Assembly: GCA_027452215.1 (NCBI GenBank)
Contig: DAIDGQ010000045.1
Span: 1 to 64,000, forward strand
Direction: 5' to 3'
From: Granulicella sp.
Lineage (GTDB): Bacteria > Acidobacteriota > Terriglobia > Terriglobales > Acidobacteriaceae
Length of the DNA: 64,000 nucleotides
How positions within the stretch are numbered: the stretch's first letter is position 1; every line of letters begins with the position of its first letter. The notes beneath the pieces were generated by a model that had not been told where the DNA came from, searched no databases, and saw only the letters and a program-made list of their open reading frames with translations. A program made the position numbers and the translations under genes. Positions 1-64,000 of this stretch are shown in pieces.

Positions 1-2
1 CG

Positions 3-1106
3 GGCTACTGGGCCTGGGGCTATGGAGGCTACTACTGGGTTCCAGGCGCCTGGTGCCCGCCCCCTTACTACGGTGCCCTTTGGACGCCTCCCTATTGGGG
101 CTACTACGGCGGCCGCTACGGCTTCAATCGCGGCTATTGGGGCCCCCACGTCGGCTACTATGGCGGTATCGACTACGGCTTCGGCTACATCGGCATCGGC
201 TTCTTCGGTGGCTACTGGCAAGGCAATAACTTCTACTACAACCGCGCCGTCACCAACGTCGGACGCGGTGGCCACGACTACAACCGCGAAGTCGTCTACG
301 ACAACCGCCACTACGATGGCCGCCCCTCAGACCACATCAGCTATAACGGAGGCCGCGGCGGAATCAACGTCCAGCCCAGACCCTCCGAGCTCGCAGCCCG
401 CCGCGAACCCCACACCGCTCCCCTCGCCGAACAGCACCAGCTAGCGCAATCCGCAGCCCAGAACAAGCAGCAGTTCTACTCCGCCAACCGCGGCCGCCCA
501 GCCCAGCCCGTAGCCCAGCGTCCACTGGTCACCGGCCGCCCCATCGCCGCTCCTCCCACCGCCGTCCGCCAACTCCAGCAACGTCAGCAACCGCAAGTGC
601 AACAACAGCAGCGCCAGCAGCAAACGCCGCAGCAACAACAACTACAGCAACGCCAGCAACAACAGCAGCGTCAGCAGCAAACGCCGCAGCAACAACAGCA
701 AACCCAACAGCAACAGCGCCAGCAGCAGACTCCGCAGCAACAACAACTACAGCAACGCCAGCAACAGCAGGTCCAGCAACAGCAGCAGGTCCAACAGCGT
801 CAACAACAACAGCGTCAGCAACAAGCACCCCAGCAACAGGTGCAGCAACAGCAACTCCAGCAGCGCCAGCAGCAAGCGCAACAGCAGCAACAACTACAGC
901 AACGCCAACAACAGCAGGTCCAGCAGCAGCAACGCCAACAACAGCAAGTCCAGCAGCAACAGCGCCAACAGCAGCAGGTCCAGCAGCAGCAGCGCCAGCC
1001 CGTACAGCAGCGTCCGCAAGCTGGTCCCCGGCCCAGCCCTCAACCCGCTCCCCGCCAGCAACCCGCCCCACCCGCTCCCAACAGAGACAACGGACACCCC
1101 AACTAG
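3..1106 (+). CDS. 5'-truncated Tyr/Gly/Trp-rich protein with a long poly-Gln C-terminal region
   Basis: Frame 3 is open from the window edge (GYWAWGYGGYYWVPGAWCPPPYYGALWTPPYWGYYGG...) into the listed 597..1106 ORF; stop TAG at 1104-1106. The start codon lies upstream of the window, so the ORF track shows only the C-terminal part. Confidence 0.8.
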   Translation, partial: GYWAWGYGGYYWVPGAWCPPPYYGALWTPPYWGYYGGRYGFNRGYWGPHVGYYGGIDYGFGYIGIGFFGGYWQGNNFYYNRAVTNVGRGGHDYNREVVYDNRHYDGRPSDHISYNGGRGGINVQPRPSELAARREPHTAPLAEQHQLAQSAAQNKQQFYSANRGRPAQPVAQRPLVTGRPIAAPPTAVRQLQQRQQPQVQQQQRQQQTPQQQQLQQRQQQQQRQQQTPQQQQQTQQQQRQQQTPQQQQLQQRQQQQVQQQQQVQQRQQQQRQQQAPQQQVQQQQLQQRQQQAQQQQQLQQRQQQQVQQQQRQQQQVQQQQRQQQQVQQQQRQPVQQRPQAGPRPSPQPAPRQQPAPPAPNRDNGHPN

Positions 1107-1128
1107 TCAACGCCGCCTCTTCCACAAC

Positions 1129-1157
1129 AAAGGGCTCGCCATCTCGGCGAGCCCTTT
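1129..1157. terminator. Bidirectional intrinsic terminator-like hairpin
   Basis: AAAGGGCTCGCC-atctc-GGCGAGCCCTTT, perfect 12-bp stem between two convergent genes. Confidence 0.8.
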
Positions 1158-1171
1158 GTCATCCAACCCCC

Positions 1172-2578
1172 TCAGCCCATCGCCATCTGCACCAGCAGCA
1201 CTACATTCAACCCCACAATAATCGTGGCCACCGCCCACCCCGCCACCCGCATCCGTGGAGCACTGGCAAACTTCCCCATCACCGCCGCGCGATTCGTCAA
1301 CAGCAGCAAAGGAATCAGCGCCGCCGGCAGCGTAAAGCTCAGCAGCACCTGCGATCCAATCAATATCTTCAGCGGATCCCATCCAATCCCGATCACCACC
1401 AGCGCAGGAATCACCGTAATCATCCGCCTGAGAAAAATTGGAAACTTGATATCCAGAAAACCCTCAATAATTACCTGCCCCGCCATCACCCCCACCGTCG
1501 AACTCGACAGCCCCGAGCACAGTAGCGCCACCGCAAACACCACCGCCGCTCCCCGTCCCAGCAGCGGCCCCAGCGTCCGGTACGCATCCTGAATCGTCGG
1601 CGACGCACCCGGCCCCTGAAACAGCGCCACCGCCGCCATCACAATCATCGCCGAGTTAATCAGCCACGCCCCGTTCATCGCGAAGAACACATCCACCAGC
1701 TCAAACCGAAGATACTGGCTCATGATCTTCGACTTCGGAAGCCCACTATCCGGCGACAGCTCATTCAATCGCGGCTGCACCAGCGCCGAGTGCAGATAGA
1801 TCACATGCGGCATCACCGTCGCGCCAAGCATCCCCACCGCCGCATACACGCTCCCCCGCAGCGCTGCCGAACTATGCGTGTCGAACGTCGGCAATATCGT
1901 CGCCACAAACGCTCGGTGCCAATCCGGATGCACCAGGAAAACCTCAAACCCATAGCTCAATCCAATGATCCCGACAAACGCCATGATCCCGCGCTCCAGC
2001 CACTGAAACCCCGCCAGATCCAGCGCCAGAATCGCAAACACCGCCACCGTAGAAATCCCCGCCGACACCATCATCGACCCCGTCAGCGTCAACCCATGCG
2101 CCATCAGCGCCGGCCCAATCAGCAGGTCCAACCCCAGCGCCGCGCCCAGAAACTCCGCCATGTCTGTCGCCACCGCCGACACCTCGGCGCACCCCCACAA
2201 AAGCACCACCATCGGCCGCGAAAAATGCTTCCTGCAACTCTGCGGCAGCGTCAGCCCCGTCACAATCCCCAGCTTCGCCGACAGATACTGAATCACAATC
2301 GCCATCACATTCGACCACAGCAGCACCCACAGCAGCCGATAGCCAAACTGGCTCCCACCCAGAATGTTTGTCGCAAAATTTCCCGGATCGATATACGCCA
2401 CCGACGCCACAAACGCCGGCCCAAAGTAGCTCCACACCTGGTCGCTGCGAAACGCACTCCGCCCCTTCCCCCCAGGCGTCGACAACTGCAGCAGCGCCGG
2501 ACTCGCCGCCGCAACAGCCGCTGGTGAGAGATTCGCCTCTCGCTCAGCGTCCGTAACATGGAAGGGTTCCTCAGGCAT
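1172..2578 (-). CDS. mntH: Nramp family divalent metal (Mn/Fe) transporter
   Basis: 468 aa, multi-TM, DPGN motif in SVAYIDPGNFATNILGGSQFGY; Nramp architecture. Confidence 0.93.
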   Translation of the reverse strand: MPEEPFHVTDAEREANLSPAAVAAASPALLQLSTPGGKGRSAFRSDQVWSYFGPAFVASVAYIDPGNFATNILGGSQFGYRLLWVLLWSNVMAIVIQYLSAKLGIVTGLTLPQSCRKHFSRPMVVLLWGCAEVSAVATDMAEFLGAALGLDLLIGPALMAHGLTLTGSMMVSAGISTVAVFAILALDLAGFQWLERGIMAFVGIIGLSYGFEVFLVHPDWHRAFVATILPTFDTHSSAALRGSVYAAVGMLGATVMPHVIYLHSALVQPRLNELSPDSGLPKSKIMSQYLRFELVDVFFAMNGAWLINSAMIVMAAVALFQGPGASPTIQDAYRTLGPLLGRGAAVVFAVALLCSGLSSSTVGVMAGQVIIEGFLDIKFPIFLRRMITVIPALVVIGIGWDPLKILIGSQVLLSFTLPAALIPLLLLTNRAAVMGKFASAPRMRVAGWAVATIIVGLNVVLLVQMAMG

Positions 2579-2690
2579 CTCTATCTAGTATAGAGCGCCC
2601 CGTTTTTCAGCGGACTCTCCACCAGACTTCGAGCCCGCCCCCCAGCGGCGAAGCACCTCCTTCGCCCCGCCGCTTCCTCTCCCACCCGCG

Positions 2691-3014
2691 CTACTTCAAA
2701 AACACGCTCTTGCCCGCATCATTCGACGACACCTGCATCAACTCCTGCCCGTTCACCTTCGTGTCGGTTTCGCAATAAACACGCACGACACTGCCAACCG
2801 GTGCATACACGTGAAGGATTGAGTCATACCGAATCTTGTACCGCACGTCGCCAATCAGCACCTCGCGATCCTGCGCTGTATAGTTGACGAACGTCAGGAA
2901 TACCACCTGCGCCTTCGCATGATGCATAGCGCTGGCCGGGTTCGTATACATGGGGGTTGCGGCAACCGCGCTAACAGGCGCAGCCAAGGCTAGAGCAAGA
3001 AAAAGTGAACGCAT
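2691..3014 (-). CDS. Small secreted protein of unknown function
   Basis: Signal peptide MRSLFLALALAAPVSAVAA inside the 2691..3098 ORF; start chosen at the internal Met. Confidence 0.6.
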   Translation of the reverse strand: MRSLFLALALAAPVSAVAATPMYTNPASAMHHAKAQVVFLTFVNYTAQDREVLIGDVRYKIRYDSILHVYAPVGSVVRVYCETDTKVNGQELMQVSSNDAGKSVFLK

Positions 3015-3130
3015 CGGCGTCTCTCCATACCACTGAAATTGAGAGAATCTCTGCCATGGTTCAGAGAAGCTCTTAGTGAATAGAGTTACGCGCGCCACAT
3101 TGCATCGGTTCCAACAAAATGTTGAGATTC

Positions 3131-3150
3131 AGTGAATCCGCAGATTCACT
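3131..3150 (-). terminator. Hairpin downstream of dut
   Basis: AGTGAATC-cgca-GATTCACT perfect 8-bp stem 3' of the dut stop (minus strand); weak T-run. Confidence 0.4.
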
Positions 3151-3184
3151 CAAAATCAACGCAAGGCCCACTCACAACCCCCGC

Positions 3185-3631
3185 CTATACTCCCGTCGAC
3201 CCAAACCCCGCCACCCCTCGCACCGTCTCCGCCAGCATATCCGTCTCTTCAAACACCGCCTGGATCCGTTCCACAATCCGCAACTGCGCAATCCGATGTC
3301 CCGGCGCAACCATCTGCGGCTCACTCGTCAAATTCGTCAGCACGATCTTCAACTCCCCGCGATACCCCGGATCGATCACGCCCGCCAACGTCGTAATCCC
3401 GCGCACCGCCAGCCCCGATCTGTCCTCCACCAGCGCCCCATGCGTCGACGGCAACTCCATCGCCAACCCCGTCCTCACCGCCTGCGTCGATCCCGGCTGC
3501 CCCACCGGAGCCAGCGTCGCCGCCTCCGCAGCAAACAAGTCCGCCGCCAAATCCCCATAAGCTCCCGCATGCGCATACCGCGGCATCTGCGCCGAAGCCA
3601 CCAACCGCTGCACCAATATCGTAGGTCCCAT
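3185..3631 (-). CDS. dut: dUTP diphosphatase
   Basis: DRSGLAVRGITTLAGVIDPGYRGELKIVLTN and C-terminal GFGSTG; start at MGPTILVQRL rather than 3691, where the upstream codons come from a repeat. Confidence 0.92.
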   Translation of the reverse strand: MGPTILVQRLVASAQMPRYAHAGAYGDLAADLFAAEAATLAPVGQPGSTQAVRTGLAMELPSTHGALVEDRSGLAVRGITTLAGVIDPGYRGELKIVLTNLTSEPQMVAPGHRIAQLRIVERIQAVFEETDMLAETVRGVAGFGSTGV

Positions 3632-3643
3632 CTTCAACGCTCT

Positions 3644-3675
3644 CCTAATCCCTAATCCCTGTCCCCTAATCCCTG
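3644..3675 (-). repeat. GGGATTAGGG-type dispersed repeat (copy 1)
   Basis: Plus strand CCTAATCCCTAATCCCTGTCCCCTAATCCCTG; fills the gap between a stop at 3679 and the dut start at 3631. Confidence 0.85.
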
Positions 3676-3678
3676 CTT

Positions 3679-4740
3679 CTAAGACATCCACTTCAACAAC
3701 CGAATAATCCCCATTGGCGCCGCCTTCGAATGTGCCGACACATCCGTCCGCGCATGAATCGCTCTCCGGTTCTCGCTGTAGTACGAAAACGCGCGCAGCA
3801 TCATCTCCTCATTCGTCAGCGTCGGCCTCCATCCCAGCTCCTCACGAATCCTCCGCGTATCAAATACAAAACTCTCCGCAATCATCCGGTAGTGATACGG
3901 CCCCAGCGGTGACACTCCCATCCTATGCGCCAACTGCATCAGTGCCACCGTCATCCTGCGCGGCAGCGAAGCCACCCGCGACTTACTCCCTGCCGCCCGA
4001 ATCACACCTTCATACATCGTCCGCATCGTCGGCACTTCATCAGAACCAATATGAAATAAATTCGACTCCTCATACTTCAAACAAAGCAAGCAAGCCGTAG
4101 CCAGATCCTGCGCATAAATAAATTGGTAGCGGCTTGACCCATCCCCTACCACCCAAACTTTTTTCCCATCCTCAATAAACTCAAACAGGATCGCCAGCAG
4201 TCCCAACCGCCCGCTATCAATAATCGTCGGACACCGCAGGGTCACCACGCGCAACTCCGGATGCTTCTCCCGCAACAACTCCAACTCGCGCTCACCCTGC
4301 AGCTTCGATCGCCCATACAACTCCACCGGCGCCGGGACATCCTCCTCCGTCACCGGCCTCCCAAACCCTTCGGCCCACAGACAGTTCGACGAAATATTCA
4401 CCAACCGCGTAACCCCCGCGGCCACCGCGGCCTCTGCCACCAACCGCGTGCCATCCACATTGCTGGTCCACAGCAATGTTTCATCCTTCACGTCATGTGC
4501 CAACATCGCGGCGCAATGAAACACCGCCTCAAACTTGTGCTCTGCAAACGTCTTTGCCAGCAGCGTCGTATCCCGAATATCTCCCTGGATACTCGTCAGC
4601 GCTGGATCCCCATCTTCGTCCCGCACCAAATCAATATTCGTCACGGCGAACCCCTCCGCCAGCAGCCGACGTTTCAACACGCCGCCAAAAAATCCCGACG
4701 CTCCTGTCACCAAAACTTCACGCCTCTGCATCGCCTGCAC
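3679..4740 (-). CDS. NAD-dependent epimerase/dehydratase (SDR, 3-beta-HSD-like)
   Basis: Rossmann VTGASGFFGGVLKRRL near the N-terminus; YGRSKLQGE (YxxxK). Confidence 0.85.
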   Translation of the reverse strand: MQAMQRREVLVTGASGFFGGVLKRRLLAEGFAVTNIDLVRDEDGDPALTSIQGDIRDTTLLAKTFAEHKFEAVFHCAAMLAHDVKDETLLWTSNVDGTRLVAEAAVAAGVTRLVNISSNCLWAEGFGRPVTEEDVPAPVELYGRSKLQGERELELLREKHPELRVVTLRCPTIIDSGRLGLLAILFEFIEDGKKVWVVGDGSSRYQFIYAQDLATACLLCLKYEESNLFHIGSDEVPTMRTMYEGVIRAAGSKSRVASLPRRMTVALMQLAHRMGVSPLGPYHYRMIAESFVFDTRRIREELGWRPTLTNEEMMLRAFSYYSENRRAIHARTDVSAHSKAAPMGIIRLLKWMS

Positions 4741-4746
4741 TATCCT

Positions 4747-6105
4747 CTACCCTCTATCCTCTACCCTCTGCGTTTCTGCAGACCGGAAAAGCACCACGGC
4801 GAGCACCGCAATCAGCGGCTCCATCGGGTGCCGAAACCGCGGCTGAACCGTCACCAGATAGTACGGCAACGGCAGCAGCAAAAAGATCAGCACAAACAAC
4901 CCTGCACCCTCCACACGCCTCCGTACCATCAGCGCAAGCCCAAGCAACCCGCACGCACTCAAAAAGCAATAGCTCAACTGCCGCAAATACTCCTGCACCG
5001 GCTTCCCATTCGCTGGATGCGGCGTCCCATCCCAGAAAAACAGAAACCGGTCCAGTGTCCACTTCGCAGTCTTCCACGGCCGCGCGCTAATCCGTTCCTT
5101 AGCCTGATCGCCGCGCATCTTCGCAAACCTCACCTCACCCATCCGAACAAACTCCTTGAACTCCGGATCGCCCGTCCACAGCGGCAAGGTCGTCCCCCAA
5201 GGAAACCCGTCGTTCCGGTCCAGCGTTGACTCATATAGCTCCACTCCAAAGTTATCCCGCGTCGGCACAAACGCATGCAGCACGCGCTCATTCCGAATCA
5301 CCCACGGAGCCAACACCACGGCAAACATCACGCACGTCAACGCCGCTCCCACTAACGTCGGCAACGAAATCCGCCACTGCCGCAACTCCGGCCACGCCAC
5401 CCAAACCATCATCCCCGGCAAGCACAACAGCAGCGAAGCATTCGACAGCGCAATCAACCCCCACGACATTCCCAGCGCCGCCCACAAAATCCACGCTCTA
5501 CCTGATCCCTCGTCCCTAATCCCTGATCCCTGCGTCTCCGCCCTCATCCGCAACGCCACCACCATCGCCCACGAAAACAAACACACCGTCAGCGACATCT
5601 CCCAGATCCAATGCACCGCATACTGCAGCGCCGCCGGATACACCGCCCACATCCAAGCCGACCACACCGCCACCGGAGCCCCATACGTCGCTCCCCTCCG
5701 AGCAATCCCACGAGCATCAAAACACCGCTCCGCAATCTCATACACCGCCGGCACCACCGCCGCCGACAACGCGCTATCCACCACCAGCAGTGCCAGCGCC
5801 GCGCCCCGCGAGTACACCCCAAACACCCTAAACGCCGCCGCCATCAGCAGCGGGTACAGCGGTGGCAACCACGCCGTCGGCCCCGACACCCCATTGAAAG
5901 GATTCCCATACCCATGCCCCGTCGCCACCGACCGCGCAATCCGTCCCGCCTCAAATCCAAAATTAAAGTTCGCCTGGTCCGTCCGAACCCTGTACATATG
6001 CCCCACCAGGATCACCGCCACACGCAGCCCGAACGCCACCCAGAAAATCATCCACGGCGCTCTGTACCACCTCCCACCATCGCCAACCTCCAATCGTCTC
6101 TCCAC
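4747..6105 (-). CDS. Membrane glycosyltransferase, GT39/ArnT-like
   Basis: Multi-TM with RIARSVATGHGYGNPF..GPTAWLPPLYPLLMA. Start set at the GTG overlapping the upstream TAG at 6105; the ORF extends further in the same frame. Confidence 0.75.
   Translation of the reverse strand: MERRLEVGDGGRWYRAPWMIFWVAFGLRVAVILVGHMYRVRTDQANFNFGFEAGRIARSVATGHGYGNPFNGVSGPTAWLPPLYPLLMAAAFRVFGVYSRGAALALLVVDSALSAAVVPAVYEIAERCFDARGIARRGATYGAPVAVWSAWMWAVYPAALQYAVHWIWEMSLTVCLFSWAMVVALRMRAETQGSGIRDEGSGRAWILWAALGMSWGLIALSNASLLLCLPGMMVWVAWPELRQWRISLPTLVGAALTCVMFAVVLAPWVIRNERVLHAFVPTRDNFGVELYESTLDRNDGFPWGTTLPLWTGDPEFKEFVRMGEVRFAKMRGDQAKERISARPWKTAKWTLDRFLFFWDGTPHPANGKPVQEYLRQLSYCFLSACGLLGLALMVRRRVEGAGLFVLIFLLLPLPYYLVTVQPRFRHPMEPLIAVLAVVLFRSAETQRVEDRG
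5501..5532 (-). repeat. GGGATTAGGG-type repeat inside a CDS (copy 2)
   Basis: Plus strand CCTGATCCCTCGTCCCTAATCCCTGATCCCTG; read in frame as QGSGIRDEGSG. Confidence 0.75.
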
Positions 6106-7706
6106 TACGGCCGCTCCCTCACATAAAGACGATACGAGTTCTGTTCCACCGGATGCCTCCACCAAGCAATTCGGTGCGGAGGCGTCCGCTGCTCCACCAG
6201 CCTGTACTTCGTCCGCAACAGCTCCGCAAACTCTGGCCACCGCAGCGGCAGCTCCCAGCTATGCCCCAGCGAAAAACACTCCTGATCCGTCACCACCATC
6301 ACCTCCGGAGGATTCGCCTCGATCGCCCTCCAGAACCCCTCGCGATACGCCTCACTCACCGGCGTCTGCGTCGGTTGAAACAAATAGCAGTCGTACAAAT
6401 ATCCAGTCGACTCCACCAGGTCCATGTTGTACAGCGTATTCAAACATCCCGACGTCATATCCACGCACTGCACCCGCCCATCCAGCCTCTCTCCGCCCAG
6501 CCTCGTCAGATCAGCCTGCAGCATCCGGTTGAACTCCTGATTCCTCCAGTCATAATGCCCCGCAATCCAAGCCGACGACGGCACCAGCCACAGCGCTCCC
6601 CCCATCAATCCCGCCACCGCCGCCCACCGCATCCACCCCTTCGCCTCCAGCCCCGTCACCAGCAGCCAGCCACACAGCAGCGCCAGAAACGCCTCCGTCG
6701 GATACCGGTGATACGGAAAACCCTTCCCCTGCATTACATACGACGCAGCCCCCAGCACTACTCCCGCCATCAGCAACCGCCCCCACCACGCCCTCCACGG
6801 CCTTCCCACCACAAACAGCGGCACCGTCGGAACCGCCACCACCAGCAGCAGCGTCGGAAAGCTCCCCACCACCAGCGTCGCCAGCGGCCTCCGTCCCAAT
6901 GACGCGTGATACGTCACCAGCCCCCGGTTCGCCGCCACAAAATCCCGCAGCGCCCCATGCACCATCAGCCATCGCGCCGTCACCGCCATCGGAATCGCGA
7001 ACCCCGCCACCGCTCCCACCAGGTACCGCACCCACTTCCTCTTCAACGACCAGACCCGGCCCGCCATCAACCCCGCAAACACCACCGCAAACAGCAGCCC
7101 CGACGGCTTCACCAACGTAGCCCCACCCGCGAACATCCCAAACACCACCGCCGCCCACACGCTCCGTCGCCGCACCGCGTAGAACAGAAACGCGCAAGCC
7201 ACCAGCAGCAGCGTGGTCATCATCAAGTCGCGCTGCCCGCTATTGGCCGGCCCATCCCGCAGATGAATCGCCGCAAACATCGCCCCCGCAAACAGCCCGA
7301 TCAGCCAGTCCACCGGCCACGCGATCACCACCATAGCCGCCACGCAGGTTGCCATCAGCCCAAAATCGAACGCCCTCCACCCCACTGCCCCCGGCCCCAG
7401 CAGGTGGATCGCCCCCCACTGCAGCGCATATGTCCCCGGCATGTTGATGTCCACAATATCCCGGTACGGCATCTTCCCGTGATCCATCAGCAGCACCACA
7501 TAGTGCATCAGAGGAGCATCGCCCACCACCGGCCAATGCCGCGTCCCCAACGCCCCTCCCACCAGCGACACCACCAGCGCCGCCGTCGCCACCCACCTAA
7601 CCACTTCCAGCGTCAGCCTCCCAAACCCACGCCTCGGCTCCCGGTCGCCGGCAACAGTAGCCTCCGGCCCTCCAACATCCCCTCGCTGAGGCAAAGATTC
7701 GTTCAT
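6105..7706 (-). CDS. Multi-TM glycosyltransferase-like membrane protein (GT39 superfamily)
   Basis: Translation from MNESLPQRGDVGG; PYRDIVDINMPGTYALQWGAIHLLG and many TM segments. The upstream part of the listed ORF is antisense to rplU and was discarded. Confidence 0.75.
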   Translation of the reverse strand: MNESLPQRGDVGGPEATVAGDREPRRGFGRLTLEVVRWVATAALVVSLVGGALGTRHWPVVGDAPLMHYVVLLMDHGKMPYRDIVDINMPGTYALQWGAIHLLGPGAVGWRAFDFGLMATCVAAMVVIAWPVDWLIGLFAGAMFAAIHLRDGPANSGQRDLMMTTLLLVACAFLFYAVRRRSVWAAVVFGMFAGGATLVKPSGLLFAVVFAGLMAGRVWSLKRKWVRYLVGAVAGFAIPMAVTARWLMVHGALRDFVAANRGLVTYHASLGRRPLATLVVGSFPTLLLVVAVPTVPLFVVGRPWRAWWGRLLMAGVVLGAASYVMQGKGFPYHRYPTEAFLALLCGWLLVTGLEAKGWMRWAAVAGLMGGALWLVPSSAWIAGHYDWRNQEFNRMLQADLTRLGGERLDGRVQCVDMTSGCLNTLYNMDLVESTGYLYDCYLFQPTQTPVSEAYREGFWRAIEANPPEVMVVTDQECFSLGHSWELPLRWPEFAELLRTKYRLVEQRTPPHRIAWWRHPVEQNSYRLYVRERP

Positions 7707-7762
7707 CGTTCGGCTTCGCGTCTCCTGCCGCGCGTCCCATTCTAACGATTCAGCACCCAACC

Positions 7763-7797
7763 ATTGACCCCAGCCCCACTTTCCCGGTAAACTCTTA
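7763..7797 (+). promoter_or_regulatory. Possible sigma70-type promoter for rplU-rpmA
   Basis: TTGACC with TAAACT about 18 nt downstream; long leader to the rplU ATG. By eye only. Confidence 0.3.
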
Positions 7798-7968
7798 TAG
7801 TTTGGCAAAGCAGTGGGACGTTTCCAGCTGCATGGGTCTGAAGCGGTGCAGCGTACGTCAAGCTGCTGTCTCGCTCTCCGGCCGGGCAGGCCCCCAACCA
7901 GGACATTTTTTGCACAGAAAATAGAGGCAGAGCGTGGCTTTCCGCGCCCTGCCGTGAGGTTCCAAGCT

Positions 7969-8301
7969 ATGTACGCAGTCATCAAAACCGGTGGTAAGCA
8001 ATACCGCGTCGCTCCCGGCGACACCGTCCGCATCGAGAAGGCCGAGCACCAAGACGGCGCCATCGAGTTCTCCGAAATCGTCGCCGTCTCCCTCAACGAG
8101 GGCAAGTTCGAGTCTGACCTCTCCGAAGCCAAAGTCGTGGCCGAGGTCGTCAGCGAAGGCCGCGGCGACAAGATCCTCGTCTTCCATTACAAGCGCAAGA
8201 AGCAGTACAAGAAGCTCCAGGGCCATCGCCAGAGCTTCGTCGAAGTCAAGATCAAAGAGATCTTCGTCGGCAACTTCAGCTACAACGCCGACACCAAGTA
8301 A
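7969..8301 (+). CDS. rplU: 50S ribosomal protein L21
   Basis: MYAVIKTGGKQYRVAPGDTVRIEK...; the listed ORF from 7813 is an upstream extension. Confidence 0.96.
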   Translation: MYAVIKTGGKQYRVAPGDTVRIEKAEHQDGAIEFSEIVAVSLNEGKFESDLSEAKVVAEVVSEGRGDKILVFHYKRKKQYKKLQGHRQSFVEVKIKEIFVGNFSYNADTK

Positions 8302-8361
8302 CCGCTCCTGGGCTCAGGCTTTGGCCTTACGGTAAGTTCGACCGTCTGCTCTTCGGATTAG

Positions 8362-8481
8362 GTTCGGGCTTTAGCCCGAACACAACGATCCACCCCACCG
8401 ATGGGGCTTTAGCCCCGGAAGCGGGTAACAAGTTTCAAGAGGGTGAACGCCAGCCCTCGGTTTTGAAAAGGGCTTCGGCCC
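8362..8481. repeat. Palindromic GGGCTTTAGCCC-type hairpin repeats between rplU and rpmA
   Basis: GTTCGGGCT-tt-AGCCCGAAC (8362-8381), GGGGCT-tt-AGCCCC (8403-8416), GGGC-ttcg-GCCC (about 8470-8481). Confidence 0.7.
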
Positions 8482-8534
8482 CTGCACCATAAAGTTCCCG
8501 CCGTCCGCGCAGGACGCCTGAAAGAGACACAACA

Positions 8535-8804
8535 ATGGCACATAAAAAAGGTCTAGGTAGCTCCAAGAACGGGCGCGATTCAAACGCCCAGCGACTCGGC
8601 ATCAAGCGCGGCGACGGCGAAACCGTCACCGGCGGCAGCATCCTCGTTCGCCAGCGCGGAACACCGCACAAGGCCGGCCTCAACGTCGGCCGCGGCTCCG
8701 ACGACACCCTCTACGCCAAGGTCTCCGGCGTCGTAAAGTTCCAGAACAAGGGCCAGCAGGGCCGCTTCGTCAACATCATCGCCACCGAAGCCGTCTCCGC
8801 CTAA
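8535..8804 (+). CDS. rpmA: 50S ribosomal protein L27
   Basis: [28 protein letters not shown]. Confidence 0.97.
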
Positions 8805-8827
8805 CCCCCATCACCTCCGCACCACAA

Positions 8828-8851
8828 AAAGCCCTGCGCCAGCAGGGCTTT
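8828..8851. terminator. Intrinsic terminator between rpmA and a convergent gene
   Basis: AAAGCCCTG-cgccag-CAGGGCTTT. Confidence 0.8.
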
Positions 8852-8857
8852 CGTGCG

Positions 8858-9514
8858 TCAGTCCTTGCTCTCCAGCGGCCAACTCAGCCGCTCAATCGAA
8901 AATGTATCCCGCGTCGTGCAGTACCCTCCCCCGCCATGCATTCTCCCAATCAGCCTTAGCTGCGACGGGTCAATATGCAGCCGCTCCAGATCCTCAAACG
9001 CATTCGCCCGCACGTGCACATACACCACCTTCGCCAGCACAATCGTGCTTGACCCGCCCGGCTCAATCACCTGGTACAGCCTGCACTCCAGCGCCACCGG
9101 CGACCGCTCGATCCGCGGCACATCCACCACCGCGCACTTCGCCAGCTTCAGCCCCGCCAACCGCGTCTCGTCGGTTCCCCGGGGAGCATTCGTAGCCGTC
9201 ACATTCATCGCCTCGGCCAGGTCCTCCGGCACCAGGTTCACCACAAACTCTCCATGCTCACGAATATTAGTGAGTGTGTCTTTCTTCTCCCGATCCGGAG
9301 CCTTCGAAAACCCAATCGCCACCAGCGGAGGGTCCGCCGAAAGAATATTGAAGAACGAAAACGGTGCCGCATTCACCCCGCCCGCCTCATCCTTCGACAC
9401 CACCCACGCAATCGGCCGCGGCAAAATCACCGACGCCAGCAGCTTATACGTATCCGGCTTCGACATCGCCGCCAGTTCAAAGTGCGCAAACCCATCCAAC
9501 CCAGCCTCAAACAT
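8858..9514 (-). CDS. Flavin reductase-like, FMN-binding domain protein
   Basis: YKLLASVILPRPIAWVVSKDEAGGVNAAPFSFFNILSADPPLVAIGFS. Confidence 0.88.
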   Translation of the reverse strand: MFEAGLDGFAHFELAAMSKPDTYKLLASVILPRPIAWVVSKDEAGGVNAAPFSFFNILSADPPLVAIGFSKAPDREKKDTLTNIREHGEFVVNLVPEDLAEAMNVTATNAPRGTDETRLAGLKLAKCAVVDVPRIERSPVALECRLYQVIEPGGSSTIVLAKVVYVHVRANAFEDLERLHIDPSQLRLIGRMHGGGGYCTTRDTFSIERLSWPLESKD

Positions 9515-9522
9515 CTCGATCT

Positions 9523-9554
9523 CCTAATCCCTAATCCCTGTTCCCTAATCCCTG
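9523..9554 (-). repeat. GGGATTAGGG-type repeat (copy 3)
   Basis: TAATCCCTAATCCCTGTTCCCTAATCCCTG between the 9531 stop and the 9514 start; also encodes the C-terminal LGNRD of the upstream gene. Confidence 0.85.
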
Positions 9555-10514
9555 CAGTACAGGCTTATCCTTCTCATTCCACTCCACCAACGCCGCCGGG
9601 ACCTGGTGATCATGCGGAAACAGCACCAGCCACCGCTCCGGAATCGCCCTCGCCAGAAACCTCTTCCTCTGCTCAATGCAAGTCAGCGGATACAGGTCAT
9701 AGCCCATCACCCACGTCGGGTCCAGATGATTGTGCGTAGGAAACAAATCCCCGATATAGCAAGCCCGCTCCGTCGCTCCCCCATGCGACCGCGCCTCGAG
9801 ATGCACCCCCAGCATCGTCGCCGTATGTCCCGGAAACTCCTCCACCCACACCCCCGGCGCAATCTCCATACTCGTCTCAATCCGCACCGGCGGCAAAATA
9901 TCCGGCCCCCGCAAACGCTCATCTTCAGCCGTGAACCCGCCCTTGCCCCCCGGATCGATCAGCGTCAGCTGCCCGTTCGCAATCAGAGGATCATAGTTCG
10001 GAGCCAGATAGCTCACCCGGTCGCGTTCCAACTGCAGCCGCCCATGCTCCAACTCTCCCGCCGCGGCAAAATATCGCGCGTTCGGAAACGTAGGCCGCAC
10101 CACCCCATCCTCTCCCAGCGTCGTATTCCACCCGCAATGATCGAAGTGGAGATGCGTATTCACTACATGCGTCACCTCTTCCGCACGCACGCCCGCAGCC
10201 GCCAGAGAAGCCGGAAGCCGCTCCTCATTCTGAAAGATCTCGCGCATCTTCGCTGTCAGTTTGTTCCCAATCCCGGTCTCAATCAGCACCACCGCCGACC
10301 CGGTCCGCACCACCACCGTATTCAGCCCCAGCAAAATCCGGTTTTCCTCGTCCGCAGGCGCCCGCTTCTCCCACATCGGCTTCGGCACAACGCCAAACAT
10401 CGCTCCGCCGTCGAGCAGAAAGCTCCCATCGCTGCACACCGTCAGCTCAAGATCGCCCAGCGCCCGCCGCGCTCGCACAAGTTCCCCATCACTCTTCGTG
10501 TACGCCGGATGCAT
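9531..10514 (-). CDS. MBL-fold metallo-hydrolase
   Basis: THLHFDHCGW (HxHxDH), FPGHTATMLGVHLE; start at MHPAYTKSDG (the ORF extends to 10565). Confidence 0.88.
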   Translation of the reverse strand: MHPAYTKSDGELVRARRALGDLELTVCSDGSFLLDGGAMFGVVPKPMWEKRAPADEENRILLGLNTVVVRTGSAVVLIETGIGNKLTAKMREIFQNEERLPASLAAAGVRAEEVTHVVNTHLHFDHCGWNTTLGEDGVVRPTFPNARYFAAAGELEHGRLQLERDRVSYLAPNYDPLIANGQLTLIDPGGKGGFTAEDERLRGPDILPPVRIETSMEIAPGVWVEEFPGHTATMLGVHLEARSHGGATERACYIGDLFPTHNHLDPTWVMGYDLYPLTCIEQRKRFLARAIPERWLVLFPHDHQVPAALVEWNEKDKPVLQGLGNRD

Positions 10515-10586
10515 GTTGCGAGTGTACGTTGCCGCAACCCTCCGCGCCCAGTCCCTCGCTGCCAAGCCAGCCCTACGCCGCCAGCC

Positions 10587-11120
10587 CTACGCCCGCGAAA
10601 CCTCTGCGCTCACGGATAGCCGCTCCGCCGAAAGATCGCCTTCCGTCATCAGCAACACAGGGCTCTCCGCAATCATCCCCATCGTCGCCGCCGAAGAAGT
10701 CGATGGCACCGCCTCTGCTGACGGCTCCCGATACGCTCCATCCATCGCCGCCACCGCTGCCGCCACCTGCGCCGCAGACGAATCCAGATTCGCCGCCGCC
10801 GAAACTCCCGACGGGACCCGCTTCATCTGGAAACACGACCGACACAGCACCGGCCTGCCCTGCGTCGGCTTGAACGGCACCGTCGTCTCAATCCCGCAAG
10901 CCGAACACTCTGTCCGCGTCTCGGTTCGCGAAAACGGAAGCGTCGCCGCTCCATTAGGGTTCGCCGAACGTCCCAGGCCTGCGCGCTTCGCCTTACACAG
11001 CTTGCACCGCTTTGGGTCGTTCTTGAACTGCTTGTCGTAGAAGAAAAGTTGCTCCCCGGCAGTAAACACAAACTCGTTATTACAGTCGGAGCACTTCAGA
11101 TACCGATCGACAAATTGCAT
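10587..11120 (-). CDS. Zinc-ribbon domain protein
   Basis: Paired CxxC: CSDCNNEFVFTAGEQLFFYDKQFKNDPKRCKLC and CSACGIETTVPFKPTQGRPVLCRSC. Confidence 0.85.
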   Translation of the reverse strand: MQFVDRYLKCSDCNNEFVFTAGEQLFFYDKQFKNDPKRCKLCKAKRAGLGRSANPNGAATLPFSRTETRTECSACGIETTVPFKPTQGRPVLCRSCFQMKRVPSGVSAAANLDSSAAQVAAAVAAMDGAYREPSAEAVPSTSSAATMGMIAESPVLLMTEGDLSAERLSVSAEVSRA

Positions 11121-11275
11121 TGCGCCCTCTCCCTTGTCCTCGGGATAAGGATGAATCGCAACCCGTTCGTCTCTATTATTCAGTCGGTTGTTGCGTTCAA
11201 ACCTGGTCGTACGGTCCTACGGGCCCGACTTCCCCCGCCTGTTCTCTCATTCACCGGAACATTTGGCGGCCGAAT

Positions 11276-11312
11276 GGGGGAGGAAACGCTGGCAACCAGC
11301 ATCCCCTCCCCC
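11276..11312. other. Strong imperfect hairpin downstream of rpsU
   Basis: GGGGGAGG-aaac-GCTGG-caa-CCAGC-atcc-CCTCCCCC. Confidence 0.55.
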
Positions 11313-11430
11313 CTCGGTCTTCATCGTCGACCGCTCAGAGCGTTCTTCCCGCCCCTCGCGTCAATTCACTGCGATCAAATCAATGCGGCTCGTTACGAAC
11401 GGAACCAATCCAGCTCGATACGTACCTGGG

Positions 11431-11655
11431 TTAGTCCTGCTCTTTACGAACCTTCTTGCGGTTGCGCTTGCGTGCGAGTGCTTCCTTCACGCGTTTCTTT
11501 TCGCCTGGTTTCAGGTAAAAGGAGTGGCGCTTGACCTCTTTGATAATGTCCTCCGTCTGAACCTTCCGCTTGAAACGACGAAGAGCATTCTCCAAAGGCT
11601 CGCCTTCTTGAACACGAACTTCTGCCAAGATTGAATACACCTCCCAACCTGCCAT
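11431..11655 (-). CDS. rpsU: 30S ribosomal protein S21
   Basis: VQEGEPLENALRRFKRKVQTEDIIKEVKRHSFYLKPGEKKRVKEALARKRNRKK. Confidence 0.93.
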   Translation of the reverse strand: MAGWEVYSILAEVRVQEGEPLENALRRFKRKVQTEDIIKEVKRHSFYLKPGEKKRVKEALARKRNRKKVRKEQD

Positions 11656-12092
11656 AATGGCGATCTCTTAAGCATATCCCTCCTTTCGCCGTTTGGTGTA
11701 CAAAAAATCGATAAAGTCCCTAAATTTCCCACCTGGCCTCTCCGCCCAACTCCCACCGCCCAGGCGAATCCGCTACATCCTCTCTTCCGGCAGGTCCAGC
11801 AGCAACCTCCGTCCTCTCGACCGACGCCAAACAGCTCCCGCGTCTAGCGCAGCGCAGAGACCCCTGGACTCCGGCCGCCCGCGCGATGAACTACACCGAT
11901 TGGAAAGAGGCTTTGCCGCGCTCCCCCACGCCAACCGGCCAACCCCCGACCCAACTCCCCCCAACTCGCGCAGCACCCACACCAAGCCCCCAACATCCGC
12001 CCAGCACCCACGCCAAGCCTCCCACCCTCCGCGCAGGACCGCGAAGCCCCTCGCCGTCCGCGCAGGACCGCAGGACGACCTACACTATCCTC

Positions 12093-12605
12093 ATGATTCG
12101 TCCCTTCCGCGGCCTCACCCCCACCATCGCCTCCGGCTGCTACATCGACCCCTCCGCCCAGGTCATCGGCGACGTCCACCTCGGCCCCCAATCCTCCGTC
12201 TGGATGAACGCCGTCCTCCGCGGCGACGTCCACAGCATACGCATGGGCTCCCGCAGCAACGTACAGGACTGCGCCGTGCTTCACGGCCAGCGCAACCTCT
12301 ACCCCGTCATCATCGGAGACGGCTGCACCATCGGCCACAACGCCACCGTCCACGGCTGCACCCTCGAAGACGACGTCCTCATCGGCATCGGTGCCATCGT
12401 CCTTAACGGAGCCCACATCGGTGCCGGCACCATCATCGCCGCCGGAGCCCTCGTCCCCGAGCGAACCACCATCCCTCCCAACTCCCTCGTCACCGGAGTC
12501 CCCGGCCGCATCCGCCGCACCCTCCTCCCCGCCGACCTCGACCTGATCCGCCTCTACGCCAACAACTACCTCGACTACACCCGCCACTACCTCGCCGAAT
12601 CCTAG
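12093..12605 (+). CDS. Gamma-carbonic anhydrase-like hexapeptide-repeat protein
   Basis: Left-handed beta-helix: SSVWMNAVLRGDVHSIRMGSRSNVQDCAVLHG...IGDGCTIGHNATVHGC; start ATG at 12093. Confidence 0.88.
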   Translation: MIRPFRGLTPTIASGCYIDPSAQVIGDVHLGPQSSVWMNAVLRGDVHSIRMGSRSNVQDCAVLHGQRNLYPVIIGDGCTIGHNATVHGCTLEDDVLIGIGAIVLNGAHIGAGTIIAAGALVPERTTIPPNSLVTGVPGRIRRTLLPADLDLIRLYANNYLDYTRHYLAES

Positions 12606-12644
12606 CCACACTTCGCGCCCGTTATCTGCTATACACCTAGGATC

Positions 12645-15600
12645 ATGAAAATCAGGGTTTCGGCGCTCCTTATCGCCTCTCTCGTCGCATTAGGCTCCGG
12701 AACAGCGCGCGCCCAAAAGCAGATCCCCTCCCACCCTGCACCTCCGCCAAACGTACCCGACTACGCAGGGGAGTCCTTCGTCTTCGAACAGCTCAACCGC
12801 ATCTATCGCTACGCCGCCGACGGCACCGGCTCCAAGGAAATCTCCGGAGTCATCGCCATCCACAACCAGGCCGCCGTCAAAGCCCTCAGCATCATCCCCT
12901 TCGACTTCGCCTCCAGCTCCGAACACATCGAAATCGACTACGTCCGCGTTCGCCACGCCGACGGCTCCATCGTCTCCACCCCGGCCACTGATGCCCAGGA
13001 GCTCCCCACCGATGTCACCCGCCAGGCTCCCTTCTACAGCGACCTCAAGCAGGAGCAAGTTCCCGTTCGCAGCCTCCAGCCCGGTGACCACCTCGAGTAC
13101 AAACTCCGTATCGTGCGCACCAAGCCCGAGTCCACCGGACACCTCTGGGGCAGCGAAAGCTTCTTCCTCCCCTCTTCCGGAGCCGTCGTCCTCTCCGAAT
13201 CCGTCGAACTCCACGTCTCCAAAACCTCCTTCGTCCAGGTCTGGAGCCCGAAGTACAAGTCCACCCTCACCGAAACCCCCGACGAGCGCATCTACCAGTG
13301 GCACAGCGCCCAACTCGTCCCCGTCGCCGGCAAAGACAAAAACGCTCTCCTCCTCCTCGACAAAAATCCCTCGCTCGGCACCAGCGACGATCCCAAACTC
13401 CCCGACATCGCCTGGACCAACTTCCACTCCTGGGCCGAGGTCGGTGCCTGGTATCGCAGCCTCGAGGCCTCCCGCACCGATCCCGACGACGATATCCGCG
13501 CCCGCGTCCGCACCCTCACCGCCGGCAAATCCACCGACGACGCCAGGGCTCGCGCCATCTATGACTTCGTTGGCTCCCAGGTCCGCTACATCGGCGTAGC
13601 CTTCGGCATCGGCCGCTATCAACCCCACTCCGCCGCCGATGTCCTCAGCAACCAGTACGGCGACTGCAAAGACAAAACCACCCTCCTCATCTCCATGTTC
13701 TCCGCCGCCAACATCCCCTCCGACGCCGTCCTAATCGGCGCCGGAGTCCCCTTCAACGAAGCCGTTCCCTCCCCCGGCTCCTTCAACCACGTTATCAACC
13801 TCGCCCACATCGAAGGCAAGCCCGTCTGGCTTGACTCCACCCCCGAAGTCGCGCCCTACCGTCTCCTCATGTCCGCGATTCGCGGCAAGAAAGCCCTCGT
13901 CATCCCGGCCTCCGGCGAAGCCCACATCGAAACCACCCCAACCGATCCACCCTTCCCCTCCAAAATCGACTTCAACGCCACGGGCACTCTCGACGACAAA
14001 GGAACCTCCCACTCTCATTTCGTCATGGATCTTCGCGGGGAGGACGAAGTCAGCTACCGCCAGGCCGTTCGCTCTGTCTCCCCCGCCCAGTGGGATCAGC
14101 TCATGCAGAACGTCTCTCAGGCCATGAGCTTCGCAGGCAAGGTCACCAACACCCAGTTCTCCAAGCCCGACGACACCACCACGCCCTTCGACATCGCCTA
14201 CGACTACCAGCGCGACAAAGGCGGCGACTGGGACAATCTTCGCATCCTCGCCCAGCTTCCTCCCGCTGGCCTCGGCGACGTCGACGAAAAAGATCCTCCC
14301 GTCACCCCCATCGAACTCGGCGAACCCCACGTCGAAATCGATCACGCCGAAATGACCCTCCCAAAGGGTTGGCAAGCCGATCTCCCACCCGCCATCCACG
14401 CCAAGGCAGCCTTCGCCACCCTCGACGTCACCTACAAATTCGCAAACGGCGTCTTCACCACCGACCGCCGTATCGAGATCCTCAAGAGGAACATCCCCGC
14501 CTCCGACTGGCACGCCTACCACCAGTGGATTACCGACGCCAAGCTCAACAGCGAAAACTACATCCAACTCACCTCCGCTTCCGCTAACAACGAAGCCGGG
14601 CATATCCCCTCTTACACGGAATCGAATCCGCAGGTCTTCGAACTCATGCGCCAGGCCCAGGAGTCCATCAACAGAAGAGACCTCGTCAAGGCTCGGCAGC
14701 AGTACCAACAAATCAAGGCTCTCAGCCCACAGGCCCCCTTTGTGTCAGCACAACTTGGCGGCATCGCCCTTGCCAACGGCAATTCCGACGAGGCCATCGC
14801 AGACTACAAACAGGAACTGCAAGAGCATCCCGACGAGGTCAACGTCTACTTTGCCACGTCTGCGATGTATGCCTCTCTCAAAAGACCCGCTGACGCCATC
14901 ACAACCATGCAGACCGCGTTCGCCCGCTTTCCCAGCAACACCAGCGTCTCCCTCTATCTCGCCAGTCTTATGGACGCCGCAGCCGACTACAGCGCCGAGG
15001 AGAACGTCCTGCGTCGTGCGTCTCTTGCCGCCCCCGGCAGTGCCAACATCAAAATGCAACTCGGCACCACTCTCCTCCATGAAGGCGAAAAGGACGAAGG
15101 TGAAGCTCTCCTTCGCGATATCGCCACCTCCAGTCAGGACGCCGGTCAACTCAACAACGCCGCCTATGAACTAGCCAATGCCTCCCTCGATCTCCCTCTC
15201 GCCGAGACCGCCTCCCGCCGCTCCCTCGACCTCCTCGATCAAGCCACCAATAACGGCGAAACCGGCCCCAAAGCTCTCGGCCGCACCTCACTCCTCGTCT
15301 CAGCATGGGACACCCTGGGCTGGATCCTCTTTCGCGAAGACAAGATCGCCGAAGCCGAACCCTGGGTCCGCGCCGCATGGCGCAATGGCAACTCCGCTGA
15401 GGCCGGTTACCACCTCGCCGTCATCCTCGAGAAGGAAAACCACCCCACCCAGGCCCTCGCCCAGATTGAATTGGCCGCAAGTGGTGAGCGCGGAACCGAC
15501 GCCCTCAACGTCGAACTCCTCATCAACACCGAGCGGGAAAAGTTGCGCCAGGCAGGAGCCGTCACCCCCGTCAAAGACGCTCGCCTCGCCCTTCAGGATC

Positions 15601-15881
15601 AACGCACCTACAGCCTTCCCCGCGGAGACGTGAGGACCAAAGGTCAAGGATGGGCCACCGTCGAACTCGAAGTCACACCGCAAGCCACCACCGGCTTTCG
15701 CATCGTCCAGGGCGACGACTCTCTCCAACCCCTCGCCAACGCCGTCGAACACCTCAAGCTTGACCTGCAGCTCCCCTCCGAAAGCCACGCAAAACTCCTC
15801 CGTCGAGGAGTCATCAGCTGCCATACCAACACCACCTGCCAGCTCGTCCTCACCTCCACCGAAAACACCTCCACCCCCTAA
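12645..15881 (+). CDS. Secreted DUF3857/transglutaminase-domain protein with TPR-like C-terminus
   Basis: Signal peptide; IYDFVGSQVRYIGVAFGIGRYQPHSAADVLSNQYGDCKDKTTLL; C-terminal TPR-like helices. Confidence 0.85.
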   Translation: MKIRVSALLIASLVALGSGTARAQKQIPSHPAPPPNVPDYAGESFVFEQLNRIYRYAADGTGSKEISGVIAIHNQAAVKALSIIPFDFASSSEHIEIDYVRVRHADGSIVSTPATDAQELPTDVTRQAPFYSDLKQEQVPVRSLQPGDHLEYKLRIVRTKPESTGHLWGSESFFLPSSGAVVLSESVELHVSKTSFVQVWSPKYKSTLTETPDERIYQWHSAQLVPVAGKDKNALLLLDKNPSLGTSDDPKLPDIAWTNFHSWAEVGAWYRSLEASRTDPDDDIRARVRTLTAGKSTDDARARAIYDFVGSQVRYIGVAFGIGRYQPHSAADVLSNQYGDCKDKTTLLISMFSAANIPSDAVLIGAGVPFNEAVPSPGSFNHVINLAHIEGKPVWLDSTPEVAPYRLLMSAIRGKKALVIPASGEAHIETTPTDPPFPSKIDFNATGTLDDKGTSHSHFVMDLRGEDEVSYRQAVRSVSPAQWDQLMQNVSQAMSFAGKVTNTQFSKPDDTTTPFDIAYDYQRDKGGDWDNLRILAQLPPAGLGDVDEKDPPVTPIELGEPHVEIDHAEMTLPKGWQADLPPAIHAKAAFATLDVTYKFANGVFTTDRRIEILKRNIPASDWHAYHQWITDAKLNSENYIQLTSASANNEAGHIPSYTESNPQVFELMRQAQESINRRDLVKARQQYQQIKALSPQAPFVSAQLGGIALANGNSDEAIADYKQELQEHPDEVNVYFATSAMYASLKRPADAITTMQTAFARFPSNTSVSLYLASLMDAAADYSAEENVLRRASLAAPGSANIKMQLGTTLLHEGEKDEGEALLRDIATSSQDAGQLNNAAYELANASLDLPLAETASRRSLDLLDQATNNGETGPKALGRTSLLVSAWDTLGWILFREDKIAEAEPWVRAAWRNGNSAEAGYHLAVILEKENHPTQALAQIELAASGERGTDALNVELLINTEREKLRQAGAVTPVKDARLALQDQRTYSLPRGDVRTKGQGWATVELEVTPQATTGFRIVQGDDSLQPLANAVEHLKLDLQLPSESHAKLLRRGVISCHTNTTCQLVLTSTENTSTP

Positions 15882-15900
15882 CCATCTCCACCCCAGCCAC

Positions 15901-15937
15901 GCGAGGCCTCCCGCCGTCCGCGCAGGACCGCAGGACC
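15901..15937. repeat. Dispersed GCGAGGCCTCCCGCCGTCCGCGCAGGACCGCAGGAC repeat
   Basis: Near-identical copies at about 18513-18540 and 12042-12078, partial at 8496-8520. Confidence 0.7.
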
Positions 15938-16061
15938 TGTCAAGCCCCCCGTCCACCCCGAAACATACAAAACCCCTGCCAACACTACCGATAAATCTTC
16001 CCAAAACCTGGCATAGTTCCCCCACCCAACTCGCTACACTTGAAGTAGGGTCCAGACACAA

Positions 16062-16093
16062 AAAGCTGCACCGGCAACAGCCGTTGCAGCTTT
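16062..16093 (+). terminator. Hairpin terminator
   Basis: AAAGCTGCA...TGCAGCTTT with inner CGG/CCG pairing. Confidence 0.6.
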
Positions 16094-16279
16094 CACATTT
16101 AAGCCCTTAACTTCAACCAAATGAATATTATACGAATAACCCTTTTAGAATGAGGCGTTTGAAAGCAGCCTTTACCGGTCAACCAGCACATTCAAAAGGA
16201 CTTCGCTAGCCAAAAGTGAAAGCAGGGGGGAGGGGGGTGAGGCCCGCTTCATCCGGCCTCACCACCCCAACCCGCACCC

Positions 16280-16561
16280 TTACGACGGAGCCTTCTCCGA
16301 CTGGTCCATCGCCTTGGTGTCATGCTTCTGCGCCTTCAGACGATCCTTCTCCGCCTTCTGCTCCTGCTTCTGCGCCTTCTTCTGGGCCTTCAGCTGGTCA
16401 TGCGTCAACGGCATCGTCTTCTCTGTAGTCGTTGTCGTCGTCTGTCTCTGCCCGGTTGGCGTCTGCGTCGTCGTAGTCTGTTGCTCCTGCGTCTGTTGCG
16501 CGACAGCCATCATCGGCAGCGCCATGCTGGCAGCCAGGGCTGCTATACAAATTGCTCTCAT
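16280..16561 (-). CDS. Small secreted Thr/Gln/Lys-rich protein
   Basis: Signal peptide MRAICIAALAASMALPMMAVAQQ, then QTTTTQTPTGQRQTTTTTTEK and a Lys/Gln/Asp-rich tail. Confidence 0.7.
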   Translation of the reverse strand: MRAICIAALAASMALPMMAVAQQTQEQQTTTTQTPTGQRQTTTTTTEKTMPLTHDQLKAQKKAQKQEQKAEKDRLKAQKHDTKAMDQSEKAPS

Positions 16562-16654
16562 CAAGTACTCCTTCGGCGCAGAAGCGCCATATCAGCGTGG
16601 TTCGATGCCCCATCCACCCCACCGCGATGCTCGCCCCTGACCTCCCGTCAGCCC

Positions 16655-16987
16655 CTAAGCATCATTCCGACGCATCGCCAGCCACGTCGCCACCCCTGCC
16701 AGCTCAGCCAGCATCAGCATCTCCAAATCGAACGTCAGGCTCGCAAAGCTAGGCTGCGTATGCGGAGCCACCCAGCACAGCCCTACAATCAGCCCCGCCA
16801 CCGCCGCCGTCGCGGCAATCCTCCCCACACTCCACCGAGCCCGCACCTGCGGCCGCGCCGGCAGCGAAGCCCGCACCCGGGCAGCAAAGTCCTCCGGCAC
16901 CACCACCGCCGGCTGCCGCTCCAGCGCCAGTGTAATCGCCTCCTCCATCGCCAAATCATCCTTCATCTCATCACCCCTGTTCGTCAT
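16655..16987 (-). CDS. Putative anti-sigma factor-like single/two-TM protein
   Basis: Overlaps the sigma-factor stop by ATGA (16984-16987); TM segments; position in operon. Confidence 0.65.
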   Translation of the reverse strand: MTNRGDEMKDDLAMEEAITLALERQPAVVVPEDFAARVRASLPARPQVRARWSVGRIAATAAVAGLIVGLCWVAPHTQPSFASLTFDLEMLMLAELAGVATWLAMRRNDA

Positions 16988-17646
16988 AAGCCACCCACAG
17001 CCACCTGCCGTCTCGAAGCCACATCAATCTCTCGACTCTCTTCCGCTCTCGGCACCGTCTCGCTCTTCACTCTCGCCGCCCGTGAAGGACCGCGCAGCGC
17101 CTCCGATAGCCGTTTGCGGCCGCGATGCAGATGCGTCCTCACCGTATTGATCGGCAAGCCCAGCGCCGCCGCAATGCCCTCATAGCTGCACTCCTCCTGA
17201 TGGTAGAGCACCAGCACCGTTCGCTCCATCTCCGGCAGCGAGGCCATCGCGGCTTCCACCGCAGCCTGCACCTCCGCATCGCCCATCAGCTGCTCCGGGT
17301 TCCGGGCATGCTCCTGCAGCTCATCCCCACGAAGGCTCTCAATCCAACCAGCCTCCGCGTCTTCCTCCACCGCCGCCGGTCCAGCGGCAATCACCGCTCG
17401 CTCCTTGCGTCGCCGCTTCCACTCATCCTGAGCCACATTCACCACAATCCGATACAGATACGTCGACAAAGCCGACTCCCCACGAAACTCCGGCAGCGCC
17501 CTGTACAGCCGCAGAAACACCTCCTGCGCCATATCCTCCACCTGCGGTCCCGACCCCGTCAGTCGCGTGAGCGTACGAAACACCAACCCCTGATGCTCCC
17601 GCACCAGCGCCTCAAACCTCTCCGGCGATGTCAGATCACCGCGCAT
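16984..17646 (-). CDS. RNA polymerase sigma factor, ECF subfamily
   Basis: FEALVREHQGLVFRTLTRLTG...DMAQEVFLRLYRALPEFRGESALSTYLYRIVVN; HTH region LYHQEECSYEGIAAALGLPINTVRTHLHRGRKRL. Confidence 0.93.
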   Translation of the reverse strand: MRGDLTSPERFEALVREHQGLVFRTLTRLTGSGPQVEDMAQEVFLRLYRALPEFRGESALSTYLYRIVVNVAQDEWKRRRKERAVIAAGPAAVEEDAEAGWIESLRGDELQEHARNPEQLMGDAEVQAAVEAAMASLPEMERTVLVLYHQEECSYEGIAAALGLPINTVRTHLHRGRKRLSEALRGPSRAARVKSETVPRAEESREIDVASRRQVAVGGL

Positions 17647-17661
17647 CCCGCCCTTGCCCTT

Positions 17662-17692
17662 CTAATCCCTAATCCCTGTTCCCTAATCCCTG
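17662..17692 (-). repeat. GGGATTAGGG-type repeat (copy 4)
   Basis: CTAATCCCTAATCCCTGTTCCCTAATCCCTG directly upstream of the sigma factor. Confidence 0.85.
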
Positions 17693-17828
17693 TTCTTCTG
17701 CCCCTCAGACTTCATCCTCCTCCAAAAGTTTCACAAGCGCACCTGAAACTTTCGCCCGCCCTCTCAGTCGAAGCCCCACAGAAACCATCGCTGCCAGCGC
17801 CACCCGCCGCAGCCTCAAGGAGATCACC

Positions 17829-18317
17829 ATGTTCATCGAATCCATGTCCGGCCTCGGCGACGCAGCCAACAGCCCCTTCATCGTCCCCGTCGCTGGCTGC
17901 CTCATGATCCTCGGCATCGTCGCCGTCACCAGCTGGTCCAACTCCCGCACCCGCGAGATGGAAAGCCAGGAGCGTCTCGCCGCCATCGCCAAAGGCCTCG
18001 TCCCTCCTCCCACCGCAGCCGAGCTCGCCCTCACCCAGACACCTCGTCCCACCTCCAACGCCTTCCGCCGCCGCGCCAACATCCGCCTCGCCGGCATCAT
18101 CCTCGTCTCCTCCGCCGTCGCTGTCGCCCTCTTCTTCACCATCCTCTGGGCCGTCATCGGCGTCCGCGAGATCCTCTCCGGAGTCGCCTGCGCCCTCATC
18201 CCTCTCGGCATCGGCGCCGGCCTCCTCATCGACGCCCGCATCCAGACCCGCGAGATTGAAGACGCCAACCTCACCGCCGACGCCGCCGTCTCGAAGTCCC
18301 ACCCCTTCAACGCCTAA
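17829..18317 (+). CDS. Small membrane protein (DUF6249-like)
   Basis: Two to three TM segments; SNSRTREMESQERLAAIAKGLVPPP. Confidence 0.65.
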   Translation: MFIESMSGLGDAANSPFIVPVAGCLMILGIVAVTSWSNSRTREMESQERLAAIAKGLVPPPTAAELALTQTPRPTSNAFRRRANIRLAGIILVSSAVAVALFFTILWAVIGVREILSGVACALIPLGIGAGLLIDARIQTREIEDANLTADAAVSKSHPFNA

Positions 18318-18368
18318 ACCCCAAAATCCCGGGGCATTCCTGCCCGTGCCCTTGCTCTCACCGGATGC

Positions 18369-18404
18369 CCCATTCATCACGCGGCTTCAAGCGTGATGAG
18401 TGGG
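18369..18404. repeat. Dispersed palindromic repeat GTGCCCCATTCAT..ATGRGTGGG
   Basis: CCCATTCATCACGC-ggcttcaa-GCGTGATGAGTGGG; related copy at 27096-27125. Confidence 0.65.
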
Positions 18405-18546
18405 CTCCACGCTGCCGCAGAACCGGACCCCGAGCGAGCGTTCTTTGCTCGCACGGGAAGTCAAGCTGGAGTGAAGCCGCACCGCCCACGCGCCCAACGC
18501 CCAGCCGCGCGAGGCCTCCCGCCGTCCGCGCAGGACGATAGACTGT

Positions 18547-20235
18547 ATGTCTATGACCGAAAGCAATAACCCTGCGCCGAAGGCCAAGAAAACCCCGGCC
18601 CGCCCCACCCTCAAGGCCGTCCGCGGAACCCGCGACCTCCTCCCCGACCAGACCCCGCTCTGGAACCACGTCGAGGCCACCGCCCGCTCCGTCTTCAGCC
18701 GCTACGGCTTCGGAGAAATCCGCACACCCATCTTCGAGTCCACCGAACTCTTCGCCCGCGGAGTAGGCGAAGAAACCGACATCGTCAGCAAAGAAATGTT
18801 CACCTGGGAAGATGGTGAACGCTTCGATAAGCAGGCACTCTCCGACAAATGGGTTCAGAAGAATTCAACAAGAGTCTTCAACCGCGAGGATCATTACTAC
18901 ACAGGAAGAGATTTCGTCGACCTCGCAGTGGATACATTCCAGGAAGACGGATTCGAACTCGTGAATTTCGCCTCAAAGAGCGATGATCTGATCTTGGCCT
19001 CTTTGGAGCAGGCGCTCCAAGACGCACGAACTGCCGTCTCGAGTACGGGGAATAGGTTTTACGGGAAGAAAGGCATTGCGCGCCTTGTGCTCCCATCCCC
19101 AGTCCCAGGCAAGGACGAAGAAAGTCCACGTCCCGATCTGCGGATTGAATATTTGCACGGCAGCTTTACTAAATCCTCCCAGTCCCTCACCCTTCGCCCA
19201 GAATCCACCGCAGGCGTAGTTCGCGCCTACATCGAGCACAAGCTCGGCGAAACCGGCCAGCTCCAAAAGCTCTACTACATCGGCCCGCAGTTCCGCCGCG
19301 AGCGCCCTCAGCGCGGCCGCTATCGCCAGTTCTGGCAGATCGGCGCCGAGGTCATCGGCCCGCAATCCTCCGGCGCAGAATCTCCCCTCCGCGACGCCGA
19401 AGTCCTCGAGATGCTAGCCTCGCTCCTCAACGAGCTAGGCATCCGCGACTGGCGTCTTGAGCTCAACTCCGTCGGCAGCTCCGACGACCGCGTCCGCTAC
19501 AACGCCGCCCTCCGCGAAGCCCTCGCGGCCATCAAGCACCAGCTCTGCCCCGACAACCAGCGCCGCGCCGACACCAACCCCCTCCGCGTCCTCGACAGCA
19601 AGGACGAAGCGGACCAGGACCTCATCAACGCCCTCCCCAAAATCGCCGACTACCTCGGCCCCGAATCCAAGGCCCACTTCGCCCAGGTCCTCGCCGCCCT
19701 CGACGCCTGCAACGTCCCCTACCATCTCAACCCGCGCCTCGTCCGAGGCCTCGACTACTACACCCGCACCACCTTCGAGTTCACCGTTACCACCGGCCTC
19801 GGCACCCAGAACGCCCTCCTCGGCGGTGGCCGCTACGACGGCCTCAGCGAGATGCTGGGCGGCCCCAAAGCCCCCGGCATCGGCTTCGCCATCGGCGAAG
19901 ACCGCCTCATCCTAACCCTGCAAGCCCAGGCCGAGGCCGACAGCATCTCCACCGCCGCACCCAAGCTCGACGCCTACATCGCCCCTCTCGGCATCGCTCA
20001 GAACCCCGCCGCCCTGGCCCTGGCCCACGACCTCCGCGCCGCCGGCCTCAAGGTAGAAGTAGGCGACGGCACCTTCAAACTCCGCAAGTCCTTCGACACC
20101 GCCGACACCCTCGCCCGCCACATCATCCTCCTCGGCGAAGACGAAGCCGCCACCAACATCCTCACCGTAAAAACCTTCGCCACCGGTGAACAAACCAAAA
20201 TTCCGCGAGCAAAACTCGCCGAAGCTCTGACGTAG
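18547..20235 (+). CDS. hisS: Histidine--tRNA ligase with an unusual internal insertion
   Basis: ELFARGVGEETDIVSKEMFTWED, SLTLRPESTAGVVRAYIEH, RRERPQRGRYRQFWQIG, LVRGLDYYTRTTFEF. Insertion about 18814-19179. Confidence 0.94.
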   Translation: MSMTESNNPAPKAKKTPARPTLKAVRGTRDLLPDQTPLWNHVEATARSVFSRYGFGEIRTPIFESTELFARGVGEETDIVSKEMFTWEDGERFDKQALSDKWVQKNSTRVFNREDHYYTGRDFVDLAVDTFQEDGFELVNFASKSDDLILASLEQALQDARTAVSSTGNRFYGKKGIARLVLPSPVPGKDEESPRPDLRIEYLHGSFTKSSQSLTLRPESTAGVVRAYIEHKLGETGQLQKLYYIGPQFRRERPQRGRYRQFWQIGAEVIGPQSSGAESPLRDAEVLEMLASLLNELGIRDWRLELNSVGSSDDRVRYNAALREALAAIKHQLCPDNQRRADTNPLRVLDSKDEADQDLINALPKIADYLGPESKAHFAQVLAALDACNVPYHLNPRLVRGLDYYTRTTFEFTVTTGLGTQNALLGGGRYDGLSEMLGGPKAPGIGFAIGEDRLILTLQAQAEADSISTAAPKLDAYIAPLGIAQNPAALALAHDLRAAGLKVEVGDGTFKLRKSFDTADTLARHIILLGEDEAATNILTVKTFATGEQTKIPRAKLAEALT

Positions 20236-20294
20236 ATTCGTAGTCAGCCCCCAAACTTCGTACAAGCGCCGCGGCAAACTACAATAGAGAGATT

Positions 20295-22175
20295 GTGACT
20301 CTCGACTTTCTAGGCACCCTCCAGCGCACGCATCTGTGCGGCGATCTGCGCAGCACCCACTCCGGCGAAACCATCACCCTCATGGGCTGGGTCAACCGCC
20401 GCCGCGACCACGGCAATCTCATCTTCCTCGACCTCCGCGACCGCTCCGGCATCACCCAGGTCGTCCTCGACAAGGAAGTCTCCCCCGACGCTCACGCCAA
20501 GGCCGAAGCCGCCCGTCCCGAGTACGTCATCGCCGTCACCGGAGTCCTCCGCAAGCGAGGCGAAGGCCTCGTCAATCCCAACATGCCCACCGGCGAAGTC
20601 GAGCTCGTCGCCCACTCGCTCCTCCTCCTCAACGACGCGAAGACGCCTCCCTTCTCGCCCGCCGAAGACGCCATCGGCAACGAAGAAGTCCGCCTCAAAT
20701 ATCGCTACATCGATCTCCGCCGCACCGAGATGCAGCACAACTTCGCTCTCCGCAGCCGCGTCGCCATGGCCATCCGCAACTACCTCGTCTCCCAGGGCTT
20801 CCTTGAGATCGAAACTCCCTTCATGACGCGCTCCACCCCTGAAGGCGCACGCGATTACCTCGTCCCCAGCCGCGTCCATCCCGGCCACTTCTACGCTCTC
20901 CCGCAGTCCCCGCAGATCTTCAAGCAGATCCTCATGGTCTCCGGCTTCGACCGCTACTTCCAGATCGCCCGCTGCTTCCGCGACGAAGACCTCCGCGCCG
21001 ACCGCCAGCCCGAGTTCACCCAGATCGACCTCGAAATCTCCTTCCCGCAGATGTCCACCATCTTCGCGGTAGCCGAAGGCTTCCTCCGCGCTGCCTTCTC
21101 CGCCGCCGGCATCGACCTCGGCACCGAGCCCTTCATCCAGATGACCTACGACCAGGCCATCACCCGCTACGGCATCGACAAGCCCGACATGCGCCTCCCC
21201 GCCATCGTCGACCTCTCCGCCACGCTCACCCCCGAACTCCGCGACACGCTCAAGATCGACCCCACGCTCCCCGTCCTCGGCTTCACCATCCCCAGCGTCG
21301 GCGAGCTCAGCGGCACCGCCCGCAAAGCCCTGCTCAGCGAAATCCGCGCCTTCTTCGGAGACTCCGGCCTCGACCTCCTCGACCTCACCCGCCTCCGCAC
21401 CAACGAGACCTTCGCTCCACTCGCCGAAGCCATCTCCGCCAAGCTCTCCCAGGAACTCCAGGCCTTTCACCAAGCGTCCCACAACCAGCAACCGACAACC
21501 AACAACCCCGCCTCAGACCTCGCCGTCGTCATCACCCCCAAGCCCGGCACACCCGCGCTCTGGAACTACGACCCCCAATGGATCTACAAGCGCGTCGGAG
21601 CACTCCGTCTCGATCTCGCCAAAAAATTCGCCGACAAGCACAAGCTCTTCGACCAGACCCACACCGCCGCCGACTTCAAATTCCTCTGGGTTACCGACTT
21701 CCCCATGTACGAGTGGAACGAAGAGACCAAGACCTGGGACGCCGCCCACCATCCCTTCACCTCCCCGCACGAGGAGGACATCCAGTCCGGCGCGCTGGTC
21801 AACGACAAGGGCTCCGTCCGCGCCCTCGCCTACGACATCGTCCTCAACGGCACCGAGCTCGGCTCCGGCTCCATCCGTATCCATCGCAAAGATGTCCAGT
21901 CCGAAATCTTCCGGTCATTAGGCATGACGGATGAAGAAGCCAAGGCCCGCTTCGGCTTCTTCCTCGACGCCCTCGAATACGGCACGCCCCCGCACGGCGG
22001 CATCGCCCTCGGCCTCGACCGCATCGTCATGATCCTCGCCGGCGCTCAGTCTCTGCGCGAAGTCATCGCCTTCCCCAAAACCGCCAAAGCCATCGACCTC
22101 ATGGTCGACGCGCCCACCACCGTCAGCGACCAGCAACTCCGAGAGCTCAGCCTAAGGACCGTCACCAGGAGCTAA
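20295..22175 (+). CDS. aspS: Aspartate--tRNA ligase (bacterial type)
   Basis: GWVNRRRDHGNLIFLDLRDRSGITQVV, ARDYLVPSR, PQSPQIFKQILMVSGFDRYFQIARCFRDEDLRADRQPEFTQID; GTG start. Confidence 0.96.
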   Translation: MTLDFLGTLQRTHLCGDLRSTHSGETITLMGWVNRRRDHGNLIFLDLRDRSGITQVVLDKEVSPDAHAKAEAARPEYVIAVTGVLRKRGEGLVNPNMPTGEVELVAHSLLLLNDAKTPPFSPAEDAIGNEEVRLKYRYIDLRRTEMQHNFALRSRVAMAIRNYLVSQGFLEIETPFMTRSTPEGARDYLVPSRVHPGHFYALPQSPQIFKQILMVSGFDRYFQIARCFRDEDLRADRQPEFTQIDLEISFPQMSTIFAVAEGFLRAAFSAAGIDLGTEPFIQMTYDQAITRYGIDKPDMRLPAIVDLSATLTPELRDTLKIDPTLPVLGFTIPSVGELSGTARKALLSEIRAFFGDSGLDLLDLTRLRTNETFAPLAEAISAKLSQELQAFHQASHNQQPTTNNPASDLAVVITPKPGTPALWNYDPQWIYKRVGALRLDLAKKFADKHKLFDQTHTAADFKFLWVTDFPMYEWNEETKTWDAAHHPFTSPHEEDIQSGALVNDKGSVRALAYDIVLNGTELGSGSIRIHRKDVQSEIFRSLGMTDEEAKARFGFFLDALEYGTPPHGGIALGLDRIVMILAGAQSLREVIAFPKTAKAIDLMVDAPTTVSDQQLRELSLRTVTRS

Positions 22176-22178
22176 CTC

Positions 22179-22574
22179 ATGCGCAGCCCCATGAAGTGGA
22201 CGATCTGGAACAGGGTGTACGTCGCCGCGTTCCTTCTCTACGGAGGACTCCTCTGGTTCGTCAGCACCACCGTATTTCTAGCCGCGATCAAGCAGCATGC
22301 CCGGCTCACGCTATCGGAGATCGTCCTCCAGTCCCTGATGACAATCTTCCTCCCCATCTCCATCCTCGGCATTTGGAAGCCATGGATCGCGAGCGTCCTG
22401 CTCCTCGCCGCCGCCGCCGCTGACCTCACGCTCGTTCTATTGATGCATATTCACAGCGCAGGCAACACGACTGGCATCTTCAATTCGAGCCTCCTCTTCC
22501 TCGGATTCCCGACACTCGCCACCGCGCTTCTCTACCAACTGCTCGCGCGAACAGCCTCGCCCGCGCGCACATAA
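22179..22574 (+). CDS. Hypothetical membrane protein
   Basis: 131 aa with several TM segments, 3 bp downstream of aspS. Confidence 0.55.
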   Translation: MRSPMKWTIWNRVYVAAFLLYGGLLWFVSTTVFLAAIKQHARLTLSEIVLQSLMTIFLPISILGIWKPWIASVLLLAAAAADLTLVLLMHIHSAGNTTGIFNSSLLFLGFPTLATALLYQLLARTASPART

Positions 22575-22583
22575 ACTACTCAC

Positions 22584-23033
22584 GTGGCCCTCGACCTTCA
22601 CCTCACGCGCATCCAGCACACCGGCCTCCCGGTCACCGACCTCGCCGCCTCCAAAGCCTTCTACGCTGGCCTCGGCTTCACCGACGTCATGGCCTCCACC
22701 TTCCCTCACCCCGACGGCACCGGCCACGTCTCCATGATGCAGTGCGGCGACATCGTCCTCGAGCTCTACGAACTCCCCTCCTCCGCTCTCGACGAAATCC
22801 GCTCCCGCACCAACGGCCACATCGACCACATCGCCTTCGACGTCCCCGACATCGACGCCACCTTCCGCACCCTCCACTCCGCCGGCTACACCCTCTGCGA
22901 GCCCACACCCGTCTTCCTCCCCTTCTGGACTCACGGCTGCAAGTACTTCAACATCCTCGGCCCCGACGGCGAACGCCTGGAGTTCAACCAGATCCTTGGA
23001 CCGCGCCCCGCCCCCAAAACACTGGATCTTTAG
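22584..23033 (+). CDS. VOC (glyoxalase/bleomycin resistance-type) family protein
   Basis: RIQHTGLPVTDLAASKAFYAGLGFTDVM...IDHIAFDVPDIDATF; GTG start. Confidence 0.88.
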   Translation: MALDLHLTRIQHTGLPVTDLAASKAFYAGLGFTDVMASTFPHPDGTGHVSMMQCGDIVLELYELPSSALDEIRSRTNGHIDHIAFDVPDIDATFRTLHSAGYTLCEPTPVFLPFWTHGCKYFNILGPDGERLEFNQILGPRPAPKTLDL

Positions 23034-23148
23034 GCCCGAGATAGCAGCTAGCAAGAGGCCAACAGCTAGTAGCTGCTCGGCGTGGCCCAAATCCGCGCAC
23101 GACGTTATCCCGTCCCCCACAAGACTCCCTCCGCTATATAGTGTTGCC

Positions 23149-25431
23149 ATGTTCGCAACCCGCCTCTTCTGCACAGCGACCCTCCTCGCTCTCGCGACCC
23201 TCACCATCTCCGCGCAAATCCCAGCCCAGACCACCGCGCCCGCCGAAGCTGTTCTCCGCCGCATCATGCCGGCCCTCGCCCCGCAGTTCCACCTCACCCT
23301 CCACCCCAACCAGCCCGACGCCTTCCACATCTCCGGAACCCGCGGCCACATCAACATCGACGCCGCCACCATCCCCACCCTCCTCTACGGCGTCAACTAC
23401 TACCTCAAATACACCGCCCATCTCCAGATCTCCACCAACGGCCAGCAGCTAGGCCCGGCCAACCTCATCCTCCCCGCCCCGTCCGCTCCCATCACCAAAC
23501 CAGCCCTCTACCAGACCCGCTACGCCCTCAACGAAAACGCCGACGGCTACACCGCTCCCTACTGGTCCGACGACCGCTGGCAGCACGAAATCGACATCCT
23601 CGCCCTCTCCGGCACCAACGCCATCCTCATCGAGCGAGGAGCCGACCTCGTCCTTTACCAGACCTTCCGCGACGCCGGCTACTCCGACCTCGCCATCCGC
23701 AACTGGATCACCCAGCCCGCCCACCAGAACTGGCAGCTCATGGGCAACATGTGCTGCTTCATCGAGCCCATCTCCTTAGACCTCCTGCACAAGCGCGCCG
23801 AGTCCGCCAAGCACCTCATCGCCATGCTCCGCTCCCTCGGCATCACCCCCGTCCTCCCCGGCTACTACGGCATCGTCCCCGCCGACTTCGCCACTCTCCA
23901 CCCCGGTGCCCACGTCATCACTCAGGGCGACTGGAACGGCTTCACCCGCCCCGGCTGGATCGATCCCCGCGACCCCAGCTTCGCCACCCTCGCCGCCAGC
24001 TTCTACCGCCATCAGCACGACCTCTTCGGCGACACCACCCTCTACGACATGGAGATCTTCCAGGAGGGCGGCGCCACCGGCGACGTCCCCGTAGGCCCCG
24101 CCGCCAAGCTCGTCCAGACCGCCCTCCTCACCGCCCACCCCAACGCCTCCTGGTTCCTCATGGCCTGGCAAAACAACCCCCTCCCCGCCCTCATCGACGC
24201 ACTCGACCCCCACCACCTCCTCATCGCCGACATCGAACAAGGCCGCATCCCCCGCAACAACCGCGACCAGCAATTCCACAACGTCCCCTGGCTCTACGGA
24301 GGCCTCTGGGAGTTCGGCGGCCGCACCTCCCTCGGAGCCCCCCTCTACGACTACGCCGTCCGCTTCCCCCAAATGGCCGCCCTCCCCGGCTCGCACATCG
24401 TAGGCACCGCCCTCTTCACCGAAGGCCTCGACACCAACCCCTTCGTTTTCGACCTCTACACCGAAATGGCCTGGCACCAACACCCCGTTGACCTCCCCAC
24501 CTGGACCAACGACTACGCCCTCCGCCGCTACGGCAGCCCCACCCACGACAACCAGCCCGACCCCCACGCCCAGCGGGCCTGGCAGATCCTCCTCCACACC
24601 GCCTACGGCTACCGCGCCGGCGACGGCACCGCCCTCGTACCCAACGACGCCGACGCTCCCCAGGACTCCCTCTTCAACGCCCAGCCCTCGCTCACCACCA
24701 CTCACGCCGGAACCTGGGCTCCCCACGGCGCGCACTACCCCCTCGCCGCCCTCGACCCCGCCCTCACCGAGCTCCTCCAGGTCGCCCCCTCCCTCCGCCA
24801 CACCTCCACCTACCAGTACGATCTAGTCGACGTAGCCCGGCAGGTCCTGTCCAACCAGGCCCGCCTCATGCTCCCCCAGATCAAAGCCGCCTACGACGCC
24901 CACGACCGCCCACGATTCCTCGCCCTCACCACCCAGTGGCTCCACCGCATGCAGCTCCTCGACAACCTCCTCCGCACCAACGAATTCTTCCTCCTCGGCC
25001 GCTGGCTCAGCTACGTCCCGCCCTGGGCCAGCTCCCCCGCCGAGCTAGCCCAGCTCAACTACGACGCCCGCTCCATCCTCACCACCTGGGGAGACCGCCA
25101 CGCCTCCGAAGCCGGCCTCCACGAGTACGCCAACCGCGACTACGCCGGCCTCACCGCCGACTACTACGCCCCCCGCTGGCGCCTCTACTTCAACTCCCTC
25201 CTCCCCACCCTCGACGCTAAGTCCTCCACCTCACCGGACACGCAGTCCCCTAGCGCACAATCCCCCCCCTCGCTGGACGCGCAATCCCCCATCGACTGGT
25301 ACGCCTTCGGAGACGCCTTCAACCGCCAAACCAAGCCCTACCCCTCCACCCCCATCGGCGACCCCTACACCGCTGCCGAAGCCATCGCCGAAGACCTCCA
25401 CCTAACCACCCCTCCACCCCCAGCCCACTAA
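23149..25431 (+). CDS. Alpha-N-acetylglucosaminidase (GH89, NAGLU-like), secreted
   Basis: Signal peptide MFATRLFCTATLLALATLTISAQ; YALNENADGYTAPYWSDDRWQHEIDILALSGTNAILIERG; QGDWNGFTRPGWIDPRDPSF; DIFQEGG-type motif. Confidence 0.85.
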   Translation: MFATRLFCTATLLALATLTISAQIPAQTTAPAEAVLRRIMPALAPQFHLTLHPNQPDAFHISGTRGHINIDAATIPTLLYGVNYYLKYTAHLQISTNGQQLGPANLILPAPSAPITKPALYQTRYALNENADGYTAPYWSDDRWQHEIDILALSGTNAILIERGADLVLYQTFRDAGYSDLAIRNWITQPAHQNWQLMGNMCCFIEPISLDLLHKRAESAKHLIAMLRSLGITPVLPGYYGIVPADFATLHPGAHVITQGDWNGFTRPGWIDPRDPSFATLAASFYRHQHDLFGDTTLYDMEIFQEGGATGDVPVGPAAKLVQTALLTAHPNASWFLMAWQNNPLPALIDALDPHHLLIADIEQGRIPRNNRDQQFHNVPWLYGGLWEFGGRTSLGAPLYDYAVRFPQMAALPGSHIVGTALFTEGLDTNPFVFDLYTEMAWHQHPVDLPTWTNDYALRRYGSPTHDNQPDPHAQRAWQILLHTAYGYRAGDGTALVPNDADAPQDSLFNAQPSLTTTHAGTWAPHGAHYPLAALDPALTELLQVAPSLRHTSTYQYDLVDVARQVLSNQARLMLPQIKAAYDAHDRPRFLALTTQWLHRMQLLDNLLRTNEFFLLGRWLSYVPPWASSPAELAQLNYDARSILTTWGDRHASEAGLHEYANRDYAGLTADYYAPRWRLYFNSLLPTLDAKSSTSPDTQSPSAQSPPSLDAQSPIDWYAFGDAFNRQTKPYPSTPIGDPYTAAEAIAEDLHLTTPPPPAH

Positions 25432-25439
25432 CCCCGCAA

Positions 25440-25800
25440 CCATGTCGCTCTCTCTAGCCCCGATACAACCGCGTCATCTCGACCGAAGCCAATCAGTCCC
25501 CTCGTTTGGCGCAGCCGAGAGACCCCTGTATTTGCCATTGCAGTTGCAGTTGCAGTTGCAATTGCCCTTGCAGTTGCCTTTTGCTTTTGCTTTTGCTTTT
25601 GCTTTTGCTTTTGCTTTTGCTTTTGCTTTTGCTTTTGCTTTTGCCTTTGCCTTTGCCTTTGCCTTTGCCTTTGCCTTTGTCGTTGTAAGTCTTTCGCCGT
25701 CATCCTAGAGCGAAGCGAAGGACCCCCGCATTGGCCGTTGCCGTTGCTGTTGCCGTTGCTAGAAGCTAGAACCTAACAGCTAACAGCTAACAGCTAGCAC
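25440..25800. repeat. Composite intergenic repeat block A
   Basis: GACCGAAGCC..GCGCAGCCGAGAGACCCCTGTATTTGC + hexamer array + GTCATCCTAGAGCGAAGCGAAGGACCCCCGCATTGG + TTGCCG array + CTAGAAGCTAGAACCTAACAGCTAACAGC. Confidence 0.8.
25541..25680 (+). repeat. Hexanucleotide tandem array (TTTTGC)n then (CTTTGC)n
   Basis: Uninterrupted cttttg runs at 25575-25680; produces spurious QRQR/QKQK and AFAF ORFs in the track. Confidence 0.95.
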
Positions 25801-25852
25801 TTAAACCCAAAACCCCTGCTATAACAATCCCATCCCATCAAAGGCCGCGCCC

Positions 25853-27046
25853 ATGTCCGAAGCCGTTCTCCCCACCCTCGAACGAACCGCCACCATCCCC
25901 GCCCTCCACCGCTGGCTCTCCGTCGACGTCCTCCGCGGCCTCACCATCGGCTTCATGATCATGGTCAACAACAACGGCGGTGGCAACGACGCCTACTGGG
26001 CCATGAAGCACACCGACTGGAACGGCTTCACCCCCACCGACCTCGTATTCCCCACCTTCCTCTTCCTCATCGGCATCTCCACCGTCTTCTCCACCGCCGC
26101 TCGCCTCGCCAAAGGAGCCACCCGCTCCTCGCTCCTCGCCCACACCTTCCGCCGGGCCGTCATCCTCTTCCTCCTCGGCCTCCTCGTCAACAGCTTCCCC
26201 TTCTTCCGCCTCCACACCCTCCGCATCTACGGAGTCCTCCCCCGCATCGCCGCCTGCTACTTCCTCATCGCTCTCCTCTACCTCGCCACACCCTCCTGGA
26301 AGACCATCGCCGCCGTCGCCGCCGCCTGCCTCCTCGGCTACTGGATCCTCATGCGCTTCGTCCCGGTCCCCGGCTACGGCGTCCCCACCCACGGCGTCCC
26401 TCTCCTCGACCGCGACGGCAACCTCACCGCCTGGCTCGACCGCCAGATCTTCCCCGCCTCCCATCTCTACGAACGAACCCGCGATCCCGAGGGCCTGCTC
26501 AGCACCCTCCCCGCCCTCGCCACCGCCCTCTTCGGCATGCTCACCGGAATCTGGCTCCGCACCACCCGCAGCATCGCCCAGAAGGCCAAAGGAATCGCCT
26601 TCGCCGGCCTCCTCTCCCTCGCCTCCGCCGGCCTCTGGAACCTCACCTTCCCCATTAACAAGAAGCTCTGGACCAGCTCCTACGTCCTCTACGCCGCCGG
26701 CTGGAGCCTCCTCCTCCTCGCCCTCTCCATCTGGTTAGTCGACATCCTCGGTGCCCCCAAATCCGGCGCCCGCTCCGACGCCGCCGCCCGCCGCACCTTC
26801 ATGCCCCTCCTCGTCTTCGGCACGAACGCCATCGCCGCCTACGTCTTCTCCGAGCTCCTCCCCGGAGCCCTCGACCTCTACCGCCCCATCCCCAAACTCC
26901 TCCTCACCCGCCGCCTCTACCTCGACCTTCTGCACCTCATCCCCTACGCCCCCCTCGCCTCGATGATCTACTCCATCCTCTTCGTCACGGTCTGCTGGCT
27001 AGCCATCTACCAGCTCTACCGCCGCCGCATCTTCCTCAAAATCTGA
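25853..27046 (+). CDS. Heparan-alpha-glucosaminide N-acetyltransferase-like membrane acyltransferase (HGSNAT/DUF5009)
   Basis: RWLSVDVLRGLTIGFMIMVNNNGGGNDAYWAMKHTDWNGFTPTDLVFPTFLFLIGISTVFS; about 10 TM. Confidence 0.88.
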   Translation: MSEAVLPTLERTATIPALHRWLSVDVLRGLTIGFMIMVNNNGGGNDAYWAMKHTDWNGFTPTDLVFPTFLFLIGISTVFSTAARLAKGATRSSLLAHTFRRAVILFLLGLLVNSFPFFRLHTLRIYGVLPRIAACYFLIALLYLATPSWKTIAAVAAACLLGYWILMRFVPVPGYGVPTHGVPLLDRDGNLTAWLDRQIFPASHLYERTRDPEGLLSTLPALATALFGMLTGIWLRTTRSIAQKAKGIAFAGLLSLASAGLWNLTFPINKKLWTSSYVLYAAGWSLLLLALSIWLVDILGAPKSGARSDAAARRTFMPLLVFGTNAIAAYVFSELLPGALDLYRPIPKLLLTRRLYLDLLHLIPYAPLASMIYSILFVTVCWLAIYQLYRRRIFLKI

Positions 27047-27089
27047 CCCCACCCATCCCCACCCTCTCCCCAACGAGCACGCACACTCC

Positions 27090-27345
27090 GGGTGCCCCAT
27101 TCATGGCGCTCTTGCCATGGGTGGGGTAGCAAATCCTCCATCACCGCCGCATCAAGACCGAAGCCGCGCACCTTCATGCGCGGCGCAGCGGAGAGACCCC
27201 TGTATTTGCTTTTGCCGTTGCCCTTGCCCTTGCCCTTGCAAGTTTTTCGCCGTCATGCTGAGCGAAGCGAAGGACCCCCGCATCGGCTCTTGCCTTTGCC
27301 GTTGCTCTAGCTAGAAGCTAGAAGCTAAAAGCTAGCAGCTAAGCG
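27090..27345. repeat. Composite intergenic repeat block B
   Basis: Same module order as block A: AGACCGAAGCC..GCGCAGCGGAGAGACCCCTGTATTTGC, TTGCC array, GTCATGCTGAGCGAAGCGAAGGACCCCCGCATCGG, TTGCC array, CTAGAAGCTAGAAGC. Confidence 0.8.
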
Positions 27346-27375
27346 CGAAAACCCCAGCAATCCCAACCCCAAACT

Positions 27376-27909
27376 CTACCCCAGCCCGATCCCCCGTCCC
27401 CACCCCTGCAGCATCGCCTTCGGAACCCCCTCCGCCAGGTCCCGCATAAACTTGTGCAGCTCCCAGCACGTAAACACCGCCATCAGCAGCGCCACAGCCG
27501 ACTCACCCAGCGCCACCGGCAAATCCCTCCCCAGCGACTTCGCCCAGTACATCCTCACCCGGTACCCTCCATACGTCCCAATCAGCGCTCCCACCACCCC
27601 AAAGATCACTCCTCCGGCCACCGGCTCAATCACCGCATGCGCCGCAATCGCCCCCACCAGCGCTCCAAACGAAAGTCTCGCCGCCACCAGCAACGGAGCC
27701 GTCCGGCTCGGAGTCGTCGGCAGCGTATCCCCGTAATACTCCCCCGCCGCCAGCACCGTAAACACAATCACCGACACCAGCGACCCCGTCCACAACGCCC
27801 ATCCCGTCTGCGGCAGCCACTGCATCCACGCGAACCAGCACAACACCGCCATCGCAGTCATCGTCCGCATCCCAACCGTAATCCCCAGCAACACAAACCA
27901 AAGTATCAA
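27376..27909 (-). CDS. DUF4126-like membrane protein
   Basis: GITVGMRTMTAMAVLCW...GDTLPTTPSRTAPLLVAARLSFGALVGA. Confidence 0.75.
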   Translation of the reverse strand: MILWFVLLGITVGMRTMTAMAVLCWFAWMQWLPQTGWALWTGSLVSVIVFTVLAAGEYYGDTLPTTPSRTAPLLVAARLSFGALVGAIAAHAVIEPVAGGVIFGVVGALIGTYGGYRVRMYWAKSLGRDLPVALGESAVALLMAVFTCWELHKFMRDLAEGVPKAMLQGWGRGIGLG

Positions 27910-27921
27910 GCGAATTTCCTT

Positions 27922-27946
27922 TCTAATCCCTAACCCCTAATCCCTG
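27922..27946 (-). repeat. GGGATTAGGG-type repeat (copy 5)
   Basis: TCTAATCCCTAACCCCTAATCCCTG between the 27949 stop and the 27909 start. Confidence 0.8.
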
Positions 27947-27948
27947 CC

Positions 27949-29532
27949 TCAATGCGTCTTCACCATCGCCTCTGCCAGCGAGTGCAATCCGTCCTCATTC
28001 CCCGCCCTGGTATAGAACATATGCCCTCCCGGAAACTCATGCACCGACACCTGCCCCGCCAGCTTTGCCGGAAGCTCATTCTGCGTCAGCACCGACCCCA
28101 TAAACGGGCACGACAAGTCATTCCATCCATGCACAATTAGCACATTCAGCTTAGGATCCGCCGCCACCGCCTCGCGAAGATCGCTCACCGCTCCCTGCCG
28201 CAGCGCCGGCCCCTGCCGGTCCCACAGCCTGCCCACGTCATACGACAGAGCATAGTACCGCGCCTCCGTCTTCCACCCCACCGTGTTCGTAATAAAGTTC
28301 ACCATCGCCGTCGTCGTCGGAGCAATAATGCTCTCTAAAATCGGGTCATTCGACTCCTGCTCCGGAGAGTAAGGAAATGGGTCCGGCAGCGTCACATTCG
28401 AGTCATACACCGATCCAATCTCGCCCTTCTCCCTGTGCACCTCCCGCAGGTACGCTCCCGTCTCCAGCCTCCCACCCGAGTACCGCACAAACATCGGGTC
28501 CAGCCCCGTCATCTCCGTCACCTTCGAGATCATCCCGTCCGTCGCCGCCTTATCCGCCGGCCCCTTGATCAGCGCCGTCGCATACTCTCCCTCCGTATAC
28601 CCAATCACGTCCCGCATCGCCGCGTCCGTCAGCTTCCCCTCCGCCTCCAGGTGCGCCGCCGTAATCGACGGCAGCGTAATCATCCACGGCACCGGAGACA
28701 GATTCCCATCTCCAAAACTCGGGTTCAGATAAGGACTCACCAGCACCACGCCATTCATCGCCACGCCAATCTGCGACTGCAGATAATGCGTCATCCTCGG
28801 AACCCGGTACCCTCCATAGCTCTCGCCCATCAGGTACTTCTTATCCAGCATCCGGTCATTCTTCACCAGCCACTTGTAGATCACCAGCGACAGGTACTGC
28901 ACATCCTCCGTCGGAGCATAAAACAGCTTCTTGGCCTCCGCCTCATCCACCAGAGCCTTCGAAAATCCCGTCCCGATCGGATCGATAAACACCTCATCGG
29001 TAAAGTCCAGCCACGTCCCCGGATTATCCGTCAGCGTCGCCGGATCGCTCGCCGAATCGCCCGCATTCGCAAACGAAATATGCTTCGGCCCCACCGCTCC
29101 CAGGTTCAAATACACACTCGAAGCCCCCGGCCCTCCATTCACCGCAAACATCACCGGCCGGTCTGCCTCCCCCTTCTCTTTATCGACGACGTAGGCCGTA
29201 TACATTACGTCGCCCGTCGGCTTGCCCATCGCATCCTTCAGATGGATCGTCCCCACCGTAGCCGTATAGTGCAGCGTCTTCCCATGCACCGTAATCGTCT
29301 GCGCAATCGACTTGTCCTCAGGCAATCCCGCAGGAGCAGTCTCCGCCTTCCCCGCCCCCTTCGCCTCGGGCTTGGCATCCCCCTTCGCCTCGCCACTCTT
29401 CGCCGCATCACTCTTCGCCGCATCGGCAGCAACGGCGGGCTTCTCTCCCCGCCCTCCACGCTGCGATAGCGCAGCCACAGGAACACTCAGCAACAAAAGG
29501 GCAGGAACAACACGTCGCAAGATCATACGCAT
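27949..29532 (-). CDS. Secreted serine carboxypeptidase-like (peptidase S10 family)
   Basis: NGGPGASSVYLNLGAVGPK, LMGESYGGYRVPRM, HGWNDLSCPF, FPGGHMFY; start at MRMILRRVVPALLL. Confidence 0.88.
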   Translation of the reverse strand: MRMILRRVVPALLLLSVPVAALSQRGGRGEKPAVAADAAKSDAAKSGEAKGDAKPEAKGAGKAETAPAGLPEDKSIAQTITVHGKTLHYTATVGTIHLKDAMGKPTGDVMYTAYVVDKEKGEADRPVMFAVNGGPGASSVYLNLGAVGPKHISFANAGDSASDPATLTDNPGTWLDFTDEVFIDPIGTGFSKALVDEAEAKKLFYAPTEDVQYLSLVIYKWLVKNDRMLDKKYLMGESYGGYRVPRMTHYLQSQIGVAMNGVVLVSPYLNPSFGDGNLSPVPWMITLPSITAAHLEAEGKLTDAAMRDVIGYTEGEYATALIKGPADKAATDGMISKVTEMTGLDPMFVRYSGGRLETGAYLREVHREKGEIGSVYDSNVTLPDPFPYSPEQESNDPILESIIAPTTTAMVNFITNTVGWKTEARYYALSYDVGRLWDRQGPALRQGAVSDLREAVAADPKLNVLIVHGWNDLSCPFMGSVLTQNELPAKLAGQVSVHEFPGGHMFYTRAGNEDGLHSLAEAMVKTH

Positions 29533-29735
29533 TACTCTACCTCCTGCACCCCTCCTCAAGCCATCCCACACCCCACCTTCGTCCTTCGCGCTTCAGTCCA
29601 TCACTGCCACGCTGTCTAGACCGAAGCTCTCCAGACCGAAGCGAAGTCCCGCAGCGAGTCGGCGCGCAAGTGGCCGCTGCTCCGGTCAAGCGTACGCTAC
29701 CACCGCCGAATTGAAGTGACCCACCAAGGAGCAGC

Positions 29736-32700
29736 TTACGGGGCGGTGGGGACAGGCTGGAGTGGAGTGAGCGTCGGTGCAGCGAGGCCGAAGAACATGG
29801 TGATGGCGTAGACATTTTGATTGGAGACCCAAAGGTTGCCGGAGCGGTCGGGAGCGATGCTGAAGGGGGCGTTGAGGGAGGCGTCGAGACCGAAGCCCCC
29901 GACAGAGTAGACGCCAGTGGACGGAGACAGGGCGGTGGCGGAAGAGGCAGAGCTGTTCCCTGCGATCTCCGTGATAGAGGCAGAAGCAAAGTTGGTGAAC
30001 CAGGCGTTCTGGGCGGCGTCGACGGCAACCATCGCCGGATGGTTGATGCCACCCGTGACGACGTTCGTATAAAGAATGGTCCCGTCAGGCGCGATATCAG
30101 CAAAGGAACCCTCGCTGGACGAAGAGGACGATGAGGCGCCCCCCAGATAATCGGCTACCCAGACATTCCCCAGCGCATCGGTGGCAACACCGTTGGAGAG
30201 CTGGCAGCAGTTGGGATTGCTGAGGAGCTGGCCATTGGGGAAGGTCGGAGTGGGGGCGGAGATGTGAGCGACCGTATTGCCTCCCGGGAGCCAGAAGCCA
30301 TGCTGTGCGTCAATCGCAATAGCGACCGGAACCAGGGCGAGCCCCTGGCTGAGACCGAGATTGGCGGAGACGAGCGCGGCGGTTGGGGAGTAGACGGTGG
30401 CGGAGGGAGGGCCGGTGTTGACGATGAAGATGTTACCGTTCGTATCGGCGGCAACGGCGTCGGGAAAGTTGATGTTTGTGGTGTAGCCGGTGGGCTGGGG
30501 AGAGACGCCGATCTGGCTGGAGCGGGCGCCGTAGAACTCCACGACGTTGCCGCTGCCGCCTCCGCCGTAGCCATTCTGGTTCGTGATCCAGATGTTGTCG
30601 GAGGGGTCGATGGCGATTCCGTTTTCCTGAATGATCTCGGTGTGGTCGGTGGCACCATAGCCGGTGGCGCTGAGGGGAGTTCCCTGGGCGTTGAAGGCGG
30701 AGATCGGGCCAGCCTGATTGGCTACCCAGACGTTGTTAAGGCTGTCAACGGCAAGCGCGGTGGGGGAGGAAAGACCGCCTCCAGTAACGGTGAGAGACAT
30801 GGTCCAGTCGTTAGGGGACTGAAGTAGAGTGGTGGCGAAGGGTGGCGTCGCGGGGAGGGTGGCGAAGACGGCGGCGACGTTCTGGCCGGGGTGTTTGACG
30901 ATGTTGAGGGCGGCGGTGAAGACGTCGGAGGGTGCGGTGCCTCCTGACGGGGTGGCGGCGGTGAAGAGCGGGTTGCAGGTGGAGCCACTGGCTGAGGAGG
31001 CGCACGAGTTGAGCGCGTCAGCGAGGGCGTTGAGCTTGCCGGCTTCGATGGATAAGGTGGCGGGGAGGGTGGCGACGGTGCCGTTGGCGGGGTTGGCGAG
31101 GAGAGCGGCGTCGAGGAAGGCGTTGGTGATTCCGAGGATGTTGGTGGACGTGGCCCCGATGCTGGTGGCAGAGGAGGTGAAGGGGGAGAGCGCCCAGGCG
31201 GCGGCGGCGGTGGTGAGCTCGTTGAGGGTGAAGAAGGGGGTGGTGGCGAGGTTAGTGCAGGGGCCGACGGCGGCGACCAGGACGATCGCGGGGTTTCCGC
31301 TGGTGGAGGTGGTGGAGGTGCTTCCTCCGGTGGCGACGAGGTAGACCTGGTTGCTTCCGGAGGGGATGGGCTGGCCGGAGCTGCTCTGGCCGCAGGTGTA
31401 GTTTCCGGCGAGGTTGAACATGCCAATGGTATCGGTGACGACGGGGGCGACAAGCATGGGCGTGGCGGCAGAGCCGTTGCCGGTGCTACCGACTGTGTAG
31501 AGCTGGATGGTCGCGCCGGACACGGGCTGCTGACCGCTGAGGACCTGACCCTGGAAGACGACGGCGGTGACGGAGAGGGAGAGGGTGGCGGTGGCCTTGT
31601 TGCCGTTGGCGTCCGTGACCTGGACGGTGAACGGGACGGAGGACTCTCCGGCGGTGGGGGTTCCGGTGATGGCTCCGGCGGGAGTGAGGGTGAGGCCGAC
31701 GGCGCTGAGGCCAGTTCCGGAGGTGACAGTCCAGGTGTAGCCGGAGCCGCTGCCGCCCGTGGCGGCGAGGGTGGCGGTGTAGGGGGTTCCCTCAGTTCCG
31801 GAGGGAAGCGAGGTGGTGGTGACGGAGAGAGCGGGAACGATGGTGAGGGTGAGGCTGGCGGTGGCGGTGTCGTTCTGGGAGTCTGTGACCTGCACGGTGA
31901 AGGTGGCGGTTCCGGCGACGGGGGTGGCTGCGGAGAGGACTCCTGCGCTGGAGAGGGTGAGGCCGAGGGAGGAGAGGCTGGAGGCTCCGCTGGTGACGGC
32001 CCAGGTGTAGCCGGTTCCGCTGCCGGAGCTGGCGGTGAGGGTCTGCGAGTAGGCCGCTCCGACGATTCCGGGGGGAAGGCTGGCGGTGGTGATGGTGAGG
32101 ACGGGATAGAGGATGGTGAGGGAGAGGGTTGCGGAGGCCGTGTTTCCGGCGCCGTCGGTGACCTTGACGGTGAGCGGCGAGGAGGTCTCCTCGGTGGTGG
32201 GAGTGCCGGTGATGGCTCCTGCGGGTGAGAGGGTGAGGCCGACGGCGCTGAGGGCGGTTCCGGAGGTGACGCTCCAGGTGTAGCCGGAGCCGCTTCCTCC
32301 GGTTGCCGAGAGCGCGGAGGCGTAGGCGATTCCGACGGTGCCGTTGGGAAGCGTGGTGGTGGCAACGGTGAGGGCCGGATAGGCGATGGTGAGAGCGAGG
32401 GTGGCGGCGGCCTGGTCTCCGAAGCTGTCGGTGACGGTGACGGTGAAGCGGGAGGCGGTCTCGGCGGAGGTGGGGGTTCCGGCGATGGCTCCGGAGGGTG
32501 AGAGGGTGAGGCCCGCGGCGCTGAGAGCGGTCCCGGAGGTGACGGCCCAGGTGTAGCCGGTTCCCGTTCCTCCGGTGGCGGTGAGCGTGGTGGCATAGGA
32601 GGTTCCTACGGTGCCGGCGGGGAGGGTCGTCGCGGTAGTAATGGAGAGTTGGGGATAGACGACGGCGAGGGTGTAGGTGGCGCTGGAGGTGAGCGCGGGG

Positions 32701-33359
32701 GAGCCAGAGTCGGTGAGGGTGGCGGTGAAGATGACGTTGCCAGCTGCAGTCGGCGAGCCCGAGAGGACTCCGGTGGTGGGGCTGAGGGTGAGGCCGGCGG
32801 GGAGGGTTCCCTGCGTGATGGACCAGGTGTACGGAGCGATGCCACCGGCTCCGGCGAGGGTGGTGGAATAGGGCGTGCCGAGGACGGCTCCGGGGAGAGC
32901 TCCGGGAGCGGTGGCGATGGAGAGATTGGCCGCAATGTTGAGCGTGAGGACCCTGGTGAGGCTGGGGCTGGCGATGGACGCGACCGTGAGGGTGACGGCG
33001 AAGGGAGTTGCGACGGTGGCGGGAGCGGTGTAGGTGACGGCGGTGGTCGAGGAGTGGGTGAGGCTTCCGCAGGAGGTGGCGCAGGTGGCACCGGTGAGGG
33101 TCCAGGTGACTCCGGCGCTGTTGGCGTCGTTGACGACGGAGGCGGTGTAGGTGACGGAGTCGCCGGGATCGATGGTGGAGGCGGTGGGGCCCAGGAGGGT
33201 GATGGAGGTGGGAGTGATGTTGGCGGTGGAGGAGCCTCCGCAGCCGAGGAGAGAGGCGATGAGTGTGACGGTGAGGCCAGCCAGGACAGCCGGTTTGCGG
33301 AGGGCAGCGGAAGGAGTGCTGCGGATGAGGAGGGTGCTCCACACGGAACGAAGACGCAA
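29736..33359 (-). CDS. Lipoprotein with five putative-Ig (He_PIG-like) repeats and an NHL-type beta-propeller
   Basis: Lipobox-like LLGCGGSS; tandem LPxGTxGxxYxxTLxATGGSGxGYTWxVTSG repeats; AVDSLNNVWVANQAGPISAFN propeller repeats. Confidence 0.85.
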   Translation of the reverse strand: MRLRSVWSTLLIRSTPSAALRKPAVLAGLTVTLIASLLGCGGSSTANITPTSITLLGPTASTIDPGDSVTYTASVVNDANSAGVTWTLTGATCATSCGSLTHSSTTAVTYTAPATVATPFAVTLTVASIASPSLTRVLTLNIAANLSIATAPGALPGAVLGTPYSTTLAGAGGIAPYTWSITQGTLPAGLTLSPTTGVLSGSPTAAGNVIFTATLTDSGSPALTSSATYTLAVVYPQLSITTATTLPAGTVGTSYATTLTATGGTGTGYTWAVTSGTALSAAGLTLSPSGAIAGTPTSAETASRFTVTVTDSFGDQAAATLALTIAYPALTVATTTLPNGTVGIAYASALSATGGSGSGYTWSVTSGTALSAVGLTLSPAGAITGTPTTEETSSPLTVKVTDGAGNTASATLSLTILYPVLTITTASLPPGIVGAAYSQTLTASSGSGTGYTWAVTSGASSLSSLGLTLSSAGVLSAATPVAGTATFTVQVTDSQNDTATASLTLTIVPALSVTTTSLPSGTEGTPYTATLAATGGSGSGYTWTVTSGTGLSAVGLTLTPAGAITGTPTAGESSVPFTVQVTDANGNKATATLSLSVTAVVFQGQVLSGQQPVSGATIQLYTVGSTGNGSAATPMLVAPVVTDTIGMFNLAGNYTCGQSSSGQPIPSGSNQVYLVATGGSTSTTSTSGNPAIVLVAAVGPCTNLATTPFFTLNELTTAAAAWALSPFTSSATSIGATSTNILGITNAFLDAALLANPANGTVATLPATLSIEAGKLNALADALNSCASSASGSTCNPLFTAATPSGGTAPSDVFTAALNIVKHPGQNVAAVFATLPATPPFATTLLQSPNDWTMSLTVTGGGLSSPTALAVDSLNNVWVANQAGPISAFNAQGTPLSATGYGATDHTEIIQENGIAIDPSDNIWITNQNGYGGGGSGNVVEFYGARSSQIGVSPQPTGYTTNINFPDAVAADTNGNIFIVNTGPPSATVYSPTAALVSANLGLSQGLALVPVAIAIDAQHGFWLPGGNTVAHISAPTPTFPNGQLLSNPNCCQLSNGVATDALGNVWVADYLGGASSSSSSSEGSFADIAPDGTILYTNVVTGGINHPAMVAVDAAQNAWFTNFASASITEIAGNSSASSATALSPSTGVYSVGGFGLDASLNAPFSIAPDRSGNLWVSNQNVYAITMFFGLAAPTLTPLQPVPTAP

Positions 33360-33430
33360 GGCTGGCCTCTGGAGTAAAAAATGATGGATATCGCCGTAAT
33401 TCTACGCTAGAGGTGGGAGGGAAGCTGAGG

Positions 33431-35158
33431 TTAGTGGGCCTCCAGCTCGATTTTGCCCATGAGCCTGGGTGGGCGCTTGAGCAGCACGACCAGGGGAATG
33501 AGGGCGGCGAGCATGTAGGCGAACATGCGGTACTGGTCCATGTACGCGAGGAGCTCGGCCTGGCGCTGGACCTGTCCGTAGAGCAGGGCGAGGCCGGCGT
33601 AGGCGTTGTCGGACGCGGAGCCGCTGGAGGCGAGGGAGCCGTGGACGACCGCGAGGCCGGCGGCGGCCCGTGCGGCGAGAGGGTTGGAGGCGTTGATGTG
33701 CGCTCCGAGATAGGCCTGGTGGGTCTGGGCGGCTCGCTCGAGGAAGGTGCTGGAGATGGCGATGCCGATGCTTCCTCCTTCGTTGCGGACGAGGGCGTAG
33801 ATTCCGGCAGCGTTGCTGCTCTGGTCGGTGGGGAGAAAGCGGAACATGATTGTACTGAGCGGTACAGTTGTCATGCCGAGGCCGAGGATCTGCACAACAC
33901 GGGGCCAAATGAGGTTGGACTCGGCCATGTCGAGGTTGCCGAGGGAGAGCCACCAGGTGCCGAGGGCGATGGTGGTGATTCCGGCGGCGATCATGCGGCG
34001 GGCGTCGAAACCTCGGCTGAGGGCCCAGCCGACGAGCGGAACTTCGATCATGGTGACCAGGCCGGCGGGAGAGACGGCGATTCCGGCGGCGGTGGCCGAG
34101 TAGCCCATGAGCAGCTGCATGAACTGCGGAAGGAGGAAGGTGGTGGCGTAGAGAGCGGTGTAGACGCCGAGCACGATGGTGCAGCAAATGAGGAAGTTGC
34201 GCTCCTTGAGGAGGCGGAGGTTGACGACGGGGTCCTTGACGTAGAGCTCCCAGACGACGGCTCCGGAGAGGGCGACGAGGGCGATGGCGGCGCTCCAGGC
34301 GATGAAGGTGGAGCCGAGCCAGTCGAGCTCCTGGCCCTTGTCGAGGACGATTTCGAGGGAGGCGAGGCCGATGGCGATGAGGGCGAGGCCAGTGCCGTCA
34401 ATGCGCAGCTTTTTGCCCTTCATGGCGAGACGCTTGGCGGTGAGGGCGATGGGATCGACCAGCACCATGCGGGTGAAGAAGGCGCAGGCGATGCCAACGG
34501 GGATGTTGATGTAGAAGATCCAGCGCCAGGAGTAGTTGTCGGTGATCCAGCCGCCGAGGGTGGGGCCGAGGACGGGAGCGCAGAGGATGGCGACGGTGTA
34601 GACGGCCATGGCCATGCCACGTTTGTTGCCGGGGAAGGCGTCGGCGAGGATGGCCTGGACGGAGGGCTGGAGGCCTCCTCCGGCGAGGCCCTGCATGACG
34701 CGGAAGACAACCAGCAGGCCGAGCGTAGGGGCCAGGCCGCAGAGCGCGGAGAAGACCGTGAACATCACGACTGAGATGAGATAGAAGTTTTTGCGGCCGA
34801 TAACCGAGGAGATCCAGCCGCTGATGGGCAGGATGATCGCGTTGGCGACGAGGTAGCTGGTGAGGACCCAGGTGCTTTCGTCCTGCGAGGCGGAGAGCGA
34901 ACCGGCGATGTGGGGGAGAGCGACGTTGGCGATGGAGGTGTCGAGGACCTCCATGAAGGTTCCCATGGTGACGACGAGGGCGATGATCCAGGGGTTGAAG
35001 ACTCTGGGTGCGGGGGCGTGCGCGGTGGCTGTTGCGAGAGGTTCGCCGGGCTCGAATTCGGAGGCGCTGGGGGCGAGGGAGGACTCGGCGCGGTCGAGGG
35101 ATTGCTCGAGGCCTTGTGGTTCGATCTCCGGTTCTTCGAGGACTGACCCGCCGGTCAT
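33431..35158 (-). CDS. DHA2-family MFS efflux transporter (EmrB/QacA-like)
   Basis: 14-TM pattern; MEVLDTSIANVALPHIAGSLSASQDESTWVLTSYLVANAIILPISGW. Confidence 0.92.
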   Translation of the reverse strand: MTGGSVLEEPEIEPQGLEQSLDRAESSLAPSASEFEPGEPLATATAHAPAPRVFNPWIIALVVTMGTFMEVLDTSIANVALPHIAGSLSASQDESTWVLTSYLVANAIILPISGWISSVIGRKNFYLISVVMFTVFSALCGLAPTLGLLVVFRVMQGLAGGGLQPSVQAILADAFPGNKRGMAMAVYTVAILCAPVLGPTLGGWITDNYSWRWIFYINIPVGIACAFFTRMVLVDPIALTAKRLAMKGKKLRIDGTGLALIAIGLASLEIVLDKGQELDWLGSTFIAWSAAIALVALSGAVVWELYVKDPVVNLRLLKERNFLICCTIVLGVYTALYATTFLLPQFMQLLMGYSATAAGIAVSPAGLVTMIEVPLVGWALSRGFDARRMIAAGITTIALGTWWLSLGNLDMAESNLIWPRVVQILGLGMTTVPLSTIMFRFLPTDQSSNAAGIYALVRNEGGSIGIAISSTFLERAAQTHQAYLGAHINASNPLAARAAAGLAVVHGSLASSGSASDNAYAGLALLYGQVQRQAELLAYMDQYRMFAYMLAALIPLVVLLKRPPRLMGKIELEAH

Positions 35159-35178
35159 AGTTATGACTCCTTGGTCAT
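35154..35178. promoter_or_regulatory. Candidate TetR operator in the divergent MFS/TetR region
   Basis: GTCATAG/TTATGAC palindrome overlapping the MFS start codon, followed by a further GGTCAT half-site. Confidence 0.5.
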
Positions 35179-35239
35179 TGGATCAGGAAAAGGCTCTGCG
35201 GGATTCAGCCGGGGCGAGAAAACGTGCTAGTTTGATTGC

Positions 35240-35887
35240 GTGAAGGCTATTGCCGCAAATCGGGCACCAACTCGGACGCCAACCCGTAAACAGGTGCTGA
35301 CCGATATGCGGCGCCAGGAGATTCTTGCGGCTGCGATCAAGGTGTTTGGAAAGAAAGGGTTTGCGGCGACCTGCGTGGGGGATGTGGCCGACGCGGCGAA
35401 GATTGCCAAGGGAACGGTGTATCTGTACTTCGAGTCGAAGGAGGAGATTTATGCGACGGCGGTGCAGCTGGCTGTCGCGCAGTTGCAGGAGGTGGCGGCG
35501 GAACGGATTCGGCTGGTGAGTGGGGTGAGGGAGCGGCTGGCCGTCGCGATCGCGGTGCGGATGGAGTTCTGGCACGAGCAGCTGAATCTGTACCGGCTGC
35601 TGCTGACGGTGGGGAGGGAGGCTCGGCACAAGCGCCAGACGAACGAGGTGCTGCGGTCGGGGCATGGGCATTTTCTGCGGATTCTGGAGGAGGGAGCGGC
35701 CGCCGGGGAGCTCGAGCCTCGGGACTTCGACACGGTTGCGTGGGCGATTCTGGATATGATTCGCGGGTGCAATGAGCGGAGGATGGATCACCTGACGGAG
35801 CGCACTCCGCAGCAGGATGCGGAGACGATTACGGCGTTCGCGCTGCAGCAGCTGGGGCTCTCCAAGGAGAGCCCGGGCAGGCGCTAG
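35240..35887 (+). CDS. TetR/AcrR family transcriptional regulator
   Basis: RRQEILAAAIKVFGKKGFAATCVGDVADAAKIAKGTVYLYFESKEEIY. Confidence 0.93.
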   Translation: MKAIAANRAPTRTPTRKQVLTDMRRQEILAAAIKVFGKKGFAATCVGDVADAAKIAKGTVYLYFESKEEIYATAVQLAVAQLQEVAAERIRLVSGVRERLAVAIAVRMEFWHEQLNLYRLLLTVGREARHKRQTNEVLRSGHGHFLRILEEGAAAGELEPRDFDTVAWAILDMIRGCNERRMDHLTERTPQQDAETITAFALQQLGLSKESPGRR

Positions 35888-38061
35888 TTGGGCATTAGTT
35901 TGCGGGTGAGGTAGATGTAGGTGAGGGCCCAGGTGTTGGCTTGCTCCTGGAGGTTGGCTCCGGCGGCGTGGCCTCCTTCGATGATTTCGTCGTAGTAGAA
36001 GGGGTCGTGGAACTCCTCCATCTTGGCGGCGAATTTGCGGGCGTGCTGGGGGCCGACGCGGTCGTCCTTGGTGGTGGTGAAGATGAGCGGCTCGGGGTAT
36101 TGGACTCCGGGCTTGAGCTGGTTGTAGGGAGAGATTCCGGCGAGGAACTCACGCTCTGCGGGGACGGAGACAGAACCGTATTCGCCGACCCAGCTGGCTC
36201 CGGCGGCGATGTGCTCGAAGCGCAGCATGTCGAGGAGCGGGACCTGGATGACGATGGCGTTCCAGAGGTCGGGGTGCTGGGTCATCTCGACTCCCATGAG
36301 GAGGCCGCCGTTGGAGCCTCCCATGATGCCGAGGTGCTGGGGCGACGTGATCTTGCGGGCGATAAGATCTTCTCCGACGGCGGCGAAGTCGTCGTAGATT
36401 CGCTGGCGGTGGGTCTTGAGGCCGGCCTCGTGCCAGGCGGGGCCGAACTCCCCTCCTCCTCGGATATTGGCGAGGACGTAGGTACCTCCGTGCTCGAGCC
36501 AGAGCTTGCCGATGTTGGCGGAGTAGGCGGGCGTCTCGGAGACCTGGAAGCCGCCGTAGGCATTGAGTAGAACGGGGTTGGCGGCGTTGAGCTGCATGTC
36601 CTTCGGATGGACGATGAAGTAGGGGATCTTGGTACCGTCTTTGGAGGTGGCTTCGTACTGCTCGACGACGTCCTTGGAGGCGTCGAAGCGGGCGGGCTCA
36701 GTCTTTTCGAGGGTGAGGGTGGTGGCGACCGCGTCGCCGAGATAGAGCGAGGAGGGGGTGAGGAAGCCGGTGATGCCGAGGAAGAAGTTGTCGTCGGTGG
36801 AGCTGGTGGAGACAATGTCGACGCTGACGCTTTCAGGGACCGGGAGCTGCTTGCGGGACCATCCAGCGAGGCCGGGAGTGTAGATGTAAGCGCGGCCCTG
36901 GACGTGATTGAGCGTGGTGAGGAGGAGGCGCGAACGGGTGATGGCGGTGTCCTGAAGGAACTCGGTCGCGGTAGGCTCGAAGACGATGGAGGGCTTGAGG
37001 CTGGATGGATTTTTGAGGACGTCGGAGAGCTTCATCTCGAGCAGCGAGCCCTGCTTGTAGGTGATGAGCTGGCCTTCGGGCTTCCAGTCTTCGTCGAGGG
37101 TGAGGAGGACGCGGCCGTCGATGAGGCCGGAGATGTTGGACTTGGCGGGGATATTGAGCTGTTTGGGACCGTTGGGGGTGAGGACGAAGGTCTGGCTTTC
37201 GAAGAACGTGACGCCACGAACGAAGAGGGTGAGGGAGTGATTTTTGGCGTCGTGGAGAGTGCGGCCTCCGGCGCTGATGTCAGTGTCTTTGCCGCGGAAG
37301 ATCTCCTTTGCGGAGTCGAGCGGAGTTCCCCTCTTCCATAGCTTGACGATGAACGGGTAGCCGGAGGTGGTCATGCTGCCCGGGCCCCAGTCGCGCGAGA
37401 CGATGAGGGTGTCTTTGTCGAGCCAGCTGACCTCCTGCTTGCTGTGCGGGAGGGTGAAGCCGGCTTCGACAAACTTGCCAGATTTGAGATCGAACTCGCG
37501 CTGGGTATCAGCGTCCTCGCCGCCGGCGGAGAGGACGACCATGCAGTAGCGGTCGCCGGGATAGAGGCAGTCGACGCCGTGGGCGACCCACTTGACGTTG
37601 TCCTGCCTGCCGAGCGCGTCATAGTCGAGAACGGTTTGCCAGGCGGGCTGGGGAGTCAGGTAGCTGGCGAGGGATGTCTTGCGGAAGATGCCGTTGACGT
37701 GGTCGGCGTCTCGCCACAGGTTGTAGATTTCGCCACCGATCTGCTCGGGGGTGGGGAGGCGGTCCGGGGCCTGGGCGATCTTGAGAGCGTCGGCGTGGTA
37801 GGCGGCGTAGCGGGGATCGGCTTCGAGGACTTTCAGAGAACGGGCGTCCTCCGCTTTGACCCAGTCCATGGAGCGGGCGCTGGAGACGTCTTCGAGCCAG
37901 AGGTATTTGTCGGAGGAGGAGGAGGTGCCGGAGTCGGGGGTGTCGGCGGAGTGGGTGGCTGGCTGCTGGGCGGCGGCTCGAGGGGCAGGAGTGAGGGCGG
38001 CGAGGAACAGTGCGGCGAACAGCGGTGCGGGCGAGGAACGGAAACCCTTCAACATCTTCAC
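35884..38061 (-). CDS. Prolyl oligopeptidase family serine peptidase (S9A), secreted
   Basis: YLWLEDVSSARSMDWVKAED; GIMGGSNGGLLMG; DDRVGPQHARKFAAKM; EGGHAAGA. Confidence 0.93.
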   Translation of the reverse strand: MKMLKGFRSSPAPLFAALFLAALTPAPRAAAQQPATHSADTPDSGTSSSSDKYLWLEDVSSARSMDWVKAEDARSLKVLEADPRYAAYHADALKIAQAPDRLPTPEQIGGEIYNLWRDADHVNGIFRKTSLASYLTPQPAWQTVLDYDALGRQDNVKWVAHGVDCLYPGDRYCMVVLSAGGEDADTQREFDLKSGKFVEAGFTLPHSKQEVSWLDKDTLIVSRDWGPGSMTTSGYPFIVKLWKRGTPLDSAKEIFRGKDTDISAGGRTLHDAKNHSLTLFVRGVTFFESQTFVLTPNGPKQLNIPAKSNISGLIDGRVLLTLDEDWKPEGQLITYKQGSLLEMKLSDVLKNPSSLKPSIVFEPTATEFLQDTAITRSRLLLTTLNHVQGRAYIYTPGLAGWSRKQLPVPESVSVDIVSTSSTDDNFFLGITGFLTPSSLYLGDAVATTLTLEKTEPARFDASKDVVEQYEATSKDGTKIPYFIVHPKDMQLNAANPVLLNAYGGFQVSETPAYSANIGKLWLEHGGTYVLANIRGGGEFGPAWHEAGLKTHRQRIYDDFAAVGEDLIARKITSPQHLGIMGGSNGGLLMGVEMTQHPDLWNAIVIQVPLLDMLRFEHIAAGASWVGEYGSVSVPAEREFLAGISPYNQLKPGVQYPEPLIFTTTKDDRVGPQHARKFAAKMEEFHDPFYYDEIIEGGHAAGANLQEQANTWALTYIYLTRKLMPN

Positions 38062-38162
38062 ACTCCGGGAGGCCTTGCGGCGTCTGACGCTACTGTATCG
38101 CGGATGGACGGAGCCGAGGGAGCTCGTGCTGAAGTTTCCGGGTTCGGGGGGGGGGCGTGGCC

Positions 38163-40469
38163 TCAGGGGCGCTGGCCGGGCTGGAGGGCTGAGAGGGGGG
38201 TAACGGTGGGGGCCGCAACCCCGATGATTTCGGTGACGGAGTTGGAGGACTGGTTGGGGATCCAGACGTCGCCAGAGGCGTCCACGGCGAGGAAAGAAGG
38301 ATTGTTGAGTATGCCTCGCTGATAGCCGTAGTACCCGGTGATGGGGGCTCCGGAGCTGTTGAACTCCGAGAGAGCATAGGAGTTACCGGAGTTGGTGATC
38401 CATAGGTCATTGTTGCCATCGATGGCTATCCAGGTCGGATACGAGAGGCCACCTACGCTATAGCCACCGTAGCCATTGGCCTGACCTGACGGTGTAAACG
38501 CGGCGACATAGCCGATGAGCTGCAGAGCGACCCAGCCATTGCCATTTCGGTCGATTGCGATGTTCCCGGGCGCAAACAACTGGTTGCTATAGCTAAACGT
38601 GGCAGCACCCCCGGGGTTCGATACACGGCATCCGGAATTGGCAGAGTTGGCCGTCGCCCAGATGTAGCCGCTCGGATCGATGGCGATCTGCGAGACGCCC
38701 GCCAGACAGTTGTTGCTGATGGAAGTGTTGAACGAGACGATCGGAGCCGACGTGGCAGAGTTGTTGAACTTCCGCACGCTGGATGACCCTCCGCCGTAGC
38801 CACCATAGTAGCCGCCATAGCCGAATCCACCATAGCCACCGCCGTCGGTGACATACACGTAACCATTGCTATCGACAGCCACGGAGGTCGGGGAGTTCAT
38901 CTGCGGGGAGGTCCAGGGAGACCCGCTCACCGCGCCGAGGCTGCTGGTATAGGCGTACAGGGCGTTTGAGTTTCCCGCCGTGACGAAGATGTTGTCGCCG
39001 GAATCGATGGCAACCGAGTTGAAACCGCTGCCTCCAGTGGCGCTGGTGGCGAGGACGGCTCCCGCGGGCGAGAGCTTGGTGATGTAACCGGACGTGGAGT
39101 TGGTCGGGACGAGCGCGTTGCCGAGGCTGTCGATGGCAATGCTGCCGGGAGAGGGGATGTTGTTATAGCGGATCGCGACGGTAAAGTCGGTGGGCCTGGA
39201 AGTGAGCGCAGGAGAGAACGGAACAATGCCCCCGGGAAGGTCCCAGAGTTTGAGGACGTTCGTTGCTCCGGGGTTCTTGGAGATGTAGATCAGAGCGGTC
39301 GCGGTGTCTTTGGGCTTGGTGCCGCCGGGAGTTCCGTTACTTGTGGCGGAGCCAAAGAGGGTATTGCAGGTGGCGGAGGAGGCAGAGGCAGTGTTGGGAG
39401 AGTCGACGCAGGAAGCGAGAATGTTGGCGAGGGTGTCAAGCTCAGCCTGGGGGACGGTGCCGTTGCCGGCGGGCGTGATCTCGTTGGCGATCTGGCCTTC
39501 TCCGGCGTGCTGGGGGCCCAGCGGAGCTCCCTGAATGTTATAGAGGCTGGCCGCATTAAGCGTGGCATTCTGTAGGCCGATAAGATTAGTGGCTGAGCTT
39601 CCGACATGCAGGGCGTCCGAGGCGAAGCCGGACATCGCATAGCCGAATGCCACGGTCGAGACCTCGTTGACGTAGACGTACGCAATGGCGCTAGGACCGG
39701 TAGCAAAGTTTCCAACCTCGGGGCAAAGGCCGAGCATCGCGAGGTTGACGATGGAAGGATTGGTCACTCCTACCGAGATGGCCGATCCCGCCTGGGTATC
39801 AGCTCCGCTGCCGGGTGCGATGGGCGTGGAGATCACGAAGGTCGAGGCGGTGGGAGTCGCGAGGACGGTCTGCGTGGTGCCATTCAGGGTGGACCACTTG
39901 CCGCCCAGGCTGGAACTCGTGAACTGGACGCTCTGCCCGGTGTAGAGCTGGTTGGCGGCGGTAAACGTGTAGGTCGAGATGCCGCTCGAAGAGGTGGAGG
40001 AGATGGCCGTGATGGTTAGAGGGAAGCTGACGTTGGGAGAGCCTCCCGCGGTGTAGAAGTAGACGGGGTCACCGACGTCGCAGGTGTAATCTCCGGTGAC
40101 ATTGAAGCCTCCGGAGGCGTCGGAGGTCATGTAGTAGAGACCGTAGGTGGGGCTGCCGGGAACGAGATCCTGAGTGACGGGATAGGTGGAGCTGGTGGCA
40201 GTGGAGGAGGCCGAAAGCAGGGACTTTGCCATGGTGGCATAGCCGGTGGAGGAGGTTCCTGAGGCGGTGGCCTCGAGCAGAAAGACGTGCGAGGCCACGA
40301 TGGGGGCGTGACCTCCGAAGACGCTGCCGCGAAGGTGTCCAATGGAGGCCTGTGCGGGCGTAGGTGGAAAGCGGACTCCGGCCATGCCAGAGCAGCCGCT
40401 CAGAATCAAAGCGGCGGCGGTGAGCGCGAAGGTGAGGACTACGGAGAAGGCTTGGATGACGACCCCCAT
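38163..40469 (-). CDS. Lipoprotein with NHL-type beta-propeller (paralogue-like to 29736..33359)
   Basis: Start at MGVVIQAFSVVLTFALTAAALILSGCSG (lipobox); IAIDGNNDLWITNSG, FLAVDASGDVWIPNQSSNSVTEIIGVAAPTVTPLS. Confidence 0.8.
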   Translation of the reverse strand: MGVVIQAFSVVLTFALTAAALILSGCSGMAGVRFPPTPAQASIGHLRGSVFGGHAPIVASHVFLLEATASGTSSTGYATMAKSLLSASSTATSSTYPVTQDLVPGSPTYGLYYMTSDASGGFNVTGDYTCDVGDPVYFYTAGGSPNVSFPLTITAISSTSSSGISTYTFTAANQLYTGQSVQFTSSSLGGKWSTLNGTTQTVLATPTASTFVISTPIAPGSGADTQAGSAISVGVTNPSIVNLAMLGLCPEVGNFATGPSAIAYVYVNEVSTVAFGYAMSGFASDALHVGSSATNLIGLQNATLNAASLYNIQGAPLGPQHAGEGQIANEITPAGNGTVPQAELDTLANILASCVDSPNTASASSATCNTLFGSATSNGTPGGTKPKDTATALIYISKNPGATNVLKLWDLPGGIVPFSPALTSRPTDFTVAIRYNNIPSPGSIAIDSLGNALVPTNSTSGYITKLSPAGAVLATSATGGSGFNSVAIDSGDNIFVTAGNSNALYAYTSSLGAVSGSPWTSPQMNSPTSVAVDSNGYVYVTDGGGYGGFGYGGYYGGYGGGSSSVRKFNNSATSAPIVSFNTSISNNCLAGVSQIAIDPSGYIWATANSANSGCRVSNPGGAATFSYSNQLFAPGNIAIDRNGNGWVALQLIGYVAAFTPSGQANGYGGYSVGGLSYPTWIAIDGNNDLWITNSGNSYALSEFNSSGAPITGYYGYQRGILNNPSFLAVDASGDVWIPNQSSNSVTEIIGVAAPTVTPLSALQPGQRP

Positions 40470-40637
40470 GATTGGCGCGGTGAGACTCAGCCTGGCTGCG
40501 CGGTGTCTCGGTGACAAGCAGTAGGGCAGGCACGGTGCGTGAGGCACGGTGACAGCGACTGGACACTATGGGAGGTATCGGCAGATGGGACTGGGAACTT
40601 TAGCCTGTGGAGATATTAGGAGGGGAGAAACGAGCCT

Positions 40638-40661
40638 GGGCCGGGCAGTGTTGCCCGGCCC
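40638..40661 (-). terminator. Hairpin terminator downstream of the S10 peptidase
   Basis: GGGCCGGGCA-gtgt-TGCCCGGCCC perfect 10-bp stem. Confidence 0.65.
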
Positions 40662-40685
40662 TGACGGATGGTCATTCGTGGAGGG

Positions 40686-42350
40686 TTATTGACCTTTTTC
40701 GTTGTCGCGAATGAACTCGGCGGTGCGGTCGCGCAGGCCGGTGCGGGCCTCGGGGTTGACGTAGACCATGTGGCCGGTCTGGAAGAACTTGTAGGCGATG
40801 TTCTTCTGCAGGCTGGCGGGGATCGGAAGGTGCTTCATCTCGTACGTAGCTCCGAAGTAGAGGGTGCCGAGATCGAAGTAGCCACCCATGAGCAGGATGT
40901 GCATCTTCGGGTTGACCTTCATGGTGTAGGCGAGGTCGGCCTCGACGTTGGAGCTCGTTCCGGGCCAGCCACCTTCACCGCTGGGAGACTTGACGGCCAT
41001 GTCCCAGTTCCAGCCGCTCATGCGGGCGCTGGGCTCGTAGGTGAGGTTCTGGCCGAAGTTCAGGGTGGTGTGGGCGTAGGTGTTCATGGCGGACTGGATG
41101 GCGGACTCGATGGACTCGGTGAAGGGGTCGTAGTCGGTCTCGGAGTTCATGGGGTTCATGCTGGGGCCGTTCCAGCGGGAGTCCAGGCGGCCGGTTGTCT
41201 CGCCGGTGCTGCCGAGGAGGTCCTGGGCGAACTGCCCTCCCGTGAGACGAAGGTTCGCCTTAACCCACGTCGCGGCGGGGATTCCGGTGTAGCTCTCGAG
41301 CTTGGCGGCGACAGCAGCCTTTTTGGTTGCGTCGAGGTCGGCTCCCTGGAGGAGAGCGCTAGCGTAATCGCCGAGCGAGAACTGCTCGACCTCATGCAGC
41401 CAGGGTTCGAGTTGGGCGGGCTGGCCGGGGACCTTGTGGTGATACCACGCCGTGGCGGCAAAGCTGGGGAGCGCGAGATAGAAGCCGTTGTCGGTGCCGG
41501 GGTTGCCGTCCGAGCCGTCGGCGGAGTCGTCAAAGCTCAATATCTGGGAGAGGAAGACGACGCCGTTCAGATCGACGCCGTGGTGTTGCAGAGCGGCGGA
41601 GAGCGCGGCGTCGCGGGTGGTGCCGTAGCTCTCACCGAAGAGGAACCGCGGCGAGTTCCAGCGGTCGTACTTGGTGAGGAAGCGGCGGATGAAACGCTGG
41701 AAGGCGGCGGCGTCCTGATCGATGCCGTAGAAGGCCTTGTTGGCGTCCTTGCCCATGACGCGGCCGTAACCGGTGCCGGGGGCGTCGATGAAGACGAGGT
41801 CGGCGGTGTCGAGGAGAGTGTCCTCGTTGGGCACGATTTTGTAGGGGCCTCCGGCGGGATGGTCGAGGTCGGGGAGGACGACGCGGACGGGGCCGAAGCT
41901 GGCCATGCGCAGGTACATAGTGGCGGAGCCGGGACCTCCGTTGTAGATGAAGACGACGGGGCGGGTGGCGGCGTCGACGCCTTTGGCGAAGTAGGCGGTA
42001 TAGAACATGGTGGCGGTGGCGGGACGGTCCTCGGGCTTGGCGGGGAGCTCCACTCCGGAGTCGGGAAGGAGCTTGCCGTCGAGGCCGAGCATGGCGTCCT
42101 GCGCGTCGGTGGCTCCGACGGTGATGAGGCCGGCGACGGCTTTGTAGGCGATGGTCTTGCCTCCCGCGGTGACGGAGCCTTCAGTGACGGAGTCGGGCGT
42201 GGTCGCGACAGACTTGGGGGGCTCGGTGGCGGCGGTGGTCGTGGTAGTGGTGGTTTTGTCGGCGTGATGGTCCTGCGCGAGGGCGGAGGTGGCGAACAAA
42301 ACGGCGGCTGCTGAGAGACAAGTGAACGTGCGTCGAACCGGTGAAGACAT
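40686..42350 (-). CDS. Secreted serine carboxypeptidase-like (S10 family), second copy
   Basis: NGGPGSATMYLRMASFGPVR, LFGESYGTTRDAA, TGHMVYVNPEAR. Confidence 0.88.
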   Translation of the reverse strand: MSSPVRRTFTCLSAAAVLFATSALAQDHHADKTTTTTTTAATEPPKSVATTPDSVTEGSVTAGGKTIAYKAVAGLITVGATDAQDAMLGLDGKLLPDSGVELPAKPEDRPATATMFYTAYFAKGVDAATRPVVFIYNGGPGSATMYLRMASFGPVRVVLPDLDHPAGGPYKIVPNEDTLLDTADLVFIDAPGTGYGRVMGKDANKAFYGIDQDAAAFQRFIRRFLTKYDRWNSPRFLFGESYGTTRDAALSAALQHHGVDLNGVVFLSQILSFDDSADGSDGNPGTDNGFYLALPSFAATAWYHHKVPGQPAQLEPWLHEVEQFSLGDYASALLQGADLDATKKAAVAAKLESYTGIPAATWVKANLRLTGGQFAQDLLGSTGETTGRLDSRWNGPSMNPMNSETDYDPFTESIESAIQSAMNTYAHTTLNFGQNLTYEPSARMSGWNWDMAVKSPSGEGGWPGTSSNVEADLAYTMKVNPKMHILLMGGYFDLGTLYFGATYEMKHLPIPASLQKNIAYKFFQTGHMVYVNPEARTGLRDRTAEFIRDNEKGQ

Positions 42351-42462
42351 GCTGACTCCAGTGCTGAAGATGTGAAAGGGATCCCAACGTTGCAGGAGTG
42401 CAGTATACCCGTTTGGCCGCGGGTGCTACTCTCATCTGCAAACTATTCAGGAGCCTCTTTCG

Positions 42463-44433
42463 ATGCGTTTCCATCGCAGCTTACCCGGAATTTTCCTGTC
42501 GCTTACAACGCTTGCGGTGGCTGGAGCACAGGCTCCGGCGCGGCACGCTTACACGGTGCATGACTGGGCTGCGTCGCGCAGCGCGGCTCCGGTGGCGGTG
42601 TCGCCGGAGGGTACGACGATTCTCTATCGCGTGGCGTATGGCGCGGAGAGTGGGCCGGGAGGACGCGAGTTCTGGTTCATTCATCCGGACGGCACGGGAG
42701 CGGTGAAGCTGACGCTGCCGGAGGGATTTTCGCCGGAGGGATTCATGCCGAGTGGCGGCGCTCTGTATGGCTCGTGGAAGGTGAATGGAGCTCCGCAGTT
42801 TGCGGTGTTTGCGATGAAGGGAGAGACGGCCGCGGCGGCTCCGATGACGCTGGTGGTGCTACCTCGCGGGGTGGACGGGATGCTGCCGTCGCCGGATGGA
42901 ACGCAGTTTGCGCTGCTGGCCGATCCTCGATTGCCGGATGCTCTGGACGCGACGAGGACGGTGATTGAGCCGGAGCAGACGAGTCTTTACGTGGTGCGTG
43001 CGGATGGCACGGGAGGAGCGTGGGCTTGCACGGCGGTGCATGACCTGGCGGGAGGCGAAGGCGCGCAGGGACTGCCGGTGGCGTGGTCTCCGGATGGAAC
43101 GGAGCTGGTGCTGCTGTCGAGCACGACGAAGATTGGCAACCACGAGATGCACTCGCAGCTTGATCTTTGCGCCGTGACTGCGGGTGCTGTGAGTGCGGGC
43201 TCGGCTGCAGGTGAGCTGCGGCATGTGGCGACGGTGGATAATTCGGTGTCGTCCGTGGTGTTTGCGGGAGCGGGGGAGATTGCGTTTCTGAGCACGGATG
43301 CTCCGACGCAGACGCCGGAGCATCTGTACTCCGTGGCGGCGAACGGCGGTGCGGTGACGGACCGGACTCCGCAGCTGGCGACGACGGCGAACGCGGTGGG
43401 CGCGGACGGGCACGGGAATATCTTCGTGGAGATCGCGCATGGTGTTCGCAATGAGGTGGACAGCTATCGCGATGGTAGATTGACGCTGGCGTATGCGTGG
43501 CCGGAGGGCGGTGTGGGCCTGCCGACTTCGTCGCCTTATAAAAATGCGGCGGCGCAGATGGCATTCGCCGTGAGTGATCCGACGCATACTGCGAATGTCG
43601 CTGTGGCGAGTGGGAGCGAGCTGCGGCGCATCACCAGCGAGGGGGAGAAGGCGCTCGAGCATGTGGAGCTGGGGCCGGTGCGCGTGGTGCATTGGAAGAG
43701 CAGGCAGGGCGTTGCGCTGGAGGGCATTGCTACGTTTCCTGCGGGGTATGTGGAGGGGAAAAAATATCCGTTCCTGGTGCTGCCGCATGGTGGCCCGGAG
43801 TCGAATGACCGGCTGGGGCTGGACCCGTTCGCGCGCAGCATTGCGGGGCTGGGGTACGTGGTGCTGCAGCCGGAGTACCGCGGGTCTACGGGATATGGCG
43901 ACGCGCATCTGGCCGCGATCTATCAGCACTTTGGCGATCGAGCGTATGAGGATGTGGACTCCGCGACCGACTTTGCGGTGGCGCAGGGGTGGGCCGATCC
44001 GCAGCGGCTGGCGATCTTTGGATGGAGCGCCGGAGGGTTTATGACGTCGTGGACGGTGACGCAGACGCACCGCTACAAGGCGGCGATTGAGGGCGCGGGC
44101 ATTACGGATTGGGGCTCGTTTATTTTTACGAGCGATGTGTATCAGACGGACTTCGACGCTCGGTGGCCGGAGGAAGATCCTGATGCGTTCACGAAGTTTT
44201 CTGCCGTGGACTTCGCGAAGAATGTGACGACGCCTCTGCTGATCCTGCATGGCGCTGCCGATGTGCGCGTGCCGACGTACCAGGGGCGAGAGTACTTCGA
44301 GGTGCTGGCGGCTCGCGGCAAGGTGACTCGGATGGTGACGTATCCGGGGTCGCCGCACTTCCCTTCCCTGTGGCAGCAGCGGATCAATGTGTTCGATGAG
44401 ATTGGCGCGTGGCTGGCGAAGTACAACCCATAA
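42463..44433 (+). CDS. S9 family peptidase (DPP/acylaminoacyl-peptidase-like), secreted
   Basis: LPHGGPESNDRLGLDPFARSIAGLGYVVLQPEYRGSTGYG; IFGWSAGGFMTSW; HGAADVRVP; GSPHFP. Confidence 0.92.
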   Translation: MRFHRSLPGIFLSLTTLAVAGAQAPARHAYTVHDWAASRSAAPVAVSPEGTTILYRVAYGAESGPGGREFWFIHPDGTGAVKLTLPEGFSPEGFMPSGGALYGSWKVNGAPQFAVFAMKGETAAAAPMTLVVLPRGVDGMLPSPDGTQFALLADPRLPDALDATRTVIEPEQTSLYVVRADGTGGAWACTAVHDLAGGEGAQGLPVAWSPDGTELVLLSSTTKIGNHEMHSQLDLCAVTAGAVSAGSAAGELRHVATVDNSVSSVVFAGAGEIAFLSTDAPTQTPEHLYSVAANGGAVTDRTPQLATTANAVGADGHGNIFVEIAHGVRNEVDSYRDGRLTLAYAWPEGGVGLPTSSPYKNAAAQMAFAVSDPTHTANVAVASGSELRRITSEGEKALEHVELGPVRVVHWKSRQGVALEGIATFPAGYVEGKKYPFLVLPHGGPESNDRLGLDPFARSIAGLGYVVLQPEYRGSTGYGDAHLAAIYQHFGDRAYEDVDSATDFAVAQGWADPQRLAIFGWSAGGFMTSWTVTQTHRYKAAIEGAGITDWGSFIFTSDVYQTDFDARWPEEDPDAFTKFSAVDFAKNVTTPLLILHGAADVRVPTYQGREYFEVLAARGKVTRMVTYPGSPHFPSLWQQRINVFDEIGAWLAKYNP

Positions 44434-44463
44434 CGCAAAGGCAAGCCCCGCGGCCAGGGAGCG

Positions 44464-46272
44464 TCATTTTTCCATGTCGGGGTAGGGGCCGATGCCGCCC
44501 TTGGCGATGAAGTCGTCGATGTGCTGGGTGAGGACGGGGAGGGGCACGCAGCCGAGCTCGAGGACGGCGTCGTGGAAGGCTCGGATGTTGAACCTCGGGC
44601 CGAGGGCGGCTTCGGCTTTGTGGCGCGCTTTGAGGATCGCCATCTCGCCGAGATAGTAGGAGAGCGCCTGACCGGGCCAGGAGATATAGCGGTCCACCTC
44701 GGTCTCGATTTCGTGGTCGGAGAGAGCGGTGTTTTCGCGGAGGTATTGTTGGGCCTGCTCGCGCGTCCAGCCCTGCGCGTGGACTCCGGTGTCGACGACG
44801 AGGCGTGCGGCGCGCCAGGCTTGATAGCTGAGCATGCCGAAGGTCTCGTAGGGCGTGTGGTAGATGCCCATCTCGGTGCCGAGACGTTCGCAGTAGAGCG
44901 CCCAGCCTTCTCCATACGCGGAGATGTAGGCGTTGCGGAACTTGGGTAGATGGCGGGCTTTGACGACCTCTTCGGCGATGGGCATCTGGAAGGCGTGGCC
45001 GGGCGCGGACTCGTGCAGCGTGAGCGCGGGAAGAGAGTAGAGGCCGCGCGCGGGGAGGTCGTAGGTGTTGACGAGATAGACTCCGGGGCCGCCGCGCGCG
45101 GAGGTGTAGAAGGGCGCGATCTCGTCGGGGACGGGCTTGATGCCGAAGCGGCGGCGAGGGAGATAGCCGAAGTAGTCGGAGGCGACGCCATCGAATTCTT
45201 TGGCGATGAAGGCGGCTCTCATGAGGAGGTCTTCGGGGGTCTTAGCATAGAACTGCGGGTCGGTGCGGAGGAAGCTGAGGAACTCGGGGAGCGCGCCCTT
45301 GAAGCCGCTCTGCTGCATGGCGGTGAGCATCTCGGCGTGGATGCTGGCCATTTCGCTGAGACCGATGGCGTGGATCTGATCGGGGGTGAGCGTGAGGGTG
45401 GTGAACTCGAGGATCTTGGACTGGTAGTAAGCCTTGCCGTTGGGGAGGGACTCGGCGGCGAGCGAGGTTTGGGCGTGGGGGATGTAGTCGTCGCGGAAGA
45501 AGGCGAGGAGGGCGGCGTAGGAGGGGATGACGTCGGCCTGGATGGCGGCCGCGGCCTCGGCGCGGAGTTTTTTCTGGTCGTCGGAGGGGATGCTGGCGGG
45601 CATCTTTTCGAAGGGCTTGAAGTAGACGGTGCTCTCTGGAGTTTTGGCGGTGGCGACGGGGACGAGCGAGGCGTCGCGGCCGGTGAGCGTGACCCTTGGA
45701 GGAGTGAAGCCGCGGGCGAGGCCGGCTTGCATGTTGGCGATGTTTTCGCGGAAGTAGCGAGGGATGTCGTGGAGCTGCGCGAGGTAGTTGGCGTAGTCCT
45801 GCTGGGTCTTGAAGGGGAGGCGGGTGACCTCTTCTTCGTCGGACCAGAAGGCGGAGTCGGAGTTGGCGGGGCGCTCGTATTCGCGGAAGGTCTGGGCGTT
45901 GATGAGGCTGATGAGCTGGGCTCGGAAGACCTGGTAGTTGATTCGCTCGGAGGGCGAGAGGGAGGAGGGTTGGAGCGCGTCGACCTGGCGGAGGACACCC
46001 TGCCAGTGGACGAGATCGGCCTGCTGGGTGGCGGCGTCGACGAAGGGCAGCTCGGCGAGAATCTTCTCGGGCTGATCTTCGTCGGGGGCCCCTCGCTGGG
46101 CTTTGCGCCAGGCGTCTTCGGCGGTGGTGATGGCGTTGAGGCGGCGGTCCTGCGTTGCGGAGTGCGGCGTGGTGGTGATGGGGTGCGGCGTGGCGGTGGC
46201 GGGCTGCTGCGCGGTCGCGGCGCTGAGGAGGCAGAGCATCGCCGCGGCACAGACGGAGTTGAACGGGGTCAC
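44464..46272 (-). CDS. DUF885 family protein (putative metallopeptidase-like), secreted
   Basis: LPALTLHESAPGHAFQMPIAEE; AYGEGWALYCERLGTEMG; WPGQALSYYLGEMAILKAR. Confidence 0.88.
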   Translation of the reverse strand: MTPFNSVCAAAMLCLLSAATAQQPATATPHPITTTPHSATQDRRLNAITTAEDAWRKAQRGAPDEDQPEKILAELPFVDAATQQADLVHWQGVLRQVDALQPSSLSPSERINYQVFRAQLISLINAQTFREYERPANSDSAFWSDEEEVTRLPFKTQQDYANYLAQLHDIPRYFRENIANMQAGLARGFTPPRVTLTGRDASLVPVATAKTPESTVYFKPFEKMPASIPSDDQKKLRAEAAAAIQADVIPSYAALLAFFRDDYIPHAQTSLAAESLPNGKAYYQSKILEFTTLTLTPDQIHAIGLSEMASIHAEMLTAMQQSGFKGALPEFLSFLRTDPQFYAKTPEDLLMRAAFIAKEFDGVASDYFGYLPRRRFGIKPVPDEIAPFYTSARGGPGVYLVNTYDLPARGLYSLPALTLHESAPGHAFQMPIAEEVVKARHLPKFRNAYISAYGEGWALYCERLGTEMGIYHTPYETFGMLSYQAWRAARLVVDTGVHAQGWTREQAQQYLRENTALSDHEIETEVDRYISWPGQALSYYLGEMAILKARHKAEAALGPRFNIRAFHDAVLELGCVPLPVLTQHIDDFIAKGGIGPYPDMEK

Positions 46273-46417
46273 GGAATCTCCTGCAACTACGAGGATGGAA
46301 CTACTGTACGGGATGACGCGTCCAATCAGGGAGTTGCCGCGTGTACATCGGTGCGCGCTAGACTGTTCGCTGCAGCTCGAAACGGTTTGCTGAGCTTAGA
46401 GACGTGGGAGAGATGGT

Positions 46418-47746
46418 ATGCGTGTTGGCCTGATGACCCGGGAGTATCCGCCGTATGTGTACGGCGGCGCAGGGGTGCATGTGGAGTATCTGTCGCGCGA
46501 GCTGGCGAAGACGATTGAGGTCGATGTGCATGCGTGGGGAGAGACTCCGGAGGCCGAGAGCCTGCGCGATCCGCAGCTTCCGCATGGAGCTCATCTGCAG
46601 ATTCACTTTGAGCAGCCGTGGCCGCTGATCTCGCATGGCACCGACGCGAAGTTCAAGGGAGCGCTGGAGGCGCTGTCGCTGAACCTGCTGCAGAATCTGC
46701 ACCTGGAGAAGCTGGACGTCATTCATACGCATACCTGGTATGTCGCGATGGCGGGGTTTCTGGCGAAGAAGCTGTATGGGATTCCGTTTGTGCTGACGAC
46801 GCATTCGCTGGAGCCGCTGCGGGCGTGGAAAGCCGAGCAGCTGGGCACGGGCTATGCGCTGAGTTCGTGGATGGAGCGGACGGCGATTCTGGATGCCGAC
46901 GCGATTGTGGCGGTGTCGAATGGAACGAAGGACGACATCGTGAAGGCGTATCCGGATGTGGATCCGAGCAGGATTCATGTGATCTATAACGGCATCGACC
47001 TGCAGCAGTATCAGTACACGGAAGACGTGAGCGCGCTGAAGAAATACGGCGTCGATACAGAGAAGCCGTACGTGCTGTTTGTGGGGAGGATTACTCGGCA
47101 GAAGGGCGTGACGCACCTGGTGGAGGCGATCCAGTATCTTCCTCCGGGGACCCAGATTGTGCTGTGCGCGGGAGCTCCGGATACCCCGGAGATTGCTACC
47201 GAGATGCGCGAGAAGGTAGAGGCCGTGCGAAGGTTCACGCCGGGAAGCCAGCGCGCGGTGGTGGAGAATTTTACGGCGGATGGAGGGCACTCCACCGCTA
47301 CCGGAGACCCGACGGGAACCGGGCATAACCTTGTCTGGATTGAGCAGATGGTGACCAAGGAAGAGGCGATTCAGCTGTACTCGCACTGTGCCGTGTTCTG
47401 CTGCCCGTCGGTGTATGAGCCGTTCGGGATTATCAATCTGGAGGCGATGGCGTGCAGAGCTCCGGTGGTCGCGAGCGCTACGGGAGGGATTCTGGAGGTC
47501 GTGGTGGAGGGCCAGACCGGTCACCTGGTGCCGTTCGAGGCGGATCCGGTGACGACGTTCCCGATGGATCCGGCACAGTTTGCGAAGGACCTCGCGAGGC
47601 GCATCACCGACCTGCTGAACGATCCGGAGAAGGCACAGCGAATGGGCGATGCGGGACGCAAGCGCGTCGAGGAGCACTTTTCGTGGACAGCGATTGCAGC
47701 TCAGACGATCGAGCTGTATGAGAGCCTGATCGCGAAACGAGCCTAG
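46418..47746 (+). CDS. glgA: Glycogen synthase / GT-B glycosyltransferase (GT4-like)
   Basis: MRVGLMTREYPPYVYGGAGVHVEYLSREL; VVATHSLEPLRAWKAEQLGTGYALSSWMERTA-type motif; PSVYEPFGIINLEAMA. Confidence 0.8.
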   Translation: MRVGLMTREYPPYVYGGAGVHVEYLSRELAKTIEVDVHAWGETPEAESLRDPQLPHGAHLQIHFEQPWPLISHGTDAKFKGALEALSLNLLQNLHLEKLDVIHTHTWYVAMAGFLAKKLYGIPFVLTTHSLEPLRAWKAEQLGTGYALSSWMERTAILDADAIVAVSNGTKDDIVKAYPDVDPSRIHVIYNGIDLQQYQYTEDVSALKKYGVDTEKPYVLFVGRITRQKGVTHLVEAIQYLPPGTQIVLCAGAPDTPEIATEMREKVEAVRRFTPGSQRAVVENFTADGGHSTATGDPTGTGHNLVWIEQMVTKEEAIQLYSHCAVFCCPSVYEPFGIINLEAMACRAPVVASATGGILEVVVEGQTGHLVPFEADPVTTFPMDPAQFAKDLARRITDLLNDPEKAQRMGDAGRKRVEEHFSWTAIAAQTIELYESLIAKRA

Positions 47747-47937
47747 GTGTGCGGGTGCGGAACGGTCGATAGATCGAGCGAGAGCACATAGATGGCGATA
47801 GCGGCGGCGATGAAGAGGACGCCTACCCAGAACTTCCAGTCCTTGTGAGCTCGCAGGTAGTAGGGCTTCTGCTGCTCGTGCGGATGGTGGGGGCCGGTGT
47901 CGTCGTGGCGATGGTCGGGGTGTTTACCTTCAGGCAT
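47743..47937 (-). CDS. Small single-TM protein with His-rich tails
   Basis: [23 protein letters not shown]...[31 protein letters not shown]. Confidence 0.55.
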
Positions 47938-48108
47938 GACTTCATTATCTCTTCCCCGCGCAAGCTAAAGATGGTTCATTCTGCACAGGTTGCGAAGGGG
48001 TGCGGAACGGCGTTGGAGTTGGGCGGGTTTCCGTTGATGGATGGCGCGGGATTTATAATTGAAGGTGTCGCGCACGGTGCGCCCACAACTGTTTGCATAG
48101 GAGCCTAT

Positions 48109-49107
48109 ATGGCGAATCTTTTAGATCAGCTCAAGTCCATGACTACCGTCGTCTCCGATACCGGCGACATCAACTCGATCAAGCAGTACAAGCCGACCGA
48201 TGCGACGACGAATCCTTCGCTGATTGCAGCGGCGGCGGGTATGCCGGAGTATCAGCACATTGTGGACGACGTGCTGCAGAGTGCTCGTGAGAAGGCTGGC
48301 GAGAACGCCTCCGACAAGGATGTCGCGGCGGCTGCGTTTAAGACGTTGGCGGTCGCCTTTGGCCGCAAGATTCTTGAGATCGTACCGGGCCGCGTGTCCA
48401 CCGAAGTCGATGCGCGCATGAGCTACGACACGGCGAAGACCATCGAACAGGCACACGACATCATCAAGCAGTATGAGGATGCCGGCATCTCGCGGGAGCG
48501 CGTGCTCATCAAGATCGCATCGACGTGGGAGGGCATTCAGGCTGCCGAGAAGCTCGAGACTGAGGGCATCCATTGCAACCTGACGCTGCTGTTCGGCCTG
48601 CACCAGGCGATTGCATGCGCCGAGGCCAAGGTGACGCTGATCTCGCCGTTCGTGGGACGAATTCTGGACTGGTACAAGAAGGACACGGGTAAGGACTACT
48701 CCGGTGCCGAAGATCCAGGCGTCAAGTCGGTCACGGAGATCTACCAGTACTACAAGAAGTTTGGCTATAAGACGGTGGTGATGGGAGCGAGCTTCCGCAA
48801 TATCGGCGAGATCACGGAGCTGGCTGGATGCGACCTGCTGACCATCGCTCCGAAGCTGTTGGATGAGCTGCAGAAGTCTGAGGGAACGCTGGAGCGCAAG
48901 CTCGATGCGTCGAAGGCTGCGTCGCTGTCGATTGAGAAGATCGTGGTGGATAAGGCCACGTTCGACAAGATGCACGCGGAGAACCGGATGGCGCACGACA
49001 AGCTGAAGGAAGGCATTGAAGGCTTCTCGAAGGCGCTGGAAGATCTGGAAGTATTGCTGGAGAAGCGCTTAGCCGAGCTGCCGAAGCCGCAGGCCGTGAA
49101 GTGGTAG
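48109..49107 (+). CDS. tal: Transaldolase
   Basis: [39 protein letters not shown]...[32 protein letters not shown]; start at ATG 48109. Confidence 0.95.
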
Positions 49108-49135
49108 AGCGTAAGGAGTAAGGAGTAGTGAATGG

Positions 49136-49163
49136 AAAGGCCGCCTCTTGCGAGGCGGCCTTT
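49136..49163. terminator. Intrinsic terminator downstream of tal
   Basis: AAAGGCCGCCTC-ttgc-GAGGCGGCCTTT. Confidence 0.85.
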
Positions 49164-49189
49164 CTGTTGGTGCACTCGGTCGCTGAAGT

Positions 49190-50434
49190 CTAGCGGCGTT
49201 TGAGGCCGAGCAGGCTCAGGAAGAAGCTGGCGAAGCAGATCTCGGTGCCGAGCATGAGGCAGAGCATCGAGGGCAGAGTACGGCGCATCATCTGCACCGG
49301 AGGAAGTGGGCCGTAGCCTGCGTGCGACCAGGAGACGACCGACGACGCGGCGATGCCGACGCCGACCAGCACCATCAGGACGCCGACGATGAGGCCGGTT
49401 TCGAGGGTGACGTAGTGGAACCAGCGGTCGAAGCCTTCGTCCTCGGGGAGCAGGCCTTCGGTGATGGCAAAGACCTTGGCGGCGACGGCGAAGAAGACGA
49501 GCTGGAAGCCGAGCAGGACGGCGGCGGCGGCGTAGGCGAGGGTGTCGACGCCGAGATTCAGGTGGCCGAGCGGGCGCTCCGCCGGAAGCAGCCACGCCAT
49601 CAGGCCGAGGCCGACGAGCATGAGCGTGAGGCCAGGGTAGAGGAACAGCCAGCGCGGCGAGTACATGAGCAGGAAGCGGAGATGCCGCCAGCCGTCGCGC
49701 CAGGTCTTGAGGTGCGGTGGGCGGCTGCGCCCATCCTTCTGGAGGGTGGTGGGGACTTCGACGATTTTCTGGCCGAGCAGCGATGCTTTGACGACCATCT
49801 CGCTGGCGAACTCCATGCCGGTGGTGCGCAGGCCGAGGCGGGCGTAGGCGTCTTTGCTGAAGGCTCGCATGCCACAGTGGAAGTCGCCGATGGGAGCGTG
49901 GAACAGCTTGCGGCCGAGGAAGCTGAGCACGGGGTTGCCGAGGTAGCGATGCAGCGGCGGCATGGCCTTGGGGCCGATGCCACCTCGAAAGCGATTGCCC
50001 ATGACGAGGTCGGCGCCGGCTCGGAGCTGGGTGAGGAAGCGGGGGATGTGGGCGAATTCGTAGCTGTCGTCGGCGTCGCCCATGAGGACGTATTTGCCGT
50101 GCGCGGCGTTGATTCCAGCGTTGAGCGCGGCTCCGTAGCCGCGGACGGGCACGGGGATGACGCGAGCTCCATGGGCCAGGGCGATCTCCTGCGAGCCGTC
50201 AGTGGATCCGTTGTCGGCGATAACGACTTCGCCGGCGATGCCGCTGGCGGCGAGGGCGGCGAGGGCCTTATCGACGCAGACGGCGAGCGTCTCCGCCTCG
50301 TTCAGGCAGGGCATCACCACGGTCAGCTCGACGGGCGGGGTGTGGGCGGTGAGGGACTCCACGCCAGCGGCGGCGGACTCCATCCCAGCGGCTACGATGG
50401 TGCGACCTCGTACGTCCTCGGCGTCGGTACTCAA
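49190..50434 (-). CDS. Glycosyltransferase family 2 (dolichol-P-mannose synthase-like) with C-terminal TM segments
   Basis: VELTVVMPCLNEAETLAVCVDKAL...ADNGSTDGSQEIA...MGDADDSYEF. Confidence 0.9.
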   Translation of the reverse strand: MSTDAEDVRGRTIVAAGMESAAAGVESLTAHTPPVELTVVMPCLNEAETLAVCVDKALAALAASGIAGEVVIADNGSTDGSQEIALAHGARVIPVPVRGYGAALNAGINAAHGKYVLMGDADDSYEFAHIPRFLTQLRAGADLVMGNRFRGGIGPKAMPPLHRYLGNPVLSFLGRKLFHAPIGDFHCGMRAFSKDAYARLGLRTTGMEFASEMVVKASLLGQKIVEVPTTLQKDGRSRPPHLKTWRDGWRHLRFLLMYSPRWLFLYPGLTLMLVGLGLMAWLLPAERPLGHLNLGVDTLAYAAAAVLLGFQLVFFAVAAKVFAITEGLLPEDEGFDRWFHYVTLETGLIVGVLMVLVGVGIAASSVVSWSHAGYGPLPPVQMMRRTLPSMLCLMLGTEICFASFFLSLLGLKRR

Positions 50435-50455
50435 TGCGTTTCTCCCCTGCCGCAG

Positions 50456-52303
50456 TTATGGCGCGGCGTCTCCTGTAGTGTCCCACGGCAGCGTCGCGGG
50501 CGTCGCGGGTGGTGGCTCTGGAATATTCAGCGGTAGAGCGTAAAGGTTTGATTCGCCGAGCCGGATCCAACCCTGCGAGGCGGGGGTCCGGCCAGTCATC
50601 TCGCCGGGATCGAAGGCGGCGACGAGAACTTTGGCACCCTGGGCCTTGAGCACGTTGTCGACCTGCTGGCGGTTGGGCAGGCCCTCGTACTCTGCGAGGA
50701 GGTGCCGTGCGTCGGGGTTGTAGACCTCGGTGAGGACACGGACGTTGGCGAGCCGCATCCAGTAGGGATCGTTGAGGCAGGCGATGGTTCCCATGCAGGC
50801 GATCTCGTCTCCGGAGGCGACGCCGAGGGCGTTGAGGGCCTTGGCCGCGCCGAAGATTTGCGGAGAGTACCAGGCAGCCGGGAGGCCCGCGCTGGACTGG
50901 CTGCGGCGCTCTTCGAGGGCGATGCGAAGGCTTTCGCCGAGGGCGAGGAAGGCCAGCAGCGCGACCATTGCGGTGGCGCTGCGGCGGAGCCACGGAGTGG
51001 CGGTGTCGGAGGCTGTTGACGGCGGCGGGGATTGCAGCGCGGCGAAGAGCGGCAGCATGATCAGCAGGTACGCCAGCGTGACATAGCGCTCTTCGATGTT
51101 GACGAGGCCGTAAATGAACCAGATCGCGAGGCCGAGCGCGAGGGGAGGCAGCCAGTAGGCTTTGTGCCGCCAGTCGCTAAAGCTGAAGCGGGCCCCCGAG
51201 ACCAGCAGCAGCGCCAGCAGAATCAGGGCTTCCGGATGATTGAGCACGTAGCGCAGGCTCAGGATGAGGTTGCGGATATCGCGGTGGATGAGGCGCTTCG
51301 CGTTGAAGATGGGGACGATGCGCTCGTGGAAGTAGGTGGGGTCAAACCACGCCGGGTAGGTTCCCCAGGGCTCAGCGCGATAGCTGTAGATGCCGGGGTG
51401 CGCGAGGAGCTGCTGCTCGGGATGAAGGAGGTGCACGTTGGCCGAGCCGAAGCTGCCAGTCATCCATGGCTCAAGGTGCATCTTGACGGTTCCGCTGACG
51501 TACCACGCGTAGTTGAGGGCACCGGAGTCGCCGAAGTCGAAGTGATGTTTCTGGCGGGAGAGCGCTGCGACGTACGGCCCCGCGACCGCTGCGAAGACCA
51601 CCAGCGCGAGAGCTCCCGCGGCGAGCACGCGGACGGGCTTGCGCCGCTGCAGCCACGCCTGGAAGAGCACCATCAGAGCGATGGTGAGCAGAGCGACGAC
51701 GAAGGCGAAGGACTTGGTGAGATACGCCAGGCCGAAGAAGAGGCCCATCAGCGGAGCGAAGAGGAGGCTCTCGGTCGCGAACGATTGCAGCAGCATCGCG
51801 AAGGCCGCGAGCATGAGGGTCTGGAGCAGAAGGTCGGGACGGATCTTGCCCATCGAGAGCTCCCGCTGCGAGGCGATGACCACGAGCGCGACACCGAGGA
51901 GCCGCAGCGCATTCAGGCCAAGAACCGGGGCGGCGCCGTCGTTCTGATCGGGGCTGGGGGACATGCGCGTGCGGAGTTTATCGAGGGCGGAGACGAAGGC
52001 CAGCATCGCTGCTACGGAGGCGAGGAAGATGACGAAGTTGAGCACGTAGTAGGCGTGCAGCTCGTTCATGCGCGCGACATGGAAGACGCTCTGCGCAAGC
52101 GCCAGGCAGGCGGGGTACAGTGGGTGCCAGTAGGCGTTGACGACGCCCGCCCAGTGCTGCGAGCGCATGAGGTCGGCGATATCCATGTAGGCCATCGCGT
52201 CGCCGTCGACCTGGTAGGGATCGAACTTCGTCGCGAGCCAGGTGATGGGAAGGAGCAGCGCGAGGTAGACCGCCAGGGCGCGGCGCAGGGTTTGCGATCT
52301 CAC
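50456..52303 (-). CDS. Multi-TM glycosyltransferase-like membrane protein
   Basis: About 10 TM; DGDAMAYMDIADLMRSQHWAGVVNAYWHPLYPACLALA (GT39/GT-C-like N-terminus). Confidence 0.7.
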   Translation of the reverse strand: MRSQTLRRALAVYLALLLPITWLATKFDPYQVDGDAMAYMDIADLMRSQHWAGVVNAYWHPLYPACLALAQSVFHVARMNELHAYYVLNFVIFLASVAAMLAFVSALDKLRTRMSPSPDQNDGAAPVLGLNALRLLGVALVVIASQRELSMGKIRPDLLLQTLMLAAFAMLLQSFATESLLFAPLMGLFFGLAYLTKSFAFVVALLTIALMVLFQAWLQRRKPVRVLAAGALALVVFAAVAGPYVAALSRQKHHFDFGDSGALNYAWYVSGTVKMHLEPWMTGSFGSANVHLLHPEQQLLAHPGIYSYRAEPWGTYPAWFDPTYFHERIVPIFNAKRLIHRDIRNLILSLRYVLNHPEALILLALLLVSGARFSFSDWRHKAYWLPPLALGLAIWFIYGLVNIEERYVTLAYLLIMLPLFAALQSPPPSTASDTATPWLRRSATAMVALLAFLALGESLRIALEERRSQSSAGLPAAWYSPQIFGAAKALNALGVASGDEIACMGTIACLNDPYWMRLANVRVLTEVYNPDARHLLAEYEGLPNRQQVDNVLKAQGAKVLVAAFDPGEMTGRTPASQGWIRLGESNLYALPLNIPEPPPATPATLPWDTTGDAAP

Positions 52304-52353
52304 AGGAATCCTCGTTGCTTGCGGCTCGTCATCGGTGCGGTGGATGGGTCTCT

Positions 52354-52447
52354 TACAGGATATCGCGGCTGCGGGATTTCGCCGCGGCTACGGGATCGCG
52401 CTGCGGGCTACAGGATCGCGCTGCGGGCTACAGAATATAGCGGCTGA
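52354..52447. repeat. 20-bp tandem repeat spanning the hslU stop codon
   Basis: CTACGGGATCGCGCTGCGGG, CTACAGGATCGCGCTGCGGG, CTACAGAATATAGCGGCTGA plus an upstream TACAGGATATCGCGGCTGCGGG. Confidence 0.85.
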
Positions 52448-54137
52448 GGTCCTGGTTTTTGACGATGCCCGCTACCTGCCTCTGGACATACGCGCGATCG
52501 ATGATGAGGACTCGCTCAGTGGAGGGCTCGCCCGCAGCCGAGTGCACCGTTCGCTCGATGAGCGCGGGCACCTTGTCCGAGATGGGCGAGCCGCCGGCCT
52601 TGACGATGTCAGGAGCCTCGAAGCTGATCTCGTCGAGCACCTTTTCCATGATGGTGTGGAGGCGGCGGGCGCCGATGTTTTCGGTCGTCTCGTTGACCTG
52701 GAACGCGAAGCTGGCCATCTCCTCGAGGGCGTCGGGAGCGAACTCGATCCTGAGGCCCTCGGTCTCAAGCAGAGCGATGGCCTGCTTAGTGAGCGACGCT
52801 CGCGGCTCGGTGAGGATGCGCAGAAAATCTTCGACGGTGAGCGGCAGAAGTTCGACGCGGATAGGAAAGCGGCCCTGCAGCTCGGGGATGAGATCGCTGG
52901 GCTTGGACACATGAAATGCCCCAGCCGCGACGAACAGAATGTGGTCGGTCGCGACCATGCCGTACTTGGTGTTGACAGTGGTTCCCTCGACGATGGGGAG
53001 GATGTCGCGCTGCACTCCTTCGCGGCTGATGTCGGGGCCGTGGCCTCCCTCGCGCCCGGCGATTTTGTCGATCTCGTCGAGGAAGACGATGCCGGAATCT
53101 TCGACTCGCTCGACGGCGATGCGGACGACGTGGTCCATGTCGAGGAGGCGCGATTCTTCTTCCTGGGTGAGGTACTCGAAGGCGTCGACGACCTTCATGG
53201 GACGCTTGCGGGTGCGCTGTCCGAAGACGTTCGCGATCAGGTCCTTGATGCCGTTCTGGTCGATGTCCTCGGGCGAGTTGCTGAGGACTTCAATCTGTGG
53301 CTGGGCGCGGTCGCGGGTCTCGAGCTCGACCATGCGGTCGTCGAGCTTGCCTTCGCGAAATTCCAGCAGCAGGCGCTCGCGGTCGCGGGCTCGCTCGGCA
53401 TCGGTCTTCTCGTTCCGGGCGATGGCCTGCAGAATGGCGGGGGGCAGTACACTGCCTGTCGCTGCATCGCCTGCAGCCTGGTTCTTCGCGGGGTCCTGCG
53501 GGGTTGCGGACGGCTCTTCGCTGCTGCCGGTGGAGAAGGAGATCGAGGGTGCAGCCTTGCCTGAATCGAGCTTCGCTACGAGGGCAGCGTTGAGTTCGGC
53601 AGGTGTTTCGGCTTCTTTCTCCGTGGCGCCTTCGGTGGCGGGCGCGGTCGAGGAAGGACCATCGCCGGAGCCTACGCCCTGCGCCAGGAGGAGATCGATG
53701 AGGCGCTCTTCGGCGGCGAGCTCGGCGCGGTCTTCGACTTCGTCGAGCTTCTCGGCTCGCACCATGTCGATGGCGATGTCGACGAGGTCTCGCACGATCG
53801 ATTCGACGTCGCGGCCAACGTAGCCGACCTCGGTAAACTTGGACGCTTCGACCTTGAGGAACGGGGAGTTGGTGAGCTTCGCGAGCCGCCGGGCGATCTC
53901 GGTTTTGCCGACTCCGGTGGAGCCGATCATGAGGATGTTCTTGGGCATGATCTCTTCGGCGAGATCGGGAGGAAGCTTCTGGCGGCGGGTGCGATTGCGC
54001 AGAGCGACGGCGACGGCTCGCTTGGCCGCGGCCTGGCCGACGACATACTTGTCGAGCTCGGCGACGATCTCTCGCGGCGTCATCTCGTCGAGCGAGAGGG
54101 CCTGGTCTTCGGCGGTTCCTGGGAGATAAATGGCCAT
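52428..54137 (-). CDS. hslU: ATP-dependent protease ATPase subunit HslU with expanded I-domain
   Basis: MTPREIVAELDKYVVGQAAAKRAVAVALRNR; GSTGVGKTEIARRLAKL; FLDEIDKIAGR; ENIGARRLHTIMEKVLDEISFEAPD. Confidence 0.96.
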   Translation of the reverse strand: MAIYLPGTAEDQALSLDEMTPREIVAELDKYVVGQAAAKRAVAVALRNRTRRQKLPPDLAEEIMPKNILMIGSTGVGKTEIARRLAKLTNSPFLKVEASKFTEVGYVGRDVESIVRDLVDIAIDMVRAEKLDEVEDRAELAAEERLIDLLLAQGVGSGDGPSSTAPATEGATEKEAETPAELNAALVAKLDSGKAAPSISFSTGSSEEPSATPQDPAKNQAAGDAATGSVLPPAILQAIARNEKTDAERARDRERLLLEFREGKLDDRMVELETRDRAQPQIEVLSNSPEDIDQNGIKDLIANVFGQRTRKRPMKVVDAFEYLTQEEESRLLDMDHVVRIAVERVEDSGIVFLDEIDKIAGREGGHGPDISREGVQRDILPIVEGTTVNTKYGMVATDHILFVAAGAFHVSKPSDLIPELQGRFPIRVELLPLTVEDFLRILTEPRASLTKQAIALLETEGLRIEFAPDALEEMASFAFQVNETTENIGARRLHTIMEKVLDEISFEAPDIVKAGGSPISDKVPALIERTVHSAAGEPSTERVLIIDRAYVQRQVAGIVKNQDLSRYIL

Positions 54138-54140
54138 CGA

Positions 54141-54782
54141 CTATTCCGCCTTCAGCTCTTCGATGGTGACGCTCTGGTTGGAGTAGATGCAGATCTCGGC
54201 GGCGATCTTCATGCTGCGTTCGACGATCTCGCGGGCGGACATCGGCGTGTTCTCCATGAGGGCGGTGGCGGCGGCGAGGGCGAAGCTTCCACCGGAGCCG
54301 ATGGTGGCGATGAGGCCGTCCACTTCCCCGGTCTGGCTGTCTCTCACGGCGTCGGGCTCGATGACGTCGCCGTCGCCGGACAGGAGAAACATCTGTTTCG
54401 CGTCGGCGACGATGAGCAGGGCCTGGAGCTGGCGGAGGAGCTTGACGGTGCGCCAGTCCTTGGCGAGTTCGACGGCGGAGCGGCCGAGGTTGCCACCGTA
54501 CTGCTCGAGCTTGGACTCAAAGCGAGTGAAGAGCGAGAAGGCATCGGCGGTGGAGCCAGCGAAGCCAGCAAGAATCTTGTCGTTGTAGAGGCGACGGATC
54601 TTCTTTGCGGAGTGCTTCATGACGGTCGAGCCGAGGGTTACCTGGCCATCGGCTGCCATGACCATCGCGTTGCCGCGACGCACGCAGATGACCGTAGTCG
54701 AGCGCACACGTCGTCCATCGGCAAGATCCAGCGGATGGCCGGCGGCCGTCTCCCGCAGCGTAGTTTTCTTCAGGGTTCGCAC
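54141..54782 (-). CDS. hslV: ATP-dependent protease proteolytic subunit HslV
   Basis: [66 protein letters not shown]. Confidence 0.95.
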
Positions 54783-54918
54783 ACTGCAGTATATCGCCGC
54801 GAGCCAAATCGGGAATCAGACTGGGAACCTTTGGCCGGCGGAACGCAGCGACACATCACCGCTGGCGGTTGCGCTGGGCTATGCTTTCACTAGCACTGCT
54901 CTTGTTTTACTGAGGCCC

Positions 54919-55404
54919 TTGAAACCGATTCTCCAGCTACTTACGCATGTAATTCACAACCCAAACTTCCGTGGCCAGGACCCGCGACTGATCGGCGGCA
55001 TTGCTGCGGGAGTGGCCGTGGTTGTGGGCGGAGTGTGGTGGTATATCGCTGCACACCGGCTGTCGGCGGAGGAGATTGAGCGCCGCCGCCGCGAGAGTCT
55101 TGCGCTGAACGGAAGGATCACGGACGGGGTGATTCTGGACGCACGGACGCTGGGCAATGAGGACAGCATCTCGCCCACGCCCGATGTGCTGGTCTATAGC
55201 TATAGCGTCGCGGGCCTGACGTATAACTGCGCTCAGGACGTGACGACGCTGGCCAATGAGGTGCTGGGTTTCCGCATCGACCAGCCCGTGCAGGTTCGCT
55301 ACGACCCTCGCAATGCGGGCAACAGCATTATCGTGTCGGAGACGTGGACGGGACTGTGGCTGCGGCCCTCAGGACGCCGCGACGGAACTACTTTATCGCG
55401 GTGA
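54919..55404 (+). CDS. DUF3592-like membrane-anchored protein
   Basis: One TM then DGVILDARTLGNEDSISPTPDVLVYSYSVAGLTYNCAQDV..VQVRYDPRNAGNSII; TTG start is tentative. Confidence 0.6.
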   Translation: MKPILQLLTHVIHNPNFRGQDPRLIGGIAAGVAVVVGGVWWYIAAHRLSAEEIERRRRESLALNGRITDGVILDARTLGNEDSISPTPDVLVYSYSVAGLTYNCAQDVTTLANEVLGFRIDQPVQVRYDPRNAGNSIIVSETWTGLWLRPSGRRDGTTLSR

Positions 55405-55457
55405 CAGGATCCAGGCGCTTGCCTGCCTTGCGCCCGGCGGCATCCACGATGACGCAA

Positions 55458-55594
55458 AGAGGAGAGTCCTCTCACAGCATGCGGAGGGTCGTCGCGTACG
55501 CGTTGTGAAGGGGCCCGCTGACCGCCCAAAAGCGGCCAATTGACGCGCACGCGACGTCTCCTGTGTACATCTGATGCCAACGCCCCGCACGGGG
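55458..55594 (+). ncRNA. Candidate structured RNA or leader region upstream of an aldo/keto reductase
   Basis: AGAGGA-gag-TCCTCT, long GTCGCGTACGCG...CGCGCACGCGAC stem (one mismatch), CCCC-gcac-GGGG in one intergenic stretch. Confidence 0.3.
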
Positions 55595-55638
55595 TAGGCC
55601 CACTGCTTGTGGAACTCCGGAAGCCGTTGCTGCGTCCA

Positions 55639-56658
55639 ATGCGCATGAGCGAAAACTGTACGACCACGATGACCACCGTTAACCTCGGCTCCACGGGAGC
55701 ACGCGTCTCTCCGCTGTGCCTGGGAATGATGACCTATGGCAGCAAGAAGTGGCGACAGTGGGTGCTGGAAGAGGGCGACGCGCGGCCGATTGTGCGGCGC
55801 GCGGTAGAGGCGGGAATCAACTTTTTCGATACCGCGGATATGTACTCAACCGGAGAGAGCGAGTGCCTTACAGGAAAGCTGCTGCGGGAGTTTCAGCCTC
55901 GCCGCGATGAGCTGGTGATAGCCACCAAGGTCTACAACCCGATGAGCGATTGCCCCAATGATCGCGGGCTCTCGCGCAAACATATCTTCGCGTCCATCGA
56001 TGCCAGCCTGAAGCGGCTGGGCGTGGAGTATGTGGACCTGTATCAGATTCACCGCTTCGATCCGCTGACTCCGATTGAGGAGACCTGCGAGGCGCTGCAT
56101 GACGTGGTGAAGGCCGGCAAGGCGCTATATCTCGGGGCGTCGAGCATGTATGCGTGGCAGTTCCAGAAGATGCTGCAGTTCCAGAAAGAGAACCGGCTGG
56201 CTCGCTTTGTGACGATGCAGAACCACTACAACCTGGTGTATCGCGAGGAAGAGCGCGAGATGATTCCGCTGTGCCTGGACCAGAAGATTGGCTGCATTCC
56301 GTGGAGCCCGCTGGCGAGAGGGTTCCTGACCGGCTCGCGCAAACGCGGCGATGGCAAGACGGAGACGCTGCGAGCCCGCACGGACGACTTCGGCCATGGC
56401 CTGTACTATCGCGATACCGACTTCGACGTCGTAGACCGCGTGATCGAGATCGCCGAGGCACGCAACGCCAAGCCCGCGCAGATCGCGCTGGCATGGATTC
56501 TGTCGAAGCCCGGGGTGACGGCTCCAATCTTTGGAGCGAGTAAGATCTATCAACTGGAGGACGCTCTGAAGGCTCTGCAGCTGAAGCTGACTACAGACGA
56601 GATTGCGCGCCTGGAAGCTCCGTATGAGGCTCACCCGGTGCTTGGCCACAGCTACTAG
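55639..56658 (+). CDS. Aldo/keto reductase
   Basis: VSPLCLGMMTYGSKKW; INFFDTADMYSTGESE; YVDLYQIHRFD; VTMQNHYNLVYREEEREM. Confidence 0.93.
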   Translation: MRMSENCTTTMTTVNLGSTGARVSPLCLGMMTYGSKKWRQWVLEEGDARPIVRRAVEAGINFFDTADMYSTGESECLTGKLLREFQPRRDELVIATKVYNPMSDCPNDRGLSRKHIFASIDASLKRLGVEYVDLYQIHRFDPLTPIEETCEALHDVVKAGKALYLGASSMYAWQFQKMLQFQKENRLARFVTMQNHYNLVYREEEREMIPLCLDQKIGCIPWSPLARGFLTGSRKRGDGKTETLRARTDDFGHGLYYRDTDFDVVDRVIEIAEARNAKPAQIALAWILSKPGVTAPIFGASKIYQLEDALKALQLKLTTDEIARLEAPYEAHPVLGHSY

Positions 56659-56814
56659 AGCGGAAAAACTACCTGCCGCATAAACTTCAGTCGTTTGAGC
56701 GAGTTGCCGCATCCAATATCCGGATCCAGCGTCGTCAGGGAAACCGTTGCAGACTTCCATGCGATGCTGGTGCTGGTCTTTGACACGATGCTGGTGCGGA
56801 TACGAAAGAGCTTC

Positions 56815-57216
56815 ATGCAAACGCCGACGAGAACGCATCACCGCTGGAGGACAACGGCGATGCTGTGCGCCGCCGCGGGGCTGATGCTTGGCGCGGTCGG
56901 AGTCGCGCTGGGGTCGGGTCCGGCGCGAGCCCAGAAGATGCCGCAACCCTCCGTTCGTAGCCTCTCCGGAAGCATCCGGGACTCCGGACACGAGCCGATT
57001 CGCAACGCCGTCGTTGAGTTACGCAACACTAACACAGGCGTGGTGATTACCTACATCACAGACGAGAGCGGACGCTACAACTTCAAGCGTCTGGACGGCA
57101 ACGCGGACTATGAAGTGTGGGTGCTGTTCCGCGGCAATCGCTCCCCGACCCGCAGCATCAGCAAGTTCGATAGCCACATGGTGAAGGTCATCGACTTCAT
57201 TGTGCGCACCTACTGA
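56815..57216 (+). CDS. Secreted carboxypeptidase-regulatory-like (CNA-B/transthyretin-like) domain protein
   Basis: SLSGSIRDSGHEPIRNAVVELRNTNTGVVITYITDESGRYNFKRLDGNADYEVWV; signal-like N-terminus. Confidence 0.75.
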   Translation: MQTPTRTHHRWRTTAMLCAAAGLMLGAVGVALGSGPARAQKMPQPSVRSLSGSIRDSGHEPIRNAVVELRNTNTGVVITYITDESGRYNFKRLDGNADYEVWVLFRGNRSPTRSISKFDSHMVKVIDFIVRTY

Positions 57217-57272
57217 GCGAGCGGAAGAAGCTGCGGCGGGCTTCGTGATACGGTAGCGATGACTTCCTTGCT

Positions 57273-58025
57273 ATGGCCATGTTCAAGCTGATTCTACTGC
57301 TCGCCCTGTGTCTCGCTACAGCGTGGCGGTTCGTTCGCAACGACTCCGCCGAATATGCTGCGTTCAAGAAGCTGACCCGCACCGCCGACCGGCAGCGGTG
57401 CTACGCGGGCTGGATCGTAAAGAGCTTCGGGTTCTTCTCCGGAGCAACGTTTTTCTGTCTCCTGACGCTGCAGCGGCTGCATGCCCTGCTACAGATGCCG
57501 GACGAATTTTCCCCGCTGACAGAGCGCCTGCAGAGCCTTGTGCCTGCCTCGCAGACTCCGGACAAGGGACTGATCGCCGGAGTGATCTGCGGAGCCTTGA
57601 TTGGCGGCGCGGCGCTGGGCCTCGTGGTGGCGAAGAAGTTCAAACTAAAGCCAGTGACCGTCGGAGACGTTGAGCCGCTGATGCCTCGCAGTGCGGCGGA
57701 GACCGGATGGACAACGCTGCTAGCGCTCAACGCTGGCTTCAGCGAAGAGGTCTTCTTCCGGCTGCTGCTGCCGTTGCTACTGGTGGGGTTGCTGCACAAT
57801 GCGCTATTGGCGTTTGCGCTGGCGACGGTGCTGTTCGGTCTGGTCCACTCCTACCAGGGAGCAGCGGGCGTTGCGGTGACGACGATCCTTGGCGCGGGCC
57901 TCGCGGGCCTCTACCTGTGGACTGGAAACCTTTGGATTGCGATCGCGGTCCATGCGGGGATTGACCTGCTCGGCCTGGTTGTTCGCCCAACGATTACGAG
58001 GATGCTGAGCCGCTCGTCCGCCTAG
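57273..58025 (+). CDS. CPBP-family intramembrane glutamic protease
   Basis: GFSEEVFFRLLLPLLL (EExxxR) and FGLVHSYQG; several TM. Confidence 0.85.
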   Translation: MAMFKLILLLALCLATAWRFVRNDSAEYAAFKKLTRTADRQRCYAGWIVKSFGFFSGATFFCLLTLQRLHALLQMPDEFSPLTERLQSLVPASQTPDKGLIAGVICGALIGGAALGLVVAKKFKLKPVTVGDVEPLMPRSAAETGWTTLLALNAGFSEEVFFRLLLPLLLVGLLHNALLAFALATVLFGLVHSYQGAAGVAVTTILGAGLAGLYLWTGNLWIAIAVHAGIDLLGLVVRPTITRMLSRSSA

Positions 58026-58052
58026 TCGACGGAACGCGGTAAACTCTCTGAG

Positions 58053-59009
58053 TTGACTACTTATCTCATCACCGGCGTGGCGGGCTTTATTGGCTCGCAC
58101 CTTGCGGACGCTCTGCTCGCACAAGGGCATGGCGTGCGTGGGCTGGATAACTTTGCCACCGGCAAGCGAGGCAACATTCCTGCTGGCGTGGACTTCATCG
58201 AAGCCGATCTAGCCAATGCTGACGCGGTTGCGAGCGCTTGCCTCGGAGTCGATGCGATTCTGCATGAGGGCGCGCTGCCGAGCGTTCCTCGCAGCGTGAA
58301 GGAGCCTCGGCCTAGCCACAACGCTAATCTCGACGGCACATTCAATCTGCTGGAAGGAGCGCGGGCAGCGGGGATCAGGCGTGTCATCTATGCTGCGTCG
58401 AGCTCGGCATATGGCAATCAGCCGGGCTTTCCTCGCGTCGAAACCATGACCCCGCAGCCGATCGCTCCGTACCCCGTGCAGAAGCTTGCGGGCGAGCTCT
58501 ATATGCAGAGCTACGCTCGCGTGTATGGCATGGAGACGGTGTGCCTTCGCTACTTCAATATCTTTGGGCCGAGGCAGGCTCCCGATTCGCCGTACTCCGG
58601 CGTGATCGCGAAGTGGGCGCTACAGATGCTCGAAGGCCAGCAGCCGACGATCCAGGGCGATGGCGAGCAGGGCCGCGACTTCACCTACATTGCCAACGCC
58701 GTGAGCGCGAATCTGCTGGCGCTGAACGCACCCGCGGGGAACGTTGCGGGCCGCGTCTTCAACGTAGCTTGCGGCGAGCGAATCTCGCTGAACGACACCT
58801 ACCGGCTGCTGGCGAAGATCACCGGGTACACCGGAGCTCCGGTCTACACCGAGCCGCGCGCAGGAGATATTCGCAACTCGCTGGCGGACATCTCTGCGGC
58901 GCGAGAGGCCTTCGGCTATGCTCCGGTGGTGAACTTCGAGACCGGGCTGGAGCGGACGGTGGAGTGGTGCCGCACGCAGAGTGCGGCCGCGGAGCTGCCT
59001 CGCGGATGA
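58053..59009 (+). CDS. NAD-dependent nucleotide-sugar epimerase (WbpP/GalE-like SDR)
   Basis: TYLITGVAGFIGSHLADALLAQGHGVRGLDNFATGK; RYFNIFGPRQAPDSPYSGVIAKW; TTG start. Confidence 0.87.
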   Translation: MTTYLITGVAGFIGSHLADALLAQGHGVRGLDNFATGKRGNIPAGVDFIEADLANADAVASACLGVDAILHEGALPSVPRSVKEPRPSHNANLDGTFNLLEGARAAGIRRVIYAASSSAYGNQPGFPRVETMTPQPIAPYPVQKLAGELYMQSYARVYGMETVCLRYFNIFGPRQAPDSPYSGVIAKWALQMLEGQQPTIQGDGEQGRDFTYIANAVSANLLALNAPAGNVAGRVFNVACGERISLNDTYRLLAKITGYTGAPVYTEPRAGDIRNSLADISAAREAFGYAPVVNFETGLERTVEWCRTQSAAAELPRG

Positions 59010-60403
59010 GCCGACTTCTTCTTCTTTCAGAGTGGATCGAGCGGGTGGAATCGCGCGAGACCCGGGTCGCCATCATCGGGCTTGGCTACGTTGGCCTGCC
59101 GCTGGCGCTGCTGTTTGCGAAGGCCGGCTTCCAGGTGACGGGCTTCGACATCGACGCGGCCAAGGTCGCGATGCTCAATGAGGGCCGCTCGTATATTCAT
59201 CACATTGCGCCGGAGGATCTGGCTGCAGCGAGGTCGGCGGGATTTTCTGCGACGACGGACTTCGCGCGGTTACGCGAGTGCGACGCGGTGCTGCTCTGCG
59301 TTCCAACGCCGTTGAACGCGGACCACACGCCGGACATGAGTTATATCGAGGACACGGTTCGCGCATTGGCGCCGCATACCTTCGTCGGCCAGCTGATCGT
59401 GCTGGAGAGCACGACGTGGCCGGGAACGACGACCGAACTGGTTCTGCCGGAGCTCGAGCGGCTGGGCCCCGCGGGACTGCGCGTGATGCGCGCGGCTGGA
59501 ACCCTGAACAGCGCGGACGAGGTTGACCCTTCGGCCGCGGCTGATCTTCCTCAGCCTCTTACCGGAGCGATGCTGGCATTCTCTCCCGAGCGAGAAGATC
59601 CGGGCAACACGACGACTCCTCGCCACGCGGTTCCGAAGGTGATTGGAGGAATCGACCGGAGCGCCAGCGCGGCCGCCGCGGCGCTCTACGCCACCATCTT
59701 CGACCGCACCGTGATCGTCAGTTCAACCGAAGCGGCGGAGATGACCAAGCTGCTGGAAAATATCTATCGCGGCGTAAACATTGCGCTGGTCAATGAGTTG
59801 AAGCAGCTCTGCCTGGCGATGAAGATCGACATCTGGGAGGTGATCGACGCGGCGGCGACCAAGCCGTTCGGCTTCCAGGCGTTCTATCCCGGGCCGGGCA
59901 TCGGGGGGCACTGCATCCCGGTCGACCCCTTCTACCTGAGCTGGCGGGCGAGGCAGTTCGACCGGCCGACTCGCTTTATCGAGCTGGCGGGTGAGGTGAA
60001 TGAGGCGATGCCGTCGTTCGTGGTGCAGACCGTGGAGCGGGCGCTAGAGCGAGCCGGGACCGCCCTGCGGGGAGCGTCGGTGCTGCTGCTGGGCATCGCG
60101 TACAAAAGGGACGTGGATGACCTGCGCGAGTCGCCGGCGCTGACCATCTTCTCTCTGCTGCAGCAGGCGGGAGCAGCGGTGAGCTACAACGATCCGTTCT
60201 TCGCGGAGGTGGGAGCGGGCAGGCATTACTCGATCCAGGCTCACTCCACGGCGCTGGAGCGAGCGGGAGAGTTTGACTGCGTGCTGCTGGTCACGGACCA
60301 CTCGGCGTACGATATCGCGGCGCTGGTGGCGGCCAGCAAACTGTTTGTAGACACCCGGAATGCGACGCGCGGGATGACCTCGCGAAAGATTGTGCGGTGC
60401 TAA
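59006..60403 (+). CDS. Nucleotide-sugar dehydrogenase (UDP-N-acetylglucosamine 6-dehydrogenase-like, WbpA family)
   Basis: VAIIGLGYVGLPLALLFAKAGFQVTGFDID; LLENIYRGVNIALVNELKQLC; PGPGIGGHCIPVDPFYLSW; ATGA overlap with the epimerase stop. Confidence 0.9.
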   Translation: MSRLLLLSEWIERVESRETRVAIIGLGYVGLPLALLFAKAGFQVTGFDIDAAKVAMLNEGRSYIHHIAPEDLAAARSAGFSATTDFARLRECDAVLLCVPTPLNADHTPDMSYIEDTVRALAPHTFVGQLIVLESTTWPGTTTELVLPELERLGPAGLRVMRAAGTLNSADEVDPSAAADLPQPLTGAMLAFSPEREDPGNTTTPRHAVPKVIGGIDRSASAAAAALYATIFDRTVIVSSTEAAEMTKLLENIYRGVNIALVNELKQLCLAMKIDIWEVIDAAATKPFGFQAFYPGPGIGGHCIPVDPFYLSWRARQFDRPTRFIELAGEVNEAMPSFVVQTVERALERAGTALRGASVLLLGIAYKRDVDDLRESPALTIFSLLQQAGAAVSYNDPFFAEVGAGRHYSIQAHSTALERAGEFDCVLLVTDHSAYDIAALVAASKLFVDTRNATRGMTSRKIVRC

Positions 60404-60456
60404 GCCGCACTGCTGACGACTGACCAGGACTGCTACACTCTTCCACAACAGACAAC

Positions 60457-60495
60457 TCTAAGAAAATTGTTGGCGTCCGGAGCATTTTTCTTAGA
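60457..60495. other. Perfect inverted repeat in the intergenic region
   Basis: TCTAAGAAAA...TTTTCTTAGA, 10-bp arms, AT-rich. Confidence 0.5.
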
Positions 60496-60547
60496 AACAA
60501 CTTCAGAATCCCCTATTCCCCTGCGCCTTTCATCCGATAAAGGCAGT

Positions 60548-63500
60548 ATGGACCAGGGCCCAACAACCGAATCTCTGGGTACCAGCTTGCCGCCGAGTCG
60601 TTTCGCGAGCCCCCATCTCCGGATCTCAAGCCCTGTGGCCACGCTTCACAGCCAACGCCCACGGCTGCTCGCAATCTGCGCAGTGGCCGCGGGCGCCATG
60701 CTGATCGCTGGACTGGCTCCACTCCAAGCTGAGCAGCCTCTCGGAGGCCAGAGTCCGGCTCCGCGAGCACAGGCCGCCGCCTATCCCCGGAGCACGGTGA
60801 ACCTGGGAGCTGGATGGCAGCCGCTGGGGCCAGCCTCCATCACCTCAGCAACCTACAACAACCTCACAGGGCGCGTCGCCGCCATTGCTCCCGACCTGAA
60901 CGACGCGAGCGGAAACACGGTGTACGTGGGCACCACGGGCGGTGGCGTGTGGAAGTCGACCAACGCCGCGGGAGGGCTGTCCTCGGCCAGCTTCGCTCCG
61001 CTCACGGACACGCTTCCGGTCTTCAGCGCGAACGCCGGAGCCAGCGCCACGCCGTCGCTGTCAATCGGCGCGATCGCAGTGCAGCCCAGCATAAATCCGA
61101 TTGTGCTGGCGGGCACGGGCGACCCCAATGGAGCGACCGACTCGTTCTACGGCGAAGGCCTGCTGCGCTCCGCCGACGGTGGGCTGACGTGGACGCTGAT
61201 CCAAAGCTCGCAGGACGGAGCCAACGGCAAGCACTCGTTCATCGGGCTGTCGACCGCGGCCATCGCCTTCAGCGGAGCGACGCCCTCGCTGGTGGTTGCG
61301 GCGTTCAGCACATCGCCGCAGTCGGCGATTGTGAATGCGGCTACCTCCGCGTCCATCCCCGGGCTCTATTACTCCACGGACTCCGGGCAGACCTGGCAGA
61401 TGGCGACGATCTACGACGGTGCGTCGGTCGTGCAGCAGCCGCAGCCGCTGGGCACCGGAGAGGTGGGCAACGCGGCGACGTCGGTGGTGTGGGACGCGCA
61501 GCGAGGAGAGTTTTTTGCGGCGGTCCGCTCGCACGGCTACTACTCTTCGCCCGACGGCGCCATCTGGACGCGACTGCTCGTGCAGCCCGGAACGAATCTC
61601 ACGACCGCGCTCTGCCCGGTAGGACCGAACGGCAAGGGCAGCCCGAACTGCCCCATCTTCCGCGGAACGCTGGCCGTGCAGCCAGCGACGGGCGACCTCT
61701 ACGCTCTCACCGTGGACATAAACGATGTTGACCAGGGGCTGTGGCAGGACCTGTGCTCCGCTGCGTCCAACGTCTGCTCCTCGCCTGCTCCTACCTTCGC
61801 TCATCGCATCGACAACGGGGCCCTGGAGACGGGAGGAGGCAGCACCGCGATTGCGCAGGGAAGCTATACGCTCGCGCTGAACGCCGCGCCGACAGCGGGG
61901 AACGGGACGCAGCTCTATGCCGGGACGGTGGACCTTTATAGCTGCGCGATGGCTGCGGGAGCTTCAACCTGCGTGCTGCGCAATACGACCAACGCGCTGG
62001 ACGGCTGTAACGCTCCCGCACAGGTCGCGGCGGCGCAACACGCGATTGCGACCGTGGCCCAAACGAGCGGAGTTCCGCTGGTATATGTGGGCAACGACGG
62101 AGGCCTGTGGCGATCGCTGGACGGCGTCGCGGAGACGGGCAGCGTCTGCTCGTCGAGCGACAGCTCTCACTTCGATAACCTGAACGGCGCTCTGGGCTCG
62201 GGAGGCTCGCTAGCGGAGGTCGTCGGGTTTGCGCAGGATCCCACGGCACCCAACACGCTGATCGCCGGACTGGGAGTGAACGGCTCGGCGGCGACCTCGA
62301 CGGCGATCTCAACGGCCCCGACCCTGAGCGCGTGGCCGCAGCTCTCAGCGGGCGAGGGAGGCTATCCGTCGATCGATCCGAATGCTCCGGTGAACTGGCT
62401 GGTCGCCATCGGTGCGGGCGTGAACCTGGTCGCGTGCCCGCTAGGGGGCAACTGCGTTGCCGGAGACTTCGTTCCTCCTGCAACGATCAGCGCGGCCCAG
62501 GTCAACGGAGATGCCGCCCTGCTCGATGCACCGACGCTGCTGGACCCTTCGCTGACCTCCAGCCTGATCATCGGGACGTGCCGCATCTGGCGTGGAGCAG
62601 CAGCGAGCAGCTCGACCTGGTCGAACGCAAACGCGATCAGCCCGGCGTTTGGCGGCGTCACGACGCCCTGCTCGCAATACAGTGCACTGATCCGCTCGGT
62701 CGCCGCAGGTGGCCCGAACATGGTGAGCGCCAATCTGCAGAACTCCGGCTCCAAGGTCCTCTATGCCGGGTTGGCCGGCTCGCTTGACGGAGGCAACAGC
62801 AAGGCTGGACACCTGTTCGTCACCACCTCCGCGAATACCGCGACGAGCTCCACTGCCTGGACCGACGCTGCGCTCGCTCCGGTGACCAACGACATCGCGG
62901 ACGCCCACGTCTTCAATCCAGGCCACTTCGATATCTCGTCCATCGCCGTCGATCCGCACGATGCGACAGGAGCGACCGTCTATGCGACGGTGATGGGCTT
63001 CGGCGTGCCGCATATCTATCGCTCCACCAACTTCGGAGGCAGCTGGCTGAACCTCAGCGCGAACCTTCCCAATGCTCCGGCGAATGCCGTCGTCGTGGAC
63101 CCGAACGACGCGAACACGGTCTACCTCGCAATGGACAGCGGAGTCTATGTGACCCAGGCCATCACCACGTGCCCCACGACCAACTGCTGGAGCGTGCTGG
63201 GCACGGTGTTGCCCAATGCTCCAGTCGTCGCCCTGGCAGCCGCGGCCAACCTGCCCACCGGCGACGGCCGCCGCGGCATGCTGCGGGCGGCCACCTACGG
63301 CCGCGGCCTGTGGCAGACTCCTCTGCTTACGGCGAGCGTTCCCACGCAACCGGCGATCAGCCTTTCGGCGAACAGCTTCAGCTTCGCGGCACAGCAGGTC
63401 GGGACGCAGTCAGCCTCGCAGACGCTCACTCTGACCAGCAACGGCAGCGGCCCCGTCACCTTCGGCACACCTGTAATTACGGGCGACTTCACGGAGACGG

Positions 63501-64000
63501 ACAACTGCGCCGGGCAGACCGTGGCGGTCAACTCCACCTGCACGTTCAACCTCGTGTTCGCTCCCACGGCCGTCGGAAGCCGCTCGGGCCTGCTCACAAT
63601 CTACGCCAACATTCCTGGCGGCCAGGCCACGGTGGCGCTCGACGGTACGGGCACAGCGGGAGCAGCCATTGTGCTCACGCCGCTCACGCTCGCCTTTCCA
63701 GCCACGCTGGTGAACCAGACATCTGCACGGCAGATCATCACGGTCGCGAACACCGGAGGAACGGCGGCGACGCTACAGGCTCCAGTCATCCTCGGCGAGC
63801 CCGCCGACTTTACCATCAACGCGAACACCTGCACCGCGACGCTTGCTCCCTCCACGGCCTGCTCGATCTCCATTGTCTTTTCGCCGACCGCCGCCGGAGC
63901 TCGCTCGGCAACCCTCTCCATCACCGACAACAGCGGGACTCCCTCCGCGGCGACGCAGACCGCGCAACTCTCCGGCACAGGCAACGCTCCGGCGACCGAC
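60548..64000 (+). CDS. Large secreted protein: sortilin-like beta-propeller repeats followed by choice-of-anchor D (ASH-like) domains; 3' truncated
   Basis: Open frame from ATG 60548 (MDQGPTTESLGTSLPPSRF...) through the right edge with no stop, so absent from the ORF track; GGVWKSTNAAGG, GLLRSADGGLTWT, YYSTDSGQTWQ; ISLSANSFSFAAQQVGTQSASQTLTLTSNGSGPVTF. Confidence 0.85.
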   Translation, partial: MDQGPTTESLGTSLPPSRFASPHLRISSPVATLHSQRPRLLAICAVAAGAMLIAGLAPLQAEQPLGGQSPAPRAQAAAYPRSTVNLGAGWQPLGPASITSATYNNLTGRVAAIAPDLNDASGNTVYVGTTGGGVWKSTNAAGGLSSASFAPLTDTLPVFSANAGASATPSLSIGAIAVQPSINPIVLAGTGDPNGATDSFYGEGLLRSADGGLTWTLIQSSQDGANGKHSFIGLSTAAIAFSGATPSLVVAAFSTSPQSAIVNAATSASIPGLYYSTDSGQTWQMATIYDGASVVQQPQPLGTGEVGNAATSVVWDAQRGEFFAAVRSHGYYSSPDGAIWTRLLVQPGTNLTTALCPVGPNGKGSPNCPIFRGTLAVQPATGDLYALTVDINDVDQGLWQDLCSAASNVCSSPAPTFAHRIDNGALETGGGSTAIAQGSYTLALNAAPTAGNGTQLYAGTVDLYSCAMAAGASTCVLRNTTNALDGCNAPAQVAAAQHAIATVAQTSGVPLVYVGNDGGLWRSLDGVAETGSVCSSSDSSHFDNLNGALGSGGSLAEVVGFAQDPTAPNTLIAGLGVNGSAATSTAISTAPTLSAWPQLSAGEGGYPSIDPNAPVNWLVAIGAGVNLVACPLGGNCVAGDFVPPATISAAQVNGDAALLDAPTLLDPSLTSSLIIGTCRIWRGAAASSSTWSNANAISPAFGGVTTPCSQYSALIRSVAAGGPNMVSANLQNSGSKVLYAGLAGSLDGGNSKAGHLFVTTSANTATSSTAWTDAALAPVTNDIADAHVFNPGHFDISSIAVDPHDATGATVYATVMGFGVPHIYRSTNFGGSWLNLSANLPNAPANAVVVDPNDANTVYLAMDSGVYVTQAITTCPTTNCWSVLGTVLPNAPVVALAAAANLPTGDGRRGMLRAATYGRGLWQTPLLTASVPTQPAISLSANSFSFAAQQVGTQSASQTLTLTSNGSGPVTFGTPVITGDFTETDNCAGQTVAVNSTCTFNLVFAPTAVGSRSGLLTIYANIPGGQATVALDGTGTAGAAIVLTPLTLAFPATLVNQTSARQIITVANTGGTAATLQAPVILGEPADFTINANTCTATLAPSTACSISIVFSPTAAGARSATLSITDNSGTPSAATQTAQLSGTGNAPATD

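What the first reader, a model, noticed from the sequence alone, without database searches (positions are those of the whole stretch)
29572..29735. Abrupt reversal of GC skew independent of gene orientation
Left of about 29.6 kb the plus strand is C-rich for genes on both strands; right of about 29.7 kb it is G-rich for genes on both strands. Hand counts of 60-nt lines: 28441 (minus gene) C28/G12; 12901 (plus gene) C25/G12; 30841 (minus gene) G32/C12; 43021 (plus gene) G29/C15. The switch occurs within one roughly 160-bp intergenic region. C-rich to G-rich polarity is what a replication origin gives, but no dnaA, DnaA boxes or partition genes are seen, so a recent inversion or rearrangement breakpoint is also likely. 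The region carries two GACCGAAGC motifs shared with the dispersed composite repeats, which could have mediated such an inversion. The skew weakens after about 46 kb and appears C-rich again past about 60 kb.
Basis: partly seen in the sequence, partly recalled or inferred. Interest (0 to 1): 0.75.

Follow-up and report, generated by a model that had tools for sequence, protein, structure and literature searches.

The report
Strand-bias reversal at a chromosome rearrangement seam
In a Granulicella-like soil bacterium the DNA flips abruptly from C-rich to G-rich where two chromosome pieces were joined; this is not the replication origin, but the flip marks an older, evolutionarily maintained zone of reversed strand bias near the origin that ordinary one-origin replication does not explain.

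Summary
The step is real: GC skew jumps from -0.39 to +0.33 at 29.6-29.7 kb, 7 SD and twice any other 5-kb step in 1.3 Mb of three related genomes, oriC included. Third codon positions of genes on both strands carry it. The window is the left end of a 263-kb contig of a Granulicella-like MAG. oriC is elsewhere (skew minimum at 250 kb, with dnaA-rnpA-yidC-dnaN). The 29,572-29,735 gap is a rearrangement junction: its left side ends homology to the 5' flank of a carboxypeptidase-like gene (next to glyA in relatives); its right side starts at the 3' end of an NHL/Ig-repeat gene, which in relatives faces tRNA-Gln-prs-rplY-rpsF-rpsR-rplI. The polarity reversal is older than the junction: three relatives flip at that prs locus. 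The reversed zone (29.7-59 kb) fades linearly to normal polarity by 85 kb; the zero crossing is at 58-61 kb in three species whose silent sites are nearly saturated. A relic-of-inversion model is rejected (delta logL 343-484), so reversed pressure has been maintained for most of the time since the split. Whether extra replication starts, recurrent inversions or another strand-asymmetric process maintains it is open.

The parts
29557..29739 (.). Rearrangement junction between the S10-like peptidase block (left) and the NHL block (right); site of the skew step
   Evidence: Homology to the S10 5' flank of UBA5172, L46 and L022 stops at about 29,556; homology to the NHL 3' end of L46, G012 and G007 starts at about 29,737-29,740
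29611..29640 (+). Two tandem 15-nt units ending in AGACCGAA, possibly a decayed fragment of the dispersed repeat GTCATCTCGACCGAAGCGAAGCGCAGCGGAGAGA
   Evidence: a role in recombination is inference only
27949..29571 (-). Peptidase_S10-domain protein; next to glyA in relatives
   Evidence: Pfam PF00450; 92% identical in UBA5172, 86% in L46; glyA flank PF00464
22996..27909 (.). Rest of the S10 block: NAGLU-type alpha-N-acetylglucosaminidase, acyltransferase-like, small protein (weak DUF1269 match); C-rich + strand
   Evidence: Pfam; contiguous with S10 in UBA5172 contig C125
7954..22175 (.). Left block, C-rich, collinear and in the same orientation with L46 C2 0.5-19 kb
   Evidence: GC3 skew of orthologues nearly equal
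29736..33359 (-). Large Ig/PKD/NHL-repeat protein at the edge of the reversed zone; its 3' end faces tRNA-Gln-prs in G012, G007 and (a paralogue) L46 C11
   Evidence: Pfam
29736..59500 (.). Reversed-polarity zone: G-rich although left of oriC; third-position skew falls linearly from +0.71 to 0
59500..64000 (.). Zero crossing and start of the C-rich (normal) part; the gradient continues to about 85 kb of the contig
   Evidence: zero at 59.5 kb (window contig), 61.2 kb (L46), 58.2 kb (G012) in window coordinates

Best explanation
Two things coincide at 29.6 kb. (1) Shown by synteny: the intergenic gap is a derived rearrangement junction. In the ancestor the NHL gene's 3' end faced a tRNA-Gln-prs-rplY-rpsF-rpsR-rplI cluster whose 5-6 kb have nearly neutral skew; in this lineage that cluster is gone from here and a C-rich S10-peptidase block is joined directly to NHL, so the flip became one knife-edge step. 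(2) Shown by comparison: the flip itself is older. The NHL block is the sharp edge of a reversed-polarity zone (29.7-59 kb) conserved in at least three species and kept at mirror-image equilibrium while silent sites were almost fully replaced. Inferred: the strand bias is the usual replication-linked one (G-rich leading strand), and this zone is usually copied, or otherwise exposed to asymmetric mutation, in the direction opposite to the oriC fork, starting at the NHL/prs boundary, with the linear fade being where the two directions meet.
For: Step size and strand independence. Junction homology ends on both sides; glyA upstream of S10 in UBA5172, L46 and L022. prs cluster and tRNA-Gln next to NHL or its block in G007, G012, L46 C11 and G003. 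prs cluster not found in this MAG. Same C-to-G flip at the prs locus in G012, G007 and L46 C11. oriC at 250 kb with dnaA, rnpA, yidC, dnaN; single dominant origin at the dnaA side in complete G011. Gradient conserved: r = -0.91 to -0.92, zero at 58-61 kb in three genomes. Fourfold sites nearly saturated with mirror composition; relic model rejected by 343-484 log units.
Against: The window is from a 59%-complete MAG, so a chimeric join cannot be excluded without reads. The reciprocal junction is not in the MAG. L46's link from the 450-615 kb segment to oriC runs through scaffold gaps. No replication-timing data exist. Flanking C-to-G sites only about 75 kb apart would need nearly simultaneous firing to behave as origins, which is unusual for a bacterium. 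G011 lacks the flip at prs and has its zones elsewhere.
Confidence: 0.7

Rival explanations
1. The step is the chromosomal origin of replication (oriC).
For: C-rich to G-rich polarity; local cumulative minimum at 29,725.
Against: dnaA, rnpA, yidC, dnaN and the contig-wide minimum are at 233-250 kb; no exact DnaA box anywhere on the contig and the weak box clusters are elsewhere; the step is twice as sharp as at the dnaA-side switches; the sequence at the step is lineage-specific.
Confidence: 0.03
2. A simple inversion inside one replichore: 29.7-60 kb was flipped and still carries its old skew as a relic.
For: Local skew reversals are generally read as inversions (PMC6220195); genomes here are much rearranged.
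Against: Gene order and orientation through 40-84 kb are conserved in relatives with no breakpoint at 59 kb; the fade is linear, not a step; silent sites show maintained, not decaying, reversed composition.
Confidence: 0.12
3. The junction is an assembly chimera joining two parts of the chromosome.
For: MAG; junction absent from every relative examined; abnormal skew steps are a known sign of misassembly (PMC7717575).
Against: Junction lies cleanly between two genes with no long repeat in the DNA held; no Ns in the contig; window left-block genes also lie 12 kb outside NHL in G012, so the wider neighbourhood is plausible.
Confidence: 0.15
4. Extra replication initiation or restart at the NHL/prs boundary (and at about 104 kb) makes skew domains like eukaryotic N-domains.
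For: Several C-to-G switches and gradual G-to-C fades on one contig and in L46 and G011; reversed polarity is maintained; fades lie nearer the distal switch, as staggered firing would give.
Against: No replication data; no shared sequence at the switches was demonstrated; timing is hard for a bacterial fork; several switches lie at long paralogous genes (NHL, TonB/carboxypeptidase-regulatory type), which suggests rearrangement.
Confidence: 0.2
5. Recurrent inversions between paralogous genes keep the block mostly in the opposite orientation, and the assembled orientation is the rarer or newer one.
For: Switches at NHL and TonB-like paralogues; L46 has NHL copies on two contigs and C2 ends in one; best fit allows up to about 20% of time in normal orientation.
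Against: Does not give a linear fade inside an unbroken block; the assemblies examined show the same gene order.
Confidence: 0.25

Closest known systems
GC-skew reversal marking inverted segments (Merrikh and Merrikh 2018, PMC6220195)
   Same: Local sign change of GC skew covering genes of both strands; linked to chromosome rearrangement.
   Different: Here the reversed zone is not inverted relative to its neighbour, fades linearly, and its composition is near equilibrium instead of decaying.
GC-skew disruption as a misassembly or translocation signal (SkewIT, PMC7717575)
   Same: A translocated or inverted piece breaks the skew plot at a join.
   Different: The flip is present in independent assemblies of relatives that lack this join.
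Replication skew N-domains of mammalian genomes (named in PMC4729899; details from general knowledge)
   Same: Sharp upward skew jump followed by a linear decline to the next jump.
   Different: Bacterial, about 75-150 kb instead of hundreds of kb to Mb, very strong skew, no evidence of several active origins.

Membership tests
Bacterial oriC | Main cumulative-skew minimum of the replicon | tested here: not met
   Contig minimum is at 250,378, not 29,725
Bacterial oriC | Adjacent dnaA/dnaN/rnpA/yidC genes | tested here: not met
   They lie at 232.8-240.3 kb of the contig
Bacterial oriC | DnaA-box cluster | tested here: inconclusive
   No exact TTATNCACA anywhere on the contig; no cluster at 29.6 kb, but none convincing at 250 kb either
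Rearrangement breakpoint | Flanks that are far apart in relatives | tested here: met
   S10 block at L46 C2 155-158 kb, NHL block at 590-615 kb; separate contigs in G007 and G012
Rearrangement breakpoint | Each flank keeps a different, conserved neighbour in relatives | tested here: met
   glyA beside S10; tRNA-Gln-prs cluster beside NHL
Rearrangement breakpoint | Junction supported by spanning reads | not testable with these tools
   No reads available
Skew relic of a within-replichore inversion | Reversed block inverted relative to its neighbour | tested here: not met
   Collinear through 40-84 kb in relatives
Skew relic of a within-replichore inversion | Silent sites decaying toward the local polarity | tested here: not met
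   delta logL 343-484 in favour of maintained mirror equilibrium
Replication N-domain | Sharp jump then linear skew decline | tested here: met
   r = -0.92 over 30-90 kb; zero conserved in three species
Replication N-domain | Active origin at the jump and termination zone in the slope | not testable with these tools
   Needs marker-frequency or fork-direction data

The most novel reading that the evidence does not exclude
A subclade of Granulicella replicates the several hundred kb around oriC from more than one start: besides the dnaA-side oriC, sites such as the tRNA-Gln-prs/NHL boundary regularly launch forks, producing bacterial skew N-domains with conserved fork-meeting zones.
Probability: 0.15. 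Interest if true: 0.92.

Novelty: new variant of a known kind. Interest (0 to 1): 0.55.

Why it matters
Local skew reversals in bacteria are routinely read as inverted DNA and used to infer how often genes flip. Here a reversed zone, without inversion of its genes, has been held near equilibrium for most of the time since the species split, with a fade located at the same genes in three species. Either these bacteria copy part of the chromosome against the oriC direction, or another strand-asymmetric process can imitate replication skew; both would limit the standard inference. The very strong, almost purely G-versus-C asymmetry (fourfold sites about 0.8 C to 0.07 G) makes polarity readable gene by gene, so the question can be tested directly in strain L46.

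Tried and rejected
oriC at 29.6 kb: rejected. Terminus at 59 kb: rejected, because oriC would be only about 190 kb away and the contig has a second fade near 155 kb. dif-like sites: none found. Transcription- or gene-orientation-driven skew: rejected, both strands behave alike. tRNA genes at the other switches: none; Rfam families: none in seven loci around them. GACCGAAGC as cause: only 7 copies against about 5.3 expected in the contig, and no long repeat at the junction. I first read the 29.7-105 kb block as simply inverted relative to L46; in an oriC-centred frame it is collinear, so I dropped that. Literature on skew in Granulicella: only genome papers with circular maps came up.

Full report
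What the window is. It is bases 1-64,000 of contig C45 (263,106 bp) of a metagenome-assembled genome of 2.53 Mb, 45 contigs, 59% complete. Its relatives are Granulicella: UBA5172 (handle G007; 92% for the junction peptidase), strain L46 (G009, 85%), MAG G5_15 (G012, 84%) and a single-contig 3.93-Mb genome, G011. Coordinates up to 64 kb are window coordinates; larger ones are on C45.

The observation. The skew is strong and flips exactly where stated. The step is 0.71-0.72 over 5 kb on each side, about 7 SD; the largest step elsewhere is 0.33 on C45, 0.35 in 615 kb of L46 and 0.36 in 500 kb of G011, the last at oriC. Third codon positions carry it, and genes of both strands agree. The asymmetry is nearly pure G versus C: fourfold sites are about 0.79 C and 0.07 G in the left block and 0.09 C and 0.76 G just right of the step, with A and T almost equal.

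Not oriC. The contig-wide cumulative minimum is at 250,378. dnaA (233 kb; TIGR00362), rnpA, yidC and dnaN (239-240 kb; TIGR00663) lie beside it. L46 and G011 switch at the same dnaA-side genes, and in G011 that switch at 2.149 Mb divides the sampled chromosome into a mostly C-rich and a mostly G-rich arm, with some wrong-polarity patches and a mixed stretch at 3.2-3.8 Mb.

A rearrangement junction. Upstream of the S10-type peptidase gene the window matches UBA5172, L46 and L022 only up to about 29,556; those continue into glyA. From about 29,740 the window matches the 3' end of the NHL/Ig-repeat gene of L46, G012 and G007. In G012, G007 and L46 contig 11 the gene (or a paralogue) faces tRNA-Gln(TTG), prs, rplY, rpsF, rpsR, rplI; in G. 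mallensis (G003, identified by its 6.24-Mb size and dnaA at the start, an inference) prs lies 5 kb from the same block. In L46 the two sides of the junction are about 450 kb apart. The glyA flank and the prs cluster were not found in this MAG, so the reciprocal join cannot be examined.

The flip is older than the junction. In G012 contig 91 the skew is -0.23 to -0.33 outside the ribosomal cluster, about zero in it, and +0.27 in the NHL block, then fades through zero to -0.24 over the same genes as in the window; window left-block genes even lie at its outer end. G007 and L46 contig 11 flip at the same cluster. Losing this neutral 5-6 kb spacer would explain why the window's step is so abrupt (inference).

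A maintained reversed zone. Relative to oriC at 250 kb the DNA at 29.7-59 kb has the wrong polarity; 60-104 kb has the right one. Gene order across 40-84 kb is unbroken in L46, G011, G003 and largely in G005, and across 30-66 kb in G012. Third-position skew falls linearly across the block and crosses zero at 59.5, 61.2 and 58.2 kb (window coordinates) in the window contig, L46 and G012 (r about -0.91; 0 of 10,000 permutations), whereas G011 crosses elsewhere and G003 has no gradient. Between the window contig and L46, fourfold sites in the reversed zone are nearly independent (kappa 0.11-0.14), yet both keep the reversed composition. Using normal-polarity genes to calibrate the substitution process, a relic that has been under oriC-normal pressure since the split predicts skew +0.13 to +0.19; observed +0.75 and +0.66; log-likelihood difference 343-484, with a best fit of 0-20% of the time under normal pressure. 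The calibration assumes stationarity in the reference genes and equal rates, but the margin is large.

What could maintain it. C45 has further switches near 104 and 250 kb and a second fade near 155 kb; L46 and G011 show similar sawteeth. Extra fork launching would give sharp jumps and gradual fades, but adjacent sites would have to fire almost together. Several switches lie at long paralogous genes (NHL; outer-membrane/carboxypeptidase-regulatory proteins beside rsfS at 105 kb), which favours recombination, but inversions alone do not make a linear fade in an unbroken block. I therefore commit to junction-plus-older-zone and leave the cause of the zone divided among recurrent inversion (0.25), extra initiation (0.2) and unnamed local asymmetry.

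Known work. Local skew reversal as inversion record (PMC6220195; challenged in PMC9098844, seen only as a search abstract), skew as an assembly check (PMC7717575), skew N-domains in mammals (PMC4729899, search abstract only). I found no description of such zones in Acidobacteria in the held library.

Limits.

Noticed in passing
C45:118-210 kb (loci L006-L011); L46 C2 391-507 kb; G011 2,104-2,115 kb: Hot spot between the same flanking genes: about 95 kb in the window's genome, about 116 kb of mostly different content in L46, only about 10 kb in G011. The window's insert includes a low-GC (0.55-0.58), nearly skew-free stretch of minus-strand genes at about 150-195 kb.
   Followed up: partly
window 25581-25668: Tandem 6-bp repeats (TTGCTTTTGC/TTTGCCTTTGC type); related arrays in L46 mostly follow local skew polarity.
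   Followed up: no
C45 (263 kb), L46 C2 (615 kb), G011 1.98-2.38 Mb: ARAGORN finds no tRNA gene in any of these oriC-flanking stretches, although it finds tRNAs in other loci of the L46 and G011 genomes.
   Followed up: partly
L136 (G012 C91) 3310-6333: MmeI-type restriction-modification protein just outside the prs cluster, next to a ferritin-like gene.
   Followed up: no
C45:210-222 kb versus L46 C2 380-391 kb: Orthologues with opposite polarity: 497 fourfold sites are C here and G in L46, 18 the reverse; shows how fast silent G/C sites turn over.
   Followed up: partly
L46 C2:615 kb end and L46 C11:197 kb (locus L168): NHL-repeat paralogues at a contig end and beside prs suggest recombination between NHL copies.
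   Followed up: no
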